From Perkinsus marinus ATCC 50983 (Eukaryota > Perkinsozoa > Perkinsida > Perkinsidae), in NCBI RefSeq assembly GCF_000006405.1, contig NW_003210321.1:359472-423471 (forward strand): 64,000 nucleotides of DNA, written 5' to 3'. The notes beneath the pieces were generated by a model that saw nothing but the letters and a program-made list of their open reading frames with translations, did no database searches and was not told where the DNA came from. The translations under genes and the position numbers were made by a program. This document shows, piece after piece, positions 1 through 64,000 of the stretch (positions are counted from its first letter, which is position 1; every line of letters starts with the position of its first letter).

Positions 1-1350
1 GCTTACTATCTCCTCGAGAATAACGAGGAGTCGAAGCAGTTCGAGCAATCTAATATAGAGGATATCCTTTCGAAGAAGTCTCGTTTAGTGAAGTAATCGT
101 GTCGGGGTCGGTCCTTATAGAAGAGCGTATGGCTCAGATACACTCGAGCCTCCGGTGGTGGCACTTTCTCCAAGACCTCCTTTGCCGTCACAGGTAGCGC
201 TGAAATCGATCTGGACGACCCTGACTTCTGGTCTAAGATGTTGGGAGAAGAGGCAGCTGGACAAAGTGAGTTACTGTTGTCGGGCTAGGGGTGGGATTGT
301 TGGGATGATGCGTTTTCACTATAGATTCGGTGGCTATATTGGCACAGAAGCTCCACGATGAGACGGCCGTCGCCTCGCCAGAGGCAAAGGCTCAGTTCAT
401 GAAGGAGATGGAGACGCAAGTTGAGGGGTATGGTGCGATGACTGATCCCGAGCAACGGGAGAAGGTAGCAAGAGTGTAGGGTATGGGGCGATGAGAGGTG
501 GTATTTGGTGTAGGTGGTCCAGTGTTTGGTGATGATGGCTAATATGAGAGGCTTCACGAAGGCGGAGCATAGGGAGATATCCGCGTGGTTGGTGAAGACT
601 ACAGCGGCTGAGGATGCGATCAAAGAGAGTCAGCCCAAGCCGGGACTTTTTGGTAGGGCTATTGACTCACTATCGCTTATCGGTGGATTCATGATGGGTT
701 AATGTAGATACTCCTATTGATTCAGCCTCTGTGAGTGTTGCTGATAGTGACCAGGGAGGTGGAGGTGGTGGTCGGAGACTCCGCAGAACGCATTCTAGAA
801 TAGAGGGTGCCGGGGCTTACATTGAGGAGCCCGTGGGGAAGAGTGGGAGCAATTTATAGCTGTGGTATGGGTGAGTGCTGTCTATGGTAGGTATCACACC
901 GGCATCTTCGGTGACTCGGAAGCGTCGGAAGCGGCGGACTCCAAAGTCGACCACGTCGCAGGCAGAGAGTGCAGGGGCTGTTGAACAGAAGGATGGTGCT
1001 GAACCTAGTAACACGGCTGGATTTGACTATGACAAATTTCGAGCTGATATATGAAATGGTTATTCGAACCAACATGAAGTGATTAATGGTTGAATAACGT
1101 TGTTTGTATTTTAGCTCCAAAAAAGAGGCGAAAATCAACGAAGTCGAAGACGCCCAAATCGGGAGAGAAGAAAAATTCCAGAAAGTCGAGGAAGAGCAGC
1201 AGTAGCAGTACGAAGGGAAAGCGGCGACATAAGCTGGGAGAGTCTGAGGGTGATGATGACGATGAAGAGGAGGAGGATGATCCCAATGATGCTGACTATG
1301 TGCCTGTCGCCTTCGAGCCCCCTATTGTAGGAGCAGACGGGTCCGAATGA
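1..1350 (+). CDS. CHD-type chromatin remodeler, C-terminal part (5' truncated by window edge)
   Basis: C-terminal portion of a chromodomain-helicase (CHD/SNF2) ATP-dependent nucleosome remodeler, expected to act in the nucleus. The first exon reads IEDILSKKSRL, which resembles the segment after the helicase core in CHD6-9-type proteins. After an intron at 88-120 (33 nt, phase 0) the protein continues GGGTFSKTSFAV and then IDLDDPDFWSKM, close to the CHD/ISWI motif DPDFW. Another intron is well supported at 653-707, where phases match. The tail has RKRRKRRTPKS and a Lys/Ser-rich stretch ending in an acidic DDDDEEEEDD run and a TGA at 1348-1350. The ATPase domains lie outside the window. The exons around 270-480 and 840-890 are less certain. 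Identification rests on the DPDFW and TFSKTSF segments; an ISWI-like remodeler is the alternative. Confidence 0.72.
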
Positions 1351-1614
1351 TGACATAAGCTTTCGTTATGATGGCTAATGAGAGAAGTGAATCGGGGCCT
1401 GTGCATTATACTCATCATTGAAGATGAAGTATTACGTTCAATTTCATCCTGGGGTAAGGTGCAGTGTTTTGGGAGTTGCGATTGGAGCGGTAGAACCGTG
1501 TATGGATTTTACGTGCATTTAGGTCAAATATGTGAGAACTGCTTAGAGTAGGTCGGCCGCCGCCGCGATGGGATTAGATGTTGTTGTGGTATTGTCGATG
1601 AATAGTGTTTTTCA

Positions 1615-3256
1615 TTGGCTACAATGGGTGGTAAAGACTACTATGCGATACTGGGCGTGAGTCGCGACGCCAGCCAAGACGAGCTCAAAAAGGCCTATAG
1701 GAAGAAGGCTATACGGTGGCATCCTGATAAGAATCCTGATAACTTGGAGGAAGCCAATGAGAAGTTCAAAGATATCAGCGAGGCCTATGAGGTCCTCTCG
1801 GATTCTCAAAAGCGTGCAGCGTAATGTCTGGCGGATCATCGGCTAGGTTTAAGCAGGGAAAAGCATGCTCCACCTTTACGTAGGTATGACCAGTATGGAT
1901 CAGATGGACCGCAGATGCAAGCAGGCGGAGGACCTGGCGGCTTTGGTGGTCAACATATAGACCCAAATGACCTCTTCCGAGCGTAGGCTTATTGATACCG
2001 TAACTCGGTGAATTACAACGTGATAGGTTCTTCGGAGGAGCCGACATGGAAGATATATTCGGAGGTCGAGTAAGAGGAGGCATGGGAGGACCAATGGGGG
2101 GAGGGGTAATAGGGTCACGACTCGTCCATTGGCCGCATATGAGGGTGGTGGAAGGTTCACTACACGAGTTTTGGTCCGGGCGGTATGGCGTTCCAATTCG
2201 GAGGGCCCGGCATGGGCGGCTTCGGCGGTCCTGGTTTCGGGCGCCGACCGCAACAGCCTGCAGTAGTGCCTATTGATGTGAGCTTAGAGGAGATCTATCA
2301 AGGGACGAATCGACGGGAGACGGTAAGATGGGTTATCAAGGAGCTGCGGGGGAGGTCCTCAGCTTGCTGCAGGTGAATGGCCATACAGCGGAGATTAGAA
2401 TCCCTAAGGGATGCCATGATGGGAAGAAGCTTAGGTAGTGAAGGAAGAGTGGTATGGCCGACGACAAGGCGTCGCACATTTGTCTGTCAGTTTTGGCTCC
2501 ACCTCCTCGAGCAACGATGTCTCTTACGTAGTTGTACGTGAGAAGCCTCACGACGTCTTCGTGAGATCAGGAGATGCCGATCTTGTCACATATGCAGTCC
2601 TGACTTTCATGGAATGGGTACTACATGCAGTGCTTATGGTATGTGGAGCTCTCTGGTCAGTTGGTGACGGGTCGATCTGGGTACAGAATAAGAGGCTTGG
2701 ACAATAAGGAGATAACGGTGAGAGCTCCTACGCTATGGGATGGACAGATTCGGATTGAAGGAAAGGTGATAGTGAGGCCACGAGGGAATTGGAATTGTCG
2801 TTGGTGTAGCGTGGGCATGCAGTGTGCTTAGAAGCCATCTAATGTGTCTTATAGGGAGGTGGGGTGGGCTCTGTGTGTTCCTGTCAGCTTCGCATAGGGT
2901 ATCGCTCAGTGATGAATTAAATTATGCTAACTCGAAGTCAAAGTATGTATTTGTAGTATTTGCATCGCAGTGGGAGTAGTCCTAGGGGAGGTAGCACTAC
3001 TTGTGTGTGTTGAGCAGGGTATGCCTGTTGAGGCGGTGCCGGGCCAATATGGTGACCTCTACGTACGCAGCACTCCAATGAGTCCGGAAACTTGGGAGCA
3101 GATGAAGCAACTGTTTAGGATGGTAATAGGGGGGGTATTGTCTAGTGAGAAGTTGTCGATGATCAGGTTGGGGGTCTGTTCCTGGTCCTCTTGGTAATGT
3201 CCAACCCATCGTGGCTGTTCCTCATTCTAATGCTGAGGCCACTCTTTGGTCAATAA
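1615..3256 (+). CDS. DnaJ/Hsp40 co-chaperone, type II, with C-terminal hydrophobic tail
   Basis: Hsp40 co-chaperone that would stimulate Hsp70 ATP hydrolysis and pass it clients. The N-terminal J domain is complete: [12 protein letters not shown], helix [15 protein letters not shown] with the catalytic HPD, and [14 protein letters not shown] Gly/Phe-rich linker follows ([28 protein letters not shown]), then a DNAJB-type C-terminal domain beginning [17 protein letters not shown], with [13 protein letters not shown] and GQYGDLYVR later. I see no CxxCxGxG zinc-finger repeats, hence type II. The last intron fits at 3123-3166 (44 nt, phase 0). The final exon 3167-3256 encodes [13 protein letters not shown] and [14 protein letters not shown], then TAA: a hydrophobic tail of about 29 residues, unusual for this class. 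No signal peptide is visible at the N-terminus, so it may be tail-anchored. Start is one of the Met codons at 1615 or 1624. Confidence 0.92.
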
Positions 3257-3771
3257 GGTGGAAGAGGCCATGCCTGGATGACGATAGTTCCTATAGTGTG
3301 ATATCATGCACCGACCGTATTCAGTGCTTCGCTCCGCCTGTTTTGTGTATTATCTTTTTGTTTTTCTCCGTTACAGCAGACTTCTGTAGAGGGCCGTCGT
3401 GATGGTCCGGAAGGGTCTCCCTCTGTGATTGCTGTTGTCGAATACACACCTTACAGTTCCGCCCCACTGTACTGCTGGTCATCAACGTCATCGATGTGAC
3501 TGATACTAGTTATGCTTTCTGTTCTATTACCCCCAAGTGTTGGTGTAGTGTTGTAGTAGTGAATATTGGTAAGTTTCACTTTATTCATGGCCATTGCTAC
3601 TCATTGGTCTAGGCTAGCATGTAGGAATCTGTTGGTCGGATGCACTTATCGGTGTGCTTCCTCGAGAGCAGCAACAGCAGCAGCACACAACGGAGGTAGG
3701 ATAAGGCACGCTGGTAGTAGTAGCTGTACCGGAGGCTTTGTATAGACGGTCGAGGGCGTAGGGCGACTCAG
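3257..3771. other. Intergenic stretch with a short CAG-type run
   Basis: No convincing coding exon. An imperfect CAG/CAA run lies at about 3667-3688. The rest is likely the 3' untranslated region of the DnaJ gene and the upstream region of the next locus. Confidence 0.5.
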
Positions 3772-4966
3772 ATGGAGGAGGGGGAAGAGGCCGAACTTAA
3801 TGATGATCTTGAGAATATGGAAGAGGTCCGACTGTGGTGCAGAGTAGCAGGTAGGACCAGTCCATAGGCTACTATCCTTATTCTGTTCTCACAAGTGGTT
3901 TACTACGCAGCTTGTTGCTGGACTTTGTATCGATGATCATGCCATATAGGTTCTGAGGGGTCACCAGATGGTGTCGTGAAGAGTGCGGAGGAAAGCCCTT
4001 CCACGGGGGTAGGGGAGGCTGAGGAGGACTTCATCGAGAATGATAGGGGTCTCAGAGAAATGATGAAGTTGAATCCGAAAAAGGAAACATGGCTGGCCTA
4101 CACGGCCCGTAGGTTTGTGAGATGTTATTGACCACATCGGGAAGGTCATTCGGATCAGCTGAGACGAGCATGTCTAATACAAGGCGATGGAGGAGGTTTA
4201 TGAAGAACTCGGTGATAGAGCAGACCCAGTTAGTGGAGGCTGGGAGGTAGCAGCGCGGGTCTCGATGACGATACGGGTCGTTCATTAGGTATGGTTCTCG
4301 ATGGCATGAAGGAAAGGATTGGCTTGATAAGGCCAAGAAGGCTGAGCGGAGGCCTCGAGTGATACCGGGATGAATCTCCATGGCTGATCACCGTCATCGA
4401 CCTCAGATACGTGTTCGGGTTCTGGATGTCGATGGGTTGCCGATGGAAGAGATGCACGAGTGAGATGAGGTCGTGAAAAAATTAGATGATTTCCTTCTGT
4501 AGGTTTTTCATGTTTGCGTTGGTCCGTCGATTCCCGGCCGAGAAGTGTTTGAAGGTTGCTAGCAGGTTGGCAACTTTCAGGGACAAAGCATCGGCGTCTG
4601 TGAGCTCAGTCACATTTCTTCTGAGGAGCAGACATTTCTTTTCAGAGCTACAACAAGCTGATGATCGATATGGCTGAGCTCTTCGGTTCAATCTACGGCC
4701 CAGAACTTTGTGCTTTATTCGATCGGTAATGCTTGTCTATATTTCTATCACTACTTCCCCACAGATGCTATAATACGATATCAGTTCCCTACATGCTGGA
4801 CTACATAAGGAAGTATGGCCAATTCTCGAAGGAGTATATTGCGAGGGAGGTATCAAATGGTCTGCACTCGAGCAATTGTGGTGTATGCTACTGCTGGACG
4901 GATAGTGAGCTGCATGAGAAAACGCGGGGTCAAATCTTGAGTCCGGGATTTCACGCTGCGGACTAG
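3772..4966 (+). CDS. Unrecognised multi-exon gene
   Basis: I do not recognise the product. A possible start at 3772 gives an acidic opening, MEEGEEAELNDDLENMEE. A further exon near 4024 contains EDFIENDRGLREMMKLNPKK. The best-supported junction joins an exon ending ELCALFDR to one starting CYNTISVPYMLDYIRKYG across the intron at about 4729-4765, with phase 2 kept on both sides. The preceding exon reads LMIDMAELFGSIYGP. The reading frame stays open to a stop at 4964-4966. The helical, Tyr-rich segment looks like real protein, but the middle (4130-4640) has frames I could not join. It could be one gene or two. Product unknown. Confidence 0.4.
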
Positions 4967-5154
4967 ATCGTTGTCGTAGTCATGGTCGAGGGATCTGAGT
5001 GCCTGAGCTCTTTAAGAGGCTCGGAATCGCGTCGGCAAAGGTCACGAATTCTCGTGCGTGCATGATTCATGGGGGCTCCCTTGTAGGGAGTAGGGTGGTT
5101 CTATATCACCTCGTATGTGGGTAGGTCACGGAGTCGATGAACCCCCCTGTATTC

Positions 5155-6148
5155 GACTTCGTACGGTATCAACATAGAGGAGGGCTGCGGTAGGGTTCCT
5201 TGACTGATCGTAGCGATAGTGCCCCTTCCCAGGCCTCTCCCACCAGTAGTGAGTAAGCCTTATGAGCTTAATACATATGCACGTCTATTACCCCCCTCCA
5301 GTGTGAAGCGGTAGGCTGTTACTGAACAAGGAGTGCCGTAGATTGGATATTAGGTGGATGTATCAGCATCTCCTCCATCATGGGCGTATCATGCTGCACC
5401 GTAAGTCGCCTAAGGCAGCGGACATGGACCCAGTTTTAATGGAAAGAGATGCGGCGGCACGTAAGAGTGCTCGACATGAGGACTAGATTGCGATGCTTTC
5501 CTCATAGGTAGCAGCGAACGCTTGGCACGATCGATGAGCAGTCGACCAGCGGAAATGCTGTTGAACCAGGTTGGGTCATAGTGTATGGAGGCTTAGTCCA
5601 GATCGATCGTCTCAGACACGTAGGCGAGCAGAACATGGGCTGGAGTTGCCGAGGGAGAACGATACGGAGGAGGACGGCGACGTGGTTAAGTGGAACATAG
5701 CGTCTACGTCAAAGCAGGGCAGCGGGAACGGCAGCGCTGAGGAGGGTGGCCAAGGTCGGTTGGATTCCCAAGTTTGACTTGAGATCTGTCTTTAACAGAA
5801 TGGTCGATCGAGTCGGAGGAGGAGCATCAGGAGGCGGTCGCTATGGGAGGCAAGCCGAAAGACACTTCAACCCTAATGCAGTTCACGAGAGTTCATGAGT
5901 TCAAGTCACGTCTAGCTGAGGATGACAATTCAGCTTTAGTGCCTGTCGAGGAGCCAGCTGATGAAGGGGTGAGAATGGCTCAAATCCGAGTGTGTGTTTG
6001 CCTCTCATCCAATCGTCAGATAATCCCTCTACCTGAGATGGACCAAGGGAACTCATACTCCGAGGAGAGCCGCGAGGAGCGTTTCTGGTTGCGGAAGATC
6101 GTCTCCTTCTTCCGGCATAATCGACGGTATGTTGTCGAAGATCTTTAA
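5155..6148 (+). CDS. Possible coding exons, product unknown
   Basis: Several open segments on the + strand look protein-like but could not be joined reliably. The best runs from about 5322 to the stop at 5484-5486, reading LNKECRRLDIRWMYQHLLHH and then KAADMDPVLMERDAAARKS. A second open stretch at 5843-6148 starts MGGKPKDTSTLMQFTRVHEF. No domain is recognised. An antisense ORF at 5901-6275 is equally long, so strand choice is not secure. Confidence 0.25.
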
Positions 6149-6275
6149 TGGCTGAGTACACCTGTTCTTCAGATGCTACCGATATATGCCGAGTAGAGGA
6201 TGGACCCAGGTGGTCGACCCTCGGGGTCCGAGGAGGTGGGGGAGGGCTGCCTGTTGATGTTAGAATCATCATCAT

Positions 6276-7077
6276 AGTTACGGTTTACCTCGGAAGTATC
6301 GATCCCACATAGTGCAAAGGTTGAAGTTGAAGAAGGTTGCTAAGATACGAACATGGCATCGTCTCAAAGCGAGCCTTCGTGGTGTTGCACGAACAAGACT
6401 CGGCTAATCATGCGTTTCGATGAGAAAGTTTCCGATGATTCAACATCGGAGTTGAGTTGCAGTGAAGTTGATCACCATAGCCGAGTCTCGTCACCAATCA
6501 CCAATCGTTAAGCGATAATTAGTTATAGCGAGCGAGGTTGTTGCTGAGGTAACTGTTAGCTTGGTAACGTCCTCGGTCATATGAAGCGAAGGGAGGCATT
6601 CATCACAACGTACTTTTCGACATTGTGCAATTGAGGTAAACCTACCGTTGTAGGCTTCAAGCCTATAACGTATGCGCAGAACTGGATGAAGGGCCCTTCC
6701 ACTCGATACAGTCTGATACTTAATATATTCCAGAAGTATTCGAGTATGCGAACTTCAATGAAAAATCGGAATACGTAGCGTAAACGTGACAAAAGGCCTT
6801 CACTAATGGCAAGATATTACAACCACTATCAAAGATATGACGATGACCGTTCTCGGCTCCTTACACAAAATAACAAGTGAGTATATGAAGTTCATAGTTG
6901 TCCACACGACGACTAAGCCTGAGATGGCACTGCTTGCGCGAAATGCGTGCAACGTTATTCTTGGGAAGCTGACGCAGTTTCCTGGAATTGATGTCCTTGA
7001 TCTATAAATTGATGTTTATATTTGCTTTACTCGCCAAATTGATTTCTGAATGAAATAGAACACTACACTGACCATGA
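6276..7077. other. Non-coding spacer before the kinesin 3' end
   Basis: AT-richer than the flanking genes. Only short ORFs occur, with no recognisable protein and no clear repeat. Probably intergenic, including the kinesin 3' untranslated region. Confidence 0.5.
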
Positions 7078-10000
7078 TCACGATCTAGCATTGAACATCA
7101 TCAGTTCTGCCTTGCGTTTCATTAATAAGTAATCAACATTCAGCATTCGTGCGCTTTGATTACGCCGGTCTGCCGGAGAGGCGCTCTCAGAGAGAATGTT
7201 GCATCGATTGGTCGCTTGCCATGAACGATTGGACGAGTGAATGTCATACGTAGCGGCCGAGCCACAGGCAGAGTCCACAGACCGTGAACGAGCGTGCCTT
7301 GTTGAATGGTAGCTTGCGCCGCGATAAGAGGGTATCGAGGAGGCATGTAATGATGCTGTGCTTCTAGTTGACAGGGATTGCCCAGTCCAATGAGCATCAC
7401 GCTCAGTGGTAGCGTAACTCGTGAATCGACTTCCACCAGTTCCCGGCCCTCCATCATAGTCTATTAGAGGCGGAGTTGATTGACAATCATCTTCGCAGAG
7501 TACTCGGTACAATTCATGAACATCCTGGAGTCTCAAATGATTCGGGTGGATGATGAGGACAGTCTACCTGCTTCAACTGCTCTTTGACGGCTTCGGGCGA
7601 CAAGATCTGATCTATCCGGTGCATGATCCGGTCCACGATCGGATCAGCGCTGAGATCTCGATGCGAACGCGTCCTCGGTAGTTGCCTGGTCCTGAGATCT
7701 GCGATTTTCTCCTGAATACTCCTGGTATCTCGAGCGAGCCACCTTCCACTCTGGTCGTACTTGAAGTCTCTTTATATCCTTATCCTGGTCTTCTTTTGAG
7801 CGTTGCAACTGCAAAACCATCTGGTCACGATCATCCAAGCGAGTGGTAAGGGCTAGCATGATATCTCGTTGCTTCACCAGGAGTGTCTTATACCTGACAC
7901 TCTATCCATTTTAGACCGAAACCATGGTGACCTGTCGAGTTGAAGTTTGTCTTTTTCCAAGGCTTCACGTTCTCTCTCCAAAGCCTCCTCGGTATGCCGA
8001 AGCTGCATCACATACTGCCCGTCACCCTCATCCAACGTTCTATCCCGGAAGCGGTCGGTCAGGTCCTCACTCGAAAGCTCTTCTTCTCCAAACTCCCTGT
8101 CGATCACTATCCCGGTTGGATCCCCTTGGTCATTCCATCAGATCCTTACCAAGTAGTGTCTTGTAGCCGGCGGTAGACTCTATCACGGTCTTGATGAGCC
8201 TTGACCTGATTTCACCTTCCACGTCAACTTCCGAATCATTCGGTACTCTATCTGGTTGTCTGTCGCTCATATCAATGGTTAACTTTTGAGCGAGCTGACT
8301 GCGCAACTTCTGGATCTCTATCTCGTATCTATGCTGAAGTACTCAAACAGCTGATTTGCTCGGGGTTACTTGCGTAGACGAGCTTCCTGCTCTGATACAT
8401 ATTCATTCAGCACCGGTGTGTTCCGGACACTCCTTGCCCTATTGGCGAACTTGAGTGTCGATAGAGACTCTCCAAAAGCTTCAGCCTGTCAAGGGGAGTA
8501 GTCTTTCCAATGCTTATATCGAGTCGTAACCCATGGCATGAGTTAACGATGAAGAGAACTTGGCAGTATCACAAGGGTCGAAGGTGAAGCACTCACAGTG
8601 ACCCACCGCTGGTGAAATCATCGCAATCATCACAGTTATACAGTTGCCACCAAGGGAGTCCTCCAGTAGGCGCGTTAGCTTGGAATCACGATAAGGTATA
8701 TGACTCCGACCGCCACCACCGACTGCCGTGGTCTCTGCTGCGGGGAAGTGGGGAAAGCAATAGAGTCTTGGCCCACCCTGGCTGGCCTCTGTAAGGGCCG
8801 CGATCACATTCCCTAATGCAGATAATGACTGGTTGATCTTTTTCGACTCTTCTAGACGTGTTCCTGTAGCTCCTGGGGTCAGATGGTAGCTCCAACAAGG
8901 CATGGGGTGGTAGTCTACCCGTCAGCCGCACTCGCTCGCTGCCAGCTAGATCTACCAAGTTCAGCTTTCCCACCTGCCACTCGAGTGACGGCGTGGGAGG
9001 AGAATAGTACTCACTCTCGTAGTAGAGTCCTCGTCGTTGCACATCTCGACAGTCATCATGAAGACTGCATGTGATCGTGATGAAGCATCATTCAGTTTGG
9101 TCTGACTACAGGACTGTACGGGACCAGCATATAGGCACCCACAGTGGCGATAGCTCTAGAGGCATTTCCCCGCCGCATTAGATCGTAAACCTCCCCGGGC
9201 TCTCGGACAACATACTCGCTCAAGCCGTCCACGTATCTGTCGCATCGCCTGTTCCAATTTTTCTACAGATTAAACGGTCACCGTACACTCCTCGTCGGGT
9301 ATCATGACGAATATTCAAGTTTGATGATGGGGGATTAACGACGGTCGGCAATAGGTCGGATACAGTCTCATTATAGATCTGTAGGTAGGAAGCTCGCACT
9401 GTGAATGTGAGGTGGTTGTGACAAGCAATGTATCTAAGACGTTCTTATTGCGAACTGCCTCAGGTTCTTGTTCACTCAAATATCTCTGCCATGCTTCGAG
9501 GTATGATTCCCCTCTGAACATCGTTGTAATAGTCAGTTATGAAGCCCTCCATTGTATGAGTCTTCCCTGTGCCTGTCTGGCCATAGGCCAATATTGTAGC
9601 GTTAAACCTGTCAATTTGCAGTGTGGTAGTAACCACGTAGAGGCCTTCCTACCCTTGCAGAACACTGCGTACTGCTTCCCTAGCTGTTCGTTCATACACT
9701 TCTGGCTGAGTGAAGTTCTCATCATACCTAGGCAAACTTGCTACGACTTCAACTGGACAGAGATTCTCGTAAGGATCCCTCGCGTTTATGCGCTTACACG
9801 GTATCGAATGTAAAGACGTGATTCGCCAGGATCTGATGATGATTCCCATTGCTGTTTTCGATGCTCCTAGAGGCCCTGTTGTTTTGCGAGGGAGACGAGT
9901 CGCCACTGGGAACCGACATAGCACAGACAACCTGAGCTCGCTCTGGGGCTGTTCACTATATAGCGCAGTCTCGAACAGGATGAATTGGTAACATAAGTAT

Positions 10001-10221
10001 TGCTTACTTCACTGAGAGTAAGCTGTGGGCCGTTTATGGATACCACATGACAGTAGTTAGGAGCTGTGAGTTCCCTTCTCAATGGTGGCCTAACTCTAAT
10101 AGCTACCTGCTACGGCAGGCTCCATCATCATCCTCGTGTCTCATCTGAGCGTACTCACACCGAAGTCACCATTCGTCGGTTTCTCGACCTTTTTTTCTCG
10201 CATTGGAGGTTGAATAGCCAT
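7078..10221 (-). CDS. Kinesin motor protein
   Basis: Microtubule motor with an N-terminal motor domain followed by a coiled coil and a Ser/Arg-rich tail. The chosen start at 10221 gives [20 protein letters not shown], which splices in phase to [12 protein letters not shown], the usual kinesin first strand. Next come the P-loop [13 protein letters not shown] (about 9555-9595), switch [13 protein letters not shown] (about 9080), switch [10 protein letters not shown], then [17 protein letters not shown] and [18 protein letters not shown]. All nucleotide-binding motifs are present, so the motor should be active. Downstream, about 7640-8110 encodes charged helices ([19 protein letters not shown]) typical of the stalk. 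The tail exon 7078-7536 has a TGA at 7078-7080. The subfamily is not assigned; the DSLGG region somewhat resembles ungrouped/ARK-like kinesins. Confidence 0.93.
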
Positions 10222-10505
10222 ACTCAAGACGGCTATTCGAATTGACTGATGACTTTAACTCTACTACCAGTGCTGTAGCGATAAAGTGTTGAAACTAGCA
10301 CAATTACACTACTCCGGGGGTGACAAAAATGGAGTCGGCCGGATACCATAAACGGAGAACCCGAAACCCAAAAGCATCAATACGTGGCTATCAATGGCTG
10401 CGAGGGATCGTACAGAACGACAAAGACGACACGAAGAATCTCGGTCGCCACTGGCAGCGTAGGAGCGGACTATTAGTCTTACAGTGTGCTTACACACTGG
10501 CCACG

Positions 10506-10956
10506 TTAGTCGTGCCAACACGAACGCTCCACAAAGATCATTCCCGACGGCTTGCTGTTGAATAGCGGGGCATACCACCTCCTTACAGAACTCGAGAATC
10601 CACAGACCTGCCTTAGCCGTGCCTTCATGCAATCCGAGACTCTAGCTTGCTCTCCATAGGAACTATCAAAATAAAATGCATCACCATTTATCCGCACAGT
10701 CACTGTGCCACAGTGCAGATAAAGTGGCAACCACCGTCAGAAATTAGCTGTAACACGTCCAAATCATTGTCAGGCACAGGGAGAAGCCCATAACCCCATA
10801 GCCATACTCGCACAGGACAGCTGTAAAGCACTGTCCACAATAGCAGAAGCACTTATGAAAGACCAGTGTCGATCCAGGTGAAGCTTCAGCGTTAACTACA
10901 TAAACGATGATAGCAGTTATCGAGCAGGCTACACCCGATAAGACGTAAGTAGACAA
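10506..10956 (-). CDS. Possible small membrane or secreted protein exons, unrecognised
   Basis: Two minus-strand open frames stand out. The one at 10744-10956 (70 aa) begins MSTYVLSGVACSITAIIVYV, which looks like a signal peptide or membrane segment, and is Cys-rich afterwards (HKCFCYCGQCF). The one at 10506-10730 starts MPLYLHCGTVTVRINGDAFY. They may be exons of one gene upstream of the divergent region or chance frames. No family recognised. Confidence 0.22.
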
Positions 10957-11301
10957 GTCACCCTAACCGTTGGAGTAAGCTGAAGCTAAGATGCTGGCTT
11001 CGAGATCCCTGAACAGGATGAGGAATCGACCAAAGGATGGGCGAGTGCCTGAGACTACTATCCCCCACCCAACCTAATATTCGTTTTCGCTAATGAAGAA
11101 ATAGCCATTTCTACTAGAACATTCGCATACATTCCTCAGGAGCTGTATGTCCCTCGCAGATGTCATCATAAGCTAAAAAGACTACTTCCACCCCACTACA
11201 AACTGGGCCGGTTTAACCGGCACAAAACACAAAAACAAGTGCTCGGTAATTGAAAAAATGATGCGTCTATACGAAGACTCCATCGCTTCATTACTATTGC
11301 G

Positions 11302-11553
11302 TTATTGACGCCCTCTAACCTGCCGCAAAGGACGAACGCTGAGCATGCAGTTGATGATAACCGCCTTAAGACGGCTAGCTACAGACATCTCGGAGCTCTG
11401 GTCGGGAGACGACCGATCTCCACTCTCACGACGGATCTTCATCGGACGGCTTCGAAGCAGCTCCTGCCGGGTTGGGCTGCCATACCTCTGGAGGAATATC
11501 GCGGGCGTTGTCAACTCCTTAGCTGCCTGTGTCTCCTCCCGGGAGACGGCCAT
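11302..11553 (-). CDS. Hypothetical 83-aa protein
   Basis: An 83-residue minus-strand frame starting MAVSREETQAAKELTTPAIF and continuing with charged, Ser/Arg-rich sequence to a stop at 11302. It lies just downstream of the CWC15 stop codon (11649) on the same strand. Composition looks protein-like, but the opposite strand is also open across it, so it may be a chance frame. No domain seen. Confidence 0.3.
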   Translation of the reverse strand: MAVSREETQAAKELTTPAIFLQRYGSPTRQELLRSRPMKIRRESGDRSSPDQSSEMSVASRLKAVIINCMLSVRPLRQVRGRQ

Positions 11554-11648
11554 TCACTACAAAGTTTGAACCAACTGAGCCCGACCCATGGATTCCAGTT
11601 ATTAACTCGAGGATGTATTATGGAACGTTGCAATGTGACAAAGGCTGA

Positions 11649-12505
11649 CTATAGTATATACCGGTCGAGGAACTTCCGATGGAAATCACTGCGGACTGCA
11701 TCGTTGATGAACCTAAGCATTACCTCATGCTCCTTATCCTCTCAACTGTATCCAATCCCACCTCTTTTTCCCCTTAGGCTGGTTCCTAGACTGATTCTTG
11801 AATACAGTATCATCATCCCATCTCCGTTTCAATTGCATGCTACCTCCCGCTGATAGGAAACACATCCTACCTTCCACAACTACTAACCTTACCTTGTAAC
11901 AGAGGGTTGCCAACAGCAATCTGCTGCCTCTCCTCTTCTTCCTCTTTGGCCTGCTCGATTGCCGCAGCCTTCGCCTCCTCGGCCGCCCTGCCAAGAGCAT
12001 CAGAATCGACCATGTCCAGCCACCCATGCGCTCACCTTTCCGCACGTATCTTCGCGAGCTCCCTCATCAACTCAGCCTCTTCCTCATCTTCATCATCATC
12101 ACTACCACTAGAGTCTGACAATGATCCACACGTGGATTACAGTATTTACAATTGAAGGCAATCCTCAAAGGCAGTCAGAGCCGCCTTCATTCAGATGCGC
12201 GAGGCTACTACTACTACTACTACCTCGATCTGCCTCGGATTCGGTGTCCGAACCTCCTCCACCAGCGTCGGGATCTTCATCACAGTCTTCAGGGAAGGCA
12301 GTATCCGGCGGGGGTTCTACCTCAAAGACACATATGAGGATACTTATGTGTGAGATACAAACACCCCACAACGAGACCCAACCTTACCTATAGCGCCTTT
12401 GGCCTGCTTCTCCTTCTTCTCCAACTCCCTTCGCAAGGCCGCCTTGTTTGATCCAGCATCCTTGGACTCACGGAACTTCAGCGTAAGGTGACCTACGCAG
12501 CACTG
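11649..12505 (-). CDS. CWC15: Spliceosome-associated protein CWC15 (N-terminus not resolved)
   Basis: Component of the Prp19-associated (NineTeen-related) spliceosome complex, acting in nuclear pre-mRNA splicing. The C-terminal signature is clear on the minus strand: QLKRRWDDDTVFKNQSR (about 11795-11845) and the terminal exon ending RFINDAVRSDFHRKFLDRYI with TAG at 11649-11651. Upstream exons give an acidic run SDSSGSDDDEDEEEAELM then RELAKIRAER, followed by AAEEAKAAAIEQAKEEEERQ, matching the family's acidic and helical middle. A further exon at about 12400-12500 reads LKFRESKDAGSN and RRELEKKEKQAKGA. The conserved N-terminal exon was not found and would lie above 12505. Family recognition rests on the RRWDDD(V/T)VFKNQ box and the C-terminal helix. 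Confidence 0.9.
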
Positions 12506-12669
12506 TCTACTTCTATCTATATGCGAGAGCTGCTATTACCGGGCTCATCCCGGGCCCTCCTGAAGATGGTGGGAATGGGCTGATTGCTCGAGTTGTTAGC
12601 ACCCAGAGCATTATGGAAGGTGGGGCGATGGGCTGTGGTCATAAAGCAAACAACAACAACGACCAAGGC

Positions 12670-13441
12670 TCAGTAAAGTCCCGCTGCATCCTTCTCGATG
12701 AGACAACGCCAAAGCAACGATATTAGGGTACGATGAATGGTATTCAGAAACGTGATTGCAAGTATACTCCAGTTCAGACCAATATACCCATGCTCCCACC
12801 GACTGTCCACACCGCCATTTTTGTGATAGGAATAGGAATAGGCCTCCCTATTAGAAACGCGTTCACTCAGCCTAAACCACTTCTTCGGATGGATAATCAC
12901 ATAAATGAACCAAATCGCCACTACAAACGCCCGTAAGACCATCCATGAGGCGATCACTATTGCACGCCGATCGTTCAAGCACCTTCGTCGAAGTAGCTCA
13001 TTCCCCCTAGAAACCCTCAGTTATCACCGCCGTACTGTCGGGAGGGGACAGGTATAGCCCCGTAGCTCCTCAGTCTTGCCCGATGGTTGAACTCCACGCT
13101 CCCTCAAGCATTCGTACAGCTGATAACCACATTTCTCTAATAGAACGACGAGTCTAGATAGCGCCCTCCATCGCGATAGTACCACGTCCACAACCTGTAG
13201 GAGCCCATACAAGGTTTGAATTTCAAACCTAATCGAGAAGGACTTGTTCTCCCACCTTTCGCGTTCTGAAGAGAGGCTCGCGCCGCGTTCGGGTTTCGAG
13301 GACCCTCCCCACTCCGCTATCACATTTGGCTGGCAAACTCCCCTTTACCGAGGCCATAATACACCCACGGTTCACAACTAATTCCAGAACGATGATGAGA
13401 GCAATTTGATACATTCTGGCCGTAGTACGGCCGCCGTACAA
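12670..13441 (-). CDS. Possible membrane-protein exons, unrecognised
   Basis: A minus-strand open frame at 12670-12978 contains a strongly hydrophobic helix, VLRAFVVAIWFIYVIIH, followed by PKKWFRLSE and a putative GT donor. A second frame at 13024-13323 reads LYGLLQVVDVVLSRW and LVVLLEKCGYQLYECLRERG. They could be exons of one membrane protein or the missing upstream part of the neighbouring gene. No family recognised. Confidence 0.25.
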
Positions 13442-14265
13442 GCTTTATCATCATCGTCCTCCTCCACCCTCATCATTACCGCACCCAAACCAGGTTTATC
13501 ATACTGAAGGCAAATGATGAAATGATGTTTCATATCGCTGAGTTGGACCATTGATAGACGAAAATACGGCAGAAATGGAGTCTGTCAGCAGTGCTGGCCC
13601 AGCACTTCCCCCTATATGTGGTTTTTCCGTATCGTGAATAACTCAGCGAATAGGTAGAGTATGGAAATGGTCAACTACTATTGAAAAGAGCACCCCGAGT
13701 GGTCCAAAATGGTACCCGGATTTGTCTGATATTCACAGGTGCTAAGAAGCCAAGTGCGATGGGCCTTTTCTCGACCACCCAGTACCCATAAACGATCAGA
13801 TTGAAACGAATGAACGCTTACCGTACGTTACGTCCTCATTCCCTCATCTGTCTGCCCTCCTTTTTCCTATGTTTCCTCGAAGCCCCGCCATCGCCAATCC
13901 TAACGACGATGAGAGTATTTCCTGCACTTTCCGTGCATATTCATTGGTCGTCGTCGTTTCGCCATGTTGTGGTAAGCATCCATTCTTAGCCTTTGAGAGT
14001 TCTACTATACAACCCTATACTCGTTCGTGACGCCCCCTGGCGGACCTTTGTCATAGCTCAACTTCTCCACCATCTGCATTCCACACTCAGACATTGCGTT
14101 GGTCACTATAGATGGGCGAGTAACTCTCTAGACTCATAGGTAGACATATTGAAATGTTCATCACTCGCCTGACCAGAACAAAAGGGCAACTCGAGTCGAT
14201 GAAGCTACTGCCGCACAGGGCCGTCCCGTGAGAAGATACTCTACGAGTCTTCTCGATCTGATACA
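13442..14265. other. Intergenic or uncertain stretch
   Basis: No exon could be supported on either strand. Short ORFs only; no clear repeat or RNA gene was seen. Confidence 0.4.
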
Positions 14266-14439
14266 GGTGTATGCTTCCTCCGCCTCATCTCTTTGGAAGT
14301 CCACCAGCCTGCAGAACTGAATACGCGTGCACTACACTGCTGCTAGAAGACTACTGCCAAAGGAACCGTGCTACTGTAGGGCTCACCGAAGAGTGCACTG
14401 TGGTGAAGTACTTGTGTCTTCCAGCGTTATGGAGATTTA

Positions 14440-14760
14440 GTGACAGTCTGTAAGGTGGCTGCTGCGATGAGGCGGTCCTTCAACGATGGAGGGTCTTTAC
14501 CACCGAACTCCAAAGAGTTGGTAAGTCACGCAAGGCAGCCGATATTTTCTGAGGGCCACTACGACACAGCTGTATGTCTGGCAGGTGGAAGTGCTCGGCC
14601 CTTACCTGCCTATGGTTCCTCGAGATACGCATGGGGACATTGTTGTTGAGTCGAGTTGGAAGTCGGGGGCCCGAACTTCTCTCGTACTACCACAGGTGGA
14701 GTGGCTCCCGTCCGAATGCTCATGAGAGGCCTGCATGTACTAGGCACCAGGTCTCGTTGG
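14440..14760 (+). CDS. Possible upstream exon(s) of the first ankyrin gene
   Basis: After a plausible acceptor at about 14584 a frame reads VEVLGPYLPMVPRDTHGDIV and then VESSWKSGARTSLVLPQVEW to a stop at 14722-14724. It looks like real protein but has no recognised domain. It may belong to the ankyrin gene that follows or to a separate short gene. Confidence 0.3.
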
Positions 14761-14819
14761 AGTATATCGTGATGATGGATCTACCAAGAGTGTAGCAATA
14801 CAAACAAAGAACCAGCTGA

Positions 14820-16600
14820 ATGATGTGTAAGTGCGGGATGATCATTCGAGATCTTCCTATGGTCGTGTTCCGCAGGACTGCTACTACCTCTAGAGAAGAA
14901 TTGTCAACTTCTACACTTACCTCGGTCCCTGCCGGTCCAGTTCACGAGAGTATGGTCCAGGCTGTAGACGATATGGCCCCTGGAGTTGATGATGTACGTT
15001 TGATGACTCTTCTGGGTTGTTATCTTCATGGTGGCAGGTAGGAAGACCAAGGCTTTTGCGGGCGGCGCTGTGGGGAAGAGCGGACCTTGTGGCTGATCTA
15101 CTCCATCGCGGAGCTGATATAACCCAGTCGAGCCCGTAGGAGCCACCCTGATCACAGCGATATGCTGATCAACTCTCCGGCGTTTGTAGATCTGGAATCA
15201 CAGCAGTTCACGTAGCCGCAATGACTGGTGATGCTGCTGTTATACGAGTGGTAGGATGATGCAACAGCTCACAACCGGTCGGTATCATCTTGTACTAGAT
15301 TGTTGAGCACGTTGGTCCCACGAGTAAAGACACGAAGTACTTAGACATTTTGCGGAAAACCCGAGGTGTGGCTTCGGGATTAGCCATCGTCGTTGGTGAA
15401 CCTCTCACAGATCTCTCGGCTCTCTTGGAGTTGAAGGACCACTTTGGTCGAGCTGTAGCGGGCAAGGGTGTCCGTGACTTCCATCGAGCCATTCGACGAG
15501 CCCGTGAATACGGCCAGAATGTTTGGGGATTCGTCAATGGCGACTCCGAGGCCATCATGGAGGCAGTGCTCCCGCGGTGCTACAAAGACCGGGTGAAGTT
15601 CAGGATGCGAAGGATGCCTATCCCGATTAACCCCGACTGTATGCAGGTGGGTATGAGGACACTATTGCCCCTTGGAAGCTCATCTCCTCGTAGGGTGGGT
15701 TCACAGCCCTGCATAGAGCTGCATGTGATGGTAGCGTCAGAAAGACTAAGTTCGTTCTCGCTTCTGGTGGAGATGTGAATAAATTATGCGAAGTGAGAAG
15801 GGAAACGGTCTCGTGTGGTTGCTGAGCGTTACGGGAAGCGAAACTCTTTAAGAACGGAATTTAAGAGAGTCCTTTTGTTCATTGAGTAGTTACGTGGCTG
15901 GACTCCGCTTCAATGGGCTGTTTATTCGGGCAATTTACATGTCGTTGCCTGCCTGCTGGCGCACGGAGCAGATGGGAACATACAGTGCCTTGTGAGTTAT
16001 CGTGTCGGCATCTGTGTAATTATCCTAATTTTAGTATAATGGTCATACTCCGATGCATCTGGCTGTGCTCTATAACCGGCCACGTATTCTCCAAGCTCTT
16101 TTGCTTCACGAATGTGATGTGACCAAGCAGTCCCGTTCTGCATATCGGGTGGGCCACGAAGGAGAAGGTGGAAAAGTTGCCGTGCTGAGGTATAGGGGAT
16201 GTGTCTAGGCTCTTAGGAATAATGTGTTCTCTCCAGAGCTGGCAGCACCCCGATGCACTATGCTTTGGGATTGGGACGAGAGGAGCTTGCTATTATGGTA
16301 AGCTATCATGGCTCGTATTCTACGGATTACAGTAGGCGCATGCCTACGACGATGACGTTTGTGATCAGACTGCTTTCTCTCAGATTGTTGATCACCTGAA
16401 CCCTCGAAAGCTGCGAGGTCCCACTTGTGTCCGAGACAGGAGCTCTCGAGGTGAGTCTGTCAAATCGAATTTAGTCGACATGTCGTGGTGTTCTTCAATC
16501 ATCGAGACGGGTTGTGCGTCATTTCTCAGCCGTGGAGCATTTGATGAGCATCTTGAATGATCGAGGGCAGACTGCTGCAGACAGCAGGAGGAGCGAATGA
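14820..16600 (+). CDS. Ankyrin-repeat protein A
   Basis: Multi-exon gene for an ankyrin-repeat protein, presumably a protein-protein scaffold. A Ser/Thr-rich start (Met at 14820 or 14859; TSREELSTSTLTSVPAGPV) splices in phase at about 14994/15039 to VGRPRLLRAALWGRADLVAD. Repeats include LLHRGADIT, GITAVHVAAMTGDAAVI, GGFTALHRAACDG, WTPLQWAVYSGNLHVVACLL, NGHTPMHLAVLYNRPRIL and AGSTPMHYALGLGREELAIM. A non-ankyrin insert (about 15300-15645) contains LTDLSALLELKDHFGRAV. Introns of about 40-60 nt separate most repeats. The last exon reads LNDRGQTAADSRRSE with TGA at 16598-16600. It is a paralogue of ankyrin gene B downstream: both contain an AGSTPxHYA repeat. Confidence 0.82.
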
Positions 16601-16812
16601 GATTCATTCGACAGATTTGCAGTCTGGTCGTCCAGTCTGGCAATCAACAGTGTTCGAAAGTTTACCCCAAAGGTTGCCACTTATTCTCTTTTGAGTCTCC
16701 TCACGTCGTGAATTTCACATCATGCTGGTCGGGCTGGCAGTGTTGGCTAGCCCTGTTATGACTGTTGTACCCAGGGTGACCTTGTTGAGTTATCAAGTCC
16801 GATGAATTATCG

Positions 16813-16912
16813 NNNNNNNNNNNNNNNNNNNNNNNNNNNNNNNNNNNNNNNNNNNNNNNNNNNNNNNNNNNNNNNNNNNNNNNNNNNNNNNNNNNNNNNN
16901 NNNNNNNNNNNN
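16813..16912. other. Assembly gap (100 N)
   Basis: Exactly 100 ambiguous bases, so the true gap size is unknown. Sequence may be missing between the two ankyrin genes. Confidence 0.99.
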
Positions 16913-17716
16913 CAAACCTTCGCCTTCCTCTTTACACCGAATGAGCCCAATATCGATTACTGTGCTGAGCATAGTGTGGTATTCGTACAGAACTTAAATG
17001 CAGGTAGTGCACTTATTTTTATCGTCCTAGGGTCGTACTATTGGTTGCTCTAACTCGAGTTCCCTTGTTGTGTTGTTATTAGAGTTCATTAACTGATACC
17101 GCGACACTATATTTCGTGTCCAGCGTCACTAGAGTTGTCACTCGCTATGCAAGTCGGTAACATGGGCGTGATGATCACGTTGGGGAGCGCACGTTGGAAC
17201 ACTTCCTGAATCGCTAGCCGTGTAGATTTTGCGTGTTCGACGACCAGGGTCGCGACGGCAAAATACGACCAGTTCTTGGAAATCGGTGCGCTCGAATTCA
17301 GAGAGTTCGTTCAAGTTAGCAAGAGTGATTATTCTTAATGTGGGCGCCGCTAGTGTGGAATAGCATTCTGAGTGTTACCATGAATGTACCGTTATCATTG
17401 CCCGAGTGAGCGTAGAAGCACACTGTATCGTCATTATGACAAGACCCATGGTATCCCTATTACCATGTACATTATAGTTGTTCTCGTTATCAACTGCTTA
17501 ATGACATCAGATTGAGGACAATAGGCTAACATATTCTCACTATCAGCCCTAGCCGTGGACATTCCTGTGCGGATCGGCGAGATTTAATATTCTTCTTTAC
17601 GCATCTTCCCCTCCTGAATTTGCTAAAGGCGTTTTTAGAATCAACAGCTACTCACGACCGCAGCCGTGGGAGGTAGAGGGTATTGTTTGCATACCTATAG
17701 TCTCCAAGCATTCACT
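16913..17716. other. Uncertain stretch after the gap
   Basis: An open + frame enters from the gap to about 17050 (QTFAFLFTPNEPNIDYCAEH) but cannot be assigned. The rest has only short ORFs and no clear repeat. Confidence 0.3.
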
Positions 17717-18170
17717 ATGTTATCGAATAGACCGCGTCCTAATGAGATCTTCATGGGAGTAGGGCAGCCACATGAGCGCAAGATTCGTCCGCAGCCCTCT
17801 GTCTGATACTTCGCCTTGTGGTGCAGTCTCGTTGGTTCGCAAGTTTCCGGAAAGCTTCTGGTTATAGGAAGTACCGCCCTGGCCGGAACCCTCATCGTTC
17901 GAGTTATGGCGTCTGTCTCTTCGTGAGATATACAGGAGCTGACGCTTATGCCATTTATGTGTGCTATTCTCTCCGGCTCTGTGATATCAGCGACTTCATC
18001 TTTGGCAGGCACACTGTATAAGATATGGATAGGTTTGCAAACGTGTGAAACCCGAAGACGGCGTGCCGCGACCAAGACAATATTTGGTAGTGGTTTGAGA
18101 AGAAATTGGCATTATCACTGGTCACTATTTGGACGCCGAATTTGTAGATATTATGATCTACTCTGAATAA
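17717..18170 (+). CDS. Possible small gene with a hydrophobic segment
   Basis: A + strand ATG at 17717 gives MLSNRPRPNEIFMGVGQPHE; a nearby exon encodes the hydrophobic run GKLLVIGSTALAGTLIVRVM. Splicing between them would need an intron of only about 26 nt, so the model is doubtful. The opposite strand carries a 126-residue open frame across the same bases. Product unknown. Confidence 0.2.
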
Positions 18171-18180
18171 TCCGCTCTAC

Positions 18181-19478
18181 AGCTGAACCCATCGTGAAGG
18201 GACCTTTCTGTAGGCTTCCCTATAGTTCACCCTTGGTCCTTGTCAAACTGTACATGATCAGATACTCGATCATGATTGAAAATACGTGCGACCACGTTCA
18301 CATTCTAGAAGCTCCTTTCGAGCGTAAGTGCACCCACTCGTGATCGTCCAGCTCTCCAGAGTCCATCGTCTGTTGGAGACAGCTGTCGCTTGCGGTGTAA
18401 CGGAAAGAAATGCGCGATACCGTAAAACTGGCAGTTCGGATATTCCTCTTCGGCTCGACAGCAACGCCCTTTGCGATGCAACTCGGACGACGAAATGAGG
18501 CTCCGTGGGTGAGTTCACTTCAGTATCGTCATCCGAGTGCTGCGCAATCAGCAAACAGTGGAATTTACCGACCCCTGCCCTCCGGTTCTTGACTGCATTG
18601 TGAGGGACGAAGAGTCGAAGCCTAGGAGGTGACGTGGGGACGAGCCGCCCCTTGCATGTCAGACTGCTATGCTCAGCTTCTGAGCATCTGATGCTGTCTG
18701 CGTGTATTCGCTTTGCGAGTTGTCTCGCAGTGGGGTGTCACGGTGACACTGTCTCGCTTCACCGAGTCATCTTGTCCAGTGGAGCGCATCTAGAGAGGGC
18801 TCGCCAGGTCTATGATGTCCATCCTTCCCCCTCGATCCTCTGAGTGTCCGTTGATTATTATGTAGATGCTTCTGACACCATATTATTCAACGTGTTGTGC
18901 TGGCTAATGTCGATAGGCCCCGTATTCGAATTTCACACATGGTTGTGCACGCGTGCTAACCTTGTTTATCTAACGAAAGGAGTTTTCTCAATGTCACCAT
19001 AAGTTATTCCTATCATGGGTAGTAATAGGAATACCACCTAGAGAGGCATCCATCAAAAAGTGTCTTGGCACGGCGACGGCGTTAATATGCAGTTCTTAAT
19101 CTATTACGCCCATGTTGTGTTCTTGCACGCATGCACACGTCGCTTTCGAATCTTGGAGAAAGCATTTTGTAAAGGTCGATCTTGCACGGACGTGTTATTG
19201 GATCTCAGTTCAGTACATGAAAGATGTTGTCAACGATGCCCAAATTCTGTTCCTGGATGCGCCCTGTTGTATCCTATGCACCTCGAAGAGGGGCCATTTC
19301 TATGACCACCACTTTCGGAGGGCTCGCTGGCCCTGCGTCTTCTGCCCTACTCCACCACCACGCTGTTCAGTATCAGTCCCAGAGGTAACCTATCGAACAC
19401 GGAGCTCATCGCAGTGGTTACGCTTCCAGATTCTTTAATTGCTCGCCTGGCGCCGAGTCCGGGATTAGACGCGGTCTG
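18181..19478. other. Mostly unassigned stretch upstream of ankyrin gene B
   Basis: Only scattered ORFs. The longest on + (19112-19438) reads FESWRKHFVKVDLARTCYWI in part; it could be an upstream exon of ankyrin gene B, but no splice junction was supported. Confidence 0.3.
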
Positions 19479-21477
19479 GTGGGCTGGACTGACCTAGAGT
19501 TGGCTGCCTCGACGGGTGACCTTTCCGAGCTCAACACATTGATAGCTCGTGGAGCTGACCTTGGAACAGTTAATGAGGTGAGGGAATATGAATTCGTGAT
19601 CGAATCAATAGAGCTTTCCCAGAACGGTCAAACTGCTCTCCATTTCGCTGCGGTGAACGGACATCCTCGCACGATTCAGCTCCTCATTGAAAGGGGGGTT
19701 GACCTCAATGCCGAGGACAGTGTGAGTTTGGGCTAGCGGAGGAGAGTGTCATCTTAACGGCTTTTGTGTGTGGCATCTCAGTGTGGGCGTACAGCCTTGG
19801 TCCTGGCTGTCCAGCAGAGACAAAAGGATGCCGTGGAAGCCCTAGTCCGATACAAACCTGCTATCAGCACTGAGCAAGTGAGTGTTCACTGTTGATGATT
19901 TTCATGCTTATCTCCATTGCCCTCTTTCAGCTGCTGAAAGCAGTAGAGCTGGCACACGGCTATGACGATCAAGAAATTCTGTCTATTCTTCGTTCGTCTA
20001 ATGCTCCATCCAACCCGGATCCCGTTGACCAAGAGTACAACTGCATGGGAGTCCATATCGAGTGGGATAGCGGCTGTCACATCTTGGTAGAATGCCTCCT
20101 CCTCAGAGGCAACACCCGAGCACCTTGGGAACAAGGAGATGCTCATGCACCCATCGAATCTGCATGTGATCGATCTATGATGCCCTCACCAGCAGACTGT
20201 GAAAGTACCACCACACAGGTGTGTCTCCCGCTTTTGTGGCTCTCGGTCTGTGTGAGGCGAGCGTTCAGGAATTTTTATGTCCAACTGCTCTAAGCCCCGA
20301 TGATTTCGATATTGCCTCGCTTGAGGAGGGAAGACGAGGTGCTGCTGTCTCACACATTGCGAGAAATATTTTGTCACCACAGGCCTATTTTCCTTGTTGA
20401 ATGACGGGCGAGAGTTGACACCAGACGAGAGAACCAGAATCGAGAATTCTCTGACGGCGATCGGGAAGAGGATGCACAGAATCGAAAGCCTGATTCAGTC
20501 CTCAATTTTTGGGCAACTCGACAGAATGAAAGATCTCATCAAAAGCAGTGTCGAGGCTTCCACCTCGACTGTTATGATAGACTCCACCGACGAAGTAAGC
20601 AGCACTAAGATCGCGGTCGTCATTGTTCATTCAAAGTCATCTTTTAGCTGGGCTGGTCTGCTCTGCACTGGGCGGCGTACAAGGGCCATGGTAGAATCGT
20701 CAACTTCCTGCTGGAACAAGGAGCTGATCCCACTAAGCTCACAAGGAGAGTGAGTTTTCAATACGAAGATTTGAGTTAACCCCAACTCTCTCAGGAGGGT
20801 GCCAATCCTCTCATCTGCGCCGTCGCCCGACAGGACGGTGCCTCCCGTACTCGTCTCCAAATCGTTCGTGCCCTCCTTAAGCATGGAGCACAACCCAATG
20901 CACAAGATGGGGTGAGCTCTCGGGCTCACGGCTAGTCGGTCAGGAGGGCTGCGTTCATTTACTGCTCACTGGGGGAATACAGTTGCTGTGTTATTCAGGA
21001 CGGTGAGACTCCACTTCATTTTGCTGTGGGCTTCCTTGAATACGACATCGCACAAGTATTGTTGGAGAATGGCGCTGATCCGTCCATCAGGACTAACTAC
21101 TCGATCACTGTTGGCGAGAACAATTTTGCGTAAGTTGGAGTGTGCACTAGGATGGTGATTACTGTCATCTCTCAGAGCTGGAAGCACGCCTTTACACTAT
21201 GCCCATCAGCTTGGTGCTGAGAATATCGTGAGGCTGGTGAGTACTGGGACGATAATTCCCAACATCGGACGCTTTGCTCTATGGCAGATTGCTTCGTATG
21301 CTGGCCGTTCCGAGAGCCGTAATCGAGAGTCGGATCATGGAAAAAGTAAGCTACTCATCACTACTCCTTCTGATGAGTTGGCCTCTTTCAGACCTGCGCG
21401 ATGTCAACATGGCGCGAGATAGTAACGGGTATACACCCGCACAGCTTCATCCACAGTGGCCTTGTTATATGATTTAA
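19479..21477 (+). CDS. Ankyrin-repeat protein B
   Basis: Ankyrin-repeat scaffold protein encoded by about ten exons. Met at 19479 opens MGWTDLELAASTGDLSELNT. Repeats read NGQTALHFAAVNGHPRTIQL, CGRTALVLAVQQRQKDAVEA, GWSALHWAAYKGHGRIVNFL, EGANPLICAVARQDGA, DGETPLHFAVGFLEYDIAQV and AGSTPLHYAHQLGAENIVRL. A non-repeat insert at about 20400-20590 (ELTPDERTRIENSLTAIGKR) separates two repeat blocks. Splice phases agree at several introns, for example the 47-nt intron ending just before 20382, where the spliced codon restores the frame. The last exon ends AQLHPQWPCYMI with TAA at 21475-21477. It shares repeat layout and the AGSTPxHYA unit with ankyrin gene A, suggesting an old tandem duplication. Confidence 0.85.
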
Positions 21478-23072
21478 GCTCATCATTTTGCGGAATGAAG
21501 GTCAAGATAAACCTCCAGCTTTCTGCGTGCTGCTCGAGCTGGTACTGACCTTTTCATTGCCGATCAGCCCGAGTTGATATTCCAATAGAATAAAACTCGA
21601 GCACTTTTTGATGTAGGAATACTCTTTTTACGGGACATCCCGCTTTAATATAGGCTGTGTTGCGTCCATTAGTACTGACCTCCCTGAGTCACACTGGTTG
21701 AAGCACCGAATGGCTGGTAGAGTCCGTTACGATCAAACCTGTAACGCGTAAACGCTCACCTCGTGAAGAGAGATCGGCAGTCTTGTGACGCGAATGGAAT
21801 GCATGAACCGTGAGTCATCGACTCTGAAGTTTTTGATATGGAAACCTTGCATCAAAGGACCGTGATCGCGTCGGTTCGGGTCTCAGCCGTAGTACTATCA
21901 GTCCTGGACTCGGCGAGATGCTGCCGGGAAGGTTTCATTCGACACGCAGTCCACATGGATACGTCTACATCGAACTACTCCACAGTGTAGAGCAATTCGT
22001 CGTACACGAGTATGGAGTGCATACTGAGGACACAAGTTGGATTCAACAGGGCTGTGATCAAAGAATGGCGTAGCGGCATCGTTTGAGTGCGCAGCGGCCT
22101 GTTTCATGAGTGGCATTACCTCCCGATACTGTGTACACAACCCGACAAGATTCACTAGACACTATCGAATACTCATGCATGTTACTCCGCCTTCCATAGC
22201 AACGATCCAGTCTTGTGCACCTGAGATTATAATAGCGAATCCTAAGTCAACGTCATCAAGGAGTGACCGGCTGTGGTTGCAGCATGGTAGCCTCAGCGTG
22301 ACCACCAGGCACTGGATCGACTACTGCAATGGATGCTGAGCCCTGTACGACCTAAGCGAGGAACAGTGCTAGGTCTGACGAACAGGGGCATCGTGAGAGA
22401 TCTCACCGGCCGAGCAGCACCGAATAGAAAATCTTGCTTCCGCCAATAGTCGAACATACGCGCCGAGTTCACGCCTGTTCCTGACACACGATGGGACCCT
22501 AAGACTAACGCTGGAACACGGTGGCTCACGAGGGTATATCGATCCGTGACTGGTGTGTTTTAGCGTGCTCGGGCTAGATCGAGATTGTGGTGGGTTTGCG
22601 ATATAATGATCAAGGCGATTCGTGAGGCCGCGTATCTCCCTCTGATGGACATCGTCTGAGATTGCTCGAATCGATCGATGAGATGCAATGATGAGATGTG
22701 GTCACTCAAATGCGACGTCGGCCTTGTGCCAAACTCGGGAGAAATATGGGGACTATCGGCATCAACAGTGAGTTTGAACCTGTGAGACTATAGTGCTGAG
22801 ACATTAATGTGAACTGAGATGAGGAAATAAATTGCCACGACTGGTAGTTCCCACATATCCAGTTTGCCCAGGCGTGGGTCCAGTCCCTTAAACTCGACTG
22901 GGCCGCCGATGTCTCTTTGATCTGCCGCTACCTTGTGACCATGAACCTGATACTATCGAAGTCGAGATCCGTCAGCCTGGCTCATTCCACCTCATAGACT
23001 TTATCCCATAGAGTTTCATGTGTGTCAAGATCGACCAACTTGACTTTGGCGTAATGCACCCAGTGCCGAAAC
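21478..23072. other. Unassigned 1.6-kb stretch
   Basis: Minus-strand frames at 21898-22155 (VGLCTQYREVMPLMKQAAAH) and 22293-22529 (FDYWRKQDFLFGAARPVRSL) have protein-like composition but no supported splicing and no known domain. The remainder appears non-coding. Confidence 0.3.
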
Positions 23073-24226
23073 TCAATAGAAGGATGCCTGACAGAGCTTT
23101 CGTCCTGTGCTTTCGCGGCGTGTCGATTCGTACAAGATTCCTATGTGGTCATGGAAGCCTTCGTAATCATGAGCAGGATGACGGAGCTCTGGAGGCATCC
23201 GATTTCTGTCATATAGGGGGTAAGTCTCAGAGTAACTGAGGCAGTTACTGAGCCACGACATCCGGAGCACTCATACGCTTCCCTGTCCACGGCCTCGAGA
23301 TTCTTCGGCGGATGACGAGCGTCAAAGAGGCCCATCTTCCCGTTGTGGAGAGCGCTGACTCGTATCTGATTCCACCGACGGGTCCAATTCGGGACTCGAT
23401 TCATTTCTCGAGATACGCGTTCACCTCTTCCCAGTTGTCTCTCCTCTTCGCCACATCGCGGAAACTCTTTGGGAAATCTACAGCGTCTTGGTCCCGGTCG
23501 TGATGGGCGTGTCGGTGGTCGAGGATGTGCTTCGCTTCATGCGGGCCCGATCGGAGCTCGTACATGGGGATACCGAATGGGTTGGTCTTCATCGCAGGGC
23601 GTCTTGTATCTACAAGGGGCTTCACGGGACTGTTGATGGCGATTTCCTACGATCCAGCCGGTCTATGGCTTCTTGGTAGGGCCGAGGGAGATGGACCTTC
23701 CCGAAGTGCGGCCCCAAGGTGGCGACATGAGGCTCATGCAATGGCTCGGGTCGATTGGGTTCGATAACGACCTGAGTTGTCGTCACCGTGACTGAGTAGG
23801 CCACCGACCTTACTCTATGCACAACGGCGTCGATACGCGGCTCTATCTGTTTTAACATGTGCCTGAACGGCGAATAAGAACAATATGGCCAGGCACGGTG
23901 GCGAGGACTGACTTTTCGAAATTCGCTATTCCGCCTTGTTTCATAAAGGGGCAAAGCTCGGCCAAGTTGTTTTTGCCGCAAACCGAGTAATGTGTCTTCT
24001 CTTCTGGAACTGGCGTCACCGTGCTAAGCTGGATTGTACAATGTGGAAGAGGCTTGTCGCGATCCCACCTGTGACCTGCCTTCCCAGGATAGATGGGCCA
24101 CAGCGTTTTGACGTCCAATGGTTGGTATCTTTCAGGAGGCATGTGATGGGCTGCTTTACTCAGAACAAGGACCTTTCTCCTTGAATGTGTAGTTGATAAC
24201 GATAATGACCGTGGTCGGGAGCACAC
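23073..24226 (-). CDS. Unrecognised conserved-looking protein
   Basis: Minus-strand gene with strong protein-like composition but no family I can name. In order it reads MPPERYQPLDVKTLWPIYPG, NLAELCPFMKQGGIANFEKS, then GPHFGKVHLPRPYQEAIDRL, AMKTNPFGIPMYELRSGPHE, FPKSFRDVAKRRDNWEEVNA and NRVPNWTRRWNQIRVSALHN, ending PPELRHPAHDYEGFHDHIGI. Rich in Pro, His, Trp and Tyr with few helices, like some flagellar or cytoskeletal lattice proteins; that comparison is only an impression. The frame changes by one base at 23401-23404 (ATGA overlap) without a visible intron, so an indel or an unseen splice is likely. A further frame at 24288-24524 (GKPFHPPLPGDDGRRRLGYG) may be its first exon. Confidence 0.5.
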
Positions 24227-24256
24227 AATGGGAACATCTTGGGCACAGGGCTGCGA

Positions 24257-24306
24257 GAGCCGATCAGGGTCACTTTCGGGGGATCACCTACAACCCTGAT
24301 CGGCTC
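24257..24306. repeat. Perfect 14-bp inverted repeat
   Basis: GAGCCGATCAGGGT at 24257-24270 is perfectly complementary to ACCCTGATCGGCTC at 24293-24306, with a 22-nt loop. It sits at the 5' end of the minus-strand gene below 24226. Confidence 0.9.
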
Positions 24307-24526
24307 AACATATGAGGGCCATCACTATGGCCAGGCGCCATGATGTTGTTCCCATAACCTAGGCGCCGACGTCCATCGTCACCTGGAAGGGGTGGGTGAA
24401 ATGGCTTCCCCGATGGCAGGACGAGCTCTGGTGAGAGCTTGGTGCCGCCGTGGAGGTCGTAGCTACACAGTACACATAACGCACTCAGACACTGGGGTGA
24501 GTCGCGACTCACGTGGCATCCCAAAA

Positions 24527-25189
24527 CTTTTGCCCCGATGCCGACAAGGAGACATGCACCCTCTCCATGGGTAGGGGGAAGACAATTGTTGGGAAGTCGG
24601 GTGGATGTTCATGAGGATGGTCGGGTGATATGTGAGCACCTGAACGTAGTCAAGGGCTCATTTATATGCCCACGATCGGAACATATTTCAGAGTTAGGGG
24701 GACAAAGTTGGCTCATAGGGTGCGAAGGCTGAGCCCATCGCGCAGCGGCTGCAAAATCACGATACAGCTGTGATGACTGTATTGGGTGGTGTGCTGGCTC
24801 GGTCAGCGAGATCGATAGTAGATTACAACCAAGGTGTGTGCGCTTGCCTTGTGGTCATGAATTAGGCGAAACACGGTGACATCCATGCTCAATGTGTACA
24901 CCTATTAATCCCTCAAAACAGCCCCTCTATCGTTCGAGTTATCCCAGGATTGGTCTCTTCTGATTTCGTCAATTCACACGAAGCAGTATGCAGAGGCTTG
25001 CCAGAGAAGCCAAGCCGTACAGGTAAAGCCATTGAGGTCTCCAACTTGCACACCGTGAAGCGAGCCGTGCACTGTGTCGACTGACTAAGCGTATTCGTTC
25101 ACCGCCATCATCGAAACCCTACCATAGAGCCGTCCTCGCAAAGATTGTCCTCTACCTTGACGACGAGGTTGTCCGCTGGACCATCTAAG
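24527..25189. other. Unassigned stretch
   Basis: No exon could be supported and no repeat was noticed. Short ORFs only. Confidence 0.35.
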
Positions 25190-25450
25190 TCACAGCAGCG
25201 ATGTCTGTGACACCGCCGTTGGGAGCCTTCCCATTACGGCGCATGATGTTCACTCCACCGCTCCACCACTCGGCTGGGCCTTGTGCCTTTGGTATTGGGA
25301 CAACCTTCACGTTCTTGAGTGGTCCCACTTGGTCTATTCTAGGACCGGAACACTAGACTGCGATCCCCGAGCAGGTCACACTCACGTTGGCAACTTGGTG
25401 TAAACTAGCTCTGACTGTCGGAGATGCACCGGCTGGCCCCATGCCAGCTT
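25190..25450 (-). CDS. Possible exon of unknown gene
   Basis: A minus-strand frame with convincing composition reads GPLKNVKVVPIPKAQGPAEW and then WWSGGVNIMRRNGKAPNGGV. Flanking exons were not found. Could be a gene fragment. Confidence 0.25.
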
Positions 25451-25857
25451 AGAAAGGAAGTCTAAGGACCTCACCTGGCATGGCAAGTACTAGAGGGGGT
25501 CATCACAAACGAGAATCGTCATCAGGGTAACAGTTCATGATAGAGTGATGAAAAGACTCGGAATAAATGGTATGCAGTAACAGGACGGTGCCTGACATCT
25601 TGCGGAGTGATTGCTGGATGCCCATCGACCACCGCTTCGGCTTCGACCGCGACCAACTGCGCAGGGAACACAGCGGTGACATAATCTTCGATCGAGAACG
25701 CCTACTCTTTCGAGGTCTTTCAAGGAAGGTCCCACGGTGTGACTGTGTGTAATGAATGGTAGGTAGTCAAGCAGGCCCATTGTGAGGCAGAAGGTCAGGG
25801 CATGATTATCGTGAACCGATGAGCATGAAAATCGGTATCGCTGCATCAGCTTTCAAT

Positions 25858-26010
25858 GTTGGAATGTATGTTCGCTTTCCTCAGCTGAGCTAAGACTACA
25901 TAAGAATTGGGTTAACAGTGTACAAAAACCAGCCAAAATTTCCCGAAATTTCCTCAGAAATTTCATATTGTCACCAACACGTGTGGTTGACTATGTGCGA
26001 ATTTCTCCAT
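25858..26010 (+). repeat. Dispersed repeat family copy A
   Basis: One of five copies of a 110-170 bp element. It begins GTTGGAATGTATGTTCG, has the block TTTCCTCAGCTGAGCT near the left end and CATATTGTCACCAACAC near the right end, and finishes with a GTTGAC..ATGTG..TCTCCA-type tail. The AT-rich middle varies between copies. Confidence 0.85.
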
Positions 26011-26064
26011 CTTCGGTCGCTTCCGAGACAACACCTCCATCAACCAACGATTCAGTAGTAATCG

Positions 26065-26415
26065 TTGGGGATCCCACCAATTAGGGAGATCCAATGCGGG
26101 AGAAGGAAAATGACGTCAGCAGGAACGGCTTCACCGAAATATGTTTTACGCTCCTATATGCCTGGACTGCAACACCGTTATGGATATTCAGCTGAACACA
26201 AGTTGGCGACAGATCAGCACGCCAGGACGAACATGTACACTGCTCAACTCCAGCGGGAGCGGTTAGTTAAGGCATGGTCATGGTTACGTTTATGGGACAG
26301 AGGGGGGAACGCAGCGGATGAAGTCGATCATTCCCGTCCTTCACGAACTTCTATTCTTCCTTTGGCGCACTATAGCAGCAGTTCGATGGCCAAAGAGAGT
26401 TGTGATACGATCTAA
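26065..26415 (+). CDS. Hypothetical 116-aa protein
   Basis: Single open frame starting MGIPPIREIQCGRRKMTSAG. It contains YVLRSYMPGLQHRYGYSAEH, faintly reminiscent of the (I/V)PGxxxxxxxRFGxT(Y/F)G signature of FAM166/CIMIP2-type ciliary microtubule inner proteins; this is a weak resemblance only. The last 75 bases overlap the 3' end of a minus-strand gene model. Confidence 0.35.
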   Translation: MGIPPIREIQCGRRKMTSAGTASPKYVLRSYMPGLQHRYGYSAEHKLATDQHARTNMYTAQLQRERLVKAWSWLRLWDRGGNAADEVDHSRPSRTSILPLAHYSSSSMAKESCDTI

Positions 26416-27769
26416 AGTGGCCGGGCCAATAGCTCGAAGCTGACACTCAGCGCTGTTGATGAGCAGGGGCTGCTTGGTCTCGTCAGATGATGATCTGACA
26501 TAAAGTGAATGTAGGGGGTATGCGCGCGATGGTAGGAGATTAGGTCTTACATTCGATCGATAACTCGGAGCGCGACTTCATCACGACACATCTTGGTGAG
26601 CAGGGGAGAGAGGTACGCCTGCGCATCGGGCTGTTCCAAAAGAGCGTACAGTAGGCTAGGCCAATCACAGACACCTCGGTGGATTGGCGTTGCAGTGTGC
26701 ATGCATATATACCTGTAGTTAATACCGCTGTGGTCGGACGCGTTGAATCATCCCACCGGAAGAGCTTCGGACAGTCGAAGACGAAGTTGCATGCATCAGC
26801 CGTTCTGCGGCATCACAGGATGGAGCTGCTGGCATGAGCCTAGATGAGAACGTCTGGACAGGTCCAACGAGGTCTATCATGTTCGCCACGACGGGTAGGA
26901 GCTGATATCTGATGTAAAGAAGAGGGAGCTCGGGCATTGCCATTGAACGGAATGGCGCACATGAACTGCATATGAGAGGCGTCACGGTCAGTGGTTCTGT
27001 CTGTGAGTAGTAAGGCAACGATCTCCCTAGCAGCTACTGGATCACGGGGCTCTCGTCGACGTCTCGATAGCCCCACCTGGCACAGAGACGGTCGGCAACT
27101 ACAGTGAGCTGGGCGATGTGCCCTCTACTGAGCAGATCCGGATCTGCGATGAAATTGTATAATACAGTTCGTGTTGCATACGGAGATCGACACAGGGTTA
27201 GCCTGTTACAGCGTTTTTCAATCATTAGATGTACAGAAGCAAGTGAGGTACCGCGCTATGCCATTGGAACAGAGAGGAAACCATCCGCGGAATGCATCGG
27301 GAAGGAGCACACAAACCCCTTGGGCATACCTCTGCGTGCGGATACTCGTTGAAGAGATGCTTCATCACGTCGTTATAGTAGTATCTACGAGATGATGAGA
27401 GTCACAGGGAACCAAGGTAGACGGAGGCGAGCTTACGTCTCGTGCTGCAGTGTTTTCCGTAGTGGACTGACGTTGGCCTCCTGCGTTGAGATGCACACAC
27501 GCTGATCATTTCGCACCAACTTGCACATGGAGCACAGAGACCGGAGCTCAGACAGAACCTAGGCGATTCTGTCACAACCCCAGCAGACCCCAGACGCGCA
27601 CAAGCCCCGATTTAGCCGGCAACAAGTAGGTGGAGGCAGCAGGAACGGCGGTGCTATCTTCAGCGTTGACACCGAGGATGTACCCTAGTACGGGGATGCA
27701 GCACGCAGACTCACGTGACGACCGACCTGTGCAGAGAACCCTATGGAGTTTGGAATCAAATGCTTCCAC
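26341..27769 (-). CDS. Unrecognised helical-repeat-like protein
   Basis: Several minus-strand exons with regular amphipathic helices: YNFIADPDLLSRGHIAQLTV, LPLLYIRYQLLPVVANMIDL, then WPSLLYALLEQPDAQAYLSP and CRDEVALRVIDRM followed by GTAAG, and a last exon LINSAECQLRAIGPATLDRI with TGA at 26341-26343. The upstream part may include VEAFDSKLHRVLCTG and CCIPVLGYILGVNAEDSTAV near 27600-27769. The pattern suggests an ARM/HEAT-like alpha-solenoid, but no family was recognised and not all junctions were checked. Confidence 0.45.
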
Positions 27770-27826
27770 TATCTCTCGGAATATGGATCTGATGGAATAT
27801 CTCGAAAGTCAGCAGAGACCACCGAG

Positions 27827-28464
27827 CTACATCCCGAGATCTTCTGTTGTTCCTTGTCGAGATTTCAATGGCGCGCGACACCAGTCGTAGCGAAAACATG
27901 CAAAATCACTGTGCTTGACGGAGGCTACTAGCCTACTCCGCAGTACGGGCAAAGTCGTGGGCTTCGTAGGTGAGGCGTCCTCTTCAACTGCCATAGTGAC
28001 TGTAGACGGTTCAATGACTATCGGCGGAGTGCAATACCGATAACAACCAAGTGCGGGGTGTTCATGGAAACTCCACGAATCGGTAAATTCCAACGAAGAA
28101 TGATGCGTAAACGCCATCAACATCGAGACGACAATTCTCTGTGGCTGACGATAGTCTCCATCTAAACAGCTCCTCGTGTCAACTACAGCTAGCTGAGTCG
28201 TTAAGTACCAGGGAAGCCACGCGAAATCGACGCGAGTGGGCTACCATCGGCCTGCCTTTGACCGAGCTCAATCACTGTGCGCCTCCGCTATTCTCGCATA
28301 CTAGCGAACTCCGGCAGAGTGATTTCCGCTCGTGTGAATCTCGCAGAGAAGATTCCTTCAAAACAGTCTCAGGCGGCGCGATATCACAGTCGTCGGCAGA
28401 GGACGTCGGATCCGGACTGGCCCCATCTGCTACTAGAATTGAGCTGACGTTGAGAAAGTTCTAG
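27827..28464. other. Two opposed open frames of uncertain status
   Basis: A minus-strand frame of 98 aa (27827-28123; MLMAFTHHSSLEFTDSWSFH) and a plus-strand frame of 107 aa (28141-28464; MADDSLHLNSSSCQLQLAES) face away from each other across a 17-bp gap. The first may be the start of the minus-strand helical gene. Neither has a known domain. Confidence 0.25.
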
Positions 28465-30306
28465 GGTGCTGCTGAATCCTACTCTGAGACCTCAAGTGTC
28501 GCTCTGAAGTGAGGAGCACTTCGCAAGCCCGTCAATGACATCGGCATTGAGCCAGGCGGGTTAAAACTCAACCGGGAAATGCCCATGGAGACGCCAATAG
28601 TGAACATGTTGTTAATCATGATTGGCCGAGATTGCGGAGTCGGCTATCAACGTCTCGTATCATCTCCTCCTCTCTACCCACGAGGTCTCTCCCTCCTACT
28701 ATATCCAAAGGGAGATTCTCTTGGACCATCCTTTCCACCATGAGTGGGTCTCCTGAAGCCATGGTCCCGGGAGTGCCATGGGGCATTGACCTACCGAGAG
28801 GTACCCCGTTGGCCCTCGCCTCTCTATCGACGGCATCCATCAGCTCGAAGGCCAGCATAGGATTGATGCTCTTCTCCCCTCTAAGGGCCATGCTCACTGA
28901 AGGGAACTCAAGCCCAACCGACCTGGTCCCGGCCAACTTCAGCGGGTTCACTAGAAGGTGCTCTCGACCCCCCTCTGGGCCCAGATCCTCCACACCGTCA
29001 ATCTTGGCCTGACCGGGCTGCGACCACACCTCCATCGGACCCTCCGCCATGGCCACTGAGAGCATCAATCAACTCCGCTACATCCCCCTACATGGGGGAG
29101 TGATACCCCCTCCTTACTTTGGTCACCTTGTGCAGCAATACTTCCATCCACTGCATGCCGTGGTCTCGACAATTGTGGCATGACCCGACTCCAAGCCGGC
29201 GGCACTTGAAGGGGATGACCATAACTACCACCACGACGATGCACCACGAGGAGCATCCATAAGCCACCCTCCACGTACGGTATCGGGTCCGAATAATATC
29301 TCTCCTTCATCCACCGCTCTACCAGCGCGTCCAGCTTCTCCGAATACGATGGGATAGGCGGTAGCCATTCACGACACTGAGTGAAGGAGCATTTACTATT
29401 ATCGGGCGAGCGAGAATCCATTCCGCTCCTCCCTTCGCTGACTTTGTCGAGAGTCGATCGCCGATCTCTCCCCTGGAGCTGGACCTCAGCCACAGCGGCC
29501 AAGTCGCCGGCCATGATGGCGTTCATAACGTCTTCTCCCGCCGTATAGGGGGTGACCGTCTTGAGAGAGTAGATACAGGTCTTCAGCAATGGTAGATACC
29601 CTACTGCTACCTCCGATCGTACCTACGATGCTCATGTAGCGCGCCTCTAGAAGGGGGCCTGTATTCGCTCATCTAGAGCACATATGGAACAAAACTCTTG
29701 CTAAGTTCACGGGCCTCCCGTAACAAGACATCAGTCACTGTGAAGTACACTCTGACCAACAACCACCCAGGAGCCTGCAAGTCGCCTACATCAATTTCCG
29801 TCATGGCGAGTTTCTCCTCCAGAACGTTGGCTCTGATCCTCAGCAAATGTTCCAGAGCTACCTCCGGGGATTCGGCCTCTCCCAGTGGAGGAGTGGCTCG
29901 ATACGCCTTCAACATGGTACGAGCATCATAGCTGGTGACCAGCCTGTCGTTCCCTAAGTGGTGCACACTCTATCACAACGGCTCTCCAACGGGCCTCACC
30001 AAGGAGGTTCCGGTAGGTCCCTACGGGAAGGTACTTCACTTCGGAGCGAGGCAGGGACTTGAGCCCCCAGTTGAGAGCGGCATAGACGTTCCGGTCGGAA
30101 TCGAGGGTCCGGGGCTCGACAGTGGCCAGGCGCTGGCGGAGGTCTCTGACCATCTACAGGAGAAGTGAGAGGGGATGCGGTTGGAAAAGTCTCTTCACTT
30201 GGATGCCCTCTTGGGTACAGCGTATTGCGAAGAGGCCGTCATCACAGAGTGCCCGACCCTCCCCGAGTGCCATGCAGCATACACTACTCGACCTGTCTGC
30301 CATGCA

Positions 30307-30406
30307 NNNNNNNNNNNNNNNNNNNNNNNNNNNNNNNNNNNNNNNNNNNNNNNNNNNNNNNNNNNNNNNNNNNNNNNNNNNNNNNNNNNNNNNNNNNNNN
30401 NNNNNN
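30307..30406. other. Assembly gap (100 N)
   Basis: Exactly 100 ambiguous bases; real size unknown. It interrupts the frame-broken minus-strand coding zone. Confidence 0.99.
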
Positions 30407-31208
30407 ACCACCGAAGACTAGATTGTCAGGCTCGGCAAAGACCACGAATGTGGATCGAGCCCTGGCCGCCTCCGGTCCTGCAGCCATACACTCCTCCAGA
30501 GCCCGTTGCCAGAACTTAGGTCTCAGCTCGCCCGACAGTGGTCCTCTGCTGGGCTCTTCGGATACCTCCAGAAGGTCCAACTGGATGGGCCTGGCTTACT
30601 CCCTACCCGAACGTGAAGATGCAGCCCTCCGTCCGTCGAGTCCAGCTGAGTGAGCAGAACGCAGCTGACGAACTGCTCGACGAGCTGCTGTTGGTCGGCG
30701 GTTGCGAAGACGAAGACACCAACCAGCTCGACATCCGCGTCACGCGCCACGAAATTCCTGAGGCACTTCTCATCCCCTCTGGAAAGACACTATCCAACCT
30801 CACCTAGCCTGCTGAGCATAAGCATTCAAATGCGTATACGCTGTATCAGCCTTCGTCCGCTGGGCCTCACAAGCCGCTAACTGGGAAGCTCCTGCGTCGC
30901 TCCGCCCTCCTTCACTGAACATTGGACGTATCCCATTGTCAAGATCACCCATCGTCCCACCCGAGTAGGGTCGCCTTGAGATGTCGTATTTGATGTTGCA
31001 GTTGCAGTCTATCATCTGTGAAACCCTTATTTTTCCCCTCGTACTCCGCAACGACGGCCTTCAGCTCCTCCTCAGCCTTTCTCGTCCTCGACTGTACATC
31101 CACGACCTCCTCATGAATCTTAGCCTTTCTCTTCTGAAGGCATTGTATTGCCACTACCGTCTTAGCACGAAATTTCATAAAAGTTCTGTCGGTTCTATCC
31201 TGCCCGGT

Positions 31209-31320
31209 GTTGGAATGTCTATGTTCATTTTCCTCAGCTAAGCTCGACATCAACAAGAATATCCTCATAATTCTCATATTGTCGCCAACACACGTAGTTG
31301 ACCATGTGCATATTCTCCCA
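31209..31320 (+). repeat. Dispersed repeat family copy B (shortest)
   Basis: Begins GTTGGAATGTCTATGTTC, with TTTTCCTCAGCTAAGCTC, then CATATTGTCGCCAACACACG, GTAGTTGACCATGTGCATA and a final TTCTCCCA. The variable middle is shorter than in the other copies (112 bp in all). Confidence 0.85.
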
Positions 31321-31354
31321 TACTGATAATCCCTCATTGAGAGATGTAAAAGAG

Positions 31355-31511
31355 GTCCCGAGTCGGGACTCCCGACTGCTCTACTAAGGCCATGTTGCAA
31401 GAAACCTCGAGCAGAGTCGAGCATGGGGCCCCCACGGTTGGGCCCCATGCTCTTGAAAGGACCATCTCTTCAAGAGATGGTCCCTTTCAAGAGAATCAAG
31501 AGATCCTCTTG
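31355..31511. repeat. Cluster of five palindromes/hairpins
   Basis: Five inverted repeats lie almost end to end. Overlapping palindromes GTCCCGAGTCGGGAC (31355-31369) and AGTCGGGACTCCCGACT (31361-31377); a 13-bp perfect stem GAGCATGGGGCCC/GGGCCCCATGCTC (31419-31431/31440-31452, 8-nt loop); a 21/22-nt stem with a single-base bulge and a 1-nt loop (31450-31493, arms starting CTCTTGAAAG and ending CTTTCAAGAG); and CAAGAGATCCTCTTG (31497-31511). Confidence 0.95.
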
Positions 31512-31532
31512 TAATTCCGCAGTGCATGATAG

Positions 31533-31823
31533 TTGACGAACAATATGGGAATCACTCGGAATTCCTATTGGGAACTCCTTTCGCGTGATCTTAACACCCG
31601 AGATCGGCTTGACTTTGCACAGACGAACGATCAAGAAGCGTTGCATGTACGTCAATTGAACCGTTTGACGACAAAACCACCAAGTAAATTCGGTACGACA
31701 TTTCCCTATGTAGCCGATCTTGCGTTTGACGATAGCTCAGTGCACAAGGCGTTAGAAAGAGCTCGATCAGAGCTTCCAGATGATACCCATTTTGCTTATC
31801 AACTGCGAGATTTCAAGGGATAA
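31533..31823 (+). CDS. Hypothetical 96-aa protein
   Basis: Uninterrupted frame just downstream of the palindrome cluster, with Met at 31533 or 31545 (MGITRNSYWELLSRDLNTRD). It continues TTFPYVADLAFDDSSVHKAL and ends ELPDDTHFAYQLRDFKG before TAA. The composition is convincingly protein-like. The C-terminal helices vaguely recall small respiratory-chain subunits, but I cannot assign a family. The last 57 bases overlap an opposed frame. Confidence 0.45.
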   Translation: MTNNMGITRNSYWELLSRDLNTRDRLDFAQTNDQEALHVRQLNRLTTKPPSKFGTTFPYVADLAFDDSSVHKALERARSELPDDTHFAYQLRDFKG

Positions 31824-31985
31824 GCCCATTTTTTGCACCGCCCTGTAGAAACCCACGAAGTTCTCTTCGTCAAGTCTCTCCTTCTCCCATTTCAATTCAG
31901 AGATCCTCCCTGTCAACTTACTAGCCATCTCGTTATACCTGGGGCACGCCCTAGGAAGGAACTCGACTATTCGTTGCTCACTCCA
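31767..31985 (-). CDS. Coiled-coil exon, product unknown
   Basis: Minus-strand frame reading EQRIVEFLPRACPRYNEMAS and then LTGRISELKWEKERLDEENF, a heptad-like helix, with TGA at 31767-31769. It may be part of the frame-broken gene below 31448, separated from it by the palindrome cluster. Confidence 0.35.
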   Translation of the reverse strand, partial: WSEQRIVEFLPRACPRYNEMASKLTGRISELKWEKERLDEENFVGFYRAVQKMGLSLEISQLISKMGIIWKL

Positions 31986-32182
31986 ACGTCAAGGTATCCA
32001 GCCTGTGGACCACGCCTGACTGTGATGACCGCTGTAGCCACGATGAGCAGACGAAATAGACACTACATATTGACCAGAGCACCTACGAGGTGCTTTTGGG
32101 TCACTCACGACTAACATGATCCAGTGTGGTTGACACGAGGGACGAGCATCTCATATACGTGCGTAGTAGAGGCCTATGCTGT

Positions 32183-32446
32183 TTATTCAGTTCCCACGAC
32201 TCCTACCATGCCTGCCACTATTGCACGCCTTCGTCTTCCTTCTTGAAGGGAGCTCAATATCTTCTTCTCTACTGCTTTGTACAGGCTTATGCTGTGAGCT
32301 CCTTTGGCAGAGCTGTCAGCCCCAGTGCCCTCGGGGGCATCATGATGATGGTGCGAGCCTCTCCTCCTACTGGTAGTCTCAGTGGATCCCCATGCCGCGG
32401 CAAGGAGCTCAGGGTCCGTTGCTGTGAGCATCTTGATACACTGCAC
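32183..32446 (-). CDS. Hypothetical protein fragment
   Basis: Minus-strand frame starting MQCIKMLTATDPELLAAAWG, with a His/Ser/Gly-rich middle and SISLYKAVEKKILSSLQEGR. Protein-like but unrecognised; it could be an exon of the gene containing the 31767-31985 coiled coil. The plus strand is also open here. Confidence 0.28.
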   Translation of the reverse strand: MQCIKMLTATDPELLAAAWGSTETTSRRRGSHHHHDAPEGTGADSSAKGAHSISLYKAVEKKILSSLQEGRRRRAIVAGMVGVVGTE

Positions 32447-32646
32447 AGGTCCAGCCCCCCTCCCATGACGTGCCGCAAACCCAACACTCTACCTATAAAC
32501 CCATCGTGTACTATGGTGAAGATAAGCGTAGACACTATCCCTTCAGTAGTTGTCGAAGCAACGCATAAGAGGGACATATGCTGGAAGTATGAGAGTATGT
32601 AATATGAATCTGTGTATGAAATTTTAAAATGTGATTTTTTCACGCA

Positions 32647-33358
32647 CGATTATGTCCACCTCCTGTAGTGTCATGAGAATCCGAATCCTTCCTCATGGTC
32701 AGCCATGCGTTAACCGACTCGTTCAAGCATGAAAGTGTTAGATTCGCATGATTGTTAGATGCTTTATCGATATGTGGATCTTTCCGCATTACTCTCACTG
32801 AGAATTTCTCAGCCTTTCTTGAATGGACTGTACCTGGGAATTGACTGCGACTACGTCTCGGCCTAGTTTCCCTAAAGTTAATTAACCTGTGTTTGGTTAC
32901 GAGTATCATTGGCTACCGGTCTCCCGCTCGAAAGTATCAATGCCGACCTCCTACTGACCAATGGCGAGCCTCGACTCAAAGTGAGACGAGACCGGACGAG
33001 TATGCGGACTGCAGCTCAATGCAAGCCGCCTCAGGAAGAACGTGATACCCTTGGAACAGTTCCAAACCATGGAATTTGATCACATTTTGGAACTCGTACA
33101 ATTTTAAGGCGTGCGAGTTTTTCTAAGGGCGAGCGAGAATGTTCCTTGGAATACGTAAGATTCGATTGGGTTTTGTGGTTTAGTCGAATGAGAATCTGCG
33201 AGCAGCGCTCAAATCACTGATATTCAACGGGGTAAGTCTGTGACTAGAATTGGGAAAGCCCAGAAGAGATCTCGGACTTCCGAGGTCAGTCCGTTAGAGA
33301 GTATAAAGTGGTGGTTTGTTGGTAGTTGCATTTTTGCTGTAAATCTTGAGCAATCCAC
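32647..33358. other. Spacer upstream of the PB1-ZZ gene array
   Basis: No coding exon supported. Presumably holds the promoter and 5' untranslated region of the first PB1-ZZ gene; no defined motif was identified. Confidence 0.45.
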
Positions 33359-35439
33359 ATGAGTTTAACAAGATTCGTCTTGAAACTAAACTATCGCGAC
33401 GAGTGCGTCCGAGTACGACCGGAGCCGCAGTACTGTACGAGGTTCACCCACATCTTAGAGTAGGCAGTCTATGGGTACCGGACTGGACCTTATTCGTATC
33501 TTCTCAGGTACATCAAGGAGACCTGGCCGGAGCTGTCCAGGGCCGACGACTTCAGTGTTTACTACTACGATGAAGCCGGCGACCGTTGCACCCTCAACGA
33601 GAGGACCCTCCCTGACTGTCTTATGCTGCTAGGGGAGCGCAATGCTTATAGAGTCACTGAGGAGCTGCCGGTCCTCATATTGGACATTGAACGCTATCGT
33701 GGACGTCGTCCCCTCCCTCCACCGCTGTGTAGACCACCTCAAGTGATGGAGGGAGCCCCTTGGGGTATCGAACAAAGGATGGGCCGGCCCATGAGGGCTC
33801 ACTGTGAGCCGGTGTCCAAGGGCGGCTTTGAGGGAATGCAGGTGAAGTCTGTGGTTCATCATGGGTTCGTGTGTGATGGCTGTGAGATGGACCCTTTAGT
33901 GGGAGACAGGTAGGCTGGATAGGTAGAGCCTTGCTGTGGAAGGATTTCTGTTGTAGGTATAAGTGCAACTACTGTGATGACTTTGACTTCTGTTCGAAGT
34001 GTTTCGACAAGAGATTGGTATTGGGTCACAACCCTTTCCATGCCTTCACCCGTTACAAGATTCCGGAGAGGCCGGTCTTTGCAGCGACCAACAGCTGGTC
34101 CGATAAGAACACTATGACGGCCGCCTACTCTGTAGAGGAGAAGTCTGTTGGGGACGCTCCTGTAACGCCTCCGACCAAGTCCGTTGGGACTCTGCCGGAG
34201 CCCCAGGCTACTCGAGACGAGGGCGTCCAGTGGGGAGAGGTCAAGCATTGTACACTTGCTGGACCTTGGGGCAGTATGGACATCTTCGTCGATGGTCCTA
34301 CTAGAGAAGACGGCCCTGTATTGGCGACCGTGGGCCAGCCCAGTATACCCTCAGGGGCCGGAGCTCGTGATAGCTTCGCAGTGGATGCTGGTGTGCACCT
34401 AGGCATCGAGTGCGACTGCTGTGAAGAGCTGCCTATTGTCGGCCCGAGGTGGGACTAGTGAGTTGGTGTGTATGTCATAATGAGCGTGTCAGGTACAAGT
34501 GCGCGGTCTGTCGAGATTACGATCTCTGTGAGGAATGCTTTGAGTCCACGTGCCCAGCCAAGTCTCATGACCATCCGAGAAGCTCGTTCTACAAGCTAAC
34601 TCCTCTGGAGACCATCGAGATGCGCAAAAAGTCGGGAGCTTGGACTGCCAAGTGTCAGCAGTCAGCAGCCCCAACGGTGGCTGTTCCCATTGAGGAGGCA
34701 GAGACCTGTGGTGGGTCCATGATTGGACCGATCGCAGTGGTCAACCCTGAGCCAGAACCCGTGGGGTGAGTCGGTTGAACCACTGTATCGTTGGAAGGCT
34801 CGTTGGTCTGTAGGGTGGTCGAAGCTGCTGCTGCCGAGCCTGAGGTGGACGAGGAAATTGAGATGGAGACGCCCCCGGCTGAGAGCACCAATGATGGTAG
34901 TAGTGACCAGGTGCGGCTGTGGGTAGATATGGCTCCGTGTTAGGCACTGCTTCTGAGTCGGGGAGTTGGATGGACCTGGGGGAAATTGGAGAGGATATCA
35001 TGTCGGTTGGGACACCACGTTCTGACCAGTTCCAGGTTAGTCATTGGAATGCCTTCGTGTAGTGTTGCACGCTACTTGTCGCTATTTTAGATTATCCAAG
35101 CGTTTGATGACGACTCGTTGGGAGATGAGGTCGAGGTAGGATACTCTCGATGGGAGTTGAATCATCATCTCATGCAGCAGGTTCCGGAGGCAGATGCTGG
35201 GAGTGTCACCGTGCATAGCTTGGCTGAGGCTATGGTACATCATGGAGTGGCCGAGAACAGGGCAAGGGCTGAGTTGGTGATAAACCAGGTAGGCTTCTCT
35301 CGTACCTCCTCACCTTGGGATGAATAGCAATGCCATTACTCGTGTGCTAATGAGGTCGCAAACATTTTTTCGTCTGTAGATATCCTCCAACGAAGAGCTC
35401 CGTGGAAAGCTGAGTGCGTTCCTGAGGGAGATTCAATGA
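33359..35439 (+). CDS. PB1-ZZ protein 1 (p62/NBR1-like; basic and acidic PB1 faces)
   Basis: First of five tandem paralogues. Exon 1 (33359-33459) starts MSLTRFVLKLNYRDECVRVR and splices in phase 2 (intron 33460-33506) to YIKETWPELSRADDFSVYYY, then DEAGDRCTLNERTLPDCLML: a PB1 domain with the beta-1 lysine and an OPCA-like acidic loop YYDEAGD. Two ZZ-type zinc fingers follow, each split by a phase-2 intron: FVCDGCEMDPLVGDR / YKCNYCDDFDFCSKCFDKR (intron 33910-33956) and IECDCCEELPIVGPR / YKCAVCRDYDLCEECFEST (intron 34449-34492). The C-terminal part is acidic, has a LIR-like GSWMDLGEIGED, and ends in helices (VHSLAEAMVHHGVAENRARA) with TGA at 35437-35439. By family knowledge, PB1-ZZ-LIR proteins polymerise and tether cargo to autophagosomes; that role here is inference. 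It differs from genes 2-5 in having two rather than four ZZ units. Confidence 0.85.
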
Positions 35440-35771
35440 TGAGCTCCGTGTCGAGTCCGAATTTGCTAGTAGCAGCATCTGTCCCTCTCGTCGTTGTGAC
35501 TGGACATTTTTGCATTTCTGAGAGGTGGCAAGTTGAAAGTATCATCATTTACCTTTTCATTTCATCCCATGGTAGTTGTCAACCTATTTTGATAGTTGTG
35601 ATGGTAGTATGTAGTATGCCGTTTTCATGGTGATTATGCTAGAGAGAGCGTCAGTCTGACAGACCGCTCCCTCTAGTCTGTGGTCGAGGATGCTCATACG
35701 TACATAACTTGCTTTTCGTGTTGCGTTAATATCAATAGACACTCCGCTGGTCTTTGTGGAGTTCTGAGATT
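35440..35771. other. Spacer between PB1-ZZ genes 1 and 2
   Basis: 332 bp without supported coding. An imperfect inverted pair AGAGAGCGTCAGTCTGACAG near 35642-35661 was noticed. Otherwise nothing distinct. Confidence 0.4.
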
Positions 35772-38002
35772 ATGGGTAACGTGTTCGTATTGAGAGTGAA
35801 GTTCGCGGGTGAGTCCTTTAGAACTAGGATAGTAGCGGAGATGTTCGAGACTGTGAAGGATGTGAAACGGTAGGAGTGTTGGCATCTTCGTCGTGAGCAT
35901 GGCTTTGTTGTATCAGGTTGATAACCGAGGCGTGGCCACATCTAAAAGGCGAGAAATTTGAAGTATTGTTACCGACTGGGGAGACCTTCTGGGAGCTGGG
36001 AGATGAGAAGTCTGTGCTGGAGCTGGTGGAGGATGCACCTAAGGAGCCCTGTGGGGTGTTACCGGAACTGAAGGTTGAAGTCAAGCTTGCTGCATCGTCA
36101 TCGAGGAAGACTGCAACGAGTGTAAACCTCACTGCAGGGAGTGTGCCGCTCCCGATGGACAAGCATAGGGTTGCCAGTCTTCACTTTTTACAGTGTGACG
36201 ATTGTCACATGTTCCCGATCGTTGGGAAAAGGTGGGTATGAGGTAGGCTTGTAAGCTTTGTTTTTGAGTTTGATATGCGCGACTTGAATTTCATCGTGGA
36301 GTATGTCTGAATCACTTGTTTTACAGTAGTCGTCGGAAAATTAGTCGTCGAGGATGCACTGTTTTAGATGGCGCGTACTTCATGGTATTTTGGGTGAGGT
36401 ACATATGCATCGGCTGTTGTCCCAAGAGTGTTGACCTCTGCTATCGATGCCATGCTGATCATGACAGCTCTCATAAAACGGTTCTGTATAATCACAGTAT
36501 GGATGGTGTGTGGAACGATCAGAGATTTGATGATGCTGATCGAGGGTGTCCGAGAGATATGAAGAGGTGGGAGGGTCGACTTGGGCGGCGACTGCAGTAT
36601 GAGAGGCAGGTTTGATAAGCTGCAGTTGAGGCACAGTTCGGTGCCTATAATGGTTGCCCAAGTGTATGAGCGAGGGAGAGGGAGCAACAAAGTGGTGTCA
36701 TGTTGCCGAGATGGTACGGCTGACACGAGGTATCTCTTGAGATGCCATTCCTGTGGGGACTGTGACACTACCATTAGAAGGTATGAGTTGTCTTAGTCTT
36801 AAAGTAGAGCTATGGTACAGGTTCAAGAGTGATTCGAGAGATGATATCGTCCTATGCGAGATGTGCTATCTAGTGCACGCGGCTGATGTCCTCAAGGTTG
36901 CGTACAAGTGCTCTCGTTTGGTCAGTCCGGGCTTCTGGGATGGTCCGGGATCGGATACCGTATGGAAGGCTAAGCACTTTCATGTTACGTGCAATACGTG
37001 TGGGGAGTCCCCGATTGAGGGAAGGAGGTAATAGGGAGAGCCCTGTGAGTTGGAGTTATCCACCTGTTGCGCTCTCTCCTAACGGGAATCTCTCGGCTTG
37101 AAAGTCTGTTATGTTGCGCCCAAACTAGGACCCTCCATATGTAGTTCATCTTTATATCACGACCGTCGGGCTTCTCATGTAGTGGATCCAGCTTGTGACA
37201 GTCCTCGCCCTACGTTCTCTGACTGCTCTCGCGGTGTTTGGTCATTTTTGAGTGGTCGTAGAGATCGTGTTTGGAGGTTGTTTCATGAGCACTGACAGTG
37301 TTCGAGTCGAGACTGAGGTAACCCTCAGGTACCATTGTGCGGTATGTGCTGACTTTGACTTATGCGCCACTTGCTATAAGAAGCCTACGAACAAGCAGCA
37401 CAGGACTGACCATTGCTTTACCCTTATAGCTAAGCCGGTGACTCTGTGGAGTGTCAAGACTAGGGAGCCTAGGGGCGTCCCATTGGGAGACCTGCCTTGC
37501 GAGATGTGTCACAATAGGGGACAGGGAGGTGGCAGGTACGGATGCGGTGAGTCGTCACCCTCACGATGACTGTGTTGAGATACACTCTTCGTTCCTTGTT
37601 CGCTACTCCAATGAGGGATGCACACTTCTGCACGGAGTGTTATAAGGCGATGCTGGAGAAAGAGGCAAGAATCCTTCGTAGTGCGAGCGGTAGGATGTCG
37701 CCATGGGCTATCACCAACAGGGCTAGAAGCGAGGCTCTCTCTGCCCCGCATAGAAGTGGGTGATGCTCAGTAGCTGGTCGGTAGTGATCGTTCAGACATA
37801 CGTCGGGCGGGTCGTTCGGAGCAGCCCTCGGACGTGATCCGTGAGATCATGCAAGCGGTGAGCGAGAGAGAACGAGAGCCTTATGAGGTGTGCAGTGTGG
37901 CCTTGGTCGGGCATATGGTGTTGATGTCAGTCGATGTGGGCAGAGGAACCTCCCAGAGAGCCCCAGGTCCATGACAGATTCCTTGCTGTAAGACTAGAGT
38001 AG
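35772..38002 (+). CDS. PB1-ZZ protein 2 (four ZZ units, WAEEPPR tail)
   Basis: Exon 1 starts MGNVFVLRVKFAGESFRTR and joins LITEAWPHLKGEKFEVLLPT across the phase-2 intron 35870-35916, giving a PB1 domain with the basic strand but no OPCA acid cluster (EVLLPTGETFWEL). ZZ unit 1 is QCDDCHMFPIVGKR / YICIGCCPKSVDLCYRCH, split by a longer intron ending at about 36411. Unit 2 is degenerate (RCHSCGDCDTTIRR / YRFKSDSRDDIVLCEMCY). Unit 3 is TCNTCGESPIEGRR / YHCAVCADFDLCATCYKK. Unit 4 is PCEMCHNRGQGGGRY / FCTECYKAMLEKEA. The tail needs a very short intron near 37755 to reach SDVIREIMQAVSEREREPYE, then a 43-nt intron to SMWAEEPPREPQVHDRFL, with TAG at 38000-38002. A stop at 37761-37763 is the alternative end. 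Confidence 0.8.
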
Positions 38003-38488
38003 GAAGTCTGGTCCAGTCAGGGTATGTGAGGTCAATATTGCCTTGAAGGCGCCTCTCATGTGATTCCGGCTTGGGACCATTCTTTGATGATGATAATGGT
38101 CCCATTCGGGAATCTAATCCTATTTCCAACTTTTACCAATATCGATTTTATCCCAGCACATGTGAGTCTTATCGAAACATGTTTCAAAGTCCCTTAGAGG
38201 TATTTTCCCGTTAAGACGTCGGACTAGTTGTCTGCAGCTTACAGTGACCAGTCCAACGCCTTTTTCTGGGGTATAGTCCCTGTCCATGTTCATCGTCACC
38301 AGAATCGTATTCAGTAGTTAGAATCATCCTTATCGGAGAACTCAGGCGAGACCTGCGCCAGAGTGGACGAGTACTGAGCGTATTAGTCTCATGATTTCTG
38401 TTGAGGTCTCCACAGCCTGGCTCAGCTTTGCGTTTGAGGGGTCTTCGCTGTGATGGTCGTTACCACTAGTTTCACTTCTCTCATCGTT
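38003..38488. other. Spacer between PB1-ZZ genes 2 and 3
   Basis: 486 bp with only short ORFs. Nothing distinctive seen beyond probable 3' and 5' untranslated sequence. Confidence 0.4.
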
Positions 38489-40484
38489 ATGTGGGAAAAC
38501 AGCTTTTTCATCGTGAAGCTGGCCTACGGCAAGGAGTCACTCCAGTGTAGATGCCCGATGGCTACGATTCGCACTGTGGGAGATCTGCATAGGTAAGACG
38601 GCGACGTGTCGGGCACTGGTCACAGCTCTCGGCCTCTCAGACTGATAGAGGAGGCCTGGCCTAGTCTGGGGACTGTTGAGTATACGGCAACCCTACGTGG
38701 CGGTCGAGAGCTCAGCACCTGGCCTCGTGATCGCCCCATCTCGGCCTTGATCTCGGAGGGCCTCGCTGAGTCGGTGTATATGTTCCCTCGATTGAAGCTT
38801 CGCGTTAAGGCGTCCCAAAAGGGATCCTCGGGGTCCAAGAAGGGGCCCCAGCCGATGGACGGCCACAAGCCTGCATCGATGCACCTGCAAAGCTGTAGGG
38901 AATGCGAGATGTTCCCCATAGTGGGGCGAAGGTAGGCTGGTCGTGATAGGTGAACTATGGAGTACCTTCGGCTGTTCTCAGCTTCAACTGCGCTACTTGT
39001 CCCTCGGGGGTCCTCTGTGCATGGTGCTACGATAAGCATGATAAGCATCATACGATAACACCGTTGGTGATGGCATGTGATGGCGTATGGGAAGGGAGTA
39101 TGTTCACACAGAATGCCCGGGATATGACGGAGATCCTCAGAGAAAGGCATCGTCCTTGGCCTGGTGACACCGTAGAGTAAGTGGGGCCTCAGTCGCGACG
39201 CGTGGCGGTCACCAAGTCAATATTCTTTATACAACAATCATCATCTTCGTCATCTCATTTTTCTTCACAATTTTCTTTGAGAAGAATTTATTGGTTTCCT
39301 TCCTGTTAGCATTGACTCCGTCCAAGTAGGGGAGAATCCTTTCCCTGCGATGGTTGCCGAAGTGTTCTCAAAGTCGGAGGCCCATCATGAGGCCATCACT
39401 TCGGGCTGCTTTGATGATGGGAAGACTATCCTGTGCTATAGGCCCTACTGCCATGCATGTGGAGCATCGGCTCCTCGGATGCGAAAGTGTGACTTCGAAT
39501 TTTCCCACGGCACTTGGTGGTATCACCTTGGTAGGTTCGAGTGTGATGGTAGAGGTGATATCAACCTCTGTGATATGTGCTACATCTTGTGGGGAGGCGA
39601 TGTCATGAAGATCGCATACAAGTGCTCGAGAGTGTTGCTACCGGGGGCGTGGAACCCTGTAGGGCAGGGCCCGTGTCGGCTGGTCCATTATGGGGTTACG
39701 TGTGCTGAGTGCGGAGTGTCACCGATACGCGGACGGAGGTGAGGGGGGAGGATTCAGGAAATTTTTGTATGGCTCTTATCGCACCGTGTCAGGTACCATT
39801 GCGATTTCTGCACAGAATATGATCTGTGCGAAGGCTGCTACAAAGAGGAGGCCAACAGAAAGCACAGGGAGACGCATCTCTTCACTTTGGTGGTGAAGCC
39901 TGTAAAGGTGTGGACGGTCCAGATGAGAGAGCCAAAGGGCACGCTCATGAGCACCATACCGTGCGAAAGGTGTGGCCAGCTGCCCGTTGGAGGCGCTACG
40001 TAAGGGACCATGAACAGCATATGCATTGTCGCACTGTTGGTTGCCCTCAGTTACAGCACGGTGGCATTGCCAGACTCCCACTACTGCTTGCCTTGTTACC
40101 GTGAGGGCCTCCGTTTTGAGGCTCTCTGTGTGCGAGGGCCCTACAATGCCCATTACTACCCTGTCAATAGGGGAGCGTTGAAGATACGTCAAAGGAAATT
40201 GGAAGCTCTCGAGGGTACTATTGCGGTGTACCTGGCGCGGCAAGCTCGTTCCTGAATTGGTAGATTCGCTGGCCAGCTCGTGGCTGATGCAGCCACTCGA
40301 CCGGCAGTTGAAGGGGGAGGAGCCCTTCCCCCTAGAGCCTGACTTCCCTCCAAACCCGGTGAGTATCGCCTTATTGTAGGGAACTCAACGTGCATGGTTT
40401 GAGGTACTATGGGCAGATGAGCCTCCACGGGTGGTGAAGCCTCATCACCGCACTTTGCTCTATCCTTCTCCTACGCCCCAGTAG
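38489..40484 (+). CDS. PB1-ZZ protein 3 (four ZZ units, WADEPPR tail)
   Basis: Exon 1 starts MWENSFFIVKLAYGKESLQC and joins LIEEAWPSLGTVEYTATLRG over the 48-nt phase-2 intron 38593-38640: a PB1 domain with basic strand, no OPCA cluster. ZZ units: SCRECEMFPIVGRR / FNCATCPSGVLCAWCYDKHD; degenerate YCHACGASAPRMRK / RFECDGRGDINLCDMCY; TCAECGVSPIRGRR / YHCDFCTEYDLCEGCYKEE; PCERCGQLPVGGAT / HYCLPCYREGLRFEAL. The tail reads FPLEPDFPPNP, then after a phase-0 intron VLWADEPPRVVKPHHRTL and TAG at 40482-40484. Near 40225-40260 the frame must change, so a very short intron or an indel is present. Conserved exon ends match genes 2, 4 and 5. Confidence 0.8.
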
Positions 40485-40805
40485 CTTGTTGGCATCTTGT
40501 CTTCAATTTTACTTTAATGCCTTTGTGATCTAGCGCTTGATGACCTACATTATAAGTGTGTTGTGTTGGTCACTGTTGGGATAGCGGGTTGTTCCCATTT
40601 TTGTACAGTTACTGTTCTTCAGAGGGGGCCATAGACATGGCCAGAGCTACAGATATGTCGCGCGCCAGAGAACTCAGTTGTGGTCAAAAACGTGTGCGTA
40701 GGCGTACTGAGCAAAAGACTAACTAGGAGTAACAGAGTAAGTTGGTTACTGGTCCCTTCCTCCCAGTGCAGCTCCTATGGTTGGTTCTATTAGGTTATCA
40801 TCGAG
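40485..40805. other. Spacer between PB1-ZZ genes 3 and 4
   Basis: About 320 bp without supported coding. No repeat-family copy here, unlike the next spacer. Confidence 0.4.
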
Positions 40806-42756
40806 ATGGCGAACGACTACGTCCTCAAAGTGAGCTATGGCGGAGAATCTCTTCGCGTCAAACTGAGAGTTGACAAGTTCACGACGATGGGGCAGTTGAG
40901 GAAGTAGGCGCGGGTAGCATATGGTGATAGTGGACTTGGTTTCGATTCTGTAGGCTGATCGTAACAGCCTGGCCTTTCCTCGAAGAAGGTGTGTGCAAGG
41001 TTATACTGCCAAACGGTGGTGTATTGGGACAGAAGGGCATTAAGACTCCGGTGGTCGCCTACTTGCCGGCGGACCGCAAGGACCCGTCAGGGCATGTTCC
41101 TGAACTCAGGCTCAAGGTTGAGTCATCGGAGAGCCCTAGTGTGTCGGCACCGTCCGTGGGACAGCAGGAAGGGGTGCAGGCTGTCGATGGGCATCCTTTG
41201 GCGGTGACCTATTGGGAAACATGCGATGGGTGTGGGATGTTCCCGATCGTGGGGCAATGGTGAGGGCTCGTCTATGGAGCATGGTCTAGCTTTGGCTCTT
41301 TAGGTATATCTGCTTTACTTGCCGTCAGAAGGACCTGTGCTTCGCGTGCCGCAATGGACACGCTGGTGGTCATAAGGTGATCTCCTATGCTCCCTCTGTT
41401 GATGGTATTTGGGAAAATTATGGTCTATTCGAGAGTCTGCCTCGACAAGCTTTCAAGCTGAGGGCCCTGGGTGTTCCAACAGTGCAGCCGAAGTTCGAGT
41501 AGGTGTTGGCTCGGGAGATTGGCTTGTGTACATGCTCAGATGCGGGCGTTTCTCTCAGTTGCATAGTCTGACGTAGGTTCGAAGATATCCAGAAAACGCC
41601 TTTACCTCCAATGCTTGCCCGTACTTTTGACGAAGATGAGATACCGGATGATGTCCTCGACCGTTCATGCTATCGCGATAGGGACAAAGCGATGCACTAC
41701 TCAATCTTCTGCCACTGCTGCAGTGCGACTGTTCCGAGCGCCAGAAGGTAGCAGTCATCGGCGATTATGGTAGTCAACTACGTTCGCATTACAACGTTTT
41801 AGCGCGAGTAAAACCGGTTGTTGGTCATGCCTGTCGCTGCTCGGAGTGCTATGATTTCAAGCAGGTTCAAGAGTGACACCCGTGCTCCTATCAATCTATG
41901 CGATACATGCTATCCTCTTCATAAGGACAACGTCTTGGCTCTGGCCTATAAGTGCTCGAGAGTATGGGAACCTGGGCGCATGGCAGTGCGTGACAACGAC
42001 AGGCCGTTCCTAGCTGTCCACGATGGAGTTACTTGCGCTGAGTGTGAACGATCTCCGATCACTGGTGCCAGGTGAGGCGGTTGTTTTCATCGTACAGCCA
42101 TGGATGGTATCAGGTACACCTGCCTCATCTGCTCGGACTTGGACCTTTGCTCCCGATGCTATCAGAGTCGAGCTCAAGCCGGCCACAAGGAGGGACATGC
42201 TTTTGGAATGGTTGCTAGCATGGTCACTCTGTGGTCGCTGAAGATGAGAGAGCCTCGAGGGACCCCCATTGGAGATATGAAGTGTAGGATGTGTGGTAAC
42301 CATCCTCGAGGTGGAGCCAAGTGGGTGTCGATGGCCTTGCCTGTGCACAGCCAGTGCTCACAATAGGTATAGGATGAAGACTGATCCGCCCGACAGTCGC
42401 AATGCTTTCTATTGTCAATCTTGTTACCAGAAAATGCTGCAGAAGGAGGCGTTGCAGCTACGGGCGCCCTTGGCCAGCGGTATGAGTCACAGTTCTTTAC
42501 CGTGGGCTCAGTCGGCCAGGACCAGGAGTCGGACTCTACGTGTCGCCCTTAAAAGTAGACGGACGAGAGCTAAGCCGTGGATGGTTATGTTGGTGCTGTT
42601 ACAGGTTCGCTCGCCTCGCGACTCAACACTCAGCCGCCCGTGATACAGTTCATCAGAAGGCTGGCCCGTCAAGCAGGGCGTTTTGATATTATTGATGACG
42701 ATGATGATTCTGACTCTGTGAGTGCCTTGGGACTGTTGTTGGCCAAGAGCTTCTAA
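40806..42756 (+). CDS. PB1-ZZ protein 4 (four ZZ units, acidic LIR-like tail)
   Basis: Exon 1 starts MANDYVLKVSYGGESLRVKL and splices in phase 2 to LIVTAWPFLEEGVCKVILPN: a PB1 domain with basic strand only. ZZ units: TCDGCGMFPIVGQW / YICFTCRQKDLCFACRNG; degenerate IFCHCCSATVPSARR / RFKSDTRAPINLCDTCY; TCAECERSPITGAR / YTCLICSDLDLCSRCYQS; KCRMCGNHPRGGAK / AFYCQSCYQKMLQKEA. The C-terminus reads VIQFIRRLARQAGRFDIIDD followed by four more acidic/Ser residues, then GLLLAKSF and TAA at 42754-42756. FDII next to a run of Asp fits the LC3-interacting-region pattern (aromatic-x-x-aliphatic with acids). The WA(D/E)E motif of genes 2, 3 and 5 was not found. A repeat copy starts 7 bp after the stop codon. 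Confidence 0.8.
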
Positions 42757-42762
42757 GCAATG

Positions 42763-42929
42763 TGGGAAATATGTACATGGTCAGCTACGTGCGTTGATGA
42801 CAATGAGAAAATTATGCGGAAATTTGGGAAATTATTGTCGAAATTCGAGCTGGGAAAGTCGTGTTTTAATTTTCAGTGTAGTGAGGAAACTCTAGAGCTC
42901 AGCTGAGGAAACTGTACATGAATTGCAAC
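42763..42929 (-). repeat. Dispersed repeat family copy C (inverted)
   Basis: Same element in reverse orientation. Its reverse complement starts GTTGCAATTCATGTACAG, then TTTCCTCAGCTGAGCTC, and ends CATTGTCATCAACGCACG, GTAGCTGACCATGTACATA and TTTCCCA. It lies between PB1-ZZ genes 4 and 5. Confidence 0.82.
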
Positions 42930-43350
42930 ACTCATTCCAGGGGCGGCTACTGGTGGTTTGTGTCAGTTGGAGTGGGTCGTTGAACCGCCAAAGGAGTTCA
43001 AGACTGACCACAAGTTCTACGATGGGCCTGGGAGATGAGCGATTATGCGTTGTCGTCTTGGGGAAAAAGAGCAAGCGAACGAGTGATTTATCTCAGCCGT
43101 CGGTGACTAATCGATTTTTGAATTTCATTATCCTTTCAGAGTTCAACTTAACAATAATCGACTTTTTCCAAACCTAGATTCTCGAGTTTAACACAGAGTT
43201 TCTGTCGTCGGGATTCCAACTCTGAGTCAGCGCTGTGTGGACAGTCGATGAGTGTCGCGCAATGCATTGTGACGACGCTAGTAGAGGACGACCAGTGTCA
43301 CCCCTCGTGGCGAACATTGTTGTAATCGTTGGTGTAGGGTGTTGTTGGCC
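42930..43350. other. Spacer between repeat copy C and PB1-ZZ gene 5
   Basis: No supported coding. Together with the repeat it forms the roughly 590-bp gap between genes 4 and 5. Confidence 0.4.
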
Positions 43351-45265
43351 ATGTTCGCCGATTCCTTCGTCGTGTTGAAGCTTCACTACGGTGAGGAGTC
43401 CCTGCGCTGTCGATGCCCTCTGAAGACTGTGAAGACAGTGAGTGATCTGTACAGGTAGTCCTAGCTCCCAATCGTGTCACCACATCGCCTCTCCTCAGTA
43501 TCATCGAAGAAGCTTGGCCAGCATTGGGTAAGGGTAGCGAGTACAGCGTGCAAGTGCATAAGGGCAATGCCTTGTCCTCTTACGGGAAGAACACCAGCAT
43601 CAGCATGCTACTCAGCAGGCATGGTGTGATGCGCGTTGGTTCTCCTAAGGAGCTTCGGCTCGATGTTGGAGGAGGGCCTGAGGTCACTCCAGTGCATAAT
43701 CGTTCGTCAAATCCTCCGAAGCCTAAGGATGGTCATAACGTTGCGGTCCTGCACATGGACCTCTGCTACGATTGTGGGATGGGGCCGATCATCGGCCGAT
43801 GGTGAGCAGCGTAGAGTTGTTGTCCTCCTGTTGTCATTATATCTTAACAGTTACAAGTGTATGACGTGTTCGGACCGGACGTTCTGTTCGCGTTGTTTCA
43901 AGGGTCATGACCAGAGCCACACCCTCACTGTAGTGAGCATGGCCGAGGATGGTATATGGGACAGTAGGCCCGACGACGTCGCCAATGAGCGGTTCCTACG
44001 TGATATGCGCAGTCTAGGAGTCCCATGGCCCGGCGATGTCGCAAAGTAAACCACGGTGGTTCTGTCCCAGTTTGAGTAGCTTCCTTTCAGGATCAAGGAC
44101 TTGCAGCTTCCTGATCAAACCTTCCCTATGATGATCGCGGAGACCTTTCCCAAGAACGACCCGCCGTCGGAGTCCCTTCGAGCCCTCCTGTGCAAAGACG
44201 GCTGCTCTTTCATCAGCTATAGGATATTCTGCCATTGTTGCAGTGGCGCGACCAACAGGGCCAGACAGTACGGACGGATCGTCATTTTCGCGAGCAGATA
44301 TCGTATCAGGTTCCGTTGTGACGGTCTCGGTGGTGATATAAACTTATGCGATTCTTGCTACCTCACTCATCGTAGTAAGATTTTGAAGATCGCCAACAAA
44401 TGTTCGAGAATTGTTACACCGTCCTTTTGGAATGAGGGCAACACCGAAGCTGTTGAGCTTATTCATTATGGTTCGATCTGTGACGGCTGTGGGGTGTCCC
44501 CAATTGTGGGTAGAAGGTAATGACGGGTTTACGGTAGGGGACAGCAGATTGTGTCACGAGCCGTCTTGCCCTTAGATACAAGTGCAACTACTGTGCCGAG
44601 TACGAGTTGTGCAGTAGATGTTTCAAAGAGCCTGCCAACAAGCAACATCGTTTGGAGCATCTGTTCACTTTGATCGCCAGACCAGCAAAGCTATGGACTG
44701 TTCATACCAAGGACCAGAAGGGTACACTTTACAGCGAGATGGCTTGCGAGATGTGCGGCGTTCTCCCCCCGGGGGGTGCTAGGTGACACTGGTGGTCTAG
44801 AGAGGTTCTGCAGCTGTCCATAGGTACACTATAAAATGCGACTGTAAGGCTCAGATGTGCCTCGACTGTTACAAGGACGATCTCCAAGGGCAGGCTGTTC
44901 TACTACGGGGAGAGTTCTTTGACTACCCCAACCCAGTGAGCTTACAGGCCTCGGCCGACAGAGAGCGACAACGACATTTGTTGAAAAGTAAGTATGGAGT
45001 GCCTTTGTCCACTATCATTCACCGTTGTAGTATCTGTGGCGAGCACCCTTCCGATGGGTCCGATGGCTAAGGTCGCTAGGCTTGAGGCTGAGGGAAAGAC
45101 GGTGAAGCAGGAGGATAAGCAGACAAAAGGAAGGGTAAGTCTCTACTCGTTTTGATCAAGCCTTAAATCGTCTTGTAGATCATTTGGGCTGATGAGCTCC
45201 CTCGTGAAGTGAAGCCTCATCACAGGGTGGTCCGTAGTAGTTGTGGCTGTGGCCATCGCCACTGA
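43351..45265 (+). CDS. PB1-ZZ protein 5 (four ZZ units, WADELPR tail)
   Basis: Exon 1 starts MFADSFVVLKLHYGEESLRC and joins IIEEAWPALGKGSEYSVQVH in phase 2 over a 44-nt intron: a PB1 domain with basic strand only. ZZ units: LCYDCGMGPIIGRW / YKCMTCSDRTFCSRCFKGHD; degenerate IFCHCCSGATNRARQ / RFRCDGLGGDINLCDSCY; ICDGCGVSPIVGRR / YKCNYCAEYELCSRCFKEP; ACEMCGVLPPGGAR / KCDCKAQMCLDCYKDD. The tail contains a charged helix KVARLEAEGKTVKQEDKQTK, then after an intron IIWADELPREVKPHHRVV, a Cys/His-rich end and TGA at 45263-45265. The join near 45055-45065 is unclear; a stop in frame at 45067-45069 is the alternative end. An extra half-finger, HRCSICGEHPSDG, lies before it. Confidence 0.8.
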
Positions 45266-45525
45266 CTGAACTGCTCGGCTGCGAATTCACTCTTCCAATG
45301 CGATTCACTAGTAGAAGTCCCTGGCCAGTACGTACTTGCTTCTCGACACTGGAGTTTAGAGAAGTCATGATTTTGCAAGAAATGTGAATGAATTTTGATC
45401 AATAGTATTGTAAAAAACGCTGTATGGTCAGTTGCTGATCTTTTAAATGTTTCAATTAATTTCCAGCGTCCTGTTGTGTTGATCTGAGGACTCGGTCGTG
45501 ACCGATTGTTGTTCATGTTCCCAGA

Positions 45526-45696
45526 GTTGAAATATATGTTCGCTTCCCTAAGCTGAGCTCGAGAATTTCCTTACTAATTATAGAAGTTTATAGTCAAAAT
45601 AGAAGTGTACATAAACGAACAGGAATATCCTGAACTTTCCTCAGAATTCGCATATTGTCACCAACACATGTAACTGGCGATGTGTATATTTTCCCA
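45526..45696 (+). repeat. Dispersed repeat family copy D
   Basis: Begins GTTGAAATATATGTTCGC, with TTCCCTAAGCTGAGCTCG, a long AT-rich middle, then GCATATTGTCACCAACACAT, GTAACTGGCGATGTGTATA and TTTTCCCA. Confidence 0.85.
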
Positions 45697-45906
45697 AACT
45701 GTCTTGATAGCCGTGGTGACAGGTCACAGTGAGGTTATGTTGATTTCTTGGAGACAGGGGTGAGGGATGAAGTGAACAAACTTGCCCGTGGTAGACGGCC
45801 TTGAACTAATTCAAACAAAACTTTCTCTACAGTGAAGGTCTTGCACGCGATCTGAGGAGCGCATTTGTAGGCAATAGCTGTCTTTCAAAGGCATCTAGGT
45901 GGTAAC

Positions 45907-46069
45907 GTTGTCATTACTGGTACATACTCCCGCTCTCGTCAGCTGAGCTCAGCAGTTCAGAAGCTCACTCACGAACTCGCCCAAAACTATACAGAAACCA
46001 ACAATAATTTCCTAGAATTTTTTCGTTGTCCGAAATACGCGTAGTTTGAACATATGTTTATTTTCCCAT
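45907..46069 (+). repeat. Dispersed repeat family copy E (most diverged)
   Basis: Begins GTTGTCATTACTGGTACATA, keeps CTCGTCAGCTGAGCTCAG, then TTCGTTGTCCGAAATACGCG, GTAGTTTGAACATATGTTTA and TTTTCCCA. It ends at the start codon region of the DHHC gene, so it may provide upstream sequence for it. Confidence 0.75.
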
Positions 46070-47669
46070 GCTAATTGTGGTATTTTTAGCGCTTAAAAAA
46101 GTGAGGATATTATTTTTCCGACAGCTTTTCCTCGTTGGTATTGTCATCATATACGAGCGTCGACCATCCAAGCCGACCAGTAGTGCTGGGGTAAGGGTTG
46201 CCTGGCCCTATGGATTCATGACCTCAATACTGTGCTTCTTCCTCACCTTCCTAGCATACAATGTCTACTTTATAATGGATCATGGCCGAACCAGAGGTAG
46301 TAGGGAGTGCCTAGTCGAAGGCTACTGCTTACTAGCTAGAGCAAGGAAGTAGACGTGGAGGTGTATGTGGACCAACTGCTTAGGTATAGACGCGGGGGTT
46401 GGTGGTGAATGGCAGGCTTGGACGTTGGCCTTGTCCTTCGACATACCATGGCTGCTCTCTTTTGTGTGCTATCTACGGTGAGTACGGCGAGCATTTAACA
46501 AGGGGTATTTGCTCTGCTCTAGGGTACGCATGAACAGGCCGGGCACGGTGCCGCGAAGGTGGACAGAGTACGTCACTAAGAATTCGATACGGATCAGCGT
46601 CACGGAGCAATCAACTTTTCAAGTGGGTCCTCGTCAGTCTTGGATACCCCTTTTCCGATGGTTGTTCAGCCTCGCACCTCCTCGATATGTGGTGTATGTA
46701 TGCGGCATAGACCCGAGAGGGCTCATCACTGTTCGACCTGTGGGCAATGCATTCTGCGGCATGACCGCCATGATTGGCTCACTGGTAGGCATCTAGACCA
46801 CCCTGTATTTCCTAATCTAGATTGGTGAGGTGTAAAATGACATACAGCTTTGGTCATGAACAGTACTCCAGGAAAAATCAGTTGTACTCGTAATCGTTCC
46901 GTGAAAATTCAATCAATCAAATTTTCATCACACTAGCGCAGTGCCAGCGCCTCAGCCGCCTCTCAGGCACCTGCATCGGTTTTCGCAACCACAAGTTCTA
47001 CCTACTATTCCTCTTCTATGGCGCGCTCGCCTCAACAGTGTTCCTGCTCTCTGTGGCGCCCCATTTCTTCGTCCGAGTAAGTGCCTTCTCTCTCCCCTTC
47101 TCCTCGCCATTCGGTCCCCCATAGGTAGTAGTCGCATCCCATGTTGCTGGCAGTGCGACTGTTGCAACTCTTGCCCTCTCCCTCACGGCCGTCCGAATCC
47201 TCGAGGCATCGATCCTCATGGTCGCAGTAATGGGGGTAGCCGACACTCCCATCATCTGCAATGCTTTGTTTTCTCAGTTCCTGGCGCTTCCCTACTTCTA
47301 CTACAACCTCACCGTGCAATGTTCCCAAATTTGCCGTAATATCACAACGCACGAAGCAAGCTATGTCGCTACGAATCCTTACGACCTCGGCACCAGACTG
47401 GCCAATGCTGCAGCTGTACGGAGTGCTTCCTTGCTTATAATGAAGTCTGTTCCCATCAGGTGTTTGGGACAGACTTCGGTCCACTATTCCTCTACTGGCT
47501 GCTTCCATTGGACCCTTGTCGCCCCGAAAGCGATGGTCTATTCTACCCTCTGCCCTCTAGCCCGGAATCGGCGGGCCACGGCTCCGTAGAGGACGGCAAG
47601 AATGCTGACGACTCTATCGAGGCACTGTTGGGAGCTCCCTTTGGCAACAATAAGCGCATTGAAAAGTAG
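46068..47669 (+). CDS. DHHC-family palmitoyltransferase, catalytic motif unreadable
   Basis: Membrane enzyme family that adds palmitate to Cys of target proteins. Exon 1 has hydrophobic segments RQLFLVGIVIIYERRPS and YGFMTSILCFFLTFLAYNVY. The Cys-rich domain reads CGVCMRHRPERAHHCSTCGQ and CILRHDRHDWLT at about 46695-46792, then after an intron SGTCIGFRNHKFYLLFLFYG. Two further membrane segments follow (ALASTVFLLSVAPHFFV; GSATVATLALSLTAVRILEA), then FLALPYFYYNLT, VFGTDFGPLFLYWLLPLD and a tail ending GAPFGNNKRIEK with TAG at 47667-47669. The family is clear from the CRD and the CIGFRNHKF block. Where DHHC is expected the sequence gives DRHD, without the catalytic Cys. The first Met is uncertain. 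Confidence 0.82.
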
Positions 47670-48088
47670 CGAATTGTGGTTAGTTCACCTTTGTCGGTTG
47701 CTCTTGTGACTGCTTTCTGTAGTACTCGTATACCACTCATTCGGCAAATCGGAATTTGAGCTGTTCTCAGAATATTCGACTCGGATATGAAGCACCTCAT
47801 TTTGAAGGGTCGGAAAGGCTACTACCCAACCCAGGACGACAGCCACGCGGAAGAGACTGAACGATTGTGAGTTGAATAAAATGTGGCTGGTAGGAGTGCG
47901 GTATTTCAGAGCGCCTACGAGGAGCAACTCGTACTCGTCTACCTCTTGCATATTGTGAAAGTGTTACTGTGCGTGTACGGTTATTACTGTCATGATCCAC
48001 TCGGATGTGTTTACCCTTTCTTGCTTTGCGTTCCAGTCTCAGTGGTGACACCTCTTCTCTGTCACCAGTTCCCTTGGTCTCTGTATTC
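47670..48088. other. Spacer before MMS19
   Basis: The frame upstream of the MMS19 start stays open from 48005, but I see no exon in the rest. The two genes are in the same direction with about 420 bp between them, presumably containing the MMS19 promoter. Confidence 0.45.
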
Positions 48089-50944
48089 ATGGCGAACCCT
48101 GCCGAGGATACTCCCAATGGTCCTCCGAGCACAGAACGAGGCCTTCAAAACCCCCCTGGGACAGATCCAGTGAGTTTGCTGACAAACAAGAGCACCGGTC
48201 GCTCTGAGCGTGCAATAGCACTGTCCACACTATTGATCTCTATCAACAAGGGCCGCATGTCCCTCCTAGAGCTCGTGCAGCAGCTTCAGTGCAGCCTGGT
48301 TTCTGAGGACTCAGCGGTCCGACGGCTGGCAGTGGAGCTCCTGTCGGATGTCATTGAGCGGTTGCCTAAGCTCCCACTGGGTAGCGTACAAGTGAAGACT
48401 GTTGGACGATTCTTCGTGGACAAGCTCGAGGACTGGGTCTGCATCGAGTACGCTTTGAAGGGCCTTATAGGCCTCCTCACCAACCACGGTCGTAAACTGG
48501 CCTCAGCCAATCTGACAGTAGAGGAGGTCAATAAGGAAGCTGAGACGGACGACTACATCGGCATGCTTCTGACAGGCGACGAGCGCTTCGAGGGATCAAA
48601 TGGGGTTCAGCCTCTAGCCTTCCACTGTGACATTTTTCTCCACGTTATCGTAAAGCACGTATTACTTTACGTTAATGCACCTTCGCAGAGTCAACCCGTA
48701 CGGTATGCCGTGTTGAAGCTGTTGGAGTTGGTGATAGTACAGCCTGAGCTCCGAGACCAGGTTATCAGGTCGAGGGCAGTGGCGAAGGTCTTGGCCCAGG
48801 GTGTGGTCATGGAGTGTGAGGACGAGAGGGACCCTAGGAATCTCCTGCTGGCCTTTGAGCTCCAACGGGAAGTCGTCTGCTTCTATGCAGAGCACCTGAA
48901 TAAGCTTGCGGGAGACGTTAAAAACGCTGAAGAATATTCTGATGGAGGGTTCGAACCTGCGACAGAGCTTGCCAGCTTTGCACAGATAGTCTTCGAGTCG
49001 GCCACTGTGTACTTCCCCGTTAAGTTCCAGCAACGCGACTCCGATGTGGCGGACATCTCCCAAGAGAAGCTCAGTCGATCACTTTACAATGTCCTATTCG
49101 AGAGCGAGGAAGCCATGGTCCGTCTAGCGATGCCCTCCCTCCTGGACGTCCTGGCCAACCCTGAGGACGAGCTCAGCATGCTCACCGCGCAGCGCTACAT
49201 CAGCGAGGCTATCGTTACAAGCCCCTATAAGGAGTTCATCGCAAAGGAGTACTGTCGTAGAACCTTCTCAGTTTGCCTCGACCAAGTGACCAAGGAAAGC
49301 GCGCCATTGAAGTATCTCCTCTGTGAGCTCTGGCTGGCCTTCGTTCGAGAGACCGGAGCCAGCAACTGCCGGGATGCAGTGGAGTCTCTCCTTTTCATGT
49401 TTGCCAAGTCCGCTGAGTCCGACGATGAGGCCAAAGCTGTCGGGGTTCAGCAGCTCCTGCTGGCGAGTGGCAGAGGCAGCTTTGAGTTCTACGATGAGAT
49501 TGCGAGACGGGCTATTGTACCAGCGATGAGTTCACCACAAGTCATCATAGCCAACAAGCATGCGGTGGTAGACTTCTGTATCAAGTTCCTCAGTGAGGGA
49601 ACCATATGCGATGAAGGTCTCGCTGAGCAGGCGGCTGAGTGTTTGCTCAAACTTCAAGATAAGGACATCCAACCGGCGCTAGCAGCAGTGGTCCCAGCAT
49701 GTGGCGCGGACTCCCCCGTAGCGAGCAAGGCCATGAACGTGGCTATTGCTCGTGGCTGGGCGAGTGTTGTTAAGAAGGTCTATCCTCGACATCCTCACAT
49801 CACACTGAATGAGGTCGTCCCTGCCCTGCGGCAACAAGCTCCTCATTCGAGTGCCTTGGCCTGTGCCGTGGTGGCACAAATCTTCGCTGATCATCCGGCT
49901 GAGGCCAAGTCCCTACTGAGCACAATCAGTGTGTCTGAAATAGCGAAGTCGCCGGAGTGGTCAGAAGATGCTTACGACTTCTTAATGGATAGTCTACCTG
50001 AGGTGGCGACTTGGCCATGGCCTCTCATCGTGGCTAGTCCCATTAACGAAGGCTCCTTGGCTTCTCTTGCATGTATGCTGTCGATCGGAAATCAATCTAT
50101 GTGCCAGAAGGTGGTCGCCCTGGTCGAATCCAATCCTCGAAAATTCGCCGGCTTGCTTGCTGGTCTCCCTCGGGATGAGCTCGGTGAATGCCCCGTGTCT
50201 AACTGGTCTGCGCTGTTCGAGTCTGTGGTGATTGATCCCCCAGCCGCCCTCAACGTGCTGGAGGTGTGCCCCGATGATGCATTTGATGCCTGCTTATCAG
50301 GATCTCTGACGAAGGATGCTGATCCTGCTATTTGGGCAACTGTTATGAAGGTCGGGGTAGACCGCGAGCCGTCCAGGGCTATCGAGCTAGGGAAGTCTTC
50401 AATGACAATACCTGGCTTGAAGCAACTCCTCCATAGTAGCGTGACCGAACTGGATACTCCCAAAAAGGAAGCAATAGTCGCCGGCCTATACGACCCTACC
50501 GCAGACGGAGATGTGTCTACATGCCTATTCAGTGCGCTGGAGACGTCTGGTCTTGAACCCTACGGTGACGAGCCCAGGAAGTCTATGTTGTTGGGTTTAA
50601 AGAAGGGCAAAGGCGAGGCCTTCGTATTCGCTTGCAAGTTGTTCCTGCGGCTTCTATCGAGGCCACTGCTGAGGGCGGACTCTCAGAGTATCATCCCTCA
50701 CCTTTGCGATGCGCTCGAGTCCGGGGACTGTCGACCGCTTACGTCGATAGCAGCCTGTCAGTGTCTTTACGAGATTGGTAAGATGAGTGACTTGGCGGAA
50801 CTCATCCCCAAACAGTATTTCCAGGAAGTCTTCCACGCATTGAAGCATCCCTTGGCTCACCATAAGATGGTGGTTAGGCGACAGGCTACCGTAACGTATG
50901 GAGTCTGGATGTGTGCTCAAGTGGATGGATTCTGTGATCGATGA
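48089..50944 (+). CDS. MMS19: MMS19-like cytosolic iron-sulfur assembly targeting protein, single exon
   Basis: HEAT-repeat protein; in other eukaryotes MMS19 works with CIAO1 and CIAO2B to hand Fe-S clusters to DNA polymerases, XPD, primase and other nuclear enzymes. The chosen Met at 48089 (MANPAEDTPNG) opens a 951-codon frame with no intron. The N-terminal part SLLELVQQLQCSLVSEDSAV, VRRLAVELLSDVIERLPKLP and FFVDKLEDWVCIEYALKGLI follows the MMS19 N-terminal pattern. The middle is continuous helices. The C-terminus, VFHALKHPLAHHKMVVRRQA followed by TVTYGVWM, matches the family's final HEAT repeat (LDDKKRLVRKEA..ARGEW). Length is close to the usual 1,000 residues. An upstream Met at 48005 would add 28 residues. 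No intron in 2.9 kb is odd for this window. Confidence 0.85.
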   Translation: MANPAEDTPNGPPSTERGLQNPPGTDPVSLLTNKSTGRSERAIALSTLLISINKGRMSLLELVQQLQCSLVSEDSAVRRLAVELLSDVIERLPKLPLGSVQVKTVGRFFVDKLEDWVCIEYALKGLIGLLTNHGRKLASANLTVEEVNKEAETDDYIGMLLTGDERFEGSNGVQPLAFHCDIFLHVIVKHVLLYVNAPSQSQPVRYAVLKLLELVIVQPELRDQVIRSRAVAKVLAQGVVMECEDERDPRNLLLAFELQREVVCFYAEHLNKLAGDVKNAEEYSDGGFEPATELASFAQIVFESATVYFPVKFQQRDSDVADISQEKLSRSLYNVLFESEEAMVRLAMPSLLDVLANPEDELSMLTAQRYISEAIVTSPYKEFIAKEYCRRTFSVCLDQVTKESAPLKYLLCELWLAFVRETGASNCRDAVESLLFMFAKSAESDDEAKAVGVQQLLLASGRGSFEFYDEIARRAIVPAMSSPQVIIANKHAVVDFCIKFLSEGTICDEGLAEQAAECLLKLQDKDIQPALAAVVPACGADSPVASKAMNVAIARGWASVVKKVYPRHPHITLNEVVPALRQQAPHSSALACAVVAQIFADHPAEAKSLLSTISVSEIAKSPEWSEDAYDFLMDSLPEVATWPWPLIVASPINEGSLASLACMLSIGNQSMCQKVVALVESNPRKFAGLLAGLPRDELGECPVSNWSALFESVVIDPPAALNVLEVCPDDAFDACLSGSLTKDADPAIWATVMKVGVDREPSRAIELGKSSMTIPGLKQLLHSSVTELDTPKKEAIVAGLYDPTADGDVSTCLFSALETSGLEPYGDEPRKSMLLGLKKGKGEAFVFACKLFLRLLSRPLLRADSQSIIPHLCDALESGDCRPLTSIAACQCLYEIGKMSDLAELIPKQYFQEVFHALKHPLAHHKMVVRRQATVTYGVWMCAQVDGFCDR

Positions 50945-51667
50945 CTCGTTCCTCAGCTTGTACGGTTTCACTGCTATAATAAGCTCGAGTGTGTTTCGTG
51001 TTGTAAATCTTACATGAGCCGCGGTGCAGTAAATTGCAAATAGGTTATAATAGGATCGTTGCTCCTGATTTATTGTCCTGATTGTCGTCCCGATTCATTA
51101 CGAAACTCAGTCAACTCACAATCACGACGCTGACAAGATTTCTCATGCTGGCTACAAGCGCACTACATCCAACATCTCATCGTGAAGATATCTCGGATAC
51201 CTCGCCAAAACCTGATCCCTAATCTTCTGGTTCCTTGCCCCTATTAATTCTGACATGCACCAATAGTTCTCCCATGCTAAAACATAGAGGAATTGTAATC
51301 AATAAACCGGCCAAATGAGTACACCATGGTACGACTACTCTCAAACTCAAAATGTTGCACAATAATGAAAAATTAGTCAGCATCCTTAGTTCATATCATG
51401 AGGAAAAAATTGTTGGCTATAACGCGAGATAATTCCCACCATGTCCGCATGATCAGCACATGCTCTGCCAATCTCAAGTCCAACAGGACTTCGCAGGATA
51501 ACGATCGATTACACAAAAAATATGATATATGATGTAAATCAATGGGAAGTGGTGACACCAGTCGATGATGACTGACGATGGTTAATGAGATGAGAGGGTG
51601 CCGAGAGCACCGTTGACACGAGCTCCAGTGGGTCTCCTGCGCCTAGAAGTACCTGCAGTGAGTTGAA
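50945..51667. other. Intergenic region between convergent genes
   Basis: AT-richer sequence between the convergent MMS19 (+) and opine dehydrogenase (-) genes, so probably 3' untranslated regions. No coding or repeat copy noticed. Confidence 0.5.
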
Positions 51668-53457
51668 CTACGCTGTCGAGGCCAGAGCTAGGCATGACAT
51701 CGAGTCACGTACAAGTTCAGCGCAGTCTCGGCCACATAGCCTATTATTTACGAGAAATTCCTTGCCCATGATCCGTTGATGCCATTCTATCATCATCTTC
51801 ATCACAGTTGTTGCGACTCCTAGACGTTCAGCAATGGAGACTAGGACCTACAGAGTTAAGGCCGACGTTTGTAATACAGTACCACATCTTACACAGAGAC
51901 CCCAACCGATGTCGTCCACAACCACCCGATGCTTGGGGTTCGGTGCTACTCCCTGAGTGATCACAACTACAATGAGAGAGCGAGATGGGGTGTACATCTG
52001 CCGTCTCAATCACCGGAGTACGGGCCATCGAATAAGCCTGATTAGTCCCAACCATCTTAGCCAGGGTACTCTTGTCTTTAATTTGGTCTCCATACTGTAC
52101 CAAGAGTCTGTCCCTCAATCGCAAGATCTTCAAGCAGGACTCTCGGCCTGAGGGCGTTCCCGTCTGGCATCGAGTGACCTGTCCCAGTCGGGTACCGGTC
52201 GCTTGGAAAAAGGCCGACTTGATAGCCTGGAGTTCCTCATCCATCGCCTCGAGGACATGACCACTTAGCTCATCCATGTCGCGGTAACTGCATCACTACA
52301 ATAGACAGTGTGCTAGAGCCAAGAAGACAACTCGTACAGCCACGCCCTAGGGCGAGATTCTCCCTTCAAGTTCTTGCCGGGCGCCCATTTTCTGAAGATG
52401 CCCCAGTATCTACAATAACGTCGGCTCGTGCTGTCACCAACAGGCTCAGTGGTACGTTGCCGGGTGGATGATCTGATTCGCCGGGTTAAACACAATTGGA
52501 CAGAAGTCCTCAATGACGTGGATGCTGGGTTGTGAACAGCCTACTGGAACATGCCTCCAGCAAGTTGCAGCACTTTTACCTTCACTCTGCACTGCGAACA
52601 GCGGCTGTATGTTTCCCTGCACCCACTGAGAGCTCAAGTTTATGACGGCACACTCGATGCCTAGATGGGAGACAGGCCCGGCAACGATAGTAGACGAGGA
52701 TGGCTACTTGATTTGGGGCCTACTATTTCGCACTCTCGACCGACATTGATTGTCCGGCACAGCCAAGGGATGTTACGGAGAGCGAAGAATCTGTCGAGAG
52801 CGATGGACCGTTTAGAAAGGCGTTGAAGCCTCACTTTATCCCGGGTCCGAAAACCCTATGTGCCAAGACGTGCACAAGGCCCTGGGCGAAGATAGTGCCG
52901 ACTACTGTTCTCTCAGTGTTGATGAACGGCTGCATCATTTCAAAGGCCTATAGACCAAATCGTGCGCCTCATAGGCCTATCACGACCTCTTTGGTGGCAT
53001 TGACTGGACCAGTCCACAGAATTATGTCGGCATTGGGCAGAACTTCGCTCGGCTCCGACGAAACCTTATCGACCAGGCCTTCTTGCGAGGCTGGAACAAG
53101 AAAACCATGACGATCCCTGGCGGCGACTGCGAGAGCCCCAAGGTAGTCCTTACATCCATCGGGGAAGCGGACCACAGGTGAACTGATCCAAGCCTCTGGT
53201 TTGGTGGTCAGCAGTTGGACACGGACCTAGAGAAGCTCCGATGAGAACGAGGTTATCTCGGCGTTTGGTCTGACTCGGCCTTTGGTGTTGCCGTGGACGA
53301 GAGAGGCACACACGTGGCCCGAGTTGCCGCCGCCCACAATAGTGAGCACCTTGGAATGAGGAGGGGCTGGGGAGACATGCTCCGCGATAATGGATGCTCT
53401 TTGCATGACGAACGGCGAGACTAGGACAGGGACATGAGTGTTCGGACAACGAGACAA
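51668..53457 (-). CDS. Opine (octopine/nopaline-type) dehydrogenase
   Basis: NAD(P)-dependent enzyme that reductively joins a 2-oxo acid such as pyruvate with an amino acid, regenerating NAD+ in anaerobic glycolysis. The start at 53457 leads to the Rossmann motif KVLTIVGGGNSGHVCASLVH, then DYLGALAVAARDRHGFLVPA, VLPNADIILWTGPVNATKEV and NTERTVVGTIFAQGLVHVLA. Next come RFFALRNIPWLCRTINVGRE, NPANQIIHPAT, then the helical domain DELSGHVLEAMDEELQAIKS, RDRLLVQYGDQIKDKSTLAK and AYSMARTPVIE. The C-terminus, VVVDDIGWGLCV spliced to VLVSIAERLGVATTVMKMMI and MGKEFLVNNRLCGRDCAELV, matches the family's catalytic domain end; stop at 51668-51670. Short introns throughout. Substrate cannot be predicted. Family assignment is firm; exact exon ends are partly unchecked. 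Confidence 0.85.
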
Positions 53458-53871
53458 GCCACGGGTTATTGAGATGGTTGTTGCACATGCTGTCGCCTTT
53501 TTGAAACATGCGACGAAATTATTCTTCTCTATAGAAGAACTCTGCTAAGCTGCTAGCAAAAGACTCTCGACCGTTCTGCACGCGCTTTCGGGCTGCTCTG
53601 GAAGGACCCGCGGTACTGAGGGGATTTGACTAACATAACCGACATTGGATAGGAGCACCTAGACTCCACATTGTCCGGGTTCCGAAATTGGTCTAGAGAA
53701 AGCCCATCGGGAGCGGATCCTTTATGGAGGCCACCATCCGGCAACTGACCTGATAATAAACCTTGATATGAATTTACAGTGAAAATTCATGTGTAAATTT
53801 CACACAACTTTATCATTGGAACCGCTGATACAATCGTTCGAAAGGAACATGACAAACGACTGAGTATGGTT
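53458..53871. other. Intergenic region between opine dehydrogenase and EXO1
   Basis: About 410 bp. A minus-strand 63-aa frame at 53553-53744 has no support. Probably the EXO1 3' and dehydrogenase 5' flanks. Confidence 0.4.
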
Positions 53872-56244
53872 TCATGCACGGTGGCGACTGAACAACCTCA
53901 AGGCCTCACCTCTTTTGCGGCGCTTCTCACCACTGTTGCTGTATACTGACAAGGACACCCGCGAGCCCTTATCGGAAACGTACGGCGACTTCGCCGCAGA
54001 CACCTCGCTCGCGACCTGCATCACTTCACCCCCAGATTGACCGACGACCATGTCACATTCGGCCGGCCTACGCAGATTATGGGAATCCAACCTTCCGGTC
54101 TGGCTGCCTCCTGATCTCTTCCTCTTCTTCGACGTCTGCGCATCATTACTGTCATCGTCAAGATCGATGGTGTCAATTGCGCATTTAGTCGGTGGTGCTT
54201 CGCTCCGCCGGCTCTCTCCACATGTTTTGAAGAGTGCCGCCAGAGGGCTCTGTTGGCGCACAGTTGGGCGAACGGACGCCGCGGGGAGTGAGCTGAGCCG
54301 CGCTCGAGTCGACTGTCGTTGCTGATAGACGAGCAGTGGAACCGAACCCGACGCCTCTGGTTGCCCACCTGGGTCCACTTGGAAGAGCGAACGTGAGCAG
54401 CTCGTGTTGGGGGTGCACCCCGGGACTGGAAAGGCATTTTAGTTTCCGGATGGAGGCTGCCTTCTGCCACTTGTTCGGCCTCAGGGTTCGAGTAAAGTCT
54501 GAACTTGGCCATATATTGTCAACTACTTCGGCGAATCGAACTGATACTTCCCCCAGAACTGCCGTAGCTCCGCAGCATAGTGCATATCCTCGTCTACATC
54601 GAGGAGCGGCCGAAGCCTACGACTCGAAGGACACCAAACGGTTTGATGTCGAAAAGTGAGTAGAGCACGCTCGAACATATCGGCGTAGCCCTCGGGGAAC
54701 TCCAGGCCGGCAATTTGGGCAAGGTTCATGATTCGACTAATGCTGGGACCACCCCGCAACACGAAGCCGTACGCCTAATCAAGCAAGTCGGCCCACGTGA
54801 GAGCTCCCAGAATCGTCACCTTCTTAGGCCCCATGCCGGTTACTGAGGGTAGATAGTCACAGCCTGCGAGGACGCAGTAGTGTAGGAATGAATCTTGAGG
54901 AAATGAAATCAAAGTTCGAAGGAAATCGGGATTGCCCTCACATACCACGGCTGAATCGACAAACGCCCTCCGCAAGCTCGTCATCGGGGTCGGCCACAGT
55001 GTTGGTGGTAGGGGGTGCATCGGGCAGCATTCGCTTGGGAAGCGATATGGACACGCCAGAACGGCACTTGGCGCTATCTGATCGTCATGGTAGTGGCACG
55101 ATGAGACATTAGATATGCTACGTCCAGAACCGGCGACGAGATCCAATTTATAAATAACATGGGGGCAGCCAAAGGGCAGGAGGTCAGAGTCTTCGGATAT
55201 CACAGCATCGACGAGCCTACCAATGTGGTAGTCGTAAAGTGCCAATGCAGAGAGCTGGTGATTCATTCCAGGACACGTCCGAGAAACGTTATCGGGCTGT
55301 GCATGAAGATCGGCATGATGAGCTCACGTGCACTCCAGCCCTACATCTGAGTTCAGCTAGGGCACGAATATAAACCCACAAATCTGATGTCAAAGTAACG
55401 GAAACTGCAGATTCCCGAAATCCCAACGTCAATAGAAAATCTAGTAACGAGGACATCACCACTAGACCCTCAACTGTCTCGATGATTTGTCTATCGTGTA
55501 ACACCAGCTCAGAATGAAGTGAGAGTTGACCCTTAGTATCAATCAGGACGATCGAACACGTCCAATACTCACCCATTCAAAGCAAGGTACGCGAGCTGGG
55601 CGTCGGCTTCATAAGGTGCAATAATCCAGCGAACTCGAGGGCCGAACTTTCGACCTGTCCAACAGACCCAGATGCTCAACAGGCTCACTGGTTCGAGACA
55701 CCTCTGATCAGCGAGATGAGCTCTGCTGCCATGTCCGGTGTAACGTCTGCTGCACGCGTGAACATCTTACGGGCAGCTGCATGGTTGCCAGCTTTCCGAT
55801 ACTCTAAACCCAGCTCTCGTGCCTGCATAAAGCATGGTCGAGACCAAGGCTCTATATAATCCACTTGGACAGGCGATAGGCGTCTCGCACTCACTTCTTG
55901 GCGACGCTTTTGTCGCTCGTCTTCAACACCGAGCTTAGCAGGCAAAGGGCACCCATCGAAGACTAAAACGACTTCAGCGACTCCCGCGGACAGGAGCACT
56001 TCCAGTCGCCGAACACAATAGTTGAGATGCAGACTGGTGGGCTTCCCTAACAGGCACTCAGGACTAGTACAGCTCGAAACTAATTACCCGTGACGACGTC
56101 CATAGCAGCATTGCCAGCTTGAAGACCTCGATGCAACCATACATACGTGTCCACGGCTATACGCTTATCCCTGTACTCGGAAAGATCTTGGCAAATGGGC
56201 CGCTGGAGCTGCTCTAGACTTTTCAGGAGTCCGTTTATCCCCAT
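53872..56244 (-). CDS. EXO1: Exonuclease 1 (5'-3' exonuclease of the FEN1/XPG family)
   Basis: Nuclear 5'-3' exonuclease and flap nuclease for mismatch repair and DNA end resection. The start at 56244 gives MGINGLLKSLEQLQRPICQD then RIAVDTYVWLHRGL, diagnostic of EXO1 rather than FEN1. Active-site residues are all visible: VVLVFDGCPLPAK, APYEADAQLAYLALNG (about 55590-55640), AVISEDSDLLPFGCP and LAGCDYLPSVTGMGPKK with the helix-two-turn-helix. A further exon reads IMNLAQIAGLEFPEGYADMF and ELRQFWGKYQF. The tail is low-complexity, with a basic SKKRKRSGG nuclear-localisation-like cluster and QQSPLAALF, close to a PCNA-interacting (PIP) box. The last exon ends with TGA at 53872-53874. The protein is shorter than the roughly 850 residues of human EXO1. 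Introns are short and phases mostly fit. Confidence 0.92.
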
Positions 56245-57425
56245 TGTTGGTGAACTACGCAATGTATTGACGACAATCGGTAAACACAATGCATCAGTTG
56301 TGGTCAACAGAGTAGGTCAGCAGCAAACCAGCTTTCACTATTAGTCAGACACATATCGCGCGCCCCGCCACAGCTACCACCACGAATGATGTCAATAGCA
56401 GTAGATACAGGAGCGGCGGCACTGGCAGGATGCTGCAACAGCAGCGGCTATTATCAACGAAATGGAAGCTCCCAGGCTATCGGAAGCAGGAGCATCAATC
56501 ACGAATTAAAATGATGGACGAAGTCGACACAACACTATCTCTAAAGTCGTTTAGCACCAATAAGCAAAGCCTTTGCTCTAAGTAGGTTTGTACCCACTCA
56601 AACACGATCGGCAGGGGGCACGAGTTCACAAGGCTGCTGCTGCTGCTAGTGCTATTACTACTACGATAATAATACTAATAACCAAAATAGGGATTAGCAC
56701 AAGTAGGGAATACTCAGTGTAATGCGAGAACTAGAAGACTGAGTTATGATAGCAATAGTCACAGAATGGTATTATCATCATCACCATATCCGAGGTGCCG
56801 AGGACAATGAACGAGTCACGTACTGGGCACAGTAAAGCAGCAACAACAGCAGCACAGATTGCATCGGGGCAATGCGTTGACATGATGGGCGGTTGTCGGA
56901 GATGACCAACCGAGACACCATTCGCACACTACTCCCAACGCCCATGTATAAGTAAAGAAGATCAGAACGACGATCTGCAAAAAGTTTGTTCTAAGATGGC
57001 GCGGTTGTATTCGCGATAATGATGATGATGATAACTGATAGCGATGTTTTTTTGGTATATTGTAACACGATGTAGAACGCTGTTGATGACGATATGGAGC
57101 ATATCCGAACCCCAACCTGAAACAGATTCCGTGAGTATCATCATTTGGCCTCCAAATTGGCTCACCAAATAATCCAATTTTGGATACTGAAGTTCTTAGA
57201 CTCTTCCTCTCGTTACACTACTAGGAGAGGGGGTATTACCAAAGTACGCGAGAATACTGATACGATATGAATTACAGCAGGAGATGGTAGCAGCGGATAG
57301 TCAGCAGTAACAGGTGCAGACTCCTGGTACCAACCAAGTGCTGTAGGAGAGTAACCGTTCTCGACGGTTGATTACGATAATCAAGTAATACTACTACTCA
57401 GCGGAAATACATCATGCAACGACAC
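56245..57425. other. Long spacer with simple-sequence tracts
   Basis: About 1.2 kb without supported exons between the EXO1 start and the RRM gene's stop. Contains trinucleotide tracts such as CTGCTGCTGCTGCTAG (about 56634-56650), ACTACTACGATAATAATACT near 56660 and AGCAGCAACAACAGCAGCA near 56836. Probably non-coding. Confidence 0.5.
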
Positions 57426-60400
57426 CTAGCTACTGAAAGAGTCACGATGGGGAGCCAAAGTAGCTGCACCAGCGGCTTTCCAGTACATAGACGGATCATG
57501 ATCAGAGGTGACGGTACTCGACTGAACGAATGGCTGTCGTTGGCCAGACGGCTGACTACGACCAAGCGACAATGATTGTTGTTGATAGCCACAATAACTG
57601 GCATCGGTAGTGTCCACGCTGAGCAGCAACAGACTGATGAGATAATGCCAACCTGGAACGTCTTACTCGTCCTGGACCGGACTGTCCAGTTCAACATGCA
57701 CACCGGATGCGAGCCAATGGATGGGAACCTTGCGAAAGATGAAAAGGAGTGGTCCGGTACCAACAGGGTGGGGGGGTACTACTCGTTCGTCACCGCTGGA
57801 CATTCGCAGATTCACGGTGGTCATTGCATTAACAGCTTCCTCCATAGTGTTGAACGACACAATACCAAGGCTGAATCGGACAATATCGTCACGCGCCACA
57901 AAATTAGAGTCTCGAGAGCTACCTCCGTGAAGGTATGATGTGTGCCGAATTGACATGACCAAATTCTGAAAACACTCCAGCGATCTCAGTCTCATCCGTG
58001 GTGGATGGAACCTGAGTAATCGAAGACCAATATCACGACTAGGAAGAGGTGTCCGATGCATGTCTACTCTGAACACGAGGAGACTAGTTTCTTCTGGATG
58101 TCGTCGCATTCTCCTACCACCAAAACACGACGGCGCCGCCGCATTTTCCTACAGCACACATTATCGATAGCCACAGTAACAAACTCACCTTGCGATGCGT
58201 ATAGTGCCTCGCTGAAGACCCTCTGTTGAGCATCTCATATGAGTCAGGCGAGTCGACAGCCATGGGCCTCACAGAGAGCCTTCGGCCGGTTTCTGCCAAT
58301 ACAAAAAGGTGACCAACGGAGATCGATGAGGACGCAACCCACGTTCAAAGGTGAAGTTATCACAGGTCAACCGAGCTCGTTCCGCATCTTGCTCCGAGTC
58401 AAATGTGACCACAGCGCATCCAGGCGGGAACGACACGAGTTGGACCTAGTCACGGCAATGCGCCCCTGTAAGCTCGCACTGCAATAGACTCACGTCGCGC
58501 ATAGGGCCGAACAGCTTGAACATCGCGACCACATCTTCGAGGAAGAAGCTTGTGGGCAAACCCGAGATGAAGAGGGTTCGTGACGGACCTTAGACGATAC
58601 CTCTAAACGATGCTAACAATATGCACTACCGTCTTCGCCTGCCATACCCATCAAGTTCATACCATCCCGACCTGAAAATGATCTTATTCGTAGTCATACA
58701 TAGATCCTACGATTACCATCATCCCAGGGTATTTGTCGAAAAGCCCGGCCAGTGCTATCCAGAGGAATACTATCACCCTGAAGTGGTGCACTCGATCAAT
58801 GCTAGTAGTACTAAATGAGTACCTCAGCACTATTTCCAGTACGGCCGAGTCTCAACGCCCCCGCAGTCCCCATAGCTGACGTCATTTTAGCTTGAGAGCG
58901 ACTCATCTGCAAAGGAAACATCTCTCAAAAAACAAAAGGAAAGCCTAGATTCACCATGGTATCGTTTCTGGTAGTATCGCTAGCTGTTGCTGAAGCGACA
59001 CGTTGCTTGGCAGTAGCAGCGGCAGCAGCAGTCGCAGCCGCGATGATCGAAGCAAGGTTCTGAACATACCGCCACATACCGCACCTTCGCAACTTCCTAA
59101 ACCCGACTTTCCTCGCATTCGTATATGATCCAGAGCACACACCAGAGGCATTACTCGCATGAAATTTCAGGGGGCCCAGGATGAGCTCAGCGGCTATCAA
59201 TTTGAATTGACTATAGAACATACACGTCTCAGTAACAAGCTGCCTACCGCTTCACTCATGTGGCCCGAGCTCTCCATCGCTGCAACACTAGCTGCCGCCA
59301 CAGCAGCGCTGATCGACGCCAATGACCTTTCGTCCTTCTTAGGACTCTGTGAAGCCGATGTAGAAGCGATAGGGCCTGCTCATCTCCAATCGTTCGAGGG
59401 GTCACCACCAAATGTTATGAATCACTCACTCCGATCCGCTGTCGCTCTAGCAGTATCCATAGACCGAGACCTCCCATGTTCCTTCGTTTCGGGTGCACCA
59501 CCCTTAGCCAAAGGGTGAGCAGGCGGGGCTGCTATCATAGACTACTTCGTCAAGCCTTGATCCGATAGTGTTACCTTGGGGCTTCGGCCAATCCAGTCTC
59601 AGAACGATAGGCCGACCACGAAGGTTCGCCTGCTGACCGCTCCCGTACATCTTCATAAACTCTTGCTGTAATAACACAGATCAGCAGGGCTAGCGAGGCC
59701 GAGCTCTATTACGGCTTGCTCAGGAGTGATGAACTCGACGAAGGCGGCTCCATCAGAATTACCATTCTTCCTCACCACCTTCACATCACAGACTACGTCC
59801 CCTTGTACAGGCCTGTCCATGAATAAAGCGTGCCCACGAAGAGCTCAAGTGATGGTATTACTCTATCATAGACAACAGGTCATGCTCATCAATATCCTTA
59901 GGAAGACCTCCGACGAACACCTGAATGACAGCATGCTCTCTTGTAAGGACCCAAGGCGAGGCCACCAACCCTCTTCTTAGGAGGTATTCCAAGCTCATCG
60001 TCCTTGCCATCCGTATGATGACTATTCTGTTTCTGCTCCTGTGGCCCATCACAAGCGACAGCAACGGGAGAATTATGGGTCGGCGAAGCGAACTGAACCT
60101 GCAGTACAGTGCCAAAGAGCTCTCACTGTCCACTTCTAACCTGCAACGGTCTTTTCATCGACCCCAGCCAGTAATGGTTGTGAAGGCCCCTTATACAGGC
60201 CTCGCACTCAGTAACGCTAGAGTATCGGAGCCACGCACACCCTCTAGACCGACCTAGCTTGTCACGTTGGACCTATACAAGACCTAACGTCCACAGCCTT
60301 CCGAAGACAGTCTCACCGAGAGCTCCTTGACAATGCCAAATTTGGCAAATAAAGGGTAGAGCTCTTGCTCAGTCATAAAGTAAGGAAGGGCTCCTACGAA

Positions 60401-60827
60401 TAACTGACCAAAAGGTCGACTCATGAGCCCGACAAACACTGAGAACTGTACCTTGCAGCCATCACTAGCCGTCGCGCCAGATGATGAGGTAGCACTAGTA
60501 GAGACGGTGGTACCACCGAGTGATACAGCGGGAGGAAGAGCCTAGTCAGAGAGGTAACACCCTAGTCCAGCATTATCGCAAAACATACTGCTTCCAAGCT
60601 TATTGTCTTATGGCCGGGATCAGCAGCAGGTGTGACTACCTCCTTCCCTACAGGACGAGTAGTAGCCTCACTAGGCCTACCCTCATACGCCTACCCTGCT
60701 CCACAGTAACGTGTCCTTGTCCATCACTCGCTTTATCAACAGACAATGCGCTCACTTGATCACTAAGTTGATCATGAGTAACCACGTCCCCTTCATCGAT
60801 GGGGCACTCACCATTCACGATGGGCAT
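57426..60827 (-). CDS. CELF/Bruno-like protein with about four RRM domains
   Basis: RNA-binding protein, probably a regulator of mRNA splicing, translation or stability. Met at 60827 opens MPIVNGECPIDEGDVVTHDQ. RRM1 (about 60110-60420): QLFVGALPYFMTEQELYPLF, then RGCAWLRYSSVTECEACIRG and LHNHYWLGSMKRPLQVRSG, like CELF RRM1. RRM2: VFVGGLPKDIDEHDLLSMIE and GAAFVEFITPEQAVIELG (about 59700-59915). RRM3: TLFISGLPTSFFLEDVVAMF, then GCAVVTFDSEQDAERARLTC (about 58290-58590). RRM4: TDETEIAGVFSEFGHVNSAH and GIVSFNTMEEAVNAM (about 57820-58000). The tail is Gln/Ser-rich (YQQQSLSLGRSQPSGQRQPF) and stops at 57426. Both RNP motifs are recognisable in each domain. Subfamily placement is tentative; a generic multi-RRM protein is the alternative. 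Confidence 0.82.
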
Positions 60828-61032
60828 ATTGGAAGTGACAATGGGCCCAAATCTACAGCATACAATTTCGTGGCGCAGTGAAGCTATCATAAGAACTCCT
60901 TTTCGAGTCCCTCCATTGATGCACCCTATAAAATCAACACCATTACGTCGGAAACGAGCGACACAAGTGACAAGTCCAGGAACTCCGAAACTCAGAAAAA
61001 ATCACCTAATTTCAGTATGCTGAGAAGTCATG

Positions 61033-63520
61033 TCAAAGTAACCACCCGACGGCCCATCGGCCCGCATACATCACCACATAGTACCACGGGGCCTTCCAAT
61101 ACCGTCTTTCCTCATCATTTCTCAATGCATATTCCATCATCACTGCTACCCTATCTACAGGGGATCCATGCCGGTAGTTAGTGGCTCTAATGTAGTTCAC
61201 ACAACGTGATACAAAGAGGAGCTCTCGGGGGAACGACTTCGTGTCTTCGACCAGCCTTTGCCATTTCTCTTTAATACGCTGTTCCTTCTCAAAGCGACTA
61301 AGTCCAGACCACTCCGCTTGCCTCAGTTGCTCGGCCGCTTCGGAGTCCCGCCATCCCTCGAGATTTCTCAAACGACTCATCATCATCACTGAAGCCAGCA
61401 TGTCGAAATCCTTCACACCCCAAGACTCGCATATGGACTTCAACTTTTGCCGATCTCCATGAGCAATGGCACACCAGAACCGCGTGTACTCCTTCCTGAG
61501 TTCCTCAGGGAAGTCGGTGCAGAGACCGTGATCGATAAGAACCTAAGCCGACCCAAGGCTTTTCTCGCTATCTCTGAAAATGTGAGACGTGATAAAGTCT
61601 CATTTCCTCCGAATAACCCATTATCGGCTGCAGACTAATATCACAGCTCCATAGTTCCCAAAATTGATGGGAAACAAAGTTCCACGTTGGAACAGGATCA
61701 CACTACATATTCATTGCAGACTAGACTGTCGTGTTGGCGAGCGCTATTTCACACGACCACGTAGGCGTCCTTGCCTTCCCTTACTATTTGGTGAGGATGA
61801 TATCTTCCAAAGAGCCCTTTCCTCCTGCTAGGATGCCGCCGGACCAGCAGATTGCCTGGATGAGGGTCACAGTGGACCTGATCATAGTACCCTGCCAAGT
61901 CGTGTCACCCAGAGGGTGTCACTATTACATGCCCCGTATTGAAGATCTGATGTGCAAACATCTCCGTGCAGTTCCTCACAGTCTTTCCCAAATCAACGCC
62001 CAGCACTGCCGCGTCCGTCACCTTCACCGCCTCGTCGATCCACTCCGCCACTATCACATCTTCGCTCGCCCAGAAAACCTCGGGTACATAAACAACCTCG
62101 TTCAGCTCGGAGTTCTCAAAGTCCGCCTTTGCTCGATCGGAGTTGGCAGCCTCGTTTCGAAGGTCCATCTCCTGCCGAAACTGGTCCCTCGTAAAATCGT
62201 AAGTCCACAACATAGGAATGTCGAAGGACTTCTCCAACGCCCACAGAATGAGCCAATAGGCTCTGAGGTCCCAGGCAACCTGGAAAGTCACGCTAGGTTT
62301 ACGGAGCTTCACAGCTACACTGGTATAAGGCGAAGCCTTGAGCCGTGCTTTATGAACCTGAGGCAACATGCACTCAAATTTCGCTCAACGATAGAGAAAA
62401 TTTTTCACGAACTACCATACCATGCAAAACTTGTTTTGATACCACTACTGATGATATTTTGACAGTCCCTGTATCACATGAAAATTGACGGCCACCACTA
62501 TCGCGGGTATTCTGATGGCCATAGTATCCTGTGAAATTTGACGACCACTGTGCTCTGTCGAGTCAGGATGAACACTGTTGAATTTCAAGTCGAGTGGTCA
62601 ACTACCCAAACTCCTTGGCTGTATCGAAGCAATGACACATTGTGTTATGAAGCATCATATACCATACGAAAGCAACTACTGTGAAAGATGAGTCCAGTCC
62701 CTATCCCAATTCATTCAGGTTCTATCCAAGTTGGTGGTCGATCCAGGCTATACTACACCATGAAGTGTTAGATAGATGGTATTAGAAAGTTCTAAAGGCG
62801 GTGGATGACCAGAGATGGTTCCTCACCTGAGCTATCGATGCACTGGCGACAGGCTCCAGTTCGAAGTCTCGGATAACATCATCAACTCCGGACTCATGTA
62901 GAAGGCGAAGTACCTCACCTACCAAAACTCTGAGTACCCACCAAATCAAAGAAGAGCACTACTCTGTTCCATTTCCAATGCTTTGTCGTGTAGTTCCTCG
63001 AAAGGTTTGTGCATCTCCCTGGGTAGGGCCACTTCCATTGAACAGAGGACCTGTCCTATCTTTACGTACCTGCATCATACGGAAGTTTACCACTCATATA
63101 GGACTTTGTATTTAAGGAGGAGCTATAGCATGAACTTGCTGACTGAAAATAGAGATTTTGAAACCGCATTATTTCGAGTGAATCACATAATTAGGTTGAT
63201 GAACTTTCAGAAGGGATTATACTCTCCTCCCGTTCATCAGTCTTACAGGCCTTCATTTCTCTTGCAAGTTGCCACGATCTCCTCTGCCACACGTCTGTGT
63301 ACTTCCGATGCATTATCAGCATTCCACACTTTCTTGTATTGCCACCATATGAATGCACCACACTTGGCAGCACGGAAGGCTGAAAGGCTCCACTCGAAAA
63401 AAGGGGAAGAGCCATAGACTTACTCCGTCGGCCCACACAATAACAGTAGTTCTCATCGATGAAGTAGATGGCACCAGCACTAGCTGCTGCAGCTAAAGTA
63501 GCTTGTACGCCTCTTCCCAT
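61033..63520 (-). CDS. ADCK/UbiB-family atypical kinase
   Basis: ABC1/ADCK/UbiB protein; relatives in mitochondria or plastids support coenzyme Q or lipid metabolism. The start at 63520 gives MGRGVQATLAAAASAGAIYF, a possible membrane or targeting segment. Then FIWWQYKKVWNADNASEVHR and CKRNEGL spliced to YVKIGQVLCSMEVALPREMH, containing the family's KxGQ motif. FELEPVASASIAQ joins VHKARLKASPYTSVAVKL (ATP-binding Ala/Lys) across an unusually long intron (roughly 62370-62830). Later: RDQFRQEMDLRNEAANSDRA, VYVPEVFWASEDVIVAEWID, CDPHPGNLLVRRHP (catalytic loop) and LVDHGLCTDFPEEL, with DHG in place of DFG as in ADCK1/5. The last exon 61033-61443 ends MYAGRWAVGWLL. All signature motifs are intact. 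Confidence 0.88.
62390..62830 (-). other. Long intron of the ADCK/UbiB gene with a short internal repeat
   Basis: Separates the exon ending PVASASIAQ from the one starting VHKARLK. At roughly 450 nt it is about ten times the common intron size here. It contains two related segments, ATGAAAATTGACGGCCAC and GTGAAATTTGACGACCAC, about 57 bp apart near 62477 and 62533. Confidence 0.6.
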
Positions 63521-63544
63521 TACTTACAAAAATTTAGCTGCGCG

Positions 63545-63800
63545 GTCCCAACCTGTGCGCATTCCGGTCCCAACACGTGCAAGCCCATAGGGGGCTTGTT
63601 TTATAGTGGAAACGCGGGCCTTCGGCCCGCTTTTAACTCTAATCCCTTCTGCAACCCTGTCAAGTATAACCTTACACTAAAATCGTCTACGACTTTAAAG
63701 CTACCTGGTCCAAAAGAGATCAATCACTGGTCCAAAACGTATCAGTTTTCAAAAATTTAACTTGTAAGTTAAATTGAGCGGGCCTTGGACCCGCACACAC
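63545..63800. repeat. GC hairpins and short tandem repeat upstream of the ADCK gene
   Basis: GGTCCCAACCTGTGC and GGTCCCAACACGTGC form a tandem pair about 21 bp apart (63545-63580). Then AAGCCCATAGGGGGCTT, GCGGGCCTTCGGCCCGC followed by TTTT (63614-63634), and GCGGGCCTTGGACCCGC near 63778. The two GCGGGCC hairpins share the same stem. Such density suggests a repeat element or structured RNA. Confidence 0.6.
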
Positions 63801-63908
63801 ACAAAGACAGTTCTGAGTCTCCATATGTACTCGACGGAGCTTTATTCTCTCTCTGGGAATTCTTATGACCGAATCCTTCTTGCGCGCGCTGAAGAAAAAT
63901 GTGGAAAA

Positions 63909-63975
63909 ATGTCTCCCGTGGGATTCGAACGCGGAGTCCAGAATCTCGCTCGCCCAATACTGAGCTAACGGTTTC
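63909..63975 (-). pseudogene. Decayed tRNA-like sequence (possible SINE head)
   Basis: On the minus strand an A-box-like GTTAGCTCAGTATTGGGC with a D-stem GCTC/GAGC is followed by a perfect B-box core GTTCGAATCCC. The 5' acceptor (about GAGAAACCG) does not pair well with the 3' CGGGAGAC, the T-stem is mismatched and no clean 7-nt anticodon loop forms. So it is tRNA-derived but unlikely to be a working tRNA. Confidence 0.5.
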
Positions 63976-64000
63976 TCGATCCAAATGTATGCGTGCTAGG

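What the first reader, a model, noticed from the sequence alone, without database searches (positions are those of the whole stretch)
33359..45265. Tandem array of five PB1-ZZ zinc-finger genes
Seen directly: five head-to-tail genes on one strand, each with a PB1-like N-terminus, the same first splice (phase 2, into a segment containing AWP or TWP) and repeated CxxC...YxCxxC..DLCxxC ZZ units. Known: PB1 plus ZZ is the core of p62/SQSTM1 and NBR1, which polymerise and carry cargo in selective autophagy. Inference: a lineage-specific expansion producing a set of interacting adaptor or receptor proteins. Four ZZ units in one protein is unlike the single ZZ of p62/NBR1.
Basis: partly seen in the sequence, partly recalled or inferred. 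Interest (0 to 1): 0.88.

Follow-up and report, generated by a model that had tools for sequence, protein, structure and literature searches.

The report
Five tandem PB1-ZZ protein genes
In the single-celled oyster parasite Perkinsus marinus, five neighbouring genes encode relatives of the animal autophagy receptor p62: one looks like a chain-forming receptor and four look like zinc-finger partners that could only dock onto such a chain.

Summary
Window 33359-45265 carries five head-to-tail genes with open frames from start to stop. My gene-5 model is identical over 515 aa to an annotated Perkinsus marinus ATCC 50983 protein, which names the organism. They are not five equal copies. Gene 1 is PB1-ZZ-ZZ, a disordered acidic tail with a conserved SWMDL motif (LIR-like), and a predicted three-helix C-terminus (UBA-like in shape, not in sequence). 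Its PB1 keeps both the basic and the acidic (OPCA) face, and it lacks the FW domain that defines NBR1. That is the layout of p62, which a review calls confined to metazoans. Genes 2-5 are another class: a degenerate PB1-like beta-grasp that keeps the basic residue but not the OPCA core, plus four ZZ units alternating complete, half, complete, half. Orthologues in P. olseni and P. chesapeaki show that the gene 2/gene 5 split predates the species. A second haplotype copy of genes 4-5 is intact and constrained. Best explanation: a p62-like scaffold with four one-faced partners carrying diversified ZZ readers. Homology and anatomy are shown; polymer capping, ATG8 binding and cargo binding are inferred. 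Novelty: new variant of a known kind; ZZ and double ZZ occur in NBR1-type proteins elsewhere.

The parts
33359..35439 (+). Gene 1, 566 aa, 8 exons: PB1-ZZ-ZZ-disordered acidic tail with WMDL-three helices; FW-less NBR1/p62 class
   Evidence: exons 33359-33459, 33508-33909, 33957-34448, 34493-34765, 34814-34896, 34944-35035, 35091-35288, 35380-35439
33359..33694 (+). Gene 1 PB1 (aa 1-96), split by intron 1 (phase 2); beta-1 Lys and OPCA YDEAGD both present (both faces)
   Evidence: on the P. olseni orthologue model
33845..34044 (+). Gene 1 ZZ1 (aa 147-197), complete; D/E/D/D at the p62 N-degron positions 129/132/147/149
34384..34586 (+). Gene 1 ZZ2 (aa 311-363); D/E/D/D at the same positions; histidines as HxH
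34955..34984 (+). Gene 1 LIR-like motif ESGSWMDLGE (aa 455-464)
   Evidence: W-M-D-L identical in 4 of 4 gene-1 type proteins; the orthologue's counterpart lies in a stretch with pLDDT under 50
35202..35436 (+). Gene 1 C-terminal three-helix segment (aa 519-566), UBA-like in shape only
   Evidence: helices between 547 and 589 of the orthologue; pLDDT 85-89 over 551-580, 52 and 72 in the flanking blocks of ten; no sequence support
35772..38002 (+). Gene 2, 501 aa, 9 exons: PB1-like + four ZZ units + WAEEPPR C-terminal motif
   Evidence: (P. olseni orthologue P0023); last two exons inferred from the shared motif
35772..36088 (+). Gene 2 PB1-like domain, basic residue kept (Arg), OPCA core lost
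38489..40484 (+). Gene 3, 505 aa, 9 exons: PB1-like + four ZZ units + WADEPPR C-terminal motif
38489..38812 (+). Gene 3 PB1-like domain, beta-1 Lys kept, OPCA core lost
40806..42756 (+). Gene 4, 507 aa, 8 exons: PB1-like + four ZZ units; C-terminus uncertain
   Evidence: intact in the second haplotype, dN/dS 0.33
40806..41125 (+). Gene 4 PB1-like domain, beta-1 Lys kept, OPCA core lost
43351..45265 (+). Gene 5, 515 aa, 9 exons: PB1-like + four ZZ units + WADELPR C-terminal motif; identical to Pmar_PMAR000850
   Evidence: dN/dS 0.076 between haplotypes
43351..43673 (+). Gene 5 PB1-like beta-grasp, beta-1 Lys kept, OPCA core lost
43740..43941 (+). Gene 5 ZZ unit 1, complete
44206..44400 (+). Gene 5 ZZ unit 2, half (first zinc site only, one extra cysteine)
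44455..44666 (+). Gene 5 ZZ unit 3, complete; best Pfam ZZ stretch of the protein
44721..44914 (+). Gene 5 ZZ unit 4, half (two extra cysteines as CxC)
45185..45226 (+). Shared C-terminal motif WADELPREVKPHHR of gene 5 (counterparts 40410-40451 in gene 3, 37937-37978 in gene 2)

Best explanation
The array encodes a p62-like selective-autophagy receptor (gene 1) and four partner proteins (genes 2-5). SHOWN: gene 1 has a PB1 with both faces, two ZZ fingers, a conserved W-x-x-L motif in an acidic disordered tail, a predicted three-helix C-terminus and no recognisable FW domain. Genes 2-5 have a related beta-grasp that keeps the basic residue but has lost the acidic OPCA core, plus four ZZ units. 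INFERRED: gene-1 PB1 domains bind each other front to back, giving clusters or chains; the W-x-x-L motif ties the assembly to ATG8, which the genome encodes; the C-terminal helices or the ZZ fingers hold cargo. Each of genes 2-5 can plug its basic face into the exposed acidic face of gene 1 but cannot extend the chain, so it acts as a cap or branch that adds its own diversified ZZ reader. This would mirror animals, where NBR1 kept only the acidic face and joins p62 by it.
Against: No interaction, localisation or expression data. The C-terminus does not match UBA by sequence (0.9%; 9 of 100 shuffles as good). The double-arginine finger that drives p62 and AtNBR1 filaments is R-x-R here. Pfam PB1 misses all five and PDB sequence searches with the PB1 profiles were not significant for any PB1. 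The gene-5 N-terminus fits UBX, UBL and LC3 folds as well as PB1, and its model is poor overall (mean pLDDT 43). Four of the seven gene-2-5 type domains keep one acidic residue in the OPCA core. No ATE1 was found, which weakens an Arg/N-degron role for the ZZ fingers.
Confidence: 0.45

Rival explanations
1. Non-autophagic scaffold family: the proteins use PB1 clustering and ZZ fingers to read protein N-termini or modified tails (as HERC2 and Mind bomb ZZ domains do) in signalling or chromatin, with no role in autophagy.
For: Best ZZ structure matches are HERC2 and Mind bomb as well as p62. No UBA by sequence. The p62 N-degron residue set is incomplete: the position of Asn132 is Glu in gene 1, and the set varies in genes 2-5.
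Against: The W-x-x-L motif in an acidic disordered tail is in one of the two most conserved stretches of the gene-1 tail, and 9 of 15 non-Perkinsus relatives of gene 1 carry the NBR1 FW domain.
Confidence: 0.27
2. Gene 1 is a p62-like receptor, but the N-termini of genes 2-5 are ubiquitin-like domains that no longer act as PB1. The four proteins are then independent ZZ proteins that share only ancestry with gene 1.
For: OPCA core lost in 7 of 7. Structural matches are tied among UBX, UBL, LC3 and PB1. Direct match to NBR1-type PB1 only 81.5%.
Confidence: 0.2
3. Artefact or decaying copies: mis-split exons of one gene, pseudogenes or assembly duplication.
For: Copies of genes 4-5 occur on a second contig; no transcript evidence was available.
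Against: Five separate ATG-to-stop models; an identical independent annotation for gene 5; Perkinsus orthologues of genes 1, 2 and 5; no exon gaps between haplotypes and dN/dS below 1 in both genes tested.
Confidence: 0.03

Closest known systems
p62/SQSTM1 (metazoan selective-autophagy receptor)
   Same: Gene 1: N-terminal PB1 with both faces, ZZ, acidic disordered tail with W-x-x-L, C-terminal helical segment, no FW domain
   Different: Two ZZ units; R-x-R instead of the RR finger; UBA not recognisable by sequence; alveolate, so by descent most likely an NBR1-line protein that lost FW independently (inference, no tree with p62 was made)
NBR1
   Same: PB1 plus ZZ; all 15 non-Perkinsus relatives found by search carry ZZ, 9 of them FW and 6 PB1 by precomputed Pfam
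   Different: No FW domain, the feature used to define NBR1 (PMC9582228, passages)
Type B (basic-only) PB1 proteins such as Par6
   Same: Genes 2-5 keep the basic beta-1 residue and lack the OPCA core; Par6 PB1 is the best PB1 row for the gene-5 model
   Different: ZZ units instead of PDZ; no sequence kinship shown; the structural match is tied with UBX and UBL folds
Other multi-ZZ proteins (P0008 with six ZZ)
   Same: Several ZZ units in one chain
   Different: In genes 2-5 complete and half units alternate, with a phase-2 intron at the same codon of every unit

Membership tests
p62/NBR1 class (gene 1) | PB1 domain | tested here: met
p62/NBR1 class (gene 1) | both PB1 faces (Lys and OPCA), as in p62 | tested here: met
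   5 of 5 gene-1 type proteins
p62/NBR1 class (gene 1) | double-arginine finger for filaments | tested here: not met
   R-x-R in place of RR (PMC6978347 passages)
p62/NBR1 class (gene 1) | ZZ zinc finger | tested here: met
   two stretches, Pfam E 6.4e-22
NBR1 | FW domain (PF16158) | tested here: not met
   0.1% for gene-1 type, 0.1% for the C132 paralogue, 0.3% for genes 2-5 type, 99.6% for the held-out control
p62/NBR1 class (gene 1) | LIR that binds ATG8 | tested here: inconclusive
   conserved W-M-D-L; binding not testable here
p62/NBR1 class (gene 1) | UBA domain | tested here: inconclusive
   three helices, pLDDT 85-89 over the core; no sequence match; the structure lists were filled by PB1 and ZZ rows
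p62/SQSTM1 sensu stricto | descent from the metazoan duplication of NBR1 | tested here: inconclusive
   the organism is an alveolate and PMC9582228 places p62 in metazoans only, but no tree with p62 was made and transfer from a host was not tested
N-recognin ZZ of p62 | Asp129, Asn132, Asp147, Asp149 | tested here: not met
   gene 1 units: D, E, D, D (3 of 4 in both); genes 2-5 vary; binding not tested
PB1 (genes 2-5) | PB1 fold | tested here: inconclusive
   sequence profile 97% and 81.5%; fold is beta-grasp, PB1 rows tied with UBX/UBL/LC3
PB1 type A/AB (genes 2-5) | acidic OPCA motif | tested here: not met
   core lost in 7 of 7; four of the seven keep one acidic residue there

The most novel reading that the evidence does not exclude
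Perkinsus evolved independently, in one locus, a p62-like both-faced PB1 receptor by loss of FW, together with four basic-face-only, four-ZZ partners. This would be a mirror image of the animal p62/NBR1 pair, in which one scaffold presents several different cargo or N-terminus readers. The finger array would have grown by duplicating symmetric phase-2 exons that each join the back half of one finger to the front half of the next.
Probability: 0.3. Interest if true: 0.75.

Novelty: new variant of a known kind. Interest (0 to 1): 0.6.

Why it matters
A review states that p62 is confined to metazoans and uses FW to tell NBR1 from p62 (PMC9582228, passages). An FW-less PB1-ZZ-(LIR)-(helices) protein in an alveolate would be an independent route to the same layout. 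The linked one-faced partners would give a natural test of how PB1 polymers are capped and diversified. Losing one PB1 face to make a partner would then have happened on opposite faces in two lineages.

Tried and rejected
Pfam PB1 on all five models: no hit; gene-1 PB1 alone: no hit. PDB sequence search with the two PB1 profiles gave no significant PB1: PKC iota, PKC zeta and AtNBR1 at E 0.75-1.6 for gene-1 type, behind 14-3-3 and CYP1/HAP1 rows; for genes 2-5 the best rows were designed repeat chains (best E 1e-4, no single stretch significant) and no PB1 was listed. UBA by profile: rejected as unsupported. FW in the genome by family search: none, but no control genome rang, so absence from the genome is not shown. 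The P0010 search gave three short weak matches, on C1 (two, at known ZZ places) and C324. FW in the dinoflagellate relative P0010 was not shown (13.1%; P0012 73.8%), so when FW was lost is open. ATE1 search: none; the control rang in one genome, but an intron-split domain could be missed. 'Five equal four-ZZ genes' rejected: gene 1 differs. 'Pseudogenes' rejected. I considered that the C324 copy is a separate array; at 97.05% over 9.5 kb and colinear into the flanking genes it reads as the other haplotype, though a recent segmental duplication is not excluded. The sequence before it reads N, so genes 1, 2 and most of gene 3 could not be compared. The PDB structure lists say nothing about the gene-1 C-terminus. 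In the tree of gene-1 type proteins the order is unresolved; in the other tree genes 3 and 4 sit on long branches.
Full report
WHERE IT IS. The window lies in a 54.5 Mb assembly, contig C9. My gene-5 model is identical over all 515 residues to hypothetical protein Pmar_PMAR000850 of Perkinsus marinus ATCC 50983, an alveolate of the Perkinsozoa.

THE OBSERVATION. Five head-to-tail genes fill 33359-45265. I sought GT-AG introns, so 38 of 38 GT-AG is by construction; 28 are phase 2. The first intron is phase 2 in 5 of 5 and leads into TWP or AWP. Genes 2-5 share an exon plan: exons 3 to 6 measure 168-195, 171-177, 204-207 and 207 bases. Independent support for the models is the identical annotation of gene 5 and Perkinsus orthologues of gene 1 (60%) and gene 2 (59%). 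Genes 3 and 4 rest on their likeness to genes 2 and 5. Gene 4's C-terminus and gene 2's last two exons are the least certain.

TWO CLASSES. In 5 of 5 gene-1 type PB1 domains (gene 1, its C125 and C132 paralogues, one P. olseni and one P. chesapeaki protein) the beta-1 lysine and the acidic OPCA core are present. In 7 of 7 genes 2-5 type domains the basic residue stays (Lys or Arg) and the OPCA core is lost, with two residues missing from the loop in the alignment; four of the seven keep one acidic residue there. By the A/B scheme in PMC6978347 (passages read), gene 1 is AB and genes 2-5 are B. That paper ties p62 and AtNBR1 filaments to a double-arginine finger; Perkinsus has R-x-R instead. 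Gene 1 carries W-M-D-L identical in 4 of 4 gene-1 type proteins, within one of the two most conserved 8-residue stretches of the tail (7 of 8 columns invariant, tied with EIEMETPP). Its C-terminal helices do not match NBR1-type UBA profiles (0.9%; 9 of 100 shuffles as good). No FW domain is recognisable: 0.1% for gene-1 type and 0.3% for genes 2-5 type against 99.6% for a held-out control.

THE ZZ UNITS. Gene 1 has two and genes 2-5 have four each. Units 1 and 3 of genes 2-5 are complete in 8 of 8. Units 2 and 4 keep only C1, C2, C5 and C6, the first zinc site, in 8 of 8; three of those eight still hold one or two cysteines of the second site. My pattern also called gene-1 unit 2 'half' because its histidines are spaced HxH; Pfam scores two ZZ stretches in gene 1, so I count it as complete. 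All 18 units are interrupted by a phase-2 intron at the same codon (for gene 5 this is backed by the independent annotation, for the rest by my models). Units at the same position in different genes are alike (24 pairs, mean score 146, minimum 79) and units at different positions much less so (72 pairs, mean 33, maximum 91). So the four-unit protein most likely existed before the gene copies split. Gene-1 units match three of the four residues by which p62 ZZ grips N-degrons; Asn132 is replaced by Glu (PMC6098011 passages). No ATE1 was detected, so an Arg/N-degron role is only a possibility.

EVOLUTION. Gene 5 forms a clade with P. olseni and P. chesapeaki proteins, and gene 2 with two P. olseni proteins, so their split predates the species; no orthologue of genes 3 or 4 was found. 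Searches of 5.77 billion proteins found the genes 2-5 type only in Perkinsus: 6 of 6 hits; these searches need shared 5-residue words. Gene 1 had 18 hits: 3 Perkinsus and 15 others, all 15 with ZZ, 9 with FW and 6 with PB1 by precomputed Pfam, that is, many NBR1-type. A 97.05% identical colinear copy of 40314-49800 lies on contig C324, most likely the other haplotype. Genes 4 and 5 are intact there, with no exon gaps and dN/dS of 0.33 and 0.076; what precedes reads N and could not be compared.

MECHANISM. Shown: domains, faces, motif, absence of recognisable FW, constraint. Inferred from the p62/NBR1 literature: PB1-driven clustering of gene 1, ATG8 tethering through WMDL (ATG8 hits exceed the family cut-off at five places), cargo binding by the C-terminal helices or the ZZ fingers, and docking of genes 2-5 by their basic face onto the acidic face of gene 1. 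In animals NBR1 lost the basic face and joins p62 by its acidic face (PMC9582228, passages); here the partners would have lost the opposite face.

KNOWN OR NEW. PMC9582228 (passages) says p62 is confined to metazoans and defines NBR1 by FW. PMC7051960 (passages and its Chromista section) reports NBR1 orthologues in SAR as multiple partial proteins in polyphyletic groups, and PB1 with ZZ among protozoan combinations; its main text does not mention Perkinsus. So PB1 plus ZZ without FW in protists is not unheard of. I found no paper on these genes in the held library: Perkinsus with SQSTM1, 0 papers; Perkinsus marinus with autophagy and ATG8, 3 papers, none about this by title; the 15 listed of 2,693 hold no mention of Perkinsus, and none of the 10 listed of 437 is about this by title. 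Most subscription papers are not held. Verdict: a new variant of a known kind.

Noticed in passing
G000:C1:304000-312000 (L040, L041): Second cluster of ZZ-bearing segments (four places) with at least one PB1-like exon (Pfam E 0.018, below cut-off; OPCA-like YLDDEGDWC by eye) and a repeated module resembling PKPxLxxxxxLNxxxxLTPRxxTSV; single ZZ units, a different architecture. C34:190771 looks like the same kind.
   Followed up: partly
G000:C132, minus strand, about 45830-44040 (L042): Third PB1-ZZ-ZZ paralogue: Pfam PB1 E 2.3e-6, GSWTEV motif in the tail, glycine/lysine-rich stretch between the ZZ units; its ZZ2 has a phase-2 intron at the same codon. The only one of the PB1-ZZ genes modelled here that Pfam itself recognises as PB1.
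   Followed up: partly
G000:C125:46181-48360 and 53541-55951 (L039): Gene-1 paralogue (P0006) followed by a homologue of window 56220-58591, colinear, with no genes 2-5 match between: a paralogous segment.
   Followed up: no
window 40485-40805: 0 differences in 321 bases between the two haplotype copies, while introns of genes 4 and 5 differ by 3.5-4.4%: strong local constraint, gene conversion or a haplotype switch in the assembly.
   Followed up: no
window 47996-50944: Open frame of 982 aa with an MMS19_N match (Pfam E 5.3e-34).
   Followed up: no
window 46134-47666: DHHC palmitoyltransferase-like gene after gene 5; annotated as one fused protein with the gene-5 orthologue in P. chesapeaki, probably a merged gene model.
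   Followed up: partly
window 42757-42900, 45531-45701 and about 31100-31300: Copies of a short repeated element, recognised by eye from similar translations; one adjoins the end of gene 4 and may explain its divergent C-terminus. The 45531-45701 stretch also matches C1 (71.5% over 179 columns).
   Followed up: no
own genome: ATG8-like matches at five places on C302, C137 and C217, some possibly haplotype copies.
   Followed up: no
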